DNA of 64,000 nt from Nothopassalora personata. Its lineage: Eukaryota; Ascomycota; Dothideomycetes; Mycosphaerellales; Mycosphaerellaceae. The position numbers and the translations under genes are program-made. Position 1 is the first letter of the stretch; each line of letters starts with the position of its first letter. Below the pieces are notes generated by a model, which had not been told where the DNA came from, did not search any database, and worked only from the letters and a program-made list of their open reading frames with translations. The stretch spans positions 1,550,001 through 1,614,000 of the forward strand of contig CM066295.1 of NCBI GenBank assembly GCA_033816765.1, read 5' to 3'. Shown in pieces: positions 1 through 64,000 of this stretch.

Positions 1-214
1 ATAGGTGTTAAATAACGTCGAGCGACTTCCGATTCTTTTAAAGCGGCGCGCGTTATAATTAACTCGGCTTATATCTCTTCCTATCGCTAGTATAGTTACT
101 AAAGCATAAGTTAGAAGTTTTTATTCGGGGCACTAGTCCTAGGGTTCTCGCTACCCGGCGACGTTATTACGTATCCCGTCTCTTTAATAGTAGGTGCCTA
201 GCTAATTCGAATGG

Positions 215-223
215 ATCGAACTT
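215..223 (-). promoter_or_regulatory. Self-priming primer-binding site of E2
   Basis: Two bases separate this 9-mer (plus strand ATCGAACTT) from the LTR edge at 226. Read in the element's sense it is AAGTTCGAT, complementary to the sense LTR at 274-282 (9 of 9). This is the geometry of Tf1/sushi-type self-priming. RIP skews base composition, so one such match alone would be weak; the repetition in other families strengthens it. Confidence 0.55.
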
Positions 224-225
224 AA

Positions 226-387
226 TGTTACGGGTAAACGACGTATATACTAAAGTTCTATAAAGTTTGTAATAAGTTCGATATAGAAGAAAGGGGAAGT
301 TATACGCTATCCGAAGAAAAGGTGTCGGAAAGCAATCTAAACGTATAGGCGTAGCCTATACTAAGAAACAGGGGCCCGCCCCTTATA
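226..387 (-). repeat. 5' LTR of E2, 162 bp
   Basis: On the plus strand it begins TGTTACGGG and ends CCCCTTATA (the TA is a RIP-mutated CA). It matches 42589-42750 over its whole length with scattered transitions. The plus strand at 274-282 reads AAGTTCGAT, the reverse complement of the primer-binding site at 215-223. Confidence 0.75.
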
Positions 388-1227
388 GATATTATTAGGC
401 TAGGTCCCCTAAGCGGTTAAGATAGCTTTTTAGCTTTACCCTAGACTAACGAGATAGGAACACTTATACTACGAGCCTTAATAATACTAGTCTATAGACC
501 CTAAGTAGCGCTCGATAACGGAGTAATTCTAGTATTACTAAGCTAGTAAATATAAGTCTACTTATTATAAGCGAGTACCTTATTAGCCCGACTATAGCTA
601 CTCGCTACGAGTAATATATATAGACTATATCTAGTAGTACCGTTCGGTTTCGAAGGGTTCTCGGTACTAGGAATTAGCGATAAGGGTAAAGGCGGACTCG
701 TTATAGACTTACTAGGCTCGATAAAGGCTAGCTTAGGTATACTATATTTACTATACCTTAGTAGATAGTCGTAGACCTTACTATAAACTAGAGAAGTCTT
801 TACTAAGTTATATATATAAAGATTGTCCTAAGTTAGAGCTAATATAATATTAGAAGTAGTAGGAAAAGACTCGTAGGAAAAAGGACGTAGACTCGTTACT
901 ATATAACCTATAATAGCTTACCGGCTTAAGTGAAAAGTCTATTATACGTTCCGTTAGCTCTAATCCGTTAAGGCGAGTAGGCGGTATATAATTAGCGAGT
1001 CCCCCTCTACCTTAGAGATACTACGTAGTCTCGTTTTATAGATACTAATAGGCGTAGATATATAATTTCTTAGAGCCTAGGCTAGGGCCGACCTCGCTAC
1101 CGTCTAGCGTTAATAGATAGCTAGTAGTAGTAAGCTTCTTATTAACCTACTCTAGCGTTAGAGGCGGTAAGTATATAGTAAGGTCTATAAGGTATTAGCT
1201 ATAGGATTTATAGACTCGGTTAAGTAG
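388..1227. other. Unassigned RIP-mutated sequence
   Basis: This stretch has the CpA/TpG-poor, CTAG-rich composition of the other degraded elements, with stops in all frames. A short plus-strand string around 636-652 reads Leu-Val-Val-Pro-Phe-Gly-Phe, resembling the conserved PFG segment of Ty3/gypsy reverse transcriptase, but the downstream context does not confirm it. It is most likely the remains of another retroelement, the target of E2. Confidence 0.4.
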
Positions 1228-1596
1228 TATTAACGACTAATAGGTTGTATTAACCTTAGGTTTAGAGGGGGGTCCCTTAGGTCCAACTTGCCTAAATTTC
1301 ATTTAGGTTTAATTAGACATTTAGGTAAGCTAGTAGGACCTAGTATAGCTGTTAAGATATATACTACGCAGTTAAGCATTATAAGCGTAGTATTAAGGCA
1401 ACAATTCAATTTATACCTCTCGAGTAGAGGGCATAGGGGTTTAGGTCCGCCAATCATCTTGTTTTATCTAGCTACTACGCTACTCGTCACGTGACCTAAT
1501 TTCCCGGTCCCGGGACCGGTAAATACCTCTACTTACATAAGCGCCGCTCTATACCACTACAACTCGGATAGGCCTACATAGGGTAGTTAGTAGACA
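1228..1596. repeat. LTR-like repeat F, copy 1 (369 bp)
   Basis: It matches 31385-31756 end to end. Both start TATTAACGACTAATAGG and end GTAGACA, and the 3-bp length difference lies in a G run near the start. Outside these bounds the two sequences diverge at once, so the ends are real. TA...CA ends fit a RIP-mutated LTR (TG...CA). I find no target-site duplication here (AGTAG on the left, TTATT on the right), so it may be one LTR of a broken element. It contains a CCGGTCCCGGGACCGG palindrome at 1504-1519. Confidence 0.55.
1504..1519. repeat. CCGGTCCCGGGACCGG palindrome (1 of 5)
   Basis: Perfect 16-bp inverted repeat inside repeat F. Variants recur at 20225-20247, 24045-24070, 31665-31678 and 32764-32789. 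Confidence 0.8.
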
Positions 1597-2179
1597 TTAT
1601 TTTAGTAGTTAATAAGGGGGGGTATTAAGTGTATACCCGGTAGCGTATTAGCATCTAGTTTATAAGGTTAAAATTACGGTTTAAGGTCTAAGGTTTACGG
1701 TTAAGGTTATTACTTAAGGTTAAGGTTTAAGGTTAATGCTTATAGTTAAGGTCGACTAAGGTCGAAAACACTTAAGGTCTAAGGTATTTAGTAACAATCA
1801 CGGTTATAAGGTCCTATTAAGTAATAATAACTAGTATTAGCGTATTCTAAAGTAAGTACTACGTAACAATAGATACGGCTGCATTACTAGAAAAACTTAG
1901 CACCTTTACCGACATAGGTAGAGGCTACGAACAGCCTATAAACCCTACGAAAATAGAAGGGGTCTATAGGGATTCTATCCCTTATAAGGGGATAGAGGAA
2001 TCGGAGGAAGGGGAAACACCTAAATCTAGTAAAGAAGGGAGAAGCGGAATTAACGCCGCTAAATTAGGTATAGGTATAGGAACGAATAGCATAATTAGAA
2101 TAGATACTATAACTGCCCTCTTCGGACAATTAGTAGTAGTAATAGAGAACGCTAGCCCTCGCTTTCTACCTCTAGGTGT
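1597..2179. other. Unassigned RIP-mutated sequence with degenerate TTAAGG array
   Basis: Between about 1664 and 1790 the plus strand repeats variants of TTAAGG, TTTAAGG and TCTAAGG. The motif is not a clean telomere repeat (TTAGGG), and RIP would not create it from TTAGGG. The rest carries no frame I can defend; the 66-codon minus-strand frame at 1982-2182 has no recognisable domain. Confidence 0.35.
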
Positions 2180-2367
2180 CACGATCTAAGCGTGCACCGG
2201 CGCTGTAGCCTAATTAAACCTAAGGCAGCAGCGGCTAAGAATCAGGTGACATTGATTAGTCACCTGTAGCCTTTTTATAAGCAGCCCTTTCAATTCTAGC
2301 TTAGATATATGCAATCTACTATCTGCTTTTAAAACACCTTTATAAGCCCATTTCATAACTTCTAACC
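2180..2367. other. Less mutated leader left of the Y1 insertion
   Basis: Unlike its surroundings this stretch keeps CA and TG dinucleotides. It includes a short inverted repeat, CAGGTGAC (2243-2250) with GTCACCTG (2259-2266). It continues after Y1 at 9778, joined through the target site TAACC. It may be a leader or LTR remnant of element A; I cannot decide. Confidence 0.3.
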
Positions 2368-2528
2368 TGTAAGGGCACCTGCTTAGGTAGTACGAAGTTG
2401 TTAGACAAGCTATCTAAGAGGTGCGCGAGGCGCGAGAAGTTAATATACAAGCCGAGGCACGCGGGTCGGCCCGGGCCCGGTCACGTAACTCGCCACGTTC
2501 ACTCGCTGTGCGGCCATGGGCCGTCACA
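2368..2528 (-). repeat. 3' LTR of Y1
   Basis: 161 bp, identical by eye to 9612-9772. The adjacent polypurine tract (minus-strand G run, plus-strand C11 at 2532-2542) marks this as the 3' LTR. Confidence 0.95.
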
Positions 2529-5500
2529 CCACCCCCCCCCCCTTCAAAACGGTCACTCCTGTGCACCGTGTCAAGGGAAGTTTGATGTCCATTTCGCTTG
2601 TCGCTTCGGTCACAGTCATCGGTTACCTTTGTTGGTGCCATGCCTGGCGGGTCATCATCTTCATACGAGCCGTTGTCTTCTGCCAGAAGAGCCACAGGCA
2701 CCTGCGCGATCAATTCGCGTGGCCCTCCTGCGGTTACTGGGTTGGACGTAATCATCGCAGCACTGAGGGTGCCCGCGTCATCAGATGGTGCTTCCTCATT
2801 CGCAATCCATCCTAGCGGTGGTGTGAAGCCGGCTGGTCTAGGGGCCGTAGGGTGGTTGTGATGGAAGTCGGCGACAGAGGCGGCTGCTGTTGCAATCATA
2901 GTCTCTGCGGGCTCCCAAGTTAGCTCGTTATCACCTACCCACTTCACGCAGTACTTGTAGATTGGGACCTTTCCTCCTGCTGGCGCACGCCCTGGCGGCA
3001 GCGACCTGTGCGAGTCCACGACTTTCTCCACGTGCCATTCCTGGTGAGACCCATCTTCGTCCTCCACCTCGATTGGCGGAGGCGGAGGGACGACTTGTCC
3101 TGTAACTGGGTCGTAGCCTGGTCGCAAGTAATTGGCGTGGAACCCGTCATACAGGTTGCTCAGTGAGTCTGGCAATGCGACTCGATATGTGTCGTGTGGC
3201 AGCACTTCCTTGATCGGGTAAGGACCCGCATACTTGTAGTCCAGTTTCTTAGACGGGCGTGTGGTGTGCCAGTTCTTGGTGCTAATGTGCACCATGTCGC
3301 CTAACTTGTATGCTGGTGCTATGGTCCTGCGTCGGTTGGCATACTCCGCTTGTGTATCTTGCGCCATTTGCATGGCGTCTCTGAGTGCCTGCCTGAGTTC
3401 ATTCATCCGGGCTCCGAATGCAGTCGCCGATTGTGCATCGAGGCGTTGCTTGTGTGGCATGAGTTCCAGCGGCAGCATGACTTCTGCGTCTGAATACCTC
3501 GGGTTCTTGCCTAGCGTTGCCATGAATGGGGAGAATCCGGCAGATTCTGACACGTGGTCGTTCGCAGTGAACTCTGCTAGAGGCAGCCAATCCGGCCAGT
3601 CGTCCTGGGCATAGTTGGTATACGTGCGCAGGTACTTCTCCATGGCCTTGTTCGTGATCTCGCTTTGCCCATCTGTTTGGGGGTGGTAGCCCGTTGACAG
3701 CTTGCGCTTGATGCCTAGTAGCTGGCATAGGCGCTTCCAGAATGCGGAAAGCCATTAGGGTCCTCTGTCTGTAACGATCGACTTAGGCAGCCCATGGCGG
3801 CTGAACACGTACTTAAGGTAGATGAACGCAATGTACTCTGCGCTCATGTTGAGCACTGGGATCAGATGCCGCTCCTTACTCAGGCGGTCTGTCACTGTGA
3901 GAACGTTTTTGTACTTCTGCCCATCTGCGGTGCAGCGTGCTTCGGGCAGCTCGACTACGAAGTCCATTGCGATGTCGTCCCATGTGTCGAGTGGCACTGG
4001 CAACGGTGCTAGCAATCCGTGTTCGGCATCCTGCACTGGGTTCACGTTTGTGCACGTCGTGCATCCTTTGCAGAACTCGCGTATGAAGCGTGTCATGCCT
4101 GGCCAGATATAGTGGCGTTTCAATAGGGTGTTGGTCTTAGTCTTTCCTGGGTGACCTGCGGCTGGGGCGTCGTGAAATGCTTTCACTATGCGGGCATACA
4201 CCGTGTTGCCTTCATCATCTTCAGCTGGTTCTAGGACATACAGGCTGTAGCCACCTTCTCTGTTCTTGACGTAGATCATTCCATCTACTGCCATCGCGTG
4301 CTTAGGGTCGATCTTGTGCCTGTGGAGCATCTTCACCTTGTCGCCAGCTGCCAGCTGTTGCAGGGCCTCTTGTGGTTCTTGCTGTTCGTATAGGGATCGG
4401 ATGTCGCGTTGTAGGTCCTCATCCACAACGCCGGTGGCTTCCGATGCCGCGAGTTGTAGGATTCTGCTGGCTAACAAGTTCGGCATAAACAATTCGGGTC
4501 CTAGCAACACGCGATGCTGCTGCGTGTGCCGGGGATCATCCTCGTCCTTGCGTATCGCATCTTGTGAGCGGCGGGTAAGGCTATCGGGCTTGCCTCCCTG
4601 CACTCCTGGTCTGTAGATAATCTTGAAGTGGAATTGCGATAGGAATTCTGCCCAGCGTGCTTGGCGCCGGTTGAGTTCCTTCGTGGTCATGAAGTACTCA
4701 AGGTTCTTGTGGTCTGAGTAGACGAGCACTGGCTTGCCACTTGGGTCGGCCAGGAAGTTCTCGCAATCGCTGCCCACGCAGTCCTTGTCATCGATGTCAC
4801 CTGCTGCTAGCTCAGGACGCCATTCTTCGAACGCTTTCACAATAGCGAGCAACTCTTTGTCATAGATGTCGTAGTTGCATTCCTGGGGTGACATCTTCTT
4901 AGACAGATATGCCACTGGTCTCAAGATGCCATTATGACGTTGGGAGAGGACCGCTGCGGTGACGAAGTCCGAAGCGTCAGTCTCAAGCACTGTCTCCAGC
5001 CCATGCTGGAAGACTGCGAGGATTTCTCCTTCTGCATCGGTGAATGCTTTCTTGAGGCCGTCGAACGCTGCTTGGCACTCTGCCGTCCATTGCCATGGCA
5101 CGTCTTTCTTGGTGAGGCGGGTAAGCGGCAGTGTTATCTTGCTGTAGTTCTTGATGAATCGTCGATAGAAGCCAGCGAATCCGTTGAATGCAAGCACATC
5201 CGTAACATTACGAGGTGTTTCCCATTCTTGCACTGCTCTCACCTTCTCCGGGCACATGGAGATGCCGTCCTTGCCAATAATAAGGCCAAGGTACTTGGTC
5301 GATTGGGTGTGGAATTCACACTTCTTGATATCAAGTTGCAGGCCTGCGTCTCTGCAGCGCCCTAGCACCTTCTTCACATGTCCAATGTGCTCTTCAAGCG
5401 TGTCGCTAAAGATGAGGATATCATCTAGATAGGCTGATGCAAAGTCATCTAGGAACTCCCGTAGCGTGTCGTTCACATAAGCTTGGAACGTTCCTGGGGC

Positions 5501-7200
5501 GTTGCATAGGCCGAATGGCATGACTAGACATTCGAACTGCCCATAGCGGGTAGTGAACGCTGTCATCCACTCATGCCCCTTTGCGATGCGGATGCGGTTG
5601 AATGCTGCAATCACATCTAGCTTCGTAAACCACTTCTTTCCTGCGATGCGGTTTAAGGTGTCCTGCATTAGGGGAATAGGGTATCTTGACTTGATGGTAA
5701 GTGCATTAAGGGCTCTGTAATCAACGCATACTCTCAACCCACCTCCTGGCTTCTTGACGATAAGGCACGGAGATGCAGCATCGGCGCGGCCTTCATTCTT
5801 GCGGATCTTGCCTTGGGCGATCTGTTCGTCAGTCCAGTGCTTGATGATCTCGTCTTCTTGCTTAGACATGCGGTATGGTCGCTTGAAGGGTGGCACGGCA
5901 TCGGGTTTCAGCTTGATCTCATGGTCAATCCCAGGCCGGTGTGGCGGAAGCTCTTCTAAAGCCTTCTTCGAGAAGCAATCAGCGAACTCGTGGTATGTTG
6001 GCATAAGGTGGTCCTTTGGATCGATCTCTTGGTCGTTGACTTTCATGAACTTGTCCACGTCTGCTTGTGCGTGCATCTTGCAGGAACGGAGTGTTGGGGC
6101 TACACGTTCTGATGCTGGTATGAATGCAGCGGCACGCGCGTTCAGCCTTGAGATCGTCTTTTCGTCTGACAGCATCTTACAGTTGCCTCCAGCAACTGTC
6201 TTCATGTTATACGCCGTCATGGCGCAAGCGGTAAGCGAGTCGCCCGCTCGCTGCTGCTCCACCTTGGGGTCATAGACATACATCAGGTGAACTTGCGCGC
6301 CCTTTTGCTTGGCGAGGCGCACGAAGTAGTCTGCATTGACTTCTTTAATGTCGATGTTCTTCTTAGGCTCTTCTGCTTGTTAAGCTGCGGCTTCGGCAGC
6401 TGCTGCTACTGCTGCTGCCACAGCGGCCTTTGCTTCCTTTGCTTCGAGTCTCTTAGCAGCCCGGCGAACTTTTCCAGGGCCGCGCGTTGTTATGCGCTTG
6501 ATGGTGTCTTCGCCGTCAGCCGGCAGTGGCAGACGGGCGTGCTGCCAAGTGACATCTCCTTCGTCATCTTCTTCCACGGTTGCCGAGCGGTACTTGCTAG
6601 GAAGCTCCTCGTGGGTCTGGAACGTAAGGACTGGGTTCTGGTCTTGATCATTAACTGACTGCACCCACGTCGCTTCCTTTCCGGACAGGCAGTTGTCCTT
6701 GCAGTGTTGAGAATCGAGCGTCATAGTGCCGGACTCATAATGCAGGCCTGGTTGATGCTTGTCGTGCCATGGTCTCCCCAAGACGATGTCGCATTCGAGG
6801 TTGGTGAGCCAGGCATTGATCACTTCGGAGTGCCCGTTGATCTCCAGGGTGAGCTCCGTACGGTATTCGATCATTTGCTTTGCAGTGGACATGTCGGCGA
6901 GGCCCAGTGCCAATGGGCTGTCCAGCTTCGAGAGTGGCAGGTCATTCTTTCGCGCATATACGATGTCAACGTAGTTTGAATTGGCTCCGTCATTAAGGAA
7001 TGAGAATGCATATTTTCCATTCGCTGTGCAAGGCACCACTAGGTGTGATCCTATTACAGGGTTGTGCTCTATGTGCACCATTCGTAAGGAATGGGATGAT
7101 ATTCTGAGATCACCTTCCCTAATCCCTTCTGACTTCGGCCTTGACGTTGACGTGTTCGTATCCAGTCCACTGGTTGTTGCGCTCAACGAGTGGACTAGGC
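2529..7200 (-). pseudogene. pol: Y1 pol polyprotein, interrupted by two stops
   Basis: Sense order on the minus strand: aspartic protease (L-N-D-G-A, ends I-V-L-G-R-P-W), RT with Y-L-D-D, RNase H (TDASD, YDKELLAI, YSDHKNLEYF), integrase HHCC and D,D,E, then a chromodomain. Two nonsense codons break it. One is TAA at 6380-6382, where Y2 has GAA (a transversion, not RIP). The other is TAA at 3755-3757, where Y2 has CAA (CpA to TpA, RIP-like). The second cuts inside integrase, right after the TDRGP motif. The C run by the 3' LTR is 11 long against 10 in Y2, so the frame would run on into the LTR. Confidence 0.9.
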
Positions 7201-9249
7201 TTTTTCCGACTGGGTAGTCGGGCGCGGTGGCATCTGGTAGTTCCAGAGCTCACACTCCTTGTCGGTCAGCTGGTGACCTGGCTTGCGGCACTTCTTGCAC
7301 AGTCTCTCCTTCATGCAACGCTCAGTCTCAGCGTCGTCAAGAAGAGTGAGGTGCTTGAACTCAGCTGGGCGAGAGTCCCATGGCAGGCGGTCCACCTTGC
7401 GGCGATTCTTTAAGCCGCCTCCGCCAGATCCGGCTGGAGTGGTGCCGTTGGGCTTGTCGTCCTTCTTGTCGTCCTTCTTGTCGTCCTTCTTGGCCGTAGA
7501 CTTCTTCTTCGGGTGAAGAGTCTCGGCGACCTTGAAATCCTCCTCAGCCTTGAACAGGGCATCGACTGCTTCGCTGAGGGTCTTAGGGTTTGCTTGCTGA
7601 TAGCGGATGAGATAGCGGTAGTTGAGCTTGCGCATGAGGTTGTCCATAGCGTCTTCTCCGGTCATGCGCATGAAGTTGGCATAACGGCGCCACTCGCGGT
7701 AGAGTTCGGCGAAGGAGTCCTTGGAGTTGTCCTCTGGCTGCTTTAACACAGCCATGTTGTCGCGAGCGCGGCCGACGGGGTTGCGATCGCCGTACCACTC
7801 GATGAGGGACTTCATCATCTTGTTGACTGATGAATACGGGCGCTCGCTTCCGCTCATGATGCCTGCGATGGATGGGACCTTCGGGTTGAGCAGCGCCCAA
7901 GCGCCTCCGTCGGTGTAATCCAGTATGAACTTGAGCACGGCATCCTTGTCACGGAACGTGGTGGCGGCGAGCTTGGTCTCCAGTGCGCTGAGCCACTTCT
8001 CAAGCGATGGTCCCTTCAGGTCGCCTTCCTTGCTGAGGTCGCCTTAAAACTTATGCTTGGGGCCTTCGACACTTCGGTCCGTCTTCCAAGGACGATCGAG
8101 TGACTCGTCGATGTCCAGGATGTTGTTGAAGTTGATCTTGGTGACCTTCTTGGTCTTCTTGGACTTGCGGCGGCGAGCGCGGCGGTCATCGTCTGAGGAC
8201 TCGTCGCTGCTACTGCTGCTGCTGCTGTCACTGCTATCCGGATCGTATCTCGGCTTCCTGCTCTTGCGCTGCTTGCCAGCCCTGTCCTTCTTGCTAACCT
8301 CTTCACCTGACTCATCGGATGAGTCTCCGCCGCTGGACTGCTTGCCAGTCCTGCCTTGGTCCTTCGGCGGTGATGGCTCTCTTCCAGCACGTCGACGAGA
8401 GATGGAACGTGAGAGCGAGGAGCGACGATCCTTGCCTCGTGCTTCGGTGCGCCCACGCTGCTCGGCTGCTTCGAGCTCCTTAGCATGCGCGTTGCGAAGG
8501 GCTTGGATGTCGCGCTCGTGATCGGCAACGGCTTCTTCGTAGTTGTCCACTTCACGCTCCAGCTCTCCAATGCGAGCCTCTCGCTCCTTGACCCAGACCA
8601 TTGCTTGCTTGGCATGCTCGTACGCTTTCTAGGAGTCAGTTGGAATGGGCAGGGCCTTAAGTGCATCGAGTTCGATCTTGACGGTGTCCAGGTCCTTGAT
8701 AACTGTGTCGCGCTCAGCGCTGGCGGTGTCACGATCGGCGGTGACTTTAGCCAGGTGGTCGCGCAGGTCCTTTTGCTGGGCATCGGAGGCCTTCAGTAAC
8801 TTGTCCAAGTCCGACACCTGCTTCTTCGCATCCCCGAGATCCTTTTGAACCTTGTCGAGTTCCTTCTGAACTTTGTCTCCATATTCTTGGCTCTGGTGAC
8901 AGCTCGTGTACAACATCTCTGCAAGCTTCGAGACGTTGCGGTATTCCTGTTCGCCGCGGCGGAGGATGAAGTGGATGGCGGGAGGTGCGGAAACGTCGCT
9001 GCCGTACAGCTTCTCGAACTTCTCGATATCGAGTTGAGTGAGGGACTTGAGTGTCGCTCGATAGGTCTTCGCGACTTGTTGTGCTTCCTCGGCTCCCTCT
9101 TCTGCTTCGTCCGTCGCTGCATCGTCCATGTAGTCCACGGCTACCATAGCCTCCTTGCCTTCTTCCTCGATGATCTCGTCGTCGTGTAGGAAATCGCTGA
9201 TGTTGAGGTATGGCTGTGGATCAGTAACGGGCTTGCCTAGTTCAATCAT
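7195..9249 (-). pseudogene. gag: Y1 gag polyprotein with two in-frame stops
   Basis: One minus-strand frame covers an acidic N-terminal segment, a coiled coil, an Arg/Ser/Asp-rich low-complexity part, a Ty3-type Gag domain and a degenerate zinc knuckle (C-X2-C-X4-H-X6-C). It is cut by TAG at 8629-8631 and TAA at 8044-8046, both also present in Y2 and both explained by CAG/CAA to TAG/TAA. A T5 tract on the plus strand at 7201-7205 (A5 in sense), next to the gag stop at 7195-7197, is a plausible -1 frameshift site into pol. Confidence 0.85.
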
Positions 9250-9611
9250 CTTCTAATACTGGCGGTCTTGTTCTTGCTCTTGCGTCGCATCGCGACCTTG
9301 AGTCTGTGTGTTGAGCACCGACTCGCGTTGCACCACTGGTCGCATTGCCAGCAGCGACTGGCGTCCATTCTAACGCACCATCTCGTTACCTTGGGCGCGA
9401 TGGGGTGTCGCGCTTGTTGACTTGGGGTGTTGACTTTAACTTGGGCACGTCTTCTCTGCGTGCGTTTGTTGACTTAACTTGAGTGCGTTTGTCGTCGCAC
9501 TTTTCTTGGAGTCGCACTCGGCCTGTGGACTCAACGCGCTTGTCGCGTTACTTGATCTGCCCTTCGCAGATCCTTCGCAGCTTGTCTGCGGAAAAGAACG
9601 GTCTAACAAAG
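9250..9611 (-). other. Y1 5' leader
   Basis: About 360 bp between the 5' LTR and gag. It is untranslated as far as I can see, and matches 12533-12894 in Y2. It probably holds packaging signals by position, which the sequence does not prove. Confidence 0.6.
9601..9609 (-). promoter_or_regulatory. Y1 self-priming primer-binding site
   Basis: Plus strand GTCTAACAA, two bases from the LTR edge at 9612. In sense it is TTGTTAGAC, complementary to the LTR transcript at 9642-9650 (9 of 9). No match to the usual tRNA-CCA (TGG) start is present. Confidence 0.8.
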
Positions 9612-9772
9612 TGTAAGGGCACCTGCTTAGGTAGTACGAAGTTGTTAGACAAGCTATCTAAGAGGTGCGCGAGGCGCGAGAAGTTAATATACAAGCCGAG
9701 GCACGCGGGTCGGCCCGGGCCCGGTCACGTAACTCGCCACGTTCACTCGCTGTGCGGCCATGGGCCGTCACA
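9612..9772 (-). repeat. 5' LTR of Y1
   Basis: 161 bp, TGTAAGGGC...GTCACA on the plus strand. In sense it contains TATATTAA about 41 bp upstream of the self-primer segment, so transcription plausibly starts at GTCTAACAA. Confidence 0.95.
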
Positions 9773-12371
9773 TAACCACTTGTAACGTAATACTAGGAGG
9801 TACTAAGAATCCGTTCTTTAATAGCACTAATGCTACTAAGTTCTAAGAGCAGTTTAGCGACCTAATAGACTAGTATCCGCCTCGGGCATCTATTAAGAAG
9901 GATAATTTCTAGGGTAGGTTTAAGCGCAATTGCGAAACTACTATCCGGCGCGTAGTTATAAGACTACCTAGGTAGCTTACTACTAAGGCACGTTTTAGGA
10001 GGGCGTTCTTATTAGAGTTCTTAAGGTTTGACAGCCTACTCGATATTAGGGAGTCGGGAATATCTTAAGGAGATTATTAGGGCGTACTAAGGTAAGAGGT
10101 CCGAAGAATAGGATATAAAGGAATTTATCCGCCTATTTATATCCTTAAGTAACCTAATTGAACCTAAGGATTTAGATAATAGCTCCCGGAGTCGTCTCCT
10201 CCTTTAGGGATTACTAGAGGTAGTCGCGAAAGCGGTCTATAAGGCTTGCGGGCTTTACCTAAAGTAACCTAAGAAGTTTAGGGACTTTTAGAGGATCCTC
10301 GATAAAGCTACTAGCATCGTAGATAGTAAGGAGGGATAGAAAGCTATATATATAGATTTCCCTCTTACTTTACCTTAGCTATACCGCTTAGTCGTAAAAC
10401 AAATGCCGCGCCTTAAGCCTAAGATTAATACGCTTAAGAAGGCTACCTCTAGGACTATTATTAAGAATAACCTAATCTAGAAGGTAGCTAAAATAAGTAT
10501 ACGTATATACTAGCGCGGTCGCGTCGCGGACGCGGGTACCTTCTACCCGAGCGAGAATTAACGCTCTATATAACCGGAGAGGTACGACCTAGATACTAAA
10601 CTGTAGGTTTACGTAATATAGCGTCCCCTATCCTAGAATCGTAAACAGTCTAAAGCGATAGATAGTTATTACTACAACTCTAGTAGTTCGAAGCACTAGG
10701 CTAGCAATTATAGGGCGATAAGGTCCTTAATATCCCGGGGCTACGTATACCTCGCCCCGAATAACTAGTAGTATCTAGGGAAAGAAGGCGATCCGCGTCC
10801 TACTAAGTGTTACGGTCCGGTACGATCGTGCACGTGGAAGAACTTCATTCGTTGGGAATAGGGACACGCGCTGCCAATGAGCGGGCGCTCTTGTGTGACT
10901 CATAGCAGAGCGCTCTTAGTGCTCTACCGAGAGAGCAGGACAGACCGCGCCAAGACATGGCACTATATAGACGACGCTCTTTTGCAAGTAGATAGGAGCT
11001 TCGTGCTCAACTCATTTTAAGTATACACCATATACTGTTTGGGACCACTACCTTCTCAACGAGTCAGAGACATCACTGCAAAGATCCAAGCCCAGTTGGG
11101 ATAACGTACAGCGGTTCCTAACACTAAGTTTAACTTTCGAAGGGACTATAGTAAACCGAAACTACTCTATATGCTCCCTCTACTTAAAGAACATTATAGG
11201 CTAATCGAGTTTAATAACTAGTATAAGATTCCCGCACTACGTAAGTAATAGATAGGTAGGGACTATACTAGGGTAATAAAGGTCACGCCTCCTAATTATT
11301 CTAAGCCCCCTCCTAACTTTAGGCATTTAATAGAGTATAGCCCTTAGGACGTACGGTCTAGCTAAACGGAGAAAGCTACTAGGACATATTAGGTCTTATT
11401 CGGAGAAAGTGAAGCGGAGTAGGCGATCGACTTAGGCGAGCTTAACGAGGTATCTACCTATCCTATATAGTCTAACAAAGTGAAAGGGAAGGTACCCGTA
11501 GGCATTCTAAAGAATCCGTACCCGAGGACCCGGTCCTTAGCCTAGGATCTACGAGCCCGAGCTAAGGCTACTAAGAAAGTTCGCCTACAATTAGAACAGG
11601 AGATCCGGTAAGCTAAGATTAACTAGTAGGAGGTTAAAATAATTAACGAAGTTAGTACTTAAATGAGCGAAACTCAATTATTAGCTAAATCCGGGGTAAC
11701 CCTAGGAAGGGGAAATGATGCCTAAGTAAATAGATTAGGGAACGATGCTAATAAAGGACTACCTAAGGATATGCCTATTAGTCCCGTAAACGCCCCCTTC
11801 GTATAAAGGAAGCGTATATAGAATACTAAGACTATAAGGATTAATAACTACGTCCGATAATATAGTTTAGCTAGTAATAGCCCGGTTATAAAGGAAGAGG
11901 ATATTATCTACTAGATTAATTAGATCCTCTAGATAACGTTCCCTAATGTGAACGCCTAAGATTAGTTTCGATATAGTCGCTAGTTCGAGGCTACCCTCTT
12001 CGGTCGCGTTACTAACACCCCCGCTCTTTAGGAGAAGCTCGCTATAGTGCGACGTCTTATAGGAAAGGACCCTAAGGTTCGCACTAGATAATTAGTTACC
12101 TATAAAGATGAACCTAAGTATAATAAGGAGGTCTTCCGCGAAGATAGTTAGGCCTAGTATGTCGGAGTGTATTTAACTATACTTTACTCTAAGGGTGCGG
12201 TCCCTACTACTAAGCTATATAAGGACGTTAAGAAAATCGGGCTCTCTAGTGTCCTTAATAACTTTACTATAGTCCCTAGTCCTTAGGTAGTAGCGGAGTT
12301 TAGGATAAATAAGAACTAGATTAGGTGCCTAATTAATAAGGGTTCCGAGGTAAATATTATCGGCTAGAGGA
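9773..12371 (+). pseudogene. Element A, part 1: RIP-mutated gag and start of protease
   Basis: Old Ty3/gypsy element on the plus strand, full of TAG stops at former Gln/Trp codons. The upstream part is gag-like by position. At 12328-12363 the frame reads C-L-I-N-K-G-S-E-V-N-I-I-G, a retroviral-type protease active-site region (first Asp now Asn, explained by TG to TA). The protease is interrupted exactly here by Y2. The same sequence runs uninterrupted in copy B at 32280-32340. A solo LTR (10808-11123) splits the gag part. Confidence 0.7.
10808..11123 (+). repeat. Solo LTR of the TR-GAG family, 316 bp, not RIP-mutated
   Basis: It starts TGTTACGG and ends CCTAACA, flanked by the 5-bp duplication CTAAG (10803-10807 and 11124-11128). 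From CGCGCCAAGACATGGCACTA onward it is almost identical to the TR-GAG LTR at 26718-27046, including TATATA and the self-primer GTGCTCAA. The upstream U3 half is quite different. No internal sequence remains, so it is a product of LTR-LTR recombination. Confidence 0.9.
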
Positions 12372-12532
12372 TGTGACGGCCCATGGCCGCACAGCGAGTG
12401 AACGTGGCGAGTTACGTGACCGGGCCCGGGCCGACCCGCGTGCCTCGGCTTGTATATTAACTTCTCGCGCCTCGCGCACCTCTTAGATAGCTTGTCTAAC
12501 AACTTCGTACTACCTAAGCAGGTGCCCTTACA
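12372..12532 (+). repeat. 5' LTR of Y2
   Basis: 161 bp, TGTGACGG...CCTTACA. It holds the TATA box at 12453-12460 and the self-primer GTCTAACAA at 12494-12502. Confidence 0.95.
12453..12460 (+). promoter_or_regulatory. TATA box of Y2 LTR promoter
   Basis: TATATTAA lies 41 bp before the segment GTCTAACAA (12494-12502) that pairs with the primer-binding site. If transcription starts there, the RNA 5' end is the primer, as in Tf1. Confidence 0.6.
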
Positions 12533-12894
12533 CTTTGTTAGACCGTTCTTTTCCGCAGACAAGCTGCGAAGGATCTGCGAAGGGCAGATCAAGTAACGCG
12601 ACAAGCGCGTTGAGTCCACAGGCCGAGTGCGACTCCAAGAAAAGTGCGACGACAAACGCACTCAAGTTAAGTCAACAAACGCACGCAGAGAAGACGTGCC
12701 CAAGTTAAAGTCAACACCCCAAGTCAACAAGCGCGACACCCCATCGCGCCCAAGGTAACGAGATGGTGCGTCAGAATGGACGCCAGTCGCTGCTGGCAAT
12801 GCGACCAGTGGTGCAACGCGAGTCGGTGCTTAACACACAGACTTAAGGTCGCGATGCGACGCAAGAGCAAGAACAAGACCGCCAGTATGAGAAG
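12533..12894 (+). other. Y2 5' leader
   Basis: No gene seen. It differs from the Y1 leader at a few sites, including TCAACAC/TTAACAC and CTCAAGG/CTTAAGG, where Y2 has TA for CA. Confidence 0.6.
12535..12543 (+). promoter_or_regulatory. Y2 self-priming primer-binding site
   Basis: TTGTTAGAC, two bases after the LTR, is the exact reverse complement of LTR positions 12494-12502. This is the Tf1/sushi-type arrangement, in which the 5' end of the mRNA primes minus-strand DNA instead of a tRNA. Confidence 0.8.
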
Positions 12895-14949
12895 ATGATT
12901 GAACTAGGCAAGCCCGTCACTGATCCACAGCCATACCTCAACATCAGCGATTTCCTACACGACGACGAGATCATCGAGGAAGAAGGCAAGGAGGCTATGG
13001 TAGCCGTGGACTACATGGACGATGCAGCGACGGACGAAGCAGAAGAGGGAGCCGAGGAAGCACAACAAGTCGCGAAGACCTATCGAGCGACACTCAAGTC
13101 CCTCACTCAACTCGATATCGAGAAGTTCGAGAAGCTGTACGGCAGCGACGTTTCCGCACCTCCCGCCATCCACTTCATCCTCCGCCGCGGCGAACAGGAA
13201 TACCGCAACGTCTCGAAGCTTGCAGAGATGTTGTACACGAGCTGTCACCAGAGCCAAGAATATGGAGACAAAGTTCAGAAGGAACTCGACAAGGTTCAAA
13301 AGGATCTCGGGGATGCGAAGAAGCAGGTGTCGGACTTGGACAAGTTACTGAAGGCCTCCGATGCCCAGCAAAAGGACCTGCGCGACCACCTGGCTAAAGT
13401 CACCGCCGATCGTGACACCGCCAGCGCTGAGCGCGACACAGTTATTAAGGACCTGGACACCGTCAAGATCGAACTCGATGCACTTAAGGCCCTGCCCATT
13501 CCAACTGACTCCTAGAAAGCGTACGAGCATGCCAAGCAAGCAATGGTCTGGGTTAAGGAGCGAGAGGCTCGCATTGGAGAGCTGGAGCGTGAAGTGGACA
13601 ACTACGAAGAAGCCGTTGCCGATCACGAGCGCGACATCCAAGCCCTTCGCAACGCGCATGCTAAGGAGCTCGAAGCAGCCGAGCAGCGTGGGCGCACCGA
13701 AGCACGAGGCAAGGATCGTCGCTCCTCGCTCTCACGTTCCATCTCTCGTCGACGTGCTGGAAGAGAGCCATCACCGCCGAAGGACCAAGGCAGGACTGGC
13801 AAGCAGTCCAGCGGCGGAGACTCATCCGATGAGTCAGGTGAAGAGGTTAGCAAGAAGGACAGGGCTGGCAAGCAGCGCAAGAGCAGGAAGCCGAGATACG
13901 ATCCGGATAGCAGTGACAGCAGCAGCAGCAGTAGCAGCGACGAGTCCTCAGACGATGACCGCCGCGCTCGCCGCCGCAAGTCCAAGAAGACCAAGAAGGT
14001 CACCAAGATCAACTTCAACAACATCCTGGACATCGACGAGTCACTCGATCGTCCTTGGAAGACGGACCGAAGTGTCGAAGGCCCCAAGCATAAGTTTTAA
14101 GGCGACCTCAGCAAGGAAGGCGACCTGAAGGGACCATCGCTTGAGAAGTGGCTCAGCGCACTGGAGACCAAGCTCGCCGCCACCACGTTCCGTGACAAGG
14201 ATGCCGTGCTCAAGTTCATACTGGATTACACCGACGGAGGCGCTTGGGCGCTGCTCAACCCGAAGGTCCCATCCATCGCAGGCATCATGAGCGGAAGCGA
14301 GCGCCCGTATTCATCAGTCAACAAGATGATGAAGTCCCTCATCGAGTGGTACGGCGATCGCAACCCCGTCGGCCGCGCTCGCGACAACATGGCTGTGTTA
14401 AAGCAGCCAGAGGACAACTCCAAGGACTCCTTCGCCGAACTCTACCGCGAGTGGCGCCGTTATGCCAACTTCATGCGCATGACCGGAGAAGACGCTATGG
14501 ACAACCTCATGCGCAAGCTCAACTACCGCTATCTCATCCGCTATCAGCAAGCAAACCCTAAGACCCTCAGCGAAGCAGTCGATGCCCTGTTCAAGGCTGA
14601 GGAGGATTTCAAGGTCGCCGAGACTCTTCACCCGAAGAAGAAGTCTACGGCCAAGAAGGACGACAAGAAGGACGACAAGAAGGACGACAAGCCCAACGGC
14701 ACCACTCCAGCCGGATCTGGCGGAGGCGGCTTAAAGAATCGCCGCAAGGTGGACCGCCTGCCATGGGACTCTCGCCCAGCTGAGTTCAAGCACCTCACTC
14801 TTCTTGACGACGCTGAGACTGAGCGTTGCATGAAGGAGAGACTGTGCAAGAAGTGCCGCAAGCCAGGTCACCAGCTGACCGACAAGGAGTGTGAGCTCTG
14901 GAACTACCAGATGCCACCGCGCCCGACTACCCAGTCGGAAAAAGCCTAG
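12895..14949 (+). pseudogene. gag: Y2 gag polyprotein with two in-frame stops
   Basis: Starts MIELGKPV at 12895. One frame runs to TAG at 14947-14949, with internal stops TAG (13513-13515) and TAA (14098-14100). The three open pieces (206, 185 and about 280 codons) are in register, so this is one Gag of about 684 codons. In order: an acidic N-terminus, a coiled coil (about residues 120-200), an SR-rich and Asp/Ser-rich segment, a Ty3-type Gag domain (L-K-F-I-L-D-Y to the A-L-F-K-A-E-E-D-F region), a lysine-rich linker and a zinc knuckle C-K-K-C-R-K-P-G-H-Q-L-T-D-K-E-C. Both stops fit CAG/CAA to TAG/TAA and are shared with Y1. So either the stops are read through, or Gag came from another copy when these elements moved. 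Confidence 0.88.
14939..14943 (+). promoter_or_regulatory. Possible -1 frameshift site between gag and pol
   Basis: A5 run (GGAAAAAGCC) immediately before the gag stop at 14947. Pol lies in the -1 frame relative to gag and is open across this point. It does not match the canonical X-XXY-YYZ heptamer perfectly, so the mechanism is inferred. Confidence 0.4.
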
Positions 14950-17900
14950 TCCACTCGTTGAGCGCAACAACCAGTGGACTGGATACGAACACGTCAACGT
15001 CAAGGCCGAAGTCAGAAGGGATTAGGGAAGGTGATCTCAGAATATCATCCCATTCCTTACGAATGGTGCACATAGAGCACAACCCTGTAATAGGATCACA
15101 CCTAGTGGTGCCTTGCACAGCGAATGGAAAATATGCATTCTCATTCCTTGATGACGGAGCCAATTCAAACTACGTTGACATCGTATATGCGCGAAAGAAT
15201 GACCTGCCACTCTCGAAGCTGGACAGCCCATTGGCACTGGGCCTCGCCGACATGTCCACTGCAAAGCAAATGATCGAATACCGTACGGAGCTCACCCTGG
15301 AGATCAACGGGCACTCCGAAGTGATTAATGCCTGGCTCACCAACCTCGAATGCGACATCGTCTTGGGGAGACCATGGCACGACAAGCATTAACCAGGCCT
15401 GCATTATGAGTCCGGCACTATGACGCTCGATTCTCAACACTGCAAGGACAACTGCCTGTCCGGAAAGGAAGCGACGTGGGTGCAGTCAGTCAATGATCAA
15501 GACCAGAACCCAGTCCTTACGTTCCAGACCCACGAGGAGCTTCCTAGCAAGTACCGCTCGGCAACCGTGGAAGAAGATGACGAAGGAGATGTCACTTGGC
15601 AGCACGCCCGTCTGCCACTGCCGGCTGACGGCGAAGACACCATTAAGCGCATGACAACGCGCGGCCCTGGAAAAGTTCGCCGGGCTGCTAAGAGACTCGA
15701 AGCAAAGGAAGCAAAGGCCGCTGTGGCAGCAGCAGTAGCAGCAGCTGCCGAAGCCGCAGCTGAACAAGCAGAAGAGCCTAAGAAGAACATCGACATCAAA
15801 GAAGTCAATGCAGACTACTTCGTGCGCCTCGCCAAGCAAAAGGGCGCGCAAGTTCACCTGATGTATGTCTATGACCCCAAGGTGGAGCAGCAGCGAGCGG
15901 GCGACTCGCTTGCCGCTTGCGCCATGACGGCGTATAACATGAAGACAGTTGCTGGAGGCAACTGTAAGATGCTGTCAGACGAAAAGACGATCTCAAGGCT
16001 GAACGCGCGTGCCGCTGCATTCATACCAGCATCAGAACGTGTAGCCCCAACACTCCGTTCCTGCAAGATGCACGCACAAGCAGACGTGGACAAGTTCATG
16101 AAAGTCAACGACCAAGAGATCGATCCAAAGGACCACCTTATGCCAACATACCACGAGTTCGCTGATTGCTTCTCGAAGAAGGCTTTAGAAGAGCTTCCGC
16201 CACACCGGCCTGGGATTGACCATGAGATCAAGCTGAAACCCGATGCCGTGCCACCCTTCAAGCGACCATACCGCATGTCTAAGCAAGAAGACGAGATCAT
16301 CAAGCACTGGACTGACGAACAGATCGCCCAAGGCAAGATCCGCAAGAATGAAGGCCGCGCCGATGCTGCATCTCCGTGCCTTATCGTCAAGAAGCCAGGA
16401 GGTGGGTTGAGAGTATGCGTTGATTACAGAGCCCTTAATGCACTTACCATCAAGTCAAGATACCCTATTCCCCTAATGCAGGACACCTTGAACCGCATCG
16501 CAGGAAAGAAGTGGTTTACGAAGCTAGATGTGATTGCAGCATTCAACCGCATCCGCATCGCAAAGGGGCATGAGTGGATGACAGCGTTCACTACCCGCTA
16601 TGGGCAGTTCGAATGTCTAGTCATGCCATTCGGCCTATGCAACGCCCCAGGAACGTTCCAAGCTTATGTGAACGACACGCTACGGGAGTTCCTAGATGAC
16701 TTTGCATCAGCCTATCTAGATGATATCCTCATCTTTAGCGACACGCTTGAAGAGCACATTGGACATGTGAAGAAGGTGCTAGGGCGCTGCAGAGACGCAG
16801 GCCTGCAACTTGATATCAAGAAGTGTGAATTCCACACCCAATCGACTAAGTACCTTGGCCTTATTATTGGCAAGGACGGCATCTCCATGTGCCCGGAGAA
16901 GGTGAGAGCAGTGCAAGAATGGGAAACACCTCGTAATGTTACGGATGTGCTTGCATTCAACGGATTCGCTGGCTTCTATCGACGATTCATCAAGAACTAC
17001 AGCAAGATAACACTGCCGCTTACCCGCCTCACCAAGAAAGACGTGCCATGGCAATGGACGGCAGAGTGCCAAGCAGCGTTCGACGGCCTCAAGAAAGCAT
17101 TCACCGATGCAGAAGGAGAAATCCTCGCAGTCTTCCAGCATGGGCTGGAGACAGTGCTTGAGACTGACGCTTCGGACTTCGTCACCGCAGCGGTCCTCTC
17201 CCAACGTCATAATGGCATCTTGAGACCAGTGGCATATCTGTCTAAGAAGATGTCACCCCAGGAATGCAACTACGACATCTATGACAAAGAGTTGCTCGCT
17301 ATTGTGAAAGCGTTCGAAGAATGGCGTCCTGAGCTAGCAGCAGGTGACATCGATGACAAGGACTGCGTGGGCAGCGATTGCGAGAACTTCCTAGCCGACC
17401 CAAGTGGCAAGCCAGTGCTCGTCTACTCAGACCACAAGAACCTTGAGTACTTCATGACCACGAAGGAACTCAACCGGCGCCAAGCACGCTGGGCAGAATT
17501 CCTATCGCAATTCCACTTCAAGATCATCTACAGACCAGGAGTGCAGGGAGGCAAGCCCGATAGCCTTACCCGCCGCTCACAAGATGCGATACGCAAGGAC
17601 GAGGATGATCCCCGGCACACGCAGCAGCATCGCGTGTTGCTAGGACCCGAATTGTTTATGCCGAACTTGTTAGCCAGCAGAATCCTACAACTCGCGGCAT
17701 CGGAAGCCACCGGCGTTGTGGATGAGGACCTACAACGCGACATCCGATCCCTATACGAACAGCAAGAACCACAAGAGGCCCTGCAACAGCTGGCAGCTGG
17801 CGACAAGGTGAAGATGCTCCACAGGCACAAGATCGACCCTAAGCACGCGATGGCAGTAGATGGAATGATCTACGTCAAGAACAGAGAAGGTGGCTACAGC

Positions 17901-19619
17901 CTGTATGTCCCAGAACCAGCTGAAGATGATGAAGGCAACACGGTGTATGCCCGCATAGTGAAAGCATTTCACGACGCCCCAGCCGCAGGTCACCCAGGAA
18001 AGACTAAGACCAACACCCTATTGAAACGCCACTATATCTGGCCAGGCATGACACGCTTCATACGCGAGTTCTGCAAAGGATGCACGACGTGCACAAACGT
18101 GAACCCAGTGCAGGATGCCGAACACGGATTGCTAGCACCGTTGCCAGTGCCACTCGACACATGGGACGACATCGCAATGGACTTCGTAGTCGAGCTGCCC
18201 GAAGCACGCTGCACCGCAGATGGGCAGAAGTACAAAAACGTTCTCACAGTGACAGACCGCCTGAGTAAGGAGCGGCATCTGATCCCAGTGCTCAACATGA
18301 GCGCAGAGTACATTGCGTTCATCTACCTCAAGTACGTGTTCAGCCGCCATGGGCTGCCTAAGTCGATCGTTACAGACAGAGGACCCCAATGGCTTTCCGC
18401 ATTCTGGAAGCGCCTATGCCAGCTACTAGGCATCAAGCGCAAGCTGTCAACGGGCTACCACCCCCAAACAGATGGGCAAAGCGAGATCACGAACAAGGCC
18501 ATGGAGAAGTACCTGCGCACGTATACCAACTATGCCCAGGACGACTGGCCGGATTGGCTGCCTCTAGCAGAGTTCACTGCGAACGACCACGTGTCAGAAT
18601 CTGCCGGATTCTCCCCATTCATGGCAACGCTAGGCAAGAACCCGAGGTATTCAGACGCAGAAGTCATGCTGCCGCTGGAACTCATGCCACACAAGCAACG
18701 CCTCGATGCACAATCGGCGACTGCATTCGGAGCCCGGATGAATGAACTCAGGCAGGCACTCAGAGACGCCATGCAAATGGCGCAAGATACACAAGCGGAG
18801 TATGCCAACCGACGCAGGACCATAGCACCAGCATACAAGTTAGGCGACATGGTGCACATTAGCACCAAGAACTGGCACACCACACGCCCGTCTAAGAAAC
18901 TGGACTACAAGTATGCGGGTCCTTACCCGATAAAGGAAGCGCTGCCACACGACACATATCGAGTCGCATTGCCAGACTCACTGAGCAACCTGTATGACGG
19001 GTTCCACGCCAATTACTTGCGACCAGGCTACGACCCAGTCACAGGACAAGTCGTCCCTCCGCCTCCGCCAATCGAGGTGGAGGACGAAGATGGGTCTCAC
19101 CAGGAATGGCACGTGGAGAAAGTCGTGGACTCGCACAGGTCGCTGCCGCCAGGGCGTGCGCCAGCAGGAGGAAAGGTCCCAATCTACAAGTACTGCGTGA
19201 AGTGGGTAGGTGATAACGAGCTAACTTGGGAGCCCGCAGAGACTATGATTGCAACAGCAGCCGCCTCTGTCGCCGACTTCCATCACAACCACCCTACGGC
19301 CCCTAGACCAGCCGGCTTCACACCACCGCTAGGATGGATTGCGAATGAGGAAGCACCATCTGATGACGCGGGCACCCTCAGTGCTGCGATGATTACGTCC
19401 AACCCAGTAACCGCAGGAGGGCCACGCGAATTGATCGCGCAGGTGCCTGTGGCTCTTCTGGCAGAAGACAACGGCTCGTATGAAGATGATGACCCGCCAG
19501 GCATGGCACCAACAAAGGTAACCGATGACTGTGACCGAAGCGACAAGCGAAATGGACATCAAACTTCCCTTGACACGGTGCACAGGAGTGACCGTTTTGA
19601 AGGGGGGGGGGTGGTGTGA
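14940..19619 (+). pseudogene. pol: Y2 pol polyprotein, one stop codon
   Basis: Frame -1 to gag, about 1560 codons, with a single TAA at 15390-15392 (Y1 has CAA, so CpA to TpA) just after the protease motif ending I-V-L-G-R-P-W. Protease: F-L-D-D-G-A at about 15144. RT: Y-L-D-D at 16713-16724. RNase H: TDASD, YDKELLAI and YSDHKNLEYF near 17160-17450. Integrase: H-X7-H...C-X2-C zinc finger (17970-18095), catalytic Asp at 18180, Asp at 18375 (V-T-D-R-G-P) and Glu at 18483 (G-Q-S-E). A chromodomain follows at about 19105-19290 (E-W-H-V-E-K-V...V-K-W-V-G-D...L-T-W-E-P). The stop TGA overlaps the first bases of the 3' LTR. Apart from 15390 it looks functional; the chromodomain would target heterochromatin. 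Confidence 0.93.
19602..19614 (+). promoter_or_regulatory. Y2 polypurine tract
   Basis: G10 followed by TGG directly before the 3' LTR. This is the expected plus-strand DNA primer. Y1 has 11 bases in the same run. Confidence 0.75.
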
Positions 19620-19775
19620 CGGCCCATGGCCGCACAGCGAGTGAACGTGGCGAGTTACGTGACCGGGCCCGGGCCGACCCGCGTGCCTCGGCTTGTATAT
19701 TAACTTCTCGCGCCTCGCGCACCTCTTAGATAGCTTGTCTAACAACTTCGTACTACCTAAGCAGGTGCCCTTACA
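19615..19775 (+). repeat. 3' LTR of Y2
   Basis: Same 161-bp sequence as 12372-12532. Confidence 0.95.
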
Positions 19776-22700
19776 GAGGAACGCTTATAGGTTTAGGTTA
19801 CTAGTAATGTCGAGTACTTAGCTTACCTTTCGAGGTGCTAGAGGGCGGGCCTAGTTTAAAGGTGTTATAGGCAATTTGGATTTTTAGGTATTTAGGGTTT
19901 ACTACTAAGTAGACATGTTTATCTCCTCGGATCTAAACTCACTAACAATCCTAGGACGTCCGTAGGCCCGTAAGGTGCGACTCACTGCCCGTAACTACGA
20001 TAATGGTTTATAGGAGGGGACTATTACTAGCCGTAAAGGTAAAAGTGTTATGTTTACTGCCCTAGTTAGCTCGGACAGGTACAAGACCCTTTAAGAACTG
20101 TTAAAAGCGTTGGGAAATGGAAGGGTAGGTTAAGTTACGGCGCTCAACCTACCGACTTACTAAAGCCGGATTTAATAAAATCGGTAAGGTTCTCGCACTA
20201 TCTCGGAGAAACCTCGGACTTTAATTTGCGGTTCCGGGACCGGTAAATAGCTATAGTAAGGAAAACGGATACGACTACGACACGACGCATCTATAGGAAC
20301 CCGGCAAGGCTCTAATGCCTAGCAACCATTTAGCTTACTTATTAGGATTGCTTAGGACTACTAGAATAAAGGAACGAGTTGTAGAAATTGGAATAGGCGC
20401 GTTCGAGGGAGATTCTATTACTAACGTTTATTTAGTTTAAGGGGATTAGCCCTCCGAGATCCTAAGGCAGTCTACATTAAACGCTTAGGTACGAAAGTAA
20501 TAAGTAGGCTAACATATAGCTAACATTAGGATGCCGTAGGTCTTTACGGTGTATAAGCGTAAGGCGGACAAGAAGAAGCTAGTAGACGCGAGCGTTCACG
20601 AACGCCTAGAATCACGAGTTAAGGGGGATATAGAATAGAAGCGTAGGGCACTATACCTAGAATCCAAGATGCCTAAAGGACAAGGACCGTTCGATAGGAA
20701 GTACTTAACTAAGAAATTCTTAAGTATTAAGCGAGGTAGCCGGATCACGCTAGAACGACTTACCTTAATTAAGGTTAGCATTAAGCTATTGCTAATAGAG
20801 CGGGCCTTATTCGATAAGATGCTCTATAACCGGGAGGTAGTCCTCGCTTAGGATTTTAGTTATATAAGGCAAATTAGGCACGACGTTATACTACCTTAGA
20901 AGATCAACACGGTCCCTTATAGGCTATAGTAGGCACGCCCTATCCGGTTGCACCCAAGTCTTAGGGCAATTGTTAAGCGCATAATTAGAGCCCGGATTAA
21001 GAATAACATCCTAGAATACTCATAAGGGGCATATTCTAATAGCTAGTTCCTAGTCGTAAAGAAGGTTAATGCCTCTAGAAGCGATATGCCATATCGGTTA
21101 ATTAACTTAGCTATGCTCCTAAATAAGGTTACTATACGCGATGCTAACATTTTACTGGACACGGATAGCTTCTTAGAGAATTTTGCCGGGTGCCGAGTTG
21201 CTTCACTTATGGACCTGTTTTTAGGTTATAATTAGATCACTTTAGATAAGTCCTACCGGGACTTAATAGCCTTCATGACCCCTCTTAGCCTAGTACGTAA
21301 CACGACTCTACCTTAAGGAGCTACTAATTCAGTTACTTAGTTCGTGCGTGCGGTAACAAAGATTCTACTCAATTATATCTCGCATCGAGCGAAGCCGTTT
21401 CTCGATAACATCGGTATTAAGGGACTAACTAAGGATTATAGGAATGTAGAAGTAGAGCCTAGGTTAAGGAAATGGGTCGTTAAGCATATCGTTTCCCTAA
21501 ATCTAGTTCTTACTAACCTAGAAGGAGCTAGTGCGGTAGTTGCTAGAGGCAAATCCCAATAGTTATACGAAAAGCTTAAGATTGTTAGGTACGTTACTAG
21601 GCCGGATAGTCGCTATCCTAATCTAAAGGTTATAGCTAAGATCCTAGATTAGCCTACGCCTACCTATATTAAGGAGGTCCGCACCTATGTAGGGCTATGT
21701 ATGTACTTCCGGATATAGATTCCCTAATTCGTTATTATCGCTCGACTAATGTGAAAGCTACTAAAGAAAGACGCCGAGTTCACCTAGATAGAAAATGAGC
21801 AGTTCTTAAAAGAGGAGGTTACTAGATATCTTATGTAGGCTCTAGCCTTAGTTACCCTCTACTACTTACCTAGTGCTAGGTCCATCTTTATCTTAGTTAA
21901 TGCTAGCGGCACTAGATAGGGATGTATCGTTTCTTAAGAATTAATAGACAGTACCCGACGGCGTCACCCGATGCGGTATAAGAGCGGAATCTAGAACGCG
22001 TTAGAATCCAGATATAATGCTAGTAAGCGGGAATGCCTTAGGGTTCTTAAGGGGCTTAAGAAGATCTAGAGATATATTACTAGCGTTAATTTTGTCCTTA
22101 AGGTTAATACTAAGACACTTGTATAGTAGCTTAACCGGCCGGCTTCGGACCTACCGAACTCGGTAATAGCCCGGTAGGTCGTATAGATTAGGTTATTTAC
22201 GTTCGAGGTGAAGCACGTTACGGGGACTAGATACACTAGCCTAGATGCCCTGTCTCGTAGGCCCTCTACACCTTAGGAACCTAGGGAAGCTAACGAAGAC
22301 AAAGACGAAGTCAACTAGATGATTAATAATAAGCTATTTGGGTACCCGGAGCCGGTCGACACCTATCTAGTTAAAATCCGGAAAACACGATATCTCGGGG
22401 ACTAATATTCTAAGGGCTCTTAGCAGCTTACTTAGGTTATAGAAACTAGGACCTGGCCCGATAGTGTTACCCGTACTAAGTACCGCTAACTAGTAAAGAA
22501 GAGCGTCAATTTCTTTATCCGGGACTAATTGCTATTCTTCTAGAAGCGCCGAGGAGTACCGTTATAACTTGTAATTAACGATAATAAGGCTTAGAAGGAG
22601 ATCGTTATAGAGTACTATAAGAGACACGGTTACCGTAGCGCTAAGGTCGTGTATAACCTTATTTCCGATCGGTATTACTAGGACGGGTGCTTCGCTAATG

Positions 22701-23930
22701 TCTCTACGTAGGTTCGAAGTTATGCTCCTTATAGGTTTCGCGAAGGCAACTAGCGCGCTAGTAAGCTTCACTTATCGAGCCCTTAGGTTATTAGTGAGAA
22801 GTAGTACTCGGACCCCGTCTAGGTGCATAAAAATAGATACCTCCTAGTTACGCGCGAAGCACTTAGTAACTAGATCGAGGCTAGAGTAATAAGGGCACCT
22901 CCTAGCTCTAAGACGGTTACTAAGTTTCTATACGAAGATGTCTTCTATAGGCACGGCTACTATGCTAAAATTATGCTTAATAACGCTACGGTTTATGCGG
23001 CTAAGGTTAAGCGGTTGCTCGTAGGGCTTAGTGTTCGAAGGATTCGAATATTACCGTACTATGCGTAGTCTAATGCTCCGGTCGAGGCTAGATACCGTCC
23101 GATTCTTATAGCGTTAGTAAAGCTCATAAGGAACACATACCGCGGATAGGAACAATAGGTACCCGCTATGTTATAGGCTAATAGGACTACGACCTGTCGT
23201 ACTACTAGAATAACGCTAGCTTAGGTCCTATATAGCTATCGTACGATTCTACTAATTGAGGTTAAGTACCCGACGTAGGCGAATTACTAATAGGGATCGG
23301 TAAGAACGACTAAGGACCTGCTTACTATACGTGCGCGTTAACTCTAGGCTCGAGACCTTAGTTTAGAAGCTACATGCTCGAAGGAAGCGACTAAGAGAAC
23401 TTAGTAAGAACTACTTTAATTCTTACCGGAATGTTAACTCTATTAGTTTCTAGAAGGGCAACCTTATTATAAGATTCGATAAGCTATATAAGGATAACTT
23501 CTTACGCAAGATCGGTTACCGATAGTAAGGTCTATATTAGGTGTCTAGTGTCTCTAGGGAGTTTAGTACCTATATTCTTAAGGAACTTAATAGCACGCTA
23601 ATAAAGGGTGTTTAGGCACGAGAAAACCTTAAGCTAGTTCTAGAGCTTCGCCCGGATAACATAGGAGTATTAGGCCTAGATAATGGGATCGATCTCGTAA
23701 TAGGGGAGGGAGAAGTCGCTAATAGCGAAGATAGTAGTAATTCGAACGAGATCGAGCCTATCGCCGACAAAGACGTGCTACCTATAGGAGTTAACGAAAG
23801 GGGATCGTATCCTAAACCGGAATCTAAGAAGCTATAGGTTAGGCCTTATAACCTTTCTATAGCCGAAATTTCACAGTTTAGTAGGATCGAGGCTAAGAAC
23901 TAATTAGTTAGTAATAGCGTACGGAGTTCA
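19776..23930 (+). pseudogene. Element A, part 2: RIP-mutated protease, RT, RNase H, integrase
   Basis: Plus-strand Ty3/gypsy pol with many TAG/TAA stops at former Gln/Trp codons. It resumes the protease at R-N-A-Y-R-F. RT at about 20940-21830 shows L-I-N-L-A-M-L-L-N-K, T-L-P-x-G-A-T-N-S and F-L-D-N-I-G-I-K-G (catalytic second Asp now Asn by TG to TA). RNase H at about 21880-22260 has I-L-V-N-A-S-G-T-R, N-A-S-K-R-E-C-L and D-A-L-S-R-R-P. Integrase remnants follow to about 23310. Copy B (32318-34362 and 40968-42588) is a second copy. The sequence at 21817-21821 (GGTTA) is the empty site matching the C1 insertion in B. Dead. Confidence 0.8.
20225..20247. repeat. Degenerate GGTCCCGGGACC palindrome (2 of 5)
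   Basis: TTTGCGGTTCCGGGACCGG followed by TAAA, between protease and RT of element A. The perfect version lies at the same place in copy B (32764-32789). Confidence 0.7.
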
Positions 23931-24399
23931 CTTCCCTTAGGCATGTGTTGCATATGCCCTTTAGTTTGTTAAGTCGATTTGGTTATCTAGACTTCACTTT
24001 ATAGGGTGTTCTTACCTTAGTTAGACCTTAGTTAGTAGAGTTACATTTACCGGTCCCGGGACCGGTAAATTGGATTACGTGATAGCGTAGCATGTCCCTA
24101 CCGAATGCTTACCTAGGTGGTTACTAGTACTGGTTTTCGGTCACATGTAGGGTTATCGGACCTTTAGTGTAACCTTAATAGTACTGCTCTTACTACTTAT
24201 AAGACCGGTCTCGGCGCTACTACCTTATAACGGTTATAGGGACATACGCTAAGAGGCATACTTAAGCGTAGCTCTCTACCTACTACTTCCTCTCCTTTTC
24301 TTCAAATACTAATACTATTACTAGAGCTACTAACATATTTATCTACTACTACTATATATATTAGACGGTTCTTTAGCCTCTCTCTCTTTACGACCTTAA
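23931..24399. other. 3' region of A, no gene seen; contains a perfect palindrome
   Basis: This stretch retains more TG than its neighbours. It holds a perfect 26-bp palindrome at 24045-24070. The end of A and any LTR of A could not be located. Confidence 0.35.
24045..24070. repeat. Perfect 26-bp palindrome (3 of 5)
   Basis: ATTTACCGGTCCC followed immediately by its reverse complement. Identical to 32764-32789 although the flanks are unrelated. Confidence 0.9.
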
Positions 24400-25586
24400 C
24401 CTTCTTTAAAGCCCCTACCCCGACACTAAGCTTTTAAAGCTTACTAACACTCTAGAGTGGCACTACGAGATAGCTAGCTCTTTCGATCTTACTACTAGCG
24501 AATCCTAGTCATTATAGCTTTAGCTAGTCTATTGTTACGCCCGGCTAGCTCGAGCACAGCGCTTACTAGTACTATTACTAGGCTTACCCGCCTACCTTAG
24601 ACCTTATTTGAGTCCCTTCGCCTACCGGACAACGTTAAGTATGTCCTTACTAATACGAACACACCGAAGTCCGCCGCTAATGTTATGTTCCGGGAGCTTA
24701 ATCCTTAGAAGCGGGTTAAGGTGTTAAAGGACTTCTATAAGGGCTTTGAGAAGGTGTTCAAAGACTACTCCGTCTAGGTTAACCTATTTTTCGAGGAAGT
24801 TAAGAGCGGTATAGGTAAGAGCTACTAGGATAAATTCCTTAGTAATAAGAAGCTCGATGTCTTATTTCCTATCGTCGGTAAGATTCGTAAGACCGGTTTA
24901 GAGATTCGTAACCGAGAGAAGACCCTTCGAGCTACGCTTACCCGCTACTAGCTATAGTAGATAGACAATAAGATTCTTAATCGACGCGTTATCTCCGAGC
25001 TTTGTAGTACTAATAGCGGGCGCCGCTAGTTTACGGCCTTTATTCATAAGTACCTAGATTATACTAGGGCTATTAGTAGAATTTAGAGGGTATTAATCTA
25101 GCGTATAAGGATCGGCCGTAAGGGCATAGATCGTAAGCGAATTCTAGAGCCTAGTAATCTTACCCGGTGCGATAGGGAGGCTAAAGCACGTAGCATTAAT
25201 CCGTAGTCGGCTAAGAGTAGGGAGATTATTAGAAGACACCGCCTAGCTATCTATAAGGATAGCCTTCTATACTTTATAGAGGGTACTATTACTAAGAAGT
25301 CCGCGTCCCTAGAGGACAGTATAGATTAACCTAAACTATCTAGCTAGTAATAGCCTTAGCTACGTTAGCTACTACCGGGTAGTAAAGGTAAAGGACGTGT
25401 AAAGAGTACTACGCTAACTCTACTAGCCTCTACCTAGCCTATAGTCCTATCGAGAGGCGGTCGTAAGTCGAGTTGACTTAAGTAGCTCCGTATAGGCGAG
25501 AGTATAGGTAAGGGCATAACTACGCCTACTTAATCCTCGCCTAACCGAACGCTAGACGGCGTACCTATACACGAAGGCAGTCCGCT

Positions 25587-26347
25587 ATTGATTGATTATT
25601 CCATTAACGTGCTATTTGAGTCAAAGACTATGCAACACGGGTCTCGAGAACGAGACCAAAATTTGAGAGAAGGAGAAAAGCCCCGTCGTACCCCGGACGT
25701 AAAAACTCCTTAAAAGATGCGAGCAACGCTCGCTATTCGAACCGTAAATCGAATATATTGCGGCGTAGTACGCGCGTACCCGGTAGTCGTGTCTTGTCGA
25801 GAATTGCGGTTTGTCGCCTTGCCCCGGGCGAGACAAGTTTTGCGCCCGTGTCTCGTTCTTGTTTTAAAAGCCAAGCCGGCCGTACCCGTACGCACCGAGC
25901 AAAATCCCAAGAAACACCCGTTGCCTCTGTTTCAATCCAGTCGCGTTCTCCGGTCTCGAGTGTAGCTCCTCGGTCGCAGTGGCCTCGCTGTCGTCCCCCC
26001 CTCGGCCTCTCTTGGTTCCAGCCGTGCAGTATACGTGGTTTGCGCCCCTAAACGCCTCTCTTGGTTCCAGCCGGCAGTTTACGTGGTTTGCCGGGACGAC
26101 AGGTAGACAGCGCCTTCGTTGTTCGAGCGACGTGTACGCTATGTACGTCGCTTTCCCTTCTCGCAGTTCCGGAGTTCTTGTTTGTAGATTTTGAGCGTAT
26201 CTCGTTCGTTCGGTTCGTCCGACCTGTCTTTTCTTGTTTCGAGTCGAGTAGGCTTGTATTTTTCGAGAGAGAGAGTCTTAGTTTCTCTTCGTCGTAACGA
26301 AGATACTTACGTCGTCCGCCGCGTGAAGGCGCTCTCTATAGGACGAC
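25587..26347 (-). mobile_element. SINE-like retroposon, copy 1 (761 bp), minus strand
   Basis: Flanked by a 13-bp direct repeat AAGGCAGTCCGCT (25574-25586 and 26348-26360). A long, variable-size duplication is typical of target-primed (LINE-type) insertion and unlike the 5-bp duplications of the LTR elements. In sense it starts GTCGTCCTATAGAGAGCG and ends in a simple AATCAATC tail (plus strand ATTGATTGATTATT). The second copy at 43528-44299 starts at the same base, so both look full length. It is not RIP-mutated. An internal near-duplicate of about 37 bp (around 26005-26040 and 26053-26090) starts CTCTCTTGGTTCCAGCCG. Open frames of 65-97 codons are not conserved between the copies, so I read it as non-coding. 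Confidence 0.75.
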
Positions 26348-26717
26348 AAGGCAGTCCGCTAGGTACACCGGTTAGCACCTTACGATCTACTCCGGCCCTA
26401 ACTAAGAATAGTAATCCGATACTTACTATGTTGCCTTCGGCTATAATTAGGGATGTATTAGTCTTTAAGGATTAGATCCTACAAGAAGACGAGGCCCTCC
26501 GGATTAAGCGCGCTAACTGCACCTATAATAAGCGGTACTATAGTATTAAGTTTAGAAACTCGATTAACGTAGATAGTATTAACTAGCTACCTAAGTACCG
26601 GATGGCGGGCCTTAAGATGCTTAAATATACTGTCTCGTAGGTTCTTAAGAGGGATAGTAAGGTTAGCGCTATAATGTGCGATTAGTATATTCGAGATTTC
26701 TACTATAAGGCCCTCCA

Positions 26718-27046
26718 TGTTACGGTTTGATTCGTGGAGAACCCACAACCACTCGTTAGGCAAACGAGAGCAAGGAAACCTATGGGACGAGATCGCTCTC
26801 TGAGCTCTAGGGTGATCTCTGAGGGAGCAGAGAGAGCAGGACAGATCAACTGATCGGACTGATCAAGTCGCGCCAAGACATGGCACTATATAGACGACGC
26901 TCTTTTGCAAGTAGATAGGAGCTTCGTGCTCAACTCATTTCAAGTATACACCATATACTGTTTGGAACCACTACCTTCTCAACGAGTCAGAGACATCACT
27001 GCAAAGATCCAAGCCCAGTTGGGATAACGTACAGCGGTTCCTAACA
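26718..27046 (+). repeat. 5' LTR of TR-GAG
   Basis: 329 bp. It contains TATATA at 26887-26892 and, 39 bp on, the self-primer GTGCTCAA (26926-26933). Confidence 0.95.
26887..26892 (+). promoter_or_regulatory. TATA box of the TR-GAG LTR
   Basis: TATATA 39 bp upstream of the self-primer segment. The spacing is almost the same as in the unrelated Y LTR (41 bp). Confidence 0.6.
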
Positions 27047-27049
27047 ACT

Positions 27050-27057
27050 TTGAGCAC
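27050..27057 (+). promoter_or_regulatory. TR-GAG self-priming primer-binding site
   Basis: TTGAGCAC, three bases after the 5' LTR, is the reverse complement of LTR positions 26926-26933 (8 of 8). Confidence 0.65.
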
Positions 27058-27078
27058 CACCACCAGGGCCCTTTGCAT

Positions 27079-28071
27079 ATGTCTGGGAGAGACGCTACCC
27101 GGAGTCCGTCACGACAACAGCCACAGTCAACTGGCATCACGGAACGAATGAGCGAAATGTCGATTACAGGAAGCAGCAAGAACAACAACACTCCTATGGG
27201 TATGCTGAACCCATTGGACCACCACCGTGCACCTAAGGTGTCTACGCCGGAGACGTTCGACGGGACCAAGGACAAACTGGAGGCTTTTCAACTGCAGGTT
27301 CAGTTGTACCTTCACTTCAACGCACACCAGTTTCAAGGCGAGGCTTCTAAAGTCTTGTACGCCGCATCCTTCCTACGAGGAAAAGCAGCTAGAGGATTCC
27401 GACCATACCTCAAGGACTGGCTACACAACCAGGGCGAGGGAGAAACACCGAAAACGGAAACTCGAAAAATTTTCCACGACTACGACGAGTTTGAGACGAA
27501 ACTCGATGATCTATACGGGATACCAAATGAGGAGGTATACGCCGACCGACATATCCGACAACTTCGACAGACTACTTCTGTAGCGCTGTACGCCTCAGAA
27601 TTCCAAGGATATGCCGCCGACCTGGAATGGAACGACGCAGCTTTGCGATCGCAGTTCTACCTCGGGCTGAAAGACAACGTCAAAGCCGAACTATCCCGAA
27701 ACGCCAGCGTCGTTACGCTAGGGGCGATGATCAAGGCAGCAAAGGAGATCGACGAAAGGCTCCAGGATTTGAGGTACGACCGATTCGTACAGCCTGGATA
27801 CCAGAGACCCGCCGCGGGCGGAAGAGGGGGCTTCAAGGCCAGAAGTCAGGACCCTAATGGTTACGGAGACCCAATGGAATTGGACGTAACGGAACGTAGG
27901 ACAGGAAGGGGGCTGAAGAGCAAAGGTTCCACCTGCTACGTATGTGGCGAGCAAGGCCATTATGCAAGGAACTGCAAGAAAAAGAACATAGTTAGCCGCG
28001 AGTTCAACGCAATGATTCGCGAAGAGAATACATACCAGGAATGCGAGAACTTCTTCTCGAAATCTGCCTAG
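27079..28071 (+). CDS. gag: Gag of TR-GAG
   Basis: About 330 codons from ATG at 27079 (MSGRDATRS) to TAG. It carries a Ty3-type Gag domain (T-P-E-T-F-D-G near residue 56, F-L-R-G-K-A-A near 96, then R-Q-L-R-Q-T-T-S-V-A-L-Y) and a single classical zinc knuckle C-Y-V-C-G-E-Q-G-H-Y-A-R-N-C near the C-terminus. It would form the particle and bind element RNA. It is homologous to the D2 Gag at about 47560-48390: both have F-L-R-G-R/K-A, and both zinc knuckles are followed by K-N-I-V. The frame is intact. No pol follows; 28072-28183 is a short spacer before the convergent antisense gene. Confidence 0.92.
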   Translation: MSGRDATRSPSRQQPQSTGITERMSEMSITGSSKNNNTPMGMLNPLDHHRAPKVSTPETFDGTKDKLEAFQLQVQLYLHFNAHQFQGEASKVLYAASFLRGKAARGFRPYLKDWLHNQGEGETPKTETRKIFHDYDEFETKLDDLYGIPNEEVYADRHIRQLRQTTSVALYASEFQGYAADLEWNDAALRSQFYLGLKDNVKAELSRNASVVTLGAMIKAAKEIDERLQDLRYDRFVQPGYQRPAAGGRGGFKARSQDPNGYGDPMELDVTERRTGRGLKSKGSTCYVCGEQGHYARNCKKKNIVSREFNAMIREENTYQECENFFSKSA

Positions 28072-28183
28072 CAGAAACAACCTGAGGACAGCAAGGCATC
28101 AAACAGCGGCTTCTTGATTTGATGACCTAAGGAAAAGAAGTCAACACAACGACACGGAACAAATGACTACTGGGTAACACGAC

Positions 28184-28801
28184 TTACGAAGATTGAGATG
28201 CCAAGACGGGAGGAAAGAGAAAATCCAAGGGATCGTCCAGCGGGACGTCCGACAGAGAACTCCAGTCTTGAGGAGGCATCTCGAGAATGCCATGGAAAGG
28301 GAAAGGAGGTTCAGGGACCTCTACACCGGACGGAACAGAGAAGGGGAGATCGACAGGAGGGTCGTCCAGCTCGAGTTCGTCGAGGGCCTTCCCGGTCGCA
28401 TCATCGGTACGACGCTCAGCAAGACGAAGCTGTTTCCGTACACGAACTTTCTTCATGCGCTTCTCAGTAAGACGCTGGAGAAGCTCAATCTCCTCCTCTT
28501 CTAAGGATTCCAAGTCGCGACGAAGCTGTTCCCGGACGGAGCGAAGTTTTTCCCATTGGGGGAAGGCCAGAGAAACGTCGCAAGTCTTGCGGTTGTGTCT
28601 AACGCACTCGGAGCACTTCGAGGACCTCGGACCAACGATGCAGGCAGGACGACTGCCATCAGCCAAAGGTTTCAGGGAACGACAATAGGAGCAGGGAGCC
28701 ATTTCGTAACCGTTCTCTTCAATATCTTCGACAAGGCGCTTGCGACGAAGGGTTGATTTTGCTTGAGAAGGACCAATGGTGATAGATGAAAGAGAAGTCA
28801 T
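28184..28801 (-). CDS. Antisense gene of TR-GAG: six-cysteine zinc-cluster-like protein
   Basis: 205 aa on the strand opposite to gag, from ATG at 28801. Only about 77 bp separate this ATG from the 3' LTR, so the promoter must lie in or at the LTR read backwards. Residues about 36-75 carry Cys spaced C-X2-C-X13-C-X8-C-X2-C-X7-C (C-S-Y-C ... K-C-S-E-C-V-R-H-N-R-K-T-C), close to Zn(II)2Cys6 (C-X2-C-X6-C-X5-12-C-X2-C-X6-8-C) apart from one longer loop. A charged coiled coil follows (about 80-125), then an acidic, Pro-rich C-terminus. It is homologous in order and position to the antisense gene of D1 (50065-50622). Role unknown; DNA binding is a family-based guess. It is tail-to-tail with gag. 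Confidence 0.8.
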   Translation of the reverse strand: MTSLSSITIGPSQAKSTLRRKRLVEDIEENGYEMAPCSYCRSLKPLADGSRPACIVGPRSSKCSECVRHNRKTCDVSLAFPQWEKLRSVREQLRRDLESLEEEEIELLQRLTEKRMKKVRVRKQLRLAERRTDDATGKALDELELDDPPVDLPFSVPSGVEVPEPPFPFHGILEMPPQDWSSLSDVPLDDPLDFLFPPVLASQSS

Positions 28802-28855
28802 CGTTGCATGACAGGATTGACGAAGAAAACGCCGGACCCTATAAGCTTCGGGACG

Positions 28856-28878
28856 AAGCTAGGCTAGAAGGGGGATGG
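28856..28878 (+). promoter_or_regulatory. TR-GAG polypurine tract, shared with D1
   Basis: AAGCTAGGCTAGAAGGGGGA followed by TGG abuts the 3' LTR. The reverse complement of D1 49974-49996 is the same at 22 of 23 bases. Confidence 0.75.
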
Positions 28879-29207
28879 TGTTACGGTTTGATTCGTGGAG
28901 AACCCACAACCACTCGTTAGGCAAACGAGAGCAAGGAAACCTATGGGACGAGATCGCTCTCTGAGCTCTAGGGTGATCTCTGAGGGAGCAGAGAGAGCAG
29001 GACAGATCAACTGATCGGACTGATCAAGTCGCGCCAAGACATGGCACTATATAGACGACGCTCTTTTGCAAGTAGATAGGAGCTTCGTGCTCAACTCATT
29101 TCAAGTATACACCATATACTGTTTGGAACCACTACCTTCTCAACGAGTCAGAGACATCACTGCAAAGATCCAAGCCCAGTTGGGATAACGTACAGCGGTT
29201 CCTAACA
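28879..29207 (+). repeat. 3' LTR of TR-GAG
   Basis: Identical by eye to 26718-27046. Confidence 0.95.
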
Positions 29208-30763
29208 CTCCACTTCGTTACGAATCCCGGTATTACCGCTAATACCCTATGTGAGCGCGCGCTTAAGGTCTAAGACTAGCTCTTTAAAGGTAAGAGTTTT
29301 TTAGCTATTAAGGTAAAGAATGGGTCGTGGTTTCGCCCTAATAAGCGTAGTTAGAAGACTGTTAACCCGCTTAGCTACCTCCGCGTTCGAGGTAAAGTCG
29401 GTACTACGAGTAGTATCGTTACGTATACTAACTATAACTAGATCCTCGACAAATTTAGCATCGATAAAGCTAACTAAGCCGATCTTAATAGCACCGGTAC
29501 CTACATTAATAGTAACATGCTATACTAGTACAATAACGCTAAACTAGCGCCGCGGGTTAAAATAGTTAGGGAGATAATAAGTCGAGAATTCGACGTATAC
29601 CGATAGCACCTACGAGAATTGAATAAGGTTAGTAACGGCGGCGTCTACTAGAACATATAGTATTCTCTAAGCTAATAGATTATACGATAAGACCCCGGGC
29701 TATAGCTCTTATAAGTAGCTCTATACCCTTAACACTGTACTCGGTTTATCTCCTTCCCTAGGCCTACGATTTTTAGCTTTAATAGGGCTTATTAGGGGGG
29801 TAACGCGAACACTATAGTATAGCATGCTAGGGTCGACTTAAACCTCGAAATTGAAAACTACTAAACTAGTAACCGGCTTAACATGCTATACTCTCTTAAC
29901 TTAGAGGGCACTAGTAGGCCGGAGTTTTTACACGGTTTTTATAAGTAAGGGAATACTAGAGAGTTCATCTAGTAGTGCCGGATTAACGACTACATAGAAG
30001 ACGGCCGATTTAAGCGTTTCTTCTCGGTTAGGGTCTAGAATTACCTAAGTAAGAACAGCATTAGCTAGTTTAGAGAGGACCTAAGCGCTAGGTAAATGCG
30101 GGTAACTACTATAGGCGTTCTAATAAGGTAGGCCGTACATAAGAAGACGCTACGCTAGATTAACCCTTACTTTATCGAGATCCGCGACGATGACTATCTT
30201 AAACTCTAGAGAAGCTAGAGCATACACTAGGTGATAGACCTCCATCGTAACTTTAAGACGCTAAGTAAGAGCGCTACGGGGTTTAAGTATCGACGCCTAG
30301 TACCCGGCTATCCTTTTCCTACGGCCGTACACCTTAGTAGCATTAGCCCTCTATCCGATGCCCTAGCGGGTTTAAAGTCTTAGAACGACAACGAAGTTAT
30401 CCTTAATGCTAGAAGGTAGCTTAATGCTGCGGTCCGCCTAGACTCGGAGCTCTTCTATAAGAAGATGTATAATTAGCGCGTCCGAGCTATGAAATTAATA
30501 GATAAGTAGCTTAGCTTAGTTACTACTCTTGAGTAGATGTGCTTTATAAGCGAAGGGCGTAATAAGAGCTTCTTCCGTAACTACTATAGGAACTTCACTA
30601 GCTAGCTACTTAGGGACGCGTCTAGTGAGACTAGTGTTAGCTACGACAACGAGTGGGTCTAGATAAAGGAGTTGTATAAGAATAAGTGGAACTAAGTGGT
30701 TAGTGCGGGTCTATAAGCTCCTAGTTTCTAGTTGATTTCCGGCTACAGCTATAGCCTATAGGA

Positions 30764-30899
30764 TTCTAGTTCTAATTCTAGTTCTAATTCTAGTTCTAAT
30801 TCTAGTTCTAATTCTAGTTCTAATTCTAGTTCTAATTCTAGTTCTAATTCTAGTTCTAATCCTAGTTCTAATCCTAGTTCTAATGCTAGTTCTAATGCT
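30764..30899 (+). repeat. 12-bp tandem repeat (TTCTAGTTCTAA), about 11 units
   Basis: Direct tandem units at the C-terminal end of frame G. In the G frame they read Ser-Ser-Ser-Asn, passing into Pro-Ser-Ser-Asn and Ala-Ser-Ser-Asn units at the end. A pre-RIP unit with CCA (CCAGTTCCAATT-like) would explain the CTA steps. It has no spacers, so it is not CRISPR. Confidence 0.85.
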
Positions 30900-30926
30900 T
30901 CGGGTACAGGTGCTTCTAGTCCTTAG

Positions 30927-31384
30927 ATCTTACTTATTTCTTATAGTTACTTATCTTCCCTTAACTTACTTTCTAGTTACGCGGTAGACTCGCCTTTAGA
31001 TTTATTAGGTTACTAGTACTAACGCTTACTTGTCTTATAAATGGCGTTCACGTTATTCGACTATCTAGCCCGCTCGATTAATGCTAACATAGCTGTCTAT
31101 TCCCTCGCTAGTTTCGTAGTATACGTTAGTGTAGTGCGACGGATACGAGTCGCGGTTATTAACGTTATTATTACGGTCTCTATTAGAAGGATCCTTTCGA
31201 TCTTCATAAACTGTCGCTAGTAGGCCCTAGGATTGCCTAACATCTTATATATTAAGCTAAATAGTAGGGTGAGCTACTATGCTACTATAAGATTACCTTA
31301 GCTTATAGCGACTAACTACGCTACCTATGTTACCCGGGCTTACTACTTTAGAACCTAAGGACAGGTTCGTAATAGGGGAGGATA
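30927..31384 (+). other. RIP-mutated spacer with a short frame
   Basis: A frame beginning ATG at 31041 (MAFTLFDYLA) is open for about 60 codons; no domain recognised. The purine-rich AATAGGGGAGGATA just before 31385 could be a polypurine tract for the LTR-like repeat that follows. Confidence 0.3.
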
Positions 31385-31756
31385 TATTAACGACTAATAG
31401 GTTATGTTAACCTTAGGTTTAGAGGGGGGGAGTCCCTTAGGTCCAACTTGCCCTAATTTCATTTAGGTTTAATTAGACATTTAGGTAAGCTAGTAGGACC
31501 TAGTATAGCTATTAAGATATATAATGCGTAGCTAAGCATTATAAGCGTAGCATTAAGGCATCAATTCAATTCATACCTCTCGAGTAGAGGGCATAGGGGT
31601 TTAGGTCCGCTAATCCTCGTATTTTATCTAGCTACTGCGCTACTCGTTACGTAACCTAATTTTACGGTCCCGGGACCGGCAAATACCTCTACTTACATAA
31701 GCGCCGCTCCACACTACTATAACTCGGACAGGCCTACATAGGGTGGTTAGTAGACA
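31385..31756. repeat. LTR-like repeat F, copy 2 (372 bp)
   Basis: Second copy of 1228-1596. It sits exactly at the left truncation point of B. The palindrome core CGGTCCCGGGACCG lies at 31665-31678. A purine-rich tract on its left suggests a plus-strand 3' LTR. Confidence 0.55.
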
Positions 31757-34362
31757 TTAGTATATAGAATACTAAGACTATAAGGATTAATAACTACGTC
31801 CGATAATATAGTTTAGCTAGTAATAGCCTGGTTATAAAGGAAGAGGGTATTATCTACTAGATTAATTAGATCCTCTAGACGACGTTTCCTAATGTAAATA
31901 CCTAGGATTAGTTTCGATATAGTCGCTAGTTCGAGGCTACCCTCTTCGGTCGCGTTACTAATACCCCCGCTCTTTAGGAGAAGCTCGCTATAGTACGACG
32001 CCTTATAGGAAAGGACCCTAAGGTTCGTACTAGATAAGTAGTTACCTATAAAGATAAACCTAAGTATAATAAGGAGGTCTTCCGCGAGGATAGTTAGGCC
32101 TAGTATATCGGAGTGTATTTAACTATACTTTACTTAAAGGGTGCGGTCCCTACTACTAAGCTATATAAGGACGTTAAGAAAATCGGGCTCTCTAGTGTCC
32201 TTAACAACTTTACTATAGTCCCTAGTCCTTAGGTAGTAGCGGAATTTAGGATAAATAAGAACTAGATTAGGTGCCTAATTAATAAGGGTTCCGAGGTAAA
32301 TATTATCGGCTAGAGGAACGCTTATAGGTTTAGGTTACCGGTAATGTCGAGTACTTAGCTTACCTTTCGAGGTACTAGAGGGCGGGCCTAGTTTAAAGGT
32401 GTTGTAGGCAATTTAGATGTTTAGGTATTTAGGGTTTACTACTAAGTAGATATGTTTATCTCCTCGGATCTAAACTTACTAACAATCCTAGGACGTCCGT
32501 AGGCCCGTAAGGTGCGGCTCACTGCCCGTAACTGCGATAATAGTTTATAGGAGGAGACTATTACTAGCCGTAAAGGTAAAAGTGTTATGTTTACTACCCT
32601 AGTTAGCTCGGATAGGTGTAAGACCCTTTAAGAACTATTAAAAGCGTCGGAAAATAGAAGGGTAGGTTAATTTACGGCGCTTAATCTACCGGTAACTTAC
32701 TAAAGCCGGATTTAACAAAATTAGTAAGGTTCTCGTACTATCTCGGAGAAACCTCGGACTTTAATTTACCGGTCCCGGGACCGGTAAATAGCTATAGTAA
32801 GGAAAACGGGTACGACCACGACACGACGCATCTATAGGGACCCGGCAAGGCTCTAACGCCTAGTAACTATTTAGCTTACTTAATAGGATTGCTTAGGAGT
32901 ACTAGAATAAAGGAACGAGTTATAGAAATTAGAATAGGCGCGTTTAAGGGAGATTCTATTACTAATGTTTATTTAGTTTAAGGGGATTAGCCCTCCGAGA
33001 TCCTAAGGCAATCTATATTAAATGCTTAGGCACGGAAGTAATAAGTAGGCTAACATATAGCTAACATTAGGATGCCGTAGGTCTTTACGATATATAAGCG
33101 TAAGGCGGATAAGAAGAAGCTAGTAGACGTAAGCGTTTACGAGCGCCTAGAATCACGAGTTAAGGGAGATATAGAATAGAAGCGTAGGGCACTATACCTA
33201 GAGTCTAGGATGCCTAAAGGACAAGGTCCGTTTAACGGGAAGTACTTAACTAAGAAATTCTTAAGTATTAAGTAAGGTAGCCGGATTACTCTAGAACGGC
33301 TTACCTTAATTAAGGTTAGTATTAAGCTATTACTAATAGAAAGGGCCTTATTCGATAAGATGCTTTATAACCGGGAGGTAGTCCTCGCTTAGGATTTTAG
33401 TTACATAAGGCAAATTAGGTACGACGTTATGCTACCTTAGAAGATTAACACGGTCCCTTATAGGCTATAGTAGGCGCGCCCTATCCGGTTGTACCTAAGT
33501 CTTAGGGTAATTGTTAAGCGTATAATTAGAGCCCGGATTAAGAATAACATCCTAGAATACTTATAAGGGGCATATTCTAATAGCTAGTTCCTAGTCGTAA
33601 AGAAGGTTAATGCCTCTAGAAGCGATGTACTATATCGGTTAAGTAACTTAGCTATACTCCTAAATAAGGTTACTATACGCGATACTAACATTCTACCGGA
33701 CACGGATAGCTTCTTAGAGGATTTTACCGGGTACCGAGTCGCTTCACTTATAGACCTGTTTTTAGGTTATAATTAGATTACTTTAGATAAGTCCTACCGG
33801 GACTTAATAGCCTTTATAATCCCTCTTAGCCTAGTACGTAACACGACTCTACCTTAAGGAGCTACTAATTTAGTTGCTTAGTTCGTGCGTACGGTAATAA
33901 AGATTCTACTTAATTATATCTCGTATTGAGCGAAGCCGTTTCTCGATAACATCGGTATTAAGGGACTAACTAAGGACTATAGGAATGCCGAAGTAGAGCC
34001 TAGGTTAAGGAAATAGGTCATTAAGCACATCGTTTCCCTAGATCTAGTTCTTACTAACCTAGAGAGAGCTAGTACGGTAGTTACTAGAGGCAAATCCTAA
34101 TAGTTATACGAAAAGCTTAAGATTGTTAGGTACGTTACTAGCCCGGATAGTCGCTATCCTAACCTAAAGGTTGTAGCTAAGATCCTAGATTAGCCTACGC
34201 CTACCTATATTAAGGAGGTCCGCACCTATATAGGGCTATATATATACTTCTATATATAGATCCCCTAGTTCGTTATTATCGCTCGACTAATGTATAAGCT
34301 ACTAAAGAAGGACGCCGAGTTCACCTAGATAGAAAATAAGCAGTTCTCGAAAGAAGAGGTTA
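31757..34362 (+). pseudogene. Element B (copy of A), left part: gag end, protease, RT
   Basis: RIP-mutated copy of A starting at a point equal to about A 11814. It carries the protease region uninterrupted (32280-32340, the empty site for Y2), the perfect palindrome 32764-32789 and the RT region. It ends at the C1 insertion (GGTTA duplicated at 34358-34362 and 40963-40967). Stops abound; dead. Confidence 0.8.
32764..32789. repeat. Perfect 26-bp palindrome (5 of 5)
   Basis: ATTTACCGGTCCC plus its reverse complement, in element B between protease and RT. Confidence 0.9.
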
Positions 34363-34558
34363 TGTTAAGGGATGTCGTAATGTATAGCACGCCTACGACC
34401 TACTAGTCGTAGATAAACTAATTCTTACCTTTTGTTTAAGACGCATCGCGCGTCGTAAGGTGTACGCATGCGTGTTACGTGCGGCTTAGTAGCCGGTCGC
34501 GACCGCATATTACATATAAGGCTATATATAAGGGTTAGCTACTAGGCTGCCCCTTACA
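34363..34558 (-). repeat. 3' LTR of C1
   Basis: 196 bp, TGTTAAGGG...CCCCTTACA on the plus strand. Confidence 0.92.
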
Positions 34559-34859
34559 ATTACCTCCCCTCCCGTACGAGCTATCCTTAGCTCGCTAGTT
34601 GCTATGTAGAGGTTCCTACGTACTTCTAGAACTATAGTTGCTATACGGCCTATATACGGGTTACGTACGTATCGTTATGTAGGTGTAGGTAAGTAAGGCT
34701 TAGTTACTATGCCGACGTAGCTAGTTAGGGGTATAAAACTCTAGCCTAACCTAGCCCTATTCTCCTAGTACGTTCCCTAGCGTACTACCTCCGTTATACT
34801 ACTACTACGTACCCGTACCGCACCCTTACCGTAAGCGCCTCGCTAGTATTATTATTATT

Positions 34860-35798
34860 ATGTCTAACGGGCCCTCCTCGCCTCCGTCCTCTAGCCGCTC
34901 CGCCTCCTCCCGTAGTATTAGTAGCGATAGTACTACTAGTACCTTAGAAGACGAGCGCCGCTAGGCGGCTCTAGTACGCGACGTACCTAGAACGCCTAGT
35001 GGTCGTAAGCGACTAGCATCCCCCTCGTAGCTACTAACGCCCTCGCCCGCTACTAAGCTCTCGTAGAGGATTAATATATATATACGGTACCTCCTATACT
35101 TCGTTAAGGGTAAGTCTCTACGCGCGCCGCCTACAATTCGTATACTAACTACTTACTAGACGAAGCCGATGACTGTAATAGTGTTACTACCGGCGAGCTC
35201 CTAAAGAAGTACGGCCGCTATAGGCGTAATAGATATAAGTACGAGCCTAACACTAGCTACGCTATCGCCTCGCTAGTAAGCCGCCTACGCGCCGCGCGCT
35301 CCTAGCGCGACTTCCTTACGGCTATAATAGGCTAGGCGCCTATAGACCTCTAGTAGTAGGAGCTAGTAGAGTAGATCCGCCTATATACCTAGCTAGGTAA
35401 CGACATTACGGAGGTAAGTCGCTACTTCGCTCCTACGAGTCGACTACTACTCGCTGGGGGGGGGCTCTAGTACGTCTCCTATGCTTCGGCTAACCCTTTC
35501 TATAGGCTATTAGGTAGTTTAATGCCTATAAGCATAAGTGTACCGGGGAGACCCGTATACGTGCCCCCGCCGCCGCTACTACTACCGCTGCCCCCGCCGC
35601 CGTAGCGCTCGCGCTCTAGTAGGAGTAGAACCGCGCCCTTAATAGGCTATTCGAACTCGGCCGCGCCGTAAGTCGTATATTCCTCGTATACGTATACCCT
35701 ACTAACCGTAGTCCTAGTTTCTATAGGCGTAGAACATTAATACTACCGCTACCGACTAGGCATTCCTACCTAAGTTACTACGCGACGACGACAACTAA
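34860..35798 (+). pseudogene. Antisense gene of C1: four exons, zinc-cluster-like protein
   Basis: Exons 34860-35109, 35160-35413, 35506-35667 and 35712-35798 (753 nt, 250 aa plus stop). Intron 1 is GTAAGT...TACTAAC...TAG (50 bp). Intron 2 is GTAAGT...GCTAAC...TAG (92 bp). Intron 3 is GTAAGT...TACTAAC...TAG (44 bp). Only splicing joins the frames. Order: Ser-rich N-terminus (MSNGPSSPPSS), six-cysteine region split by intron 1, helical middle, Ala-rich stretch, acidic end L-L-R-D-D-D-N. Taking RIP-type Tyr back to Cys, the spacing is C-X2-C-X8-C-X11-C-X2-C-X6-C. The C1 and C2 copies support this: C1 has TAC/TAT in the K-C-G-R-C part where C2 has TGC/TGT, and C1 has TGT at the third Cys where C2 has TAT. 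TAG/TAA at Gln positions make it dead now. Confidence 0.72.
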
Positions 35799-38700
35799 GG
35801 CGCTCGCCTTACACGCTACTCGCGGGCTCCTCGCCTACTACTACTCTACGTAGCCCCTAGTAGGCGCGCTACTCTTTAGCTTTTATTTTATTTATAGTTA
35901 AGAAAAGTTTTATTTATGCTCTAGTACTCCTATACTAGTCTCATTTACTTCTCCTTAACGCCTTATAGTCGGCTACTATGCGATCCGCATTCGCGAGGCC
36001 CTCCGCCGGTTCCTAGCTATTATACTCCTCTAGCTAGTCCTTCTACTAGACTAGATACTATAGCTTACCCTTACGCTTACGCCTATCTAGTACTACCTCT
36101 ACCTTATACTCTACGTCCTTATTAGCTAGAGGGGGTACGGGTCTATCCTTATCGCTACCGATATACGGCTCGAGGAGAGAGATATAGAAGACGTTATAGA
36201 GCCTTAAGTCGGCTAGTAGCGCTAGGCGGTACGCCTACGAACCGATAGCGTCCGTAATACGGTATAGGCTAATAAACTTCGGACCTATCTTCTTCTTTAG
36301 CACTACTAACTTAAGGTTCTTCGTTAATAATAGGACTAAGTTACCTACGCGGTAGGTCTTAGCTTAGTAGGTCTTATTATAGTAGCGAGCCTAGCTTTCT
36401 CCTATAGCCTTCTATCGCTCCTCGAGTATAGCGCGTAGTTTTCGCATACGACTCGTAGCTATTACCGCTACTAGTACTTCCCCCCCTAGGTCTCGTCTCG
36501 AGATCTAGTTAGTGTAGGGGTAATCTTAGGTCGCTAACCGTACGCTATCTCGAACGGACTTATCCGTAGTGTTAGGTAGATACTATTATTAGCTACGAAT
36601 TTAGTAACTGCAAGCTACTTAGCCTACTTAGTTTAATTATTACTATAGTAATAACGAAGATATTATTCGAGGGTTTAGTTTACCCTCTTAGTTTAGCCGT
36701 TAGTCTAAGGGTAAAAGGCCGTAGATAGCTTACGCTTTACACGCGCCTCGAAGTAGAAGTTACTCTAAAACTGACTAGTGAAGACCGGACCTCGGTCGCT
36801 TACTATGCCTAACGGGACACTATAGTGTCGTACGACTTCGTCTAGTAGGAGCCTCGTAAGCTCTACGGCTATATAAGTCTTCGTTATTAGGATGTATAAG
36901 CTTATTTTTAAGTAGCGATCGACTATTACTAGGATCGCATTATACACGCAACCGGCTCGCGTACTTAGAGGTAGGTCCGTAATAAAATCTATAGTGATTT
37001 CCTACTACGGCCGCTCCGGTCTAGGAAGCGGTTATAGCCTACTATAGGGTCGATAGCGTTTAGCCTTCGAACCCTAGTAGGTTCTATAGGCTTAGACGTA
37101 TTACTTTACGTCCGTGCTAAGTAAGTCCTACTAATAATTACGTCGTAATAGCTCTTTAGTCTTAGTCCTTCTAAAGTAACCCGCGAGGACGTCGTCGTAG
37201 TATATACGAATTAGATACGACCTAATTGCGTAATCCCTAGGTACTACGATCGCGTCTCCGTAGTACATAAGGTTATCCTTTATATACTATCCCTTAGCGT
37301 CCCTCGCGCTTAGCGCCTACGCTAAGTATACGACATACTAGTCGTCTTACTACTACGCGATCTTTATTAAGAGTAGGATTAACTTACCCGTCGAGCTATA
37401 AGCTTAACCCTATATTACTATAGCGCACACTACTACTAGTAACGACGGCTTATCTTCATAGGGAAGGTTACCTCTCCGCACTGCTATTACCGCGCCTATG
37501 TCGCCCTATATCGCCTCGTAGGTAGTAAGCGCGCGCTTTACCGTCGGCTCGCTTATCCCTTCTAGAGACTCCTTCTAGAAAGATAGCTTACTTTATAAGG
37601 TAGGTAGTAAGTTCGAAGTTTATTACGTTATAGCTACGTAGTTACTACGTCTCGAAGGCGCGTCGGCTAGGTTAGTCTTACCCGGCCGATACTCTATTAT
37701 AAAATTAAAAGACTATAGGAACGTAGCCTATCGAGCTTACCGCTCATTTAGCTACTTTACTATTATAAAGCCCTATAGGTTAGCGTAGTCGACTAGTACT
37801 CGTACCGTATACGTAGCGCCCTCTAAGTATAGCCTCTAATGCTTAAAAGCCTTAACTACTATAAGCAGCTCCTAATCGTGCGTCTCGTAGTTACACTCGG
37901 CTAGTATTATCTTACGTAAATAGAACGCGATAGGATACTACTTAGTACTAAACAATTAGGATATAATACCTACGATCGCGAAACCTAACGCGTCGGTTTT
38001 GACTCGCGTACGTAGCGTAGGATCGAAGTGCCTAAGTATTAGTGCACCTAAGAATCCGGCCTTAAGCTATCGAAACGCCTACTCTTCGCTTAAGGTCTAC
38101 GTAAGAGGGCCCTACTTCTTGCCGTCCTTAGATTTCTTTAGTAGGTCCGTTAGGGGCTTATAGACCCTTAAGTATCCTTCTACAAAACGCCGGTAGAAGT
38201 TATAAAACCTAAGGAAGGACTAGACCTTATAAAAGGTCGTAGGTGTAGGCTATTCCTCGATAGCGGCTACCCTACTCCTATCTATCGACATGCCTACGGC
38301 GCTTACGATAAACCTAAGGAACTCTATACTCTCCTAGAAGAAGTAACACTTCTTAGGGTTTACGAATAGAGTAAACTTCCGTAGCCTCGTAAGCACTTCG
38401 CGTACGGCTCGTACGTGTACCTTACGCGTCTCGCTATAGATAAGGATATTATCTAGGTAGACTACGTAAATGTTATTAACTAAGCCGGTTAGCGCCTTAT
38501 TAATATACCCTTAAAAGGTTACTAGTACGTTAGTTAACCCGAACGGCATTACTAGGTACTCGTAGTATCCGTATCGCGTACGAAACGTAGTCTTCCACTT
38601 ATCGCCTCGCTTAATAGGGATACGATAGTAGGCGTCCTTTAAATCGATTATAGTAAAGAACCTAGAACCTAATAGCCTATCTAGCGTCTCGCTAATTAGG

Positions 38701-39480
38701 GGCAGGGGGTATCGGTTCTTTACTATAATCTTATTTAAGCCTCTATAGTCTACATAGAGCCTAAGAGTGCCGTCTTTCTTTAGTACGAATAAGATAGGCG
38801 CACCCGCCTCGCTTACGGACCGCTTAATCTAGCCCTTCTCTATCGCCTCGGCGATATACTTCTTTAAAGCCTCTAACTCCGTAATAGATTAATAGTACAG
38901 CGGCTTAAAGGGGGGTTTCTTTCTTTTAACGAGATTAATCGTATACTTAATCCCGTTAGGTAGCTTACGCTTCGCACGCTTATTAGGTACGTATACATCT
39001 CGGAAGTTAGCGAACTCTTTAGGCTAGTTTAAGCCTTCTCCTTCGTCGGACGCTATAGTAACCGTACGAATACTTATAGTATACACCTACTCTAAGTCGC
39101 CGAGATCCTTAAGGAACTCGCTTACGCTACGCTACTTTACCGTATGCGTCTCCGCGCCGTAGAACTACTAGTCCTTATAATCGCTCTTTACGATCCGATT
39201 ACGGTACCTCTAGGGTCTACCTAAAATTACTAATAGCCTACCTATAGGCACCGCGTAGTAGATAGCGTTACTTACGCGCTCTACTCCCGCGTTATTAGCG
39301 AGTCGTAGCCGAACCGTAAAGGCGCCGTAGTAATACCCTAGGTTATACGTATACGACTCTAACTTCGGTAGCCTTACCCTATTAATAGGTTACATTTAAT
39401 GTCGGAGTATATACTTATACGATACTAGGCTAAGATCCGTATAGTTATCTAGGAGAAACGTAGCCTTGCGAAAGCCCTTA
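35799..39480 (-). pseudogene. pol: C1 pol (minus strand), RIP-mutated
   Basis: Reading leftwards: protease near 39190-39430 (I-L-G-R-P motif), RT near 38530-38830, RNase H near 37800-38000, integrase near 36600-37150 (open piece 36765-36947 with V-S-D-R-G-P), and a chromodomain near 35960-36120 (E-Y-K-V-E-V-V-L-D...Y-L-V-x-W-K-D...S-x-E-P-A-E). Stops are TAG/TAA at former Gln/Trp codons. It ends tail-to-tail with the antisense gene, roughly 150 bp apart. Confidence 0.75.
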
Positions 39481-40754
39481 CGAGTCTCGACTACGCCTCG
39501 TAAGTAACGCGCTAGATATATATCTACTCGCCTTAAAGGGTCGACTTTAGGAAAACTCGGACTTAGGAGCGACCTACTTCTAGTCCTCTACCTTTTCCCT
39601 AGTCGCTACCCTTCTTAGTTAGAGCCTTCGTAGCGTCTACCCTACGAACCGCTTACGCGTTACGGTCCTTCTATAGGTACCTATTCGGGCAATCCGTCTT
39701 AATGTAACCCTTCTTATAGCATCTATAGTACTCCGCTTTAGTCCTATCGAAGGTTATAGACGATCCACCGGCGTCCCGCTAGTAACTCGCACCCGGGTCG
39801 CGCGACGCCTAACTATACTTCTACTACTTCGAGCTACGATCGCTTCGCCCTTAGTCGCCCTTAGTCTCTCGCCTACGGTAACTATACTACCCGCGGTCGT
39901 ACCCTCCGCTACTACGCTCCGTGCTTTTAATACGCGAAGCTAGGATTACTAGTTCCTCTCTAGTTATTAGGATGTTATAAAACTTAACGATTGCGGACCG
40001 TAGGCTAGGCGTAAGCTTAGCGAGCATGTATCGCACGCGTTACGCCTCCGTATAGTCCCCTAACTAATCCTCTATAACATCTAGCTTAGTCGTAAACTAA
40101 CGTACTATCTAGTTATCCTTCTATTTTACCGCCTTATACTCTAACATTACGTTAAGTACGCGGTTTATAGGGTTACCGCATACGTCTCGATAGAACTCCT
40201 TAAAGTCCTAGTATATATACCCTTTAAGGTTAAGGACGCTATAGTTAGCGTACTATCGCTTACTTACCTCTCCGCTTAGGTATATAACCCTATATAGGAC
40301 CTTTAACTCGTTCGTCGTATACGTACCGCCTAAGAGGGTAAAGATAAGAGAGCGCTCTCTTAGGAATACCCGTGCTTTCTTAATCGAGTCCCCTCTAAAA
40401 GGCGTAGGTTCTTTAAGACGTAAACGGGTCGTATGCGATGCGACCGCGCCTCGAGCTACGATATTATCGTTAGTTACTATAGATAGAGGAGGGGGAGGGG
40501 GAGTAGGGGATAGTTCTCCGCCGGATTTGCCCTAAGGGTCCGCCGGCGGTACGCTTACGTCCCGTAAGATCTCTAACTATTTAATCTCCCTCTATATCCC
40601 CTTCTCCTTAATCTCTACCCGAAGGGCATCCCTCCTTACGACTAAGGCTACACGCCTCGCTTGTTACTAGGCCCTAGGGCTTAGGGGAGCCGTAGGCGTA
40701 GCGCTACTATCGTCGCGTTCGGACTCTATAGCGTGTATAGATTGTAACGAAGGG
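39481..40754 (-). pseudogene. gag: C1 gag (minus strand), RIP-mutated
   Basis: The zinc-knuckle remnant near 39680-39735 reads C-Y-K-K-G-Y-I-K-T-D-C-P, i.e. C-X2-C-X4-H-X4-C after undoing Tyr for Cys/His. The remainder is Gag by position. The region matches C2 60480-61747. Confidence 0.6.
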
Positions 40755-40763
40755 AAGAATTAG
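40755..40763 (-). promoter_or_regulatory. C1 self-priming primer-binding site
   Basis: Plus strand AAGAATTAG, three bases from the 5' LTR. In sense CTAATTCTT, which pairs with the LTR at 40822-40830 (9 of 9). There is no clear TATA at the 40-bp spacing seen in the young elements. Confidence 0.55.
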
Positions 40764-40766
40764 AAC

Positions 40767-40962
40767 TGTTAAGGGATGTCGTAATGTATAGCACGCCCAC
40801 GACCTACTAGTCGTAGATAAACTAATTCTTACCTTTTATTTAAGACGTATCGCGCGTCGTAAGGTGTACGTATGCGTGTTACGTACGGCTTAGTAGCCGG
40901 TCGCGACCGTATGTTACATATAAGGCTACATGTAAGGGTTAGCTACTAGGCTGCCCCTTATA
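40767..40962 (-). repeat. 5' LTR of C1
   Basis: 196 bp, ending TTATA (RIP-mutated TTACA). Confidence 0.92.
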
Positions 40963-40967
40963 GGTTA

Positions 40968-42588
40968 CTAGATATCTTATATAGGCTCTAGCCTTAGTTA
41001 CCCTCTACTACTTACCTAGTGCTAGGTCTATCTTTATCTTAGTTAATACTAGCGGTACTAAATAGGGATGTATCGTTTCTTAAGAATTAATAGACAGTAC
41101 CCGACGGCGTTACCCGGTACGGTATAAGAGTAGAATCTAGAACGCGTTAGAATCTAGATATAATACTAGTAAGCAGGAATGCCTTAGGGTCCTTAAGGGG
41201 CTTAAGAAGATCTAGAGATATATTACTAGCGTTGATTTTATCCTTAAGGTTAATGCTAAGACACTTATATAGTAGCTTAACCGGCCGGCTTCGGACCTAC
41301 CGAACTCGGTAATAGCCCGGTAGGTTGTATAGATTAGGCTATTTACGTTCGAAGTAAAGCACGTTACGGGAGCTAGGTACACTAGCCTAGATGCCCTATC
41401 TCGTAGGCCCTCTACACCTTAGGAACCTAGGGAAGCTAATAAAGACGAAGTCGACCGGATAATTAATAATAAGCTATTTAGGTACCCGGAACCGGTCGAC
41501 GCCTATCTAGTTAAAATCTAGAAAACACGACATCTCGGGGACTAATATTCTAAGAACTCTTAGTAACTTGCTTAGGTAATAGAAACTAGGACCCGGCCCG
41601 ATAGTGTTACGCGTACTAAGTACTAGCGGCTAGTAAAGAAGAGCGTTAATTTCTTTATCCGGGACTAATTGCTATTCTTCTAGAAGCGCCGAGGAGCACC
41701 GTTACAACTTGTAATTAACGATAATAAGGCTTAGAAGGAGATCGTTATAGAGTGCTATAAGAGACACGGTCACCGTAGCGCTAAGGTCGTATATAACCTT
41801 ATTTCCGATCGGTATTACTAGGACGGATACTTCGCCGATGTCTCTACGTAGGTTCGAAGTTATACTCCCTATAGGTTTCGCGAAGGCAACTAGCGCGCTA
41901 GTAATCTTTACTTATCGAGCCCTTAGGTTATTAGTAAGAAGTAGTACTCGGACCCCGTCTAGGTATATAAAAATAGATACCTCCTAGTTACGCGCGAAGC
42001 ACTTAGTAACTAGATCGAGGCTAGAGTAACGAGGGCACCTCCTAGCTCTAAGACGGTTACTAAGTTTCTATACGAGGATATCTTCTATAGGCACGGCTAC
42101 TATACTAAAATTGTGCTTAATAACGCTACGGTTTATACGGCTAAGGTTAAGCGGTTACTAGTAGGACTTAGTATTTAAAGAATCTGAATATTACCGTACT
42201 ATCCGTAATCTAATACTCCGGTCGAAGTTAGACACCGTCCGATTCTTATAGCGTTAGTAAAGCTTATAAGGAACACATACCGCGGATAGGAGTAATAGGT
42301 ACCCGCTATGTTATAGGCTAATAGGACTACGACCTGTCGTACTACTAGAATAACGCTAGCTTAGGTTCTATATAGCTATCGTACGATTCTACTAATTAAG
42401 GTTAAGTACCCGACGTAGGCTAATTATTAATAGGGATCGGTAAGGACGACTAAGGACCTCCTTACTATACGTGCGCGTTAACTCTAGGCTCGAGACCTTA
42501 GTTTAGAAGAGCTATATACTCGAAGGAAGCGACTAAGAGAACTTAGTAAGGACTACTTTAATTCTTACCGGAATATTAACTTTATTAG
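40968..42588 (+). pseudogene. Element B, right part: RNase H and integrase
   Basis: Continues B after C1. Matches A 21822 to about 23447, then stops at the E1 LTR. The rest of B is not found in the window. Confidence 0.78.
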
Positions 42589-42750
42589 TATTACGGGTAA
42601 ACGACGTATATACTAAAGTTCTATAAGGTTTATAATAAGTTCGATATAGAAGAAAGGGGAAGTTATACGCTGTCCGAAGAAAAGGTGTCGGAAAGCAACC
42701 CGAACGTATAGGCGTAGCCTATACTAAGGAATAGGGGCCCGCCCCTTATA
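42589..42750 (-). repeat. 3' LTR of E1
   Basis: 162 bp, matches 226-387. Begins TATTACGGG (RIP-mutated TGTTACGGG) and ends CCCCTTATA. Confidence 0.8.
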
Positions 42751-43385
42751 CTACCCCCCCCCCTTCCTCTTCCGCCGCCCCTAGTCCTAGCTCCGCCCTA
42801 GAGCCTATTGTCCTAGCTGTTTTTGTTAGGCTCGTAATAGGAAGTGCCCGAGCTACTCTTCTTTATTGTCTAGCCCCGCCGACGCCGAGACGAAGTATTA
42901 TTACCTACGTAAGTATAAGGTTTACTATTGTCTACTAAGTAACAATAGCTATTGTTATATGTGAACAATAGGAGCCTAGAACATATCTTTAGGTTCTCGT
43001 TCTCTTTTTCTTTCTTTCTTTTCCTTATTACCTACCGTACGCGTAAGTCGCCCCTCCCCTCCCCCCTAGCTAAGCTTCTCTAGCCTTAGGGGTATACGTT
43101 TACGTATCTTATACCTATCGCTTAGGGAGACGAAATTTTCCCTACGGGTTCCGATAGATACTAATAGTATACCGTAAATAGAAACTACTACTACTATATC
43201 TCCTATTAATACTATTAAGTAAGTCCGAATAAATTGCTATAGGGACCGATACATTCTAACTAGAACCTAGCATAAAATAGCCTAACGCCGTATTTACTAC
43301 GTCCCCTACGCCTCTACTAGCGTAGACTACGTCTCCTAGTATATAAGTACCGGTTCCCGTCTTATTCCTATCGGGGTCCGCTAAT
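42751..43385. other. E1 polypurine tract and unassigned 5' part of the antisense gene region
   Basis: The CTACC/C-run/TTCC tract at 42751-42775 is the polypurine tract in minus sense. Further right lie intron-like signals on the plus strand (GTAAGTCC ... TTCTAACTAG), which may belong to upstream exons of the antisense gene. I cannot fix the exon structure. Confidence 0.35.
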
Positions 43386-44942
43386 TATCGGTAGGGCGCA
43401 ACCGCGCGCGCCTACTAGGCCTATAATACTAATCGTAAGCATTGTAAGGACATGTATGTACTACGCGGACCCCGAAGGAAAATTATCGCTAACCGCGCGT
43501 TTTGGGCCGGAGCTCGCCTACGCCGCCGTCGTCCTATAGAGAGCGCCTTCACGCGGCGGACGACGTAAGTATCTTCGTTACGACGAAGAGAAACTAAGAC
43601 TCTCTCTCTCGAAAAATACAAGCCTACTCGACTCGAAACAAGAAAAGACAGGTCGGACGAACCGAACGAACGAGATACGCTCAAAATCTACAAACAAGAA
43701 CTCCGGAACTGCGAGAAGGGAAAGCGACGTACATAGCGTACACGTCGCTCGAACAACGAAGGCGCTGTCTACCTGTCGTCCCGGCAAACCACGTAAACTG
43801 CCGGCTGGAACCAAGAGAGGCGTTTAGGGGCGCAAACCACGTATACTGCACGGCTGGAACCAAGAGAGGCCGAGGGGGGGACGACAGCGAGGCCACTGCG
43901 ACCGAGGAGCTACACTCGAGACCGGAGAACGCGACTGGATTGAAACAGAGGCAACGGGTGTTTCTTGGGATTTTGCTCGGTGCGTACGGGTACGGCCGGC
44001 TTGGCTTTTTAAAACAAGAACGAGACACGGGCGCAAAACTTGTCTCGCCCGGGGCAAGGCGACAAACCGCAATTCTCGACAAGACACGACTACCGGGTAC
44101 GCGCGTACTACGCCGCAATATATTCGATTTACGGTTCGAATAGCGAGCGTTGCTCGCATCTTTTAAGGAGTTTTTACGTCCGGGGTACGACGGGGCTTTT
44201 CTCCTTCTCTCAAATTTTGGTCTCGTTCTCGAGACCCGTGTTGCATAGTCTTTGACTCAAATAGCACGTTAATGGAATAATCAATCAATAATCAATCAAT
44301 CGCCTACGCCGCCTATACTAAGTAGACCCGCGCTACTAACTAGAACCGCGCGTAAGTATCCTCCCTAGCGTCCTCCGCGACTTTTCTACCGGCTTACGGT
44401 CTTTTAGCGACGACGCCCGTACTAAGCTCCGCGCCGTCCTTAAAGCCTAGAAGGCTTTAAAGCCTCTCTAGTATACTAGCGTACTCTCCCGGTAAGTTTC
44501 CCCGGCCCCCGCCTCTTTATACGCGCTTACCGATCTTTTTAGTACGGTCGCCGCTAAGGTTATAGGTACTATAGCTAATGCCTAGCTTACCTTTAAGTAG
44601 ACGTATATACTACGGGCCCTATTATAAAACTATCGCTAACTAACTCTTTAGTCCCGGGGGCGCCCTACGCGACCTCTAGCTAGGCTAGCGCCGCGTACGT
44701 TAGGCCTCGGCCTCCTCTAACTAGCCTTCGGGCACCCTCGTCTTTCGCGCGGGCCGCGACCGGGCTATTATAGTATGTAGCTATCTTAAAAGGGATCGGG
44801 CTCCGCTACTTTTACGGCGGACGCCGCTAAAATAAAACGCTCTTAAACTTACCTATACCTTCTTACTTCTCTCTATCTCCTAAAAAGACTCCCTAACCTA
44901 AAAGAACGCCTACCTTTTCCTAAACGCCGGTATCTACGCTAA
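43386..44942 (+). pseudogene. Antisense gene of E1 (partial model), zinc-cluster-like
   Basis: With the SINE-like insertion (and one 14-bp duplication copy) removed, one plus-strand frame runs 43386-43527 plus 44314-44942, ending TAA at 44940-44942. Most internal stops are TAG/TAA that suit former Gln/Trp. Near the start, Tyr/Cys codons at 43386, 43413, 43422 and 43443 give C-X8-C-X2-C-X6-C after undoing RIP, the same as the last four Cys of the D1 antisense protein. The first two Cys would lie in an upstream exon not located. It is tail-to-tail with the E1 chromodomain. The start codon is not identified. Confidence 0.45.
43528..44299 (+). mobile_element. SINE-like retroposon, copy 2 (772 bp), plus strand
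   Basis: Flanked by the 14-bp duplication TCGCCTACGCCGCC (43514-43527 and 44300-44313). Starts GTCGTCCTATAGAGAGCG and ends in a longer AATAATCAATCAAT tail than copy 1. The body is nearly identical to copy 1, one visible difference being an extra A near 44010. It is not RIP-mutated although it sits in a RIP-mutated host. A GGTTCGAAT string at 44133-44141 resembles a B box but lies far from the 5' end. Confidence 0.75.
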
Positions 44943-46979
44943 ATCCCTAGTAATCCTTACCTTTTCGCCTTTTCCCCCTTCTTTTCGTATCCTATGCCTC
45001 CTTCGGTCCGTTATACGTTATTAGGTTACTATATTTCCTCTCGAAGTTATCCGCGGCTGCTATGTCCGCGAGGTACCCTAATAGTTCCTATATAGGGTTA
45101 TAGTATCCGGTCTATTTTACTAGGACTTCGCGTACTCGGCCTCTACCTCTAACCGTAGTTCTAGCGTAAAGGATCTCTTCTACCTACTACTCTTCGTAAG
45201 ACTTAATTATAATAGGGTCCGGCTATTTATTATCGATCTCTTATCTAGGTAAGGGGTCTTAGCTTATAGGTCGTAGTAAGTTAGGATAGAAGACCGGGTA
45301 GATCCCGTCGGGGATCCTAGATAAGCGTATAGACAACGGTAAGATTACTTCTACTACCGTATACTTCGCGTGTCTATAGTCGAGGCTCTTCTTTAGTCGT
45401 ATAGTAACATAGTTACGTAGATCTAGCTAAACTTTATCGCCTACACGATAGATTAGTACGGGCTTCCTACCCCGGTTAGCGTAGTCCTCCTATTTTTAGG
45501 CGGCTTCCGCTATACTCGCCTAATATAGGTCCGTAATCTTTTATATCCTTTCTACGAATAGCGTTACCCGTTACGCGGCGTCTAACTAAGAGGTCTCTAG
45601 ATCCGGTTATAACTAAACGGGTAATAGTGCCTCGTATCCGTATACCGCGAAGAAGGGGCTTATTCCTAGCCTAGCGTAATACCGCGCGTTTAGAGTAAGT
45701 TGCGTCGTAGGGAGCTAGCGTTTCTAGTCGGACTGCTTATAGTTAATATAGTTACGAAGGTAAGCCTAGACTTCCTAGTTTAATCGTTCCGGGCCTCCGT
45801 TAGTTTATAGGTCGTAGGCGGAGCTAAGCCTCTATTTTACACCGGTTAAACGATAGAAGGTCCTCTAGAAGATACTCGTCTAGTTAGTACCCCGGTTACT
45901 CGTAATAGCTTAAGGGAGGCTATAGTATCTTACCTAGTAGTCTAAGAACTTTTTAGCGTAGTCCTCGGCTTTTATAGTAGGTATCGCTTCTAAAACGACG
46001 GTCTTACTTAGTCGATCCTTAATTACCTAGAGGCAAGTGTTCCCTTACGACTCGGGCATGTCCGTTATAAAATCTATCGAGATCTCCTAGAAGAATCGGT
46101 CGGGGACCGGTAAGGGTTATAGGAGGCCGTGTTTTTATTCTCTCTATACCTTATTCCTACCGTAGTAGTTATAGTTCCTTAAAAACTGCCTTACGTACTT
46201 AGACTATAGGGGCTAGTAGAAGTTACGACTTAGTATCGATACTATAGAGTCCCGGCTAGGGTAGCCGTACACCGGTGAATCGTGCACGGATTAGATTAGC
46301 TTAGTTCGAAGGGTGTCGTTCTATAGAATCGCTGTATCCGCCTCCTTATAGTCGGACTCCGTAGAACTAGGAGCTCTAGGCACCTAAATCCTACCGCGGT
46401 AGCGAAGATACCCGTTACGGTCGATACTATAGTTACCTACTTGCACCTTAAGTTTTACCTCGCTAGGGAGTAAACGCGCTCCTACCTTAATCGCGCGGTG
46501 TACCGCTTAGAACGTACTATCCTTCTCGATAGTTCTTTCCTAGAGGTTGTTTAGCTCTTAGTCTTAGAAGGGTCCCTATAGTGCGCCCGGTAAATCCGCC
46601 TCTTCTATAGCGGATAGCCCTTCGAACTACGTAGCTAAGATTTATACTAACGAAACCTTTATAGTAGAGCTAGCGTCTACTACCTTCGAGCTCGGCTAAT
46701 TCTTTACGATATCCGGTTTAAGAAATCTGCGATACCGTAATAACTTGTCGTCCTACCTAAGCGTGTCCTACTCCCTTCGAGAAAGGGCATCCGGTATAAT
46801 CGCCTCGGTGCCCGGCCTATACACTAGTGAAAACTAGAACTTTATAACTTCCTTAACCTACCGGATCTACCGTTCGGAGAGCTGTCTCTTCGTTATAAAG
46901 TATTCTAGGTTCTTATAGTCCGTCTAGATTATAAAGGGCCTATATGTTTTTAACTCGGGAGCCTATTCCTTAAGATAGG
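44943..46979 (-). pseudogene. pol: E1 pol remnants: RNase H, integrase, chromodomain
   Basis: Minus strand, RIP-mutated. RNase H near 46740-46930 reads x-T-D-Y-K-N-L-E-Y-F and R-P-G-T-E...D-A-L-S-R-R. Integrase: first Asp at I-D-F-I-T-D-M-P (about 46075), D-R-L-S-K, second Asp region S-N-R-G-T-N (about 45890, Asp now Asn by TG to TA) and the Glu in G-G-P-E-R-L-N (about 45785). Chromodomain near 45050-45200: E-E-I-L-Y-A-R...V-L-V-K-x-T-G-Y-Y-N-P-I-x-E. Truncated at its N-terminal side by D2. Confidence 0.75.
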
Positions 46980-47384
46980 TGTTACGGAATGATTCCTATA
47001 GACCCTAGAATTATAATAATAAGACGAACACGTAACTTATCCTACCTAAGCGCTTAGACTTAGAGCGATTAGACTGCTTATACTTAGACTAATTAGACTA
47101 CTCGTGCTTAAAATAATTAGACTAATTACCGAGATCTACGAATCTCCTTTATATTTAGGAACGCTAAGAACCCCTTATAGTTTCGAGGCGTTTAACTTAC
47201 TATTTAATATTACTATTTAGAATGTACTATAACCTAACCTCTACCTTACTACTACTTAGTCTTTATAAGATAAGATAGCTACTACTTTATTACTCTCCCT
47301 CGACTTCCTATCGGCCCGAGAATAAACCCGATTAAGCTTGTCTTCTTAACTTGTAATATTATTAGGTTATACTAAACCTAATAG
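46980..47384 (+). repeat. 5' LTR of D2
   Basis: The end is placed by alignment to D1: CTAATAG then CTTTAAACTCCC, against AATAACA then CTTTAAACGCCC in D1. The primer-binding site at 47387-47395 pairs with LTR 47187-47195 at 8 of 9 bases. Confidence 0.65.
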
Positions 47385-47439
47385 CTTTAAACTCCCTCTA
47401 CGATAGGAGACCGATAGAGTAAACGGGGAACACCCGCCC

Positions 47440-48390
47440 CTAGTAAAGTAAGTAGAGCCCGACGACCTTAGACCGCGAACGATGCTATTAATGCCTTAGC
47501 TACTTATATAGGTAATAACACCCTTAAGGTTAGTAAGCTAGAATACTACTATAGCGACCGAGACAAGTTCGACACTTAGGTCTCTTAAATAGATATGTAC
47601 TTCTTATTTAACTCTATGCCTAAGAACCTTAAGCCTATCTTTACTACTACCTTTTTAAGAGGACGAGCATAGTATTAGGTTAAACTGTTCCTTAGGAAAT
47701 ACCTAGATAGTAACGGAGAAGACAATGCCGACGGAATCTTTAGGTTATATAACTATCTTAAGCATACTATAAAGAGCGTCTTTAGTGTCTCTAATAAGAT
47801 TACTACTACCGTTCGTGTCATTTAGCATTTAACCTAGAAGACATCTACTACCAAATATACTACTAAATTCTATGAATACGCGTAACTTACCGATTAGGAC
47901 GACGAAGCACTTTAAGTTATGTACCGGAGAGGACTAAAGGAGTATATTAAGGACGAGTTAATAAGGGACGGTCGGAAGATCGATAGCTTAGGCGACCTCG
48001 TTAGAGTTACGATTAATCTTAACGATAAGCTCTACGAGAGAGCTATAGAACGACGATACGACTCTAAAGTATCCGGAAAGGCTAGATACATACTAGGCTA
48101 TAATAACCGTAATAGAGGCTTCTACGACAACTATAATAATAAGCCTAGGGACAAACCGTACTACGGACTATAGCTAATAGAACTCGACGTTACTAAGAAA
48201 GGTCGTAAGATTAGGAACAGCAACGGGAATAGAGCATCCCGGAGTTCGAAAGAAATACAAACTTACTACGGATGTAGTAAACCTAGCTACCTAGTAAGGG
48301 ACTACCGCGGAAAGAATATAGTGCGCCGTAAACAGTTTAACATAATACAAACCCGAACTAGTAAATCTAAGAGTAGCGTTAGATCTTGAG
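47440..48390 (+). pseudogene. gag: D2 gag, RIP-mutated
   Basis: Ty3-type Gag in one plus-strand frame with TAG/TAA at Gln/Trp sites; the piece 47919-48173 is still open (84 codons, MYRRGLKEYIKDEL...). Shared features with TR-GAG Gag: F-L-R-G-R-A near 47655, and a degraded zinc knuckle Y-Y-G-C-S-K-P-S-Y followed by K-N-I-V and F-N-x-I near 48265-48350. Confidence 0.75.
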
Positions 48391-48444
48391 GAGATACCGA
48401 CTATACTCGGAGAGTAGGGGAGAGAGCTAGTAATAGAAGTACGA

Positions 48445-48640
48445 TATTAAGGGATGTCGTAATATATAGTACGCCTACGACCTACTAGTCGTAGATGAAC
48501 TAATTCTTACCTTTTGTTTAAGGCGCATCGCGCGTCGTAAGGTGTACGTATACGTGTTACGTGCGGCTTAGTAGCCGGTCGCGACCGTATATTATATATA
48601 AGGCTACATGTAAGGGTTAGCTACTAGGCTACCCCTTATA
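48445..48640 (-). repeat. 3' LTR of C2
   Basis: 196 bp; starts TATTAAGGG and ends TTATA, both termini RIP-mutated. Confidence 0.9.
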
Positions 48641-49572
48641 ATTGCCTCCCCTCCCGTGCGAGCTATCCTTAGCTCGCTAGTTACTACGTAGAGGTTCCTA
48701 CGTACTTCTAGAACTATAGTTACTATGCGGCCTATATACGGGTTACGTACGTGTCGTTATGTAGGTATAGGTAAGTAAGGCTTAGTTACTATACCGACGT
48801 AGCTAGTTAGGGGTATGAAACTCTAGCCTAACCTAGCCCTATTCTCCTAGTACGTTCCCTAGCGTACTACCTCCGTTATACTACTACTACGTACCCGTAC
48901 CGCACCCTTACCGTAAGCGCCTCGCTAGCATTATTATTATTATGTCTAACGGGCCCTCCTCGCCTCCGTCCTCTAGCCGCTCCGCCTCCTCCCGTAGTAT
49001 TAGTAGCGATAGTACTACTAGCACCTTAGAAGACGAGCGCCGCTAGGCGGCTCTAGTACGCGACGCACCTAGAACGCCTAGTAGTCGTAAGCAACTAGCA
49101 TCCCCCTCGTAGCTACTAACGCCCTCGCCCGCTACTAAGCTCTCGCTAAGGATTAATATATATATACGGTACCTCCTATACTTCGTTAAGGGTAAGTCTC
49201 TACGCGCGCCGCCTACGATTCGTATACTAACCACTTACTAGACGAAGCCGATAACTATAATAGTGTTACTACCGGCGAGCTCCTAAAGAAGTGCGGCCGC
49301 TGTAGGCGTAATAGACATAAGTGCGAGCCTAACACTAGCTATGCTATCGCCTCGCTAGTAAGCCGCCTACGCGCCGCGCGCTCCTAGCGCGACTTCCTTA
49401 CGGCTATAATAGGCTAGGCGCCTATAGACCTCTAGTAGTAGGAGCTAGTAGAGTAGATCCGCCTATGTGCCTAGCTAGGTAACGACATTACGGAGGTAAG
49501 TCGCTACTTCGCTCCTACGAGTCGACTACTACTCGCGGGGGGGGGCTCTAGTGCGTCTCCTATGCTTCGGCT

Positions 49573-49973
49573 TATTATTGTCTCGTTCTAGGGCTAGTCT
49601 TAAAAGAGAGATAAGTTAAGTCACGTAGCGGTATTATTCTTTAGAGAGGCTAAAGCAAGCTAAGCGAAGATAAATAATAGGAATAAGAGTTGTATTCCAA
49701 TTAGTAAGATAGTAATATAAGTTGAACGCATTAGAACCATAAGGGTTTCTAGCGTTCCTAAATACAAAGGAGATTCGCGGCGCTAAGCCTATAGCTTAGT
49801 ATAATCACCTTAATCAGTCCTACTAAGCATACTGATTACACTAATTAGTCCGTGAAGTGATCAGTGTCACGTGATCAGTGTCACGTGCGTCTAGATAATT
49901 AGTATTACGTGTTTCTAAGTGATTAGTATTTCGTATGTCTAGTCGGGGCTGCCGTTTAGACCGAACCGTAACA
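49573..49973 (-). repeat. 3' LTR of D1
   Basis: 401 bp. It keeps CA at sites such as GATCAGTGTCACGTGATCAG (49859-49878), where the other LTR reads GATTAGTATTACGTGATTAG, so RIP is visible between the two LTRs of one element. Confidence 0.92.
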
Positions 49974-50064
49974 CTATCCCCCTTCTAGCCTAGCTTAGTC
50001 CCTTAAGCTTACTTATAACGAACGGTATTCTCTATGTATTCGCGTATGGCTTCTTCCCTTTGCG

Positions 50065-50622
50065 ATGCCTATCTACTAACGCCCTTCTAGCACTATCCGT
50101 CGCCGCCGTCTCTACGAGTTCGTTAAATCCGCGGGAGAAGTTATAGTTAAGAAATGCTTAACGTATAAAAAGCATAGTCGCGTGTGCAAGGTGTACATTC
50201 GTTCCGGGAAGTGTAGTAAGTGTCTTCGTCGCGGCTAAAGGTGCGATGTAAGAGTAACTTAGTCGGAGTTTAAGAGGTTAGTAGAGGAGAAGGCTCGTCT
50301 TCGTTAGAAAATCTAGGAGTCTCGGTCCGCTTAGGAGGAGGCGATGGGGGTTTATAAGAAGGCTCTCGAGGACCTAAAGATTGCTCGCGCGCGCGAGGAG
50401 CGCTTACGTTAGTAGATGGATCTAGTAGATCGTCGTGCCGAGGAGGCGATTTCCATTAAGGAAAGGGAGATCGAGGAGTAAGAGATAGAAGAGGCTTCTT
50501 TACTTCCTTCGGATATCCCTTATGAGGGTCTAGCTCTCAACTTGTCACTAGGCACATAGGGTGCTATTAAGGGTCTCGGTAACGAGTTCTAGGAGGTACC
50601 CGAACTACTCCCTACTAGTTAA
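50065..50622 (+). pseudogene. Antisense gene of D1: Zn(II)2Cys6-type protein
   Basis: One plus-strand frame from ATG at 50065 to TAA at 50620-50622, about 185 codons, opposite to pol. After a basic R-R-R-R-L-Y-E-F segment comes K-C-L-T-Y-K-K-H-S-R-V-C ... G-K-C-S-K-C-L-R-R-G-x-R-C-D-V. With the one TAT read as a former TGT, the spacing is C-X2-C-X6-C-X8-C-X2-C-X6-C, a textbook Zn(II)2Cys6 pattern. A long charged coiled coil follows (about 50260-50490), then an acidic tail. Internal stops are TAA/TAG at Gln/Trp positions. It is homologous to the TR-GAG antisense protein (28184-28801) in order and position, and tail-to-tail with the pol chromodomain. Confidence 0.72.
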
Positions 50623-50639
50623 CTTATAGGTCTTTGTTT

Positions 50640-53620
50640 TTCTTATAATATTCTCGGATCTTTTATTAATAGTTTTGTAGGTTCTTTTCTAGTTCCCAGG
50701 TATTTTCTAATTCGTCGTATCCTTTCTATTTAACAAGGTATCGCTAACCTTTCTTGTCTAGGATTCTTTCGACTTCAAATTCGTTTTCTGCTTCCGGTTC
50801 AAAATAGAAGCTCTCCTAGCAGGGTGTTTCGGCGTCTGCGGGTTCTAACTTAGAGATATAGAAGACTAGGTGGATTCTTACGTCTAGTAGTAGTCGTAGG
50901 CGGTAGTTAACTAGTTCTATAACTTTGTCGATAAAAAATAGTCCGACCTTAACGTAATCCAGTTTCTTAGTCTGTCTTCTTGTTCTCAAGTTTTTTATAA
51001 GGAGATAGACCTTATCCCCCTCTTTTAGTAGAGGTGCCATTTTTCTCGTATCCTGCCGTTATTAAGATAGTTTGTGTTATGCATCTTCGATCGCCTTGCG
51101 TGTTTCTTTATACACTTCCTTAAGAGTATCCGTCGTTACGATTGCTCTTTCGGCTTATAGGTAGGATCTAGGTGTTCTAAATAGGTTAGGATCTTTACTA
51201 AAGTTCGCATAAAATGGTGTCGTTGAAGTTGTCTCTAATTTGTGGTTGTTTAGTGCAATCTGCGCCATTAGCAGTAATGAGACCTAGTTGTCTTATGCAT
51301 AATTAATGTAGTGTCGTAGGTATTGTTCTAGCGTTTAATTTATCCTTTCGGTTTGTCCGTCTATTTCCGGATGATATGCTGTTAATAGCTTATGTTTAAT
51401 TCCGATCGTTCCTATAAGCGTCTTCTAGTAGTTTAATGTAAATAGCTTATCTCTATCCGTTATAAACGCTTAAGGGAATCCGTAGTATCGGATAAGTCTA
51501 TCTAGTACGAGGTATCCGAGCTACTCTACATTGTACGTTTCTAATGTAGGAATGAAGTGTGCGTATTTCGTAAGTCTATTAACTATAACTAGTATTATGT
51601 CGTATAGTTGTTTCGTAACTTAATCTCTTAACGGTAGGAGTTTCGTAATAAAGTCTATTATGACTTCGTCCCATAGTTTCGTCGGTAGTGTCCTAAACTA
51701 TAGGTGACCGTATTTTGCATGTCTCGTAGCCTTGTTTCGTTAGCAGTGTACGTATTGTTTAATGTAGCGTAATACCTTAAGTCTCATTTATAGGAATGAG
51801 AAGCTGCGCTGTATTAGGTCCATTGTTTTTAAAGTTCTAGGGTGTCTATAAGTTAGTCCGTCGTAATGTTATCGTATGCATTCTTCTTCTCGATCCTTAG
51901 GTACTTAGTATTTTCCTTACGATATAGGGAATTGTTCGTCCCTATCGCCTAATATCCGTACGATGTTATTGAATTCTCTTATGTTAGCACTAAGACTTCC
52001 GTCGGGGTTCGTCTTTAATATCTTATGTTACACTGGTTCTTTTTCTTCTATATAGTCGCTTCTTCGGCTTAGCGCGTCGGCGCGGCTATTCTCTCGTCCT
52101 AGAGTATATTTAATTTCGAACTTATACTGTCCTAGTAGCTCCGACTAGCAGGCTTGCCTTCGGGTAAGTTCTTTCGTCGTCGTAAAGTACGTAAGATTCT
52201 TATAGTTAGAAAGAATCGTTAACTTTGGTAGGCCCTCGACATATATTCTCTAATGTTGCATAGTAGTAACAATGGCTAGAAGCTCTTTGTTATAGATGTC
52301 GTAGTTCTGTTCCGCTATAGTCATTTTCCGGGAGTAATAGGCTACTAGGTGTCTCTATCTATCGTGTGTCTACGTTAGACACGCGCCTATTGCTATATTA
52401 GACGCATCGGTCTCGATATAGACTTCCTTACTACTATCGAATAATCGAAACGTAGGGGCTAAAGCGCATTGTTCCTTAAGTTTCTTAAATGCTTTAGTCT
52501 ATTCCTTTCCCCATTTCTAAGTGACGTCCTTTCTTATAAGCATCGTTATTAGTACTGCTATTTTCGCGTAGTCCTTAATGAATTTCCGGTTATAGTTCGC
52601 TAGTCTAAGGAATGATTGTACGTCCTTAACTGTTTTTAGTTCTAGCTACTCTCTAATTAACTATGTCTTCGCAGGGTCGATCGTTATCCCTATAGTGCTA
52701 ATAATAAAGCCTAAGAATTTAACTTCTTTCTTATGGAATTCGCATTTCTCGGGTGCCGTCTTGAATCCTAATTGCGTAAGTCGTTCGAAGACGTCCTAGA
52801 CTTGTTTTATGTGTTCCTGTAGGGATCCTTTTATATAGACTAGTATGTCGTCCATGTAGGCGATAACGCATACGTCGAGTAGGTCTCTAAGTGTTTCGTT
52901 TACAAGGTCCTAGTAGGATGCGGGTGCGTTAGTTAATCCCATTAGTATAACTAAGAATTCGTAGAGTCCGTATCTTATTCTAAAAGCGGTTTTCTATTCT
53001 TCTCCTTCTACTATTCGTATAGTATAGAAGGCATCTCGTAGGTCAATCTTCGTATACTAGTCCAATCCGGTTAATCTGTCTTATGCTTCTTCGATGTTAG
53101 GTAGCGGGTATCGGTTCTTAATCGTAATCTCGTTTAACTTCCTATAGTCCTATACGAGTCGTAACTTCCCGTTTGCTTTTAGAACGAACATGTATAGAGT
53201 TCCTACACTTAAGGTGGATCTTCTTATCTATCCTTTAGCTAGCTTCTCCTTTAGCTATTCTCGTAGGGTCTATAGCTCTTTCTTAGACATTTAATATAGG
53301 GGTCCCTATAGAGGCTCTTTCCCTAGCTAAATGTTAATCTTATAATCCCATAGGCGGTGCTTAGGTAAGGCGGTTTTACCTCTCTCCTCTTTAAAGAGTC
53401 GCGACTACTTGCGATACTCCTTAGGAATACTTAACTCTAAGATGTTAGTATTCTTCGATAGTACGTTACTTCTATCACTTCTAGTAACTTCGTAACCCGG
53501 CGGCCCTACGCTAGTGTCTATCCCGGTCGAAGGTAGTTCTTCTATCCTTCTATTTGGCGTAAGCTATATCTCGTTTAGCTGTTTCCTTGCCTTATCTACT
53601 AGTGAACGCTACTACTACGT
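50640..53620 (-). pseudogene. pol: D1 pol: RT, RNase H, integrase, chromodomain
   Basis: Minus strand. RT near 52840-53230 (M-F-V-L-K-A-N-G-K-L-R, K-N-R-Y-P-L-P, intact Y-M-D-D at 52847-52858), RNase H near 52180-52470, integrase near 51380-51960, open GPY/F-like piece 50816-51040 (G-D-K-V-Y-L-L...K-L-D-Y), chromodomain near 50660-50790 (F-E-V-E-R-I-L-D-K-K-G...Y-L-V-K-x-K-G-Y). Fewer stops than in C or E. Confidence 0.8.
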
Positions 53621-53623
53621 AGG

Positions 53624-53941
53624 CTAAATGTCGACAACGCAATCGCATTCCCTAAATGTGAGTACTCCTCTTCTCCAGTCGATTACTGGATTGTGCTTTC
53701 TCAACCAAGGCATACCTAATACTATGTCATGACTGGCCATATCAGTGACATCCAAGGTAATATTCTCGTGGTGCTGTTGGATAGCCAGTGGCAATGGTAT
53801 CGTCTCCCATTCCACGCTAGGTAACGATGATCCGTTTACCGCGATCAACTCGTAACCCCATTTCTTCTTTAGGGTAGCTAACCCGTTTCTTCTTGTGAAA
53901 GACTCGGAGATAAAATTCCCCGCTGCTCCTGAGTCGATCAT
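53624..53941 (-). CDS. D1 protease segment, unmutated patch
   Basis: 105 intact codons of retroviral-type aspartic protease: active site M-I-D-S-G-A-A-G-N-F, flap region, and I-V-L-G-M-P-W-L-R-K-H-N-P-V-I-D-W. CA and TG are normal between about 53634 and 54030 but depleted on both sides. The D2 counterpart (about 62990-63310) is fully RIP-mutated. It is a fragment of pol, not a stand-alone gene. It may be a gene-conversion tract from an intact copy, or a stretch RIP missed. Confidence 0.85.
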   Translation of the reverse strand: MIDSGAAGNFISESFTRRNGLATLKKKWGYELIAVNGSSLPSVEWETIPLPLAIQQHHENITLDVTDMASHDIVLGMPWLRKHNPVIDWRRGVLTFRECDCVVDI

Positions 53942-54030
53942 GACACTAGTCTTGTGTCCGTTGACGATTGCTTGTGTCTGGAAAACTGTGTTTGATGTCG
54001 ATGCGTGAGCCTGAATATTGCATAACTCCC

Positions 54031-56068
54031 TCCGGTCGCTTATTCCTAGGGAGCTAATCCTTTTCCCGAATAGTATATGGTTCGCTATGCTTCGTGCCTA
54101 GAGGCTTCGGCTAGAACCTATAGCCCGTTGCCCTATGTCTACACTTATAGTCTATTGCGTTCCTAGATCTTCTACGTTTCTAAGTAGAGTGCGCGTGCGT
54201 GTTGCACTATGTTACGTAATTTATTCGATACGAATGTTCCTAACGGTATAAGATATCCGGTTCCTGTTATTCGGCTTCCTATCGGTAGTCGTTCTATAAC
54301 GGTAGTTGCTAGATTCTCGGTTGTTTCCATAAGTGGGTATCCCTAGGCTATGCCTCGTAGGGTGTCGAGTGTCTTATTAAACTTAATAGAATGTAGCTTC
54401 CTTCGTCCACCTATCTTAGGTAGGAATTCCTCGTGCCTTCTTTATAGGTAGATAATTATGTCGTACAGTTTCTTAGGTACATCTACCGTAAAGGTAAGTT
54501 GTTCGTTATCGTCGTTAGTGTCGCTCTCTTCTCCTTCGGAGGAATCTTCTTCGCTTAATTCTTCCGGATCCTGTTCTTCCTCGATAGTATCTAGCCCGGT
54601 AGTTTCTTAACTTTCTTCCTGTGGTTCTAGTAACTATGATCCGTTCTATCCTAGGTCCTAATTTTCTTTATCGCTTCTATCTTCGTTAAAGTAGGATTTA
54701 TCGATGTCTACTTCTCGGAGCGTAGCGTCTTGCCTATGCGTCGCTCCTAGGGTTCCTCGTGGTTGCTAAGGCTAATACCCTACGCCTAACTTCGCGGCGT
54801 AGTGGATTTGACACGAGTCTTAGTAATAGAATCGCTAATGAAGGCTTCTATAACCATTTTGAGACTCGGATTCGGTCTCGTAGTCAACTCTTCGTGTTAT
54901 TATATTGAACTATCGTAGTTAGTTCTTCGCATTAAATAGAATGACTACTATTTGCTACCTATAGTATCCTTCTCGTCCTTCTAAGGGGTCTAGGAGAGGC
55001 GTCGTGCTTCTATTATTAGCTCTCTCCTCTACTCTCCGAGTATAGTCGGTATCTCCTCGAGATCTAACGCTACTCTTAGATTTACTAGTTCGGGGTTACA
55101 TTATATTGAATTGCTCGCGGCGCACTATATTTTTACCGCGGTAATCTCGCGCTATGTAGCCTTCCTTACTATAGGCATAACATATAAGTTTTCCTTTTCC
55201 TTTAAAGGGCTTTCCGTGGCCCCTACTCTTGTCGATCTTCCGTCCTCGTTAGGTAACGTCTAGTTCTATTAGCTATAGTCTATAGTAGGGCTAGCTTTGT
55301 CGTAAGAATTCTCCCTTCGCAACGTATCCTCCTAAGGGTCTACGGTCCGGAGCGTATCCTACTATTCCTCCTACTTTAGAGTCGTATCTCTTCTCCTAGT
55401 GTCGTTCCTAGAGCTAGTTATCGATATTGATCGACGCCTTTATTAGCTCTTCGAGGTTAGTAATCCGTCCCCCGTGTCTCATTAACTCGTCCTTAACGGA
55501 GTCTTTAAGTCTACGTCGGAACATAGTTATTAACGCCGTCTAGTCCTATCCGGTAATTTGTCCGTATTCTTCGAATTTAGCTGCATACTCTAAAGTAGAC
55601 GTCTTCTGCTTTAGGTGTTAAATGATTCGTATAGCCTATTGGACTTCGTTCGAGGTTCTAAAGATTAATTTCATCTTATCTTTAAGGAGAGTGTAGCTCC
55701 TAAACATTCTAGTGGGGTCCAATCGTCCTATACCTTTAAGGTATTCCTTAAGGTAAGGTTTAATCTAGTTCTGCGTACTTCCGCGAAGGTACGTAATAGC
55801 GAAGATAGTTCTTTTATCGGTATCGACTAGGTTAAACATAAGATACATATCTATCTAATTGATCTAGTTGTTGAACTTAGCCCTGTCTCTATAGAAGAGG
55901 TCTAGCTTAGTAGCCTTAACGTCGTTCCTCCTTAGAGTAGGCTCGTTATCGTTATTAGACTCATCGTCCTTCGTAGTGGTCTATTGTAGTAGCGTACGGC
56001 GGATGCTTCCTACTTCGCTGGGGGCGGGTGTTCCCCTACTAGCTGCTTAAGTAGCGCTTATCCTAAGG
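54031..56068 (-). pseudogene. gag: D1 gag and gag-protease linker, RIP-mutated
   Basis: Minus strand, counterpart of D2 47440-48390 plus 61961-62990. An unbroken version of the C2 insertion site is at 55002-55006. No long open frame remains. Confidence 0.6.
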
Positions 56069-56076
56069 GCGTTTAA
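56069..56076 (-). promoter_or_regulatory. D1 self-priming primer-binding site
   Basis: In sense TTAAACGC, two bases after the 5' LTR. The LTR at 56228-56235 reads TTGAACGC on the plus strand, so the match is 7 of 8, or 8 of 8 if the A is a RIP product of G (TG to TA). A TATTTA lies about 37 bp upstream of the LTR segment in sense. Confidence 0.45.
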
Positions 56077-56078
56077 AG

Positions 56079-56479
56079 TGTTATTATCTCGTTCTAGGGC
56101 TAGTCTCAAAAGAGAGATAAGTCAAGTTACGTGGCGGTATTATTCTTTAGAGAGGCTAAAGTAAGCTAAGCGAAGATGAATAATAGGAATAAGAGTTGTA
56201 TTCCAATTAGTGAGATAGTAACATAAGTTGAACGCATTAGAACCATAAGGGTTTCTAGCGTTCCTAAATACAAAGGAGATTTGCGGCGCTAAGCCTATAG
56301 CTTAGTATAATCACCTTAATTAGTCCTACTAAGCATACTAATCACACTAATCAGTCCGTGAAGTGATTAGTATTACGTGATTAGTGTTACGTGCGTCTAG
56401 ATAATCAGTATTACGTGTTTCTAAGTAATTAGTGTTTCGTGTGTCTAGTCGGGGCTGCCGTTTAGACCGAACCGTAACA
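56079..56479 (-). repeat. 5' LTR of D1
   Basis: 401 bp, TGTTATTATCTCG...CCGTAACA on the plus strand. Confidence 0.92.
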
Positions 56480-56849
56480 CGGCTAACCCTTTCTATAGGC
56501 TATTAGGCAGTTCAATACCTATAAGCATAAGCGTGCCGGGGAGACCCGTATACGTACCCCCGCCGCCGCTACTACTGCCGCCGCCCCCGCCGCCGTAGCC
56601 CTCGCGCTCTAGTAGGAGTAGAACCGCGCCCTTAATAGGCTATTCAAACTCGGCCGCGCCGTAAGTCGTATGTTCCTTATATACGTGTACCCTACTAACC
56701 GTAGTCCTAGTTCCTATAGGCGTAGAACATTAATACTACCGCCGCCGACTAGGTATTCCTACCTAAGTTACTACGCGACGACGACAACTGAGGCGCTCGT
56801 CTTATACGCTACTCGCGGGCTCCTCGCCTACTACTACTCTACGTAGCCC

Positions 56850-59800
56850 CTAGTAGGCGCGTACTCTTTAGCTTTTGTTTTGTTTATAGTTAAGAAAAGT
56901 TTTATTTATACTTTAGTACTTCTATACTAGTCTTATTTGCTTCTCCTTAACGCCTTACAGTCGGCTACTATGCGATCCGCATTCGCGAGGCCCTCCGCCG
57001 GTTCCTAGCTATTATACTCCTCTAGCTAGTCCTTCTACTAGACTAGATACTATAGCTTACCCTTACGCTTACGCCTATCTAGCACTACCTCTACCTTATA
57101 CTCTCCGTCCTTATTAGCTAGAGGGGGTACGGGTCCATCCTTATTGCTACTAATATACGGCTCGAGGAGAGAGACATAGAAGACGTTATAGAGCCTTAAG
57201 TCGGCTAGTAGCGCTAGGCGGTACGCCTACAAACCGATAGCGTCCGTAATACGGTATAGGCCGATGAACTTCGGATCTATCTTCTTCTTTAGCACTGCTA
57301 ACTTAAGGTTCTTCGTTAATAATAGGACTAAGTTACCTACGCGGTAGGTCTTAGCTTAGTAGGTCTTATTATAGTAGCGAGCCTAGCTTTCTACTGTAGC
57401 CTTCTATCGCTCCTCGAGTATAGCGCGTAGTTTTCGTATACGACTCGTAGCTATTACCGCTACTAGTACTTCCCCCCCCTAGGTCTCGTCTCGAGATCTA
57501 GTTAGTGTAGGGGTAATCTTAGGTCGCTAACCGTACGCTATCTCGAACGGACTTATCCGTAGTATTAGGTAGATACTATTATTAGCTACGAATTTAGTAA
57601 CTATAAGCTACTTAGCCTACTTAGTTTAATTATTACTATAGTAATAACGAAGATATTGTTCGAGGGTTTAGTTTACCCTCTTAGTCTAGCCGTTAGTCTA
57701 AGGGTGAAAGGCCGTAGATAGCTTACGCTTTATACGCGCCTCGAAGTAGAAGTCACTCTAAAACTAACTAGTGAAGACCGGACCTCGGTCGCTTACTATA
57801 CCTAACGGGACACTATAGTATCGCACGACTTCGTCTCGTAGGAGCCTCGTAAGCTCTACAGCTATGTAAGTCTTTGTCGTCGGGATGTATAAGCTTATTT
57901 TTAAGTAGCGATCGACTATTACTAGGATCGCATTATACACGTAACCGGCTCGCGTACTTAGAGGTAGATCCGTAATAAAATCTATAGTATTTTCCTACTA
58001 CGGCCGCTTCGGTCTAGGAAGCGGTTATAGCCTACTATAGGGTCGATAGCGTTTAGCCTTCGAACCCTAGTAGGTTCTATAGGCTTAGACGTATTGCTTT
58101 ACGTCCGTACTAAGTAAGTCCTACTAATAATTACGTCGTAACAGCTCTTTAGTCTTAGTCCTTCTAAAGTAACCCGCGAGGACGTCGTCGTAGTGCATAC
58201 GAATTAGATGCGACCTAATTACGTAATCCCTAGGTACTACGATCGCGTCTCTATAGTATATAAGGTTATCCTTTATATACTATCCCTTAGCGTCCCTCGC
58301 GCTTAGCGCCTACGCTAAGTATGCGATATACTAGTCGTCTTACTACTACGCGATCTTTATTAAGAGTAGGATTAACTTACCCGTCGAGCTATAAGCTTAA
58401 CCCTATATTACTATAGCGTATACTACTACTAGTAACGACGGCTTATCTTAATAGGGAAGGTCACCTCTCCGCACTACTATTACCGCGCCTATATCGCCCT
58501 ATATCGCCTCGTAGGTAGTAAGCGCGCGCTTTACCGTCGGCTCGCTTATCCCTTCTAGAGACTCCTTCTAGAAAGACAGCTTACTTTATAAGGTAGGTAG
58601 TAAGTTCGAAGTTTATTACGTTATAGCTACGTAGTTACTACGTCTCGAAGGCGCGTCGGCTAGGTTAGTCTTACCCGGCCGATGCTCTACTATAAAATTA
58701 AAAGACTATAGGAACGTAGCCTATCGAGCTTACCGCCCATTTAGCTACTTTACTATTATAAAGCCCTATAGGTTAGCGTAGTCAACTAGCACTCGTACCG
58801 TATACGTAGCGCCCTCTAAGTATAGCCTCTAATGCTTAAAAGCCTTAACTACTGTAAGTAGCTCCTAATTGTGCGTCTCGTAGTTACACTCGGCTAGTAT
58901 TATCTTACGTGAATAGAACGCGATAGGATACTACTTAGTACTAAACAATTAGGATATGATACCTACGATCGCGAAACCTAACGCGTCGGTTTCGACTCGC
59001 GTACGTAGCGTAGGATCGAAGTGCCTAAGTATTAGTGTACCTAAGAATCCGGCCTTAAGCTATTAAAACGCCTACTCTTCGCTTAAGGTCTACGTAAGAG
59101 GGCCCTACTTCTTACCGTCCTTAGATCCCTTTAGTAGGTCCGTTAGGGGCTTATAGACCCTTAAGTATCCTTCTATAAAACGCCGGTAGAAGTTACAAAA
59201 CCTAAGGAAGGACTAGACCTTATAAAAGGTCGTAGGTGTAGGCTATTCCTCGATAGCGGCTACCCTGCTCCTATCTATCGACATGCCTACGGCGCTTACG
59301 ACAAACCTAAGGAACTCTACACTCTCCTAGAAGAAGTAACACTTTTTAGGGTTTACGAATAGAGTAAACTTCCGTAGCCTCGTAAGCACTTCGCGCACGG
59401 CTCGTACGTGTGCCTTACGCGTCTCGCTATAGATAAGGATATTATCTAGGTAGACTACGTAAATGTTATTAACTAAGCCGGTTAGCGCCTTATTAATATA
59501 CCCTTAAAAGGTTACTAGTACGTTAGTTAACCCGAACGGTATTACTAGGTACTCGTAGTATCCGTATCGCGTGCGAAACGTAGTCTTCCACTTATCGCCT
59601 CGCTTAATAGGGATACGATAGTAGGCGTCCTTTAAATCGATTATAGTAAAGAACCTAGAACCTAATAGCCTATCTAGCGTCTCGCTAATTAGGGGCAGGG
59701 GGTATCGGTTCTTTACTATAATCTTATTTAAGCCTCTATAGTCTACATAGAGCCTAAGGGTGCCGTCTTTCTTTAGTACGAACAAGATAGGCGCACTCGC

Positions 59801-60480
59801 CTCGCTTACGGACCGCTTAATCTAGCCCTTCTCTATCGCCTCGGCGATATACTTCTTTAAAGCCTTTAACTCCATAATGGATTAATAGTATAGCGGCTTA
59901 AAGGGGGGTTTCTTTCTTTTAACGAGATTAATCGTATACTTAACCCCGTCGGGTAGCTTACGCTTCGTACGCTTATTAGGTACGTATACATCTCGGAAGT
60001 TAGCGAACTCTTTAGGCTAGTTTAAGCTTTCTCCTTCGTCGGACGCTATAGTAACCGTACGAATACTTATAGCATACACCTACTCTAAGTCGCCGAGATC
60101 CTTAAGGAACTCGCTTACGCTACGCTACTTTACCGTATACGTCTCCGCGTCGTAGAACTACTAGTCCTTATAATCGCTCTTTACGATCCGATTGCGGTGC
60201 CTCTAGGGTCTACCTAAAATTACTAATAGCCTACCTATAGGTACCGCGTAGTAGATAGCGTCACTTACGCGCTCTACTCCCGCGTTATTAGCGAGTCGCA
60301 GCCGAACCGTAAAGGCGCCGTAGTAATACCCTAGGTTATACGTATACGACTCTAACTTCGGTAGCCTTACCCTATTAATAGGTTACATTTAATGTCGGAG
60401 TATATACTTATACGACACTAGGCTAAGATCCGTATAGTTATCTAGGAGAAACGTAGCCTCGCGAAAGCCCTTACGAGTCT
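56850..60480 (-). pseudogene. pol: C2 pol, RIP-mutated
   Basis: Same order as C1. The RT part 59504-59785 is still open for 93 codons ([34 protein letters not shown]). Integrase near 57600-58150; chromodomain near 56960-57120. Stops elsewhere are of RIP type. Confidence 0.78.
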
Positions 60481-61747
60481 CGACTACGCCTCGTAAGTGA
60501 CGCGCTAGACACATATCTACTCGCCTTAAAGGGTCGACTTTAGGAAAACTCGGACTTAGGAGCGACCTACTTCTAGTCCTCTACCTTTTCCCTAGTCGCT
60601 ACCCTTCCTAGTTAGAGCCTTCGTAGCGTCTACCCTACGAACCGCTTACGCGTTACGGTCCTTCTATAGGTGCCTATTCGGGCAATCCGTCTTAATGTAA
60701 CCCTTCTTATAGTATCTATAGTACTTCGCTTTAGTCCTATCGAAGGTTATAGACGATCCGCCGGCGTCCCGCTAGTAACTCGTACCCGGGTCGCGCGACG
60801 CCTAACTATACTTCTACTACTTCGAGCTACGATCGCTTCGCCCTTAGTCGCCCTTAGTCTCTCGCCTACGGTAACTATACTACCCGCGGTCGTACCCTCC
60901 GCTACTACGCTCCGTGCTTTTAATACGCGAAGCTAGGATTACTAGTTCCTCTCTAGTTATTAGGATGTTATGAAACTTAACGATTACGGACCGTAGGCTA
61001 GGCGTAAGCTTAGCGAGTATATGTTGCACGCGTTACGCCTCCGTATAGTCCCCTAACTAATCCTCTATAACATCTAGCTTAGTCGTAAACTAACGTACTG
61101 TCTAGTTGTCCTTCTATTTCACCGCCTTATACTCTAACATTACGTTAAGCACGCGGTTTATAGGGTTACCGTATACGTCTCGATAGAACTCCTTAAAGTC
61201 CTAGTATATATACCCTTTAAGGTTAAGGACGCTATAGTTAGCGTACTATCGCTTACTTACCTCTCCGCTTAGGTACATAACCCTATATAGGACCTTTAAC
61301 TCGTTCGTCGTATACGTACCGCCTAAGAGGGTAAAGATAAGAGAGCGCTCTCTTAGGAATACCCGTGCTTTCTTAATCGAGTCCCCTCTAAAAGGCGTAG
61401 GTTCTTTAAGACGTAAACGGGTCGTATGCGATGCGACCGCGCCTCGAGCTACGATATTATCGTTAGTTACTATAGATAGAGGAGGGGGAGGGGGAGTAGG
61501 GGATAGTTCTCCGCCGGATTTGCCCTAAGGGTCCGCCGGCGGTACGCTTACGTCCCGTAAGATCTCTAACTATTTAATCTCCCTCTATATCCCCTTCTCC
61601 TTAATCTCTACCCGAAGGGCATCCCTCCTTACGACTAAGGCTACACGCCTCGCTTGTTACTAGGCCCTAGGGCTTAGGGGAGCCGTAGGCGTAGCGCTAC
61701 TATCGTCGCGTTCGGACTCTATAGCGTGTATAGATTGTAACGAAGGG
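60481..61747 (-). pseudogene. gag: C2 gag, RIP-mutated
   Basis: Matches C1 39481-40754, with zinc-knuckle remnant near 60670-60730. The 88-codon plus-strand frame at 60670-60936 is a shadow. Confidence 0.6.
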
Positions 61748-61756
61748 AAGAATTAG
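61748..61756 (-). promoter_or_regulatory. C2 self-priming primer-binding site
   Basis: AAGAATTAG on the plus strand, three bases from the LTR; pairs with LTR 61815-61823 (9 of 9), as in C1. Confidence 0.55.
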
Positions 61757-61759
61757 AAC

Positions 61760-61955
61760 TGTTAAGGGATGTCGTAATGTATAGCACGCCCACGACCTAC
61801 TAGTCGTAGATAAACTAATTCTTACCTTTTATTTAAGACGCATCGCGCGTCGCAAGGTGTACGCATGCGTGTTACGTGCGGCTTAGCAGCCGGTCGCGAC
61901 CGTATGTTATATATAAGGCTACATATAAGGGTTAGCTACTAGGCTACCCCTTATG
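61760..61955 (-). repeat. 5' LTR of C2
   Basis: 196 bp; ends TTATG, where the last base differs from the expected A. Confidence 0.88.
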
Positions 61956-64000
61956 CACGACGCCTCTCCTAGACCCCTTAGAAGGACGAGGAGGATACTA
62001 TAGGTAGTAAATAGTAGTTATTCTATTTAATGCGAAGAACTAACTACGACAGTTTAACATAATAATACAAAGAGTCGACTACGAGATCGAATCCGAGTCT
62101 CAAAATGGTTATAGAAGCCTTTATTAGCGATTCTATTACTAAGACTCGTATTAAGTCTACTACGCCGCGAAGTTAAGCGTAGGGTATTAGCCTTAATAAC
62201 TAAGAGGAACCTTAGGAGTAACGCATAGGTAAAATGCCACGCTCCGAGAAGTAGATATCGACGAATCCTACTTTAATAACGATAAAAGCGATAAAGAAAA
62301 CCAAGACCTAGGATAGAACGGATTATAGTCACCGGAACTATAGGAAGAAAGTTAAGAAACTACCGGGCTAGATACTATCGAAGAAGATTAGGATCCGGAA
62401 GAATTAAGCGAAGAAGATTCCTCCGAAGGAGAAGAGAGCGACACTAACGACGACAATAAATAACTAACCTTTACGATTAATATACCTAAGAAATTATATA
62501 ACATAATCGTACACCTATAAAGAAGGCACGAGGAATTCCTACCTAGGATAGGCGGACGAAGGATGCTACACTCTATTAAGTTTAATAAGACACTTAACAC
62601 CCTACGAGGCATAGCCTAGGGATACCTACTTATAGAAATAACCGAGAATCTAGTAACCGCTATTATAGAACGACTACCGATAGGGAGCCGAATAATAGGA
62701 ACCGGATATCTTACACCGTTAGGAACATTTATATCGAATAAATTACGTAATGTAGTGTAACACGTACGCGTACTCTACTTAGAAACGTAAAAGATCTAGG
62801 AACGTTACCGAATGTAGGTATAGATACAGAAAGGCTCGCGCTAGGTTTAAGCGGAGGCCTCGAGACACGAAGCACGACGCTCTATATACGAATAGGGAAA
62901 AGGATTAACTCCCTAGGAATAAGCGACCGAAGGGAGTTATATAACATAGAAAAGGCTTAAGTATTACTAACGACAATAGTATTTCGAACTAAAATTATCG
63001 TTAACGGGCATAAGACAGATGCTATAATAGATTCCGGAGTAAGCGGGAACTTTACCTCCGAATTATTTATTATAAGACATAGGATCGCTACCTATAAGAA
63101 GAAAGAGGGTTATAAATTAATCGCGGTAGACGGATTATCCTTACCTAGTGTAGAACGTAAGACGATACCGTTACTACTTACTATCTAACGGCACTACGAG
63201 GAAATTATCTTAGATATTACTAACATAGCTAGTTATAACATCGTACTAGGTATGCCTTAGTTAAGAAAGCACAATCTAGTAATCGACTAGAGAAGAGGAG
63301 TACTTACATTTAGGGAATGCGACTATGTTATCGACATTTAGCCTACGTAGCGGTAGCGTTCGCTAGTAGATAAGGTAAAGAGACAGCTAAATAGGATATA
63401 GCTTACGCCGAATAGAAGGATAGAAGAACTACCTTCGACCGGGATAGACACTAGCGTAGGGCCGCCGGGTTACGAAGTTACTAGTAGTAATAGAAGTAAC
63501 GTACTATCGAAGGATACTAACATCTTAGAGTTAAGTATTCCTAAGGAGTATCGTAAGTAGTCGCGACTCTTTAAAGAGGAAAGAGGTAAGGATACCTTAC
63601 CTAAGTACTAACTATAGGATTATAAGATAAACATTTAGCTAGGGAAAGAGCCTCTATAGGGACCCCTATATTAAATGTCTAAGAAAGAGCTATAGACCCT
63701 ACGAGAATAGCTAAAGGAGAAGCTAGCTAAAGGATAGATAAGAAGATCTACCTTAAGTATAGGAACTCTATGTATGTTCGTTCTAAAAGCAAACGGGAAG
63801 TTACGACTCGTATAGGACTATAGGAAGTTAAACGAGATTACGATTAAGAACCGATACCCGCTACCTAACATCGAGGAAGCATAAGATAGATTAACCGGAT
63901 CGGACTAGTATACGAAGATTAACCTACGAGATGCCTTCTACGCTATACGGATAGTAGAAGGAGAAGAATAGAAAACCGCTTTTAGAACAAGATACGGACT
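61956..64000 (+). pseudogene. D2, right part: gag end, protease, start of RT
   Basis: Resumes D2 after C2. Protease near 62990-63310: A-I-I-D-S-G-V-S-G-N-F and I-V-L-G-M-P. RT begins near 63760 (M-F-V-L-K-A-N-G-K-L-R, N-R-Y-P-L-P, ending R-T-R-Y-G at the window edge). It is RIP-mutated, with stops at Gln/Trp codons. Short open frames here on the other strand are shadows. Confidence 0.78.

What the first reader, a model, noticed from the sequence alone, without database searches (positions are those of the whole stretch)
34860..35798. Spliced four-exon antisense gene inside a chromovirus, preserved in two copies
On the strand opposite to pol, between pol and the 3' LTR of C1, four exons of 250, 254, 162 and 87 nt join into one frame only through three canonical introns (GTAAGT, CTAAC branch, TAG). 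C2 (48942-56791) has the same exon lengths and splice sites. Introns on the antisense strand cannot be removed from the sense genomic RNA, so they survive retrotransposition; their presence is evidence that this strand is, or was, expressed. The protein carries a six-cysteine cluster like Zn(II)2Cys6, suggesting an element-encoded DNA-binding regulator.
Basis: partly seen in the sequence, partly recalled or inferred. Interest (0 to 1): 0.92.

Follow-up and report, generated by a model that had tools for sequence, protein, structure and literature searches.

The report
Spliced antisense gene in fungal retrotransposon
A family of fungal jumping genes carries, on its opposite strand, an extra protein-coding gene with three introns; the genome still holds undamaged copies of it, and several related jumping genes there carry a cysteine-rich gene in the same place, which suggests these elements bring along a regulator of their own.

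Summary
C1 has an antisense four-exon gene between pol and the 3' LTR. All 19 C copies that could be mapped (of 20) keep its layout. A sister family (D) keeps the intron positions and phases. A third family (E) has 24 scored exon-2 copies without a stop; one, L034, reads 245 codons across all three introns with no change made. E against D gives dN/dS about 0.2 (dS saturated), with most differences at third codon positions. Exon 4 is 72 nt, not 87. The six cysteines are real, but their spacing (x2, x11, x11, x2, x6) is not that of Zn(II)2Cys6 and Pfam finds no match.

Of seven other chromovirus loci sampled, six carry an antisense cysteine-cluster ORF; two of these six have an in-frame stop. 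That family has 204 relatives at E<=0.01, two of them named Zn(2)-C6 by UniRef. The window also holds a young element (26719-29207) that has no pol but keeps gag and such an antisense gene. An antisense gene at this position is a known kind (plant aORFs; brtn in Botrytis). Best reading: an element-encoded regulator. That the gene is real is about 0.95 likely; its function is inferred.

The parts
34860..35109 (+). exon 1 of the antisense gene (250 nt, starts ATG)
   Evidence: same length in L033 and L034
35110..35159 (+). intron 1 (GTAAGT...CTAAC...TAG, 50 nt, phase 1); the one intron whose removal is indispensable
35160..35413 (+). exon 2 (254 nt in C, D and E): four of the six clustered cysteine positions, then a predicted-helical stretch
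35414..35505 (+). intron 2 (length varies 89-95 among 19 C copies); site of the nested insertion in C2
35506..35667 (+). exon 3 (162 nt; 165 in L034, 171 in D)
35668..35726 (+). intron 3 (59 nt in C, D and L034; deleted with flanking exon sequence in L033 and L035)
34732..34738 (+). TATAAAA, candidate core promoter of the antisense gene, 122 nt before the ATG (CATAAAA at the matching place in L033); not tested
   Evidence: read
35944..36387 (-). C-terminal part of pol with chromodomain, convergent with the antisense gene
34363..34556 (-). 3' LTR of C1
40767..40960 (-). 5' LTR of C1 (95.4% identical to the other)
48942..49572 (+). C2 copy, first part: exon 1 to intron 2
56480..56791 (+). C2 copy, second part: rest of intron 2 to the stop (TGA), beyond the nested element
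49575..56480 (.). another LTR element (400-bp LTRs, 94%) inserted in C2's intron 2
26719..29207 (.). young LTR element without pol: identical 329-bp LTRs, target duplication CTCCA
27028..28068 (+). its open gag frame (PF03732, zinc knuckle)
28187..28801 (-). its antisense cysteine-cluster and coiled-coil ORF, 205 aa, open

Best explanation
The chromovirus families C, D and E carry an accessory gene on the strand opposite gag-pol, between pol and the 3' LTR. Shown from sequence: it has four exons and three short introns with canonical fungal signals; the intron positions and phases (1,0,0) are shared by families about 45-55% identical in protein; undamaged copies read through as one frame; the codons are under purifying selection. 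Inferred: it is transcribed from its own promoter just inside the 3' LTR (a TATA-like box stands there), spliced, and translated to a protein of about 245 aa that binds zinc through a six-cysteine cluster and pairs through its helical part. Inferred and less certain: it acts in the nucleus on the element's own transcription or integration. The antisense cysteine-cluster and coiled-coil ORFs in the same position in six of seven other chromovirus loci, and in elements that have lost pol, make a role in the element's own life cycle more likely than a passenger gene.
For: Layout kept in 19 of 19 mapped C copies (20 fetched), exons changing only by multiples of 3 while intron 2 varies freely. D: same phases, exon 2 of 254 nt. 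E: 24 of 150 scored exon-2 hits have no stop, 126 have 5-7 stops, all TAG (150 of 492 candidates scored); each of the 24 has a chromodomain hit on the other strand 306-539 nt away (searches compared by eye). L033 and L034 splice to open frames of 209 and 245 aa unchanged. The 167-nt deletion that separates L033 from L034 removes 108 exon nt plus the whole of intron 3 and keeps the spliced frame. E-D: dN/dS 0.20-0.22, differences by codon position about 65/39/94 over 162 codons, four D copies. Antisense ORFs at six of seven other loci. Pol-less element ORF against L044: differences 60/41/111 over 201 codons, dN/dS 0.16. 204 relatives of that ORF family.
Against: No RNA or protein evidence could be reached. 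Introns 2 and 3 are not needed for an open frame. At DNA level introns are not clearly less alike than exons between E and D (excess score per base 0.75, 0.17, 0.37 for introns, 0.34-0.78 for exons). Differences between E and eight C copies that are not of the mutation type show no clear codon-position bias. C-D gives a higher dN/dS, 0.38-0.47 over 18 pairs. dS is saturated in E-D. Three of six D copies have ATAAGT at donor 3. For the last three cysteine positions the five D copies show no cysteine codon. No Pfam, PDB or protein relative of the C/D/E protein; no profile similarity to the other antisense ORFs.
Confidence: 0.55

Rival explanations
1. The antisense transcript itself is what matters: it pairs with sense RNA and tunes the element through dsRNA or interference, and the protein is secondary.
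For: Antisense transcripts with such roles are discussed for LTR elements (passages of PMC7264820). In two loci the antisense ORF overlaps the end of pol (116 nt in L040, 59 nt in L042).
Against: Purifying selection on codons, in-frame indels and kept cysteines point to a protein. Both can be true.
Confidence: 0.2
2. A host gene with introns was captured once and rides along as a passenger.
For: C/D/E protein has three introns and no relative found, whereas the antisense ORFs at the other loci have no obvious intron; introns mean it did not enter as a spliced mRNA.
Against: A passenger should decay; E-D dN/dS is about 0.2, and other chromovirus loci have a comparable gene in the same place. 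No host counterpart was seen, but one search scored only 150 of 492 candidates.
Confidence: 0.15
3. Chance: heavily mutated, TA-rich DNA mimics GTAAGT, CTAAC and TAG, and reading TAG through makes any frame look open.
For: CpA and TpG are depleted (0.12 and 0.22 of expectation) and TGA is rare in every frame of C1 (0-3 per frame), so 'open after undoing the mutations' alone is weak.
Against: Undamaged E copies are open with no change; 0 of 400 shuffles; same structure in D.
Confidence: 0.02
4. The cysteine-cluster proteins are structural (packaging or nucleic-acid chaperone) and not transcriptional.
For: The pol-less element keeps just gag and this gene.
Against: Antisense expression is an odd way to make a particle component; acidic tails with aromatic residues and Zn2Cys6 spacing at other loci suit a regulator better (inference).
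Confidence: 0.1

Closest known systems
brtn, antisense gene of Boty-like chromoviruses of Botrytis cinerea (Zhao et al. 2011, Virology 417:248; not held, seen only as cited in PMC8365987, PMC7264820 and PMC4227169)
   Different: Its sequence could not be compared, so homology is untested; whether it has introns or a cysteine cluster was not seen.
aORF-3R genes of plant LTR retrotransposons (Grande gene23, RIRE2, Retand, PvRetro13; passages of PMC7264820)
   Same: Same position and strand; own promoter and nuclear protein reported for Grande gene23; function unknown.
   Different: Plant elements; no sequence relation tested.
Fungal Zn(II)2Cys6 binuclear cluster (PF00172; Gal4, LAC9, LEU3)
   Same: Six cysteines followed by a helix. 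The antisense ORFs at L036, L038, L039, L040 and L042 have Zn2Cys6 spacing; LEU3 and LAC9 are among 12 weak PDB matches of profile A4, over the cysteine region (E 0.62 and 0.86).
   Different: C/D/E protein: spacing x2, x11, x11, x2, x6 and no match. Others: best Zn_clus E 0.011, 9 of 69 at E<=1, and those scans seen in full were below the cut-off.
HBZ, spliced antisense gene of HTLV-1 (recalled)
   Same: Works-like comparison: spliced antisense gene at the 3' end encoding a nuclear regulator with a helical dimer part.
   Different: bZIP, no cysteine cluster; no relation claimed.

Membership tests
Antisense accessory gene of LTR retrotransposons (aORF-3R) | coding frame between pol and 3' LTR, opposite to gag-pol | tested here: met
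Antisense accessory gene of LTR retrotransposons (aORF-3R) | kept in most copies with coding conservation | tested here: met
Antisense accessory gene of LTR retrotransposons (aORF-3R) | antisense transcription | not testable with these tools
   no RNA data available
brtn | sequence homology to brtn | not tested
   paper and sequence not held
Zn(II)2Cys6 (PF00172), C/D/E protein | C-x2-C-x6-C-x5-12-C-x2-C-x6-8-C (consensus recalled) | tested here: not met
   C-x2-C-x11-C-x11-C-x2-C-x6-C
Zn(II)2Cys6 (PF00172), C/D/E protein | Pfam match | tested here: not met
Zn(II)2Cys6 (PF00172), antisense ORFs of other loci | cysteine spacing | tested here: met
   x2,x6,x8,x2,x6 in L039, L040, L042; x2,x6,x8,x2,x7 in L038; x2,x6,x10,x2,x6 in L036 if the second of two adjacent cysteines is used; L037 and the window ORF have longer insertions
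Zn(II)2Cys6 (PF00172), antisense ORFs of other loci | Pfam gathering score | tested here: not met
   no cut-off reached in the scans shown in full; best member E 0.011
Zn(II)2Cys6 (PF00172), antisense ORFs of other loci | fold match to solved structures | tested here: inconclusive
   Foldseek none, nothing for VIA to align; model pLDDT 77.7, pTM 0.47
Chromovirus | C-terminal chromodomain in pol | tested here: met
   E: PF00385 hits beside exon 2; C1 and C2: 78% identity to that end

The most novel reading that the evidence does not exclude
Fungal chromoviruses in general carry an antisense cysteine-cluster and coiled-coil gene as a selected and exchangeable module: several loci of one genome have it, families can swap it while gag stays nearly identical, and elements that have lost pol still keep it, so the element needs it in a way that a partner supplying pol does not cover. 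The C/D/E gene would be an intron-bearing version of independent origin.
Probability: 0.4. Interest if true: 0.8.

Novelty: new variant of a known kind. Interest (0 to 1): 0.62.

Why it matters
Antisense accessory genes of LTR elements have been described in plants and Botrytis with no known function (passages of PMC7264820). Here one genome holds damaged, diverged and undamaged copies side by side, a three-intron version that proves use of the antisense strand at some time in its history, and pol-less elements that keep gag and the antisense gene under strong codon constraint. That makes the long-open question of what these genes do directly testable with small intact proteins and ordinary binding and localisation assays.

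Tried and rejected
Rejected: chance (and undamaged copies); exon 4 of 87 nt; Zn(II)2Cys6 membership of the C/D/E protein; homology of C/D/E to the other antisense ORFs (probability 0.6%). Led nowhere: protein search with C/D copies (none of 7996 scored candidates at E<=0.01) and with the intact E protein (none of 1396 at E<=1); PDB with A1; viral contigs (206 pattern matches, none confirmed); Foldseek and VIA. An early cut of the other loci at the pol stop shortened the ORFs of L039, L040 and L042; one search gives them whole, so A2, A3 and the profile used shortened ends for three rows. I also first took the wrong minus-strand frame for the pol end in L036 and L039; one search corrects it. 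Paper searches showed nothing on antisense cysteine-cluster genes of fungal elements beyond the citations of brtn; papers were seen as listings, plus passages only of PMC8365987, PMC7264820, PMC4227169 and PMC3248453.

Full report
What was checked. The window is part of a 54.5-Mb genome in 40 contigs. C1 is an LTR element with 194-bp LTRs at 34363-34556 and 40767-40960. Its pol is on the minus strand: the intact pol end of a related element matches 36387-35944 at 78%.

The mutated copies. C1 is depleted of CpA and TpG (0.16 and 0.19 of expectation; an intact element in the window has 1.27 and 1.16), as after repeat-induced point mutation. The spliced frame of C1 has 16 internal stops, all TAG. 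TGA is rare in every frame of C1, so an open frame after undoing mutations is weak evidence alone. I made no repaired frame. Of 20 further C copies fetched, 19 could be mapped and all keep the four exons; exon lengths change only by multiples of three, intron 2 has six lengths.

A sister family. Family D (at least 40 scored copies, 519 candidates), about 67% identical at DNA level to the C gene, has the same three introns in the same phases and exon 2 of exactly 254 nt (six copies looked at, L008D without exon 1). Donor 3 reads ATAAGT in three of six. The start of its exon 1 is not established.

Undamaged copies. An exon-2 protein search of the genome (150 of 492 candidates scored) gave 126 hits with 5-7 stops, every one TAG, and 24 hits with none. 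Each of the 24 lies 306-539 nt from a chromodomain hit on the opposite strand (searches compared by eye). L034 splices, without change, to 245 codons over exons of 250, 254, 165 and 69 nt. L033 lacks 167 nt, which are 108 exon nt and the whole of intron 3, and reads 209 codons. In L034 only intron 1 must be removed; keeping intron 2 and/or 3 leaves ORFs of 265-299 aa, so splicing of those two rests on conserved sites, on exon 3 and 4 being alike between families in the spliced frame, and on free length change in intron 2.

Selection. E against four D copies: 162 codons, dN/dS 0.20-0.22, pS about 0.68, so dS is saturated; differences about 65/39/94 at codon positions 1/2/3. C against D, both mutated: 0.38-0.47 over 18 pairs. 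E against eight C copies gives 0.12-0.20, but mutation type confounds this, and the remaining differences show no clear codon bias. Exons are not clearly more alike than introns at DNA level. I therefore rest the claim on the E-D codon pattern and the undamaged frames.

The protein. E has six clustered cysteines, C-x2-C-x11-C-x11-C-x2-C-x6-C, and a seventh further on. At these places C and D copies have cysteine or tyrosine codons with single exceptions; in the five D copies a cysteine codon is seen only at the first three. No Pfam match (only weak unrelated names for E), no PDB match, no protein relative.

The same place in other chromoviruses. I took one locus from each of seven other ORF-length classes of chromodomain hits. 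Six of seven (L036-L040, L042) have an antisense ORF with a cysteine cluster and mostly a long predicted-helical part just past or overlapping the end of pol; L041 shows none in the stretch fetched. Whole frames from a start: L036, L037, L039, L040. L038 and L042 each have one in-frame stop, the frame going on beyond it. L040 and L042 overlap the pol frame tail to tail by 116 and 59 nt, L039 by 4. Spacing is that of Zn2Cys6 in five of six. A profile of this group found 204 proteins at E<=0.01 (120 listed, three with organism names: Hortaea werneckii, Elsinoe australis, Sporormia fimetaria; two named Zn(2)-C6 by UniRef). Pfam Zn_clus is reached weakly by 9 of 69. LEU3 and LAC9 appear among 12 weak PDB matches. 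Their genomic setting in other species could not be seen.

Elements without pol. The window holds an element at 26719-29207 with identical LTRs, a CTCCA target duplication, an open gag and an open antisense cysteine-cluster ORF, and no pol. Its antisense ORF has 14 copies at about 100%, 15 at 78% and 8 at 68% among 40 scored places of 60 candidates, the other 3 being short matches. L044, of the 68% group, is also gag next to antisense ORF. Gag ends of the two differ little (109 codons, dS 0.06), while their antisense ORFs are far apart (201 codons, dS about 1.8, saturated; dN/dS 0.16). So the antisense module was exchanged, or gag was, and the antisense protein stayed under constraint. L043, of the 78% group, shows the mutated form.

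Reading. An antisense gene at this position is a known kind (plant aORF-3R, brtn), of unknown function according to PMC7264820 (passages). New here, so far as my nine paper searches show, are a three-intron version kept in three families, its occurrence beside a cysteine-cluster type in most other chromovirus loci sampled in the same genome, and its retention in pol-less elements. I think a self-regulator most likely (0.55 for the whole statement; 0.95 that the gene is real).

Noticed in passing
window 26719-29207: Young LTR element without pol: gag on plus, antisense cysteine-cluster ORF on minus, identical LTRs, 14 copies of the ORF at about 100%.
   Followed up: yes
L044 against window 26719-29207: Gag ends nearly identical but antisense ORFs saturated in dS: a swap of modules between elements.
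   Followed up: partly
window 2367-9773 and 12371-19776: Two 7.4-kb copies of an LTR element in inverted orientation, 99.6% identical, 2.6 kb apart; one has a 1408-aa pol frame with SH3_Tf2-1 reaching the LTR, the other has it in two pieces (874 and 446 aa).
   Followed up: no
window 25586-26347 and 43528-44290: 763-bp inverted pair, 99.9% identical, in a region of heavily mutated repeats.
   Followed up: no
window 30739-30923: 12-bp tandem repeat, eleven overlapping register copies reported.
   Followed up: no
L033, L035 against L034: 167-nt deletion removing intron 3 with flanking exon; the spliced frame is kept.
   Followed up: partly
L040 and L042: Antisense ORF overlaps the end of pol tail to tail by 116 and 59 nt.
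   Followed up: no
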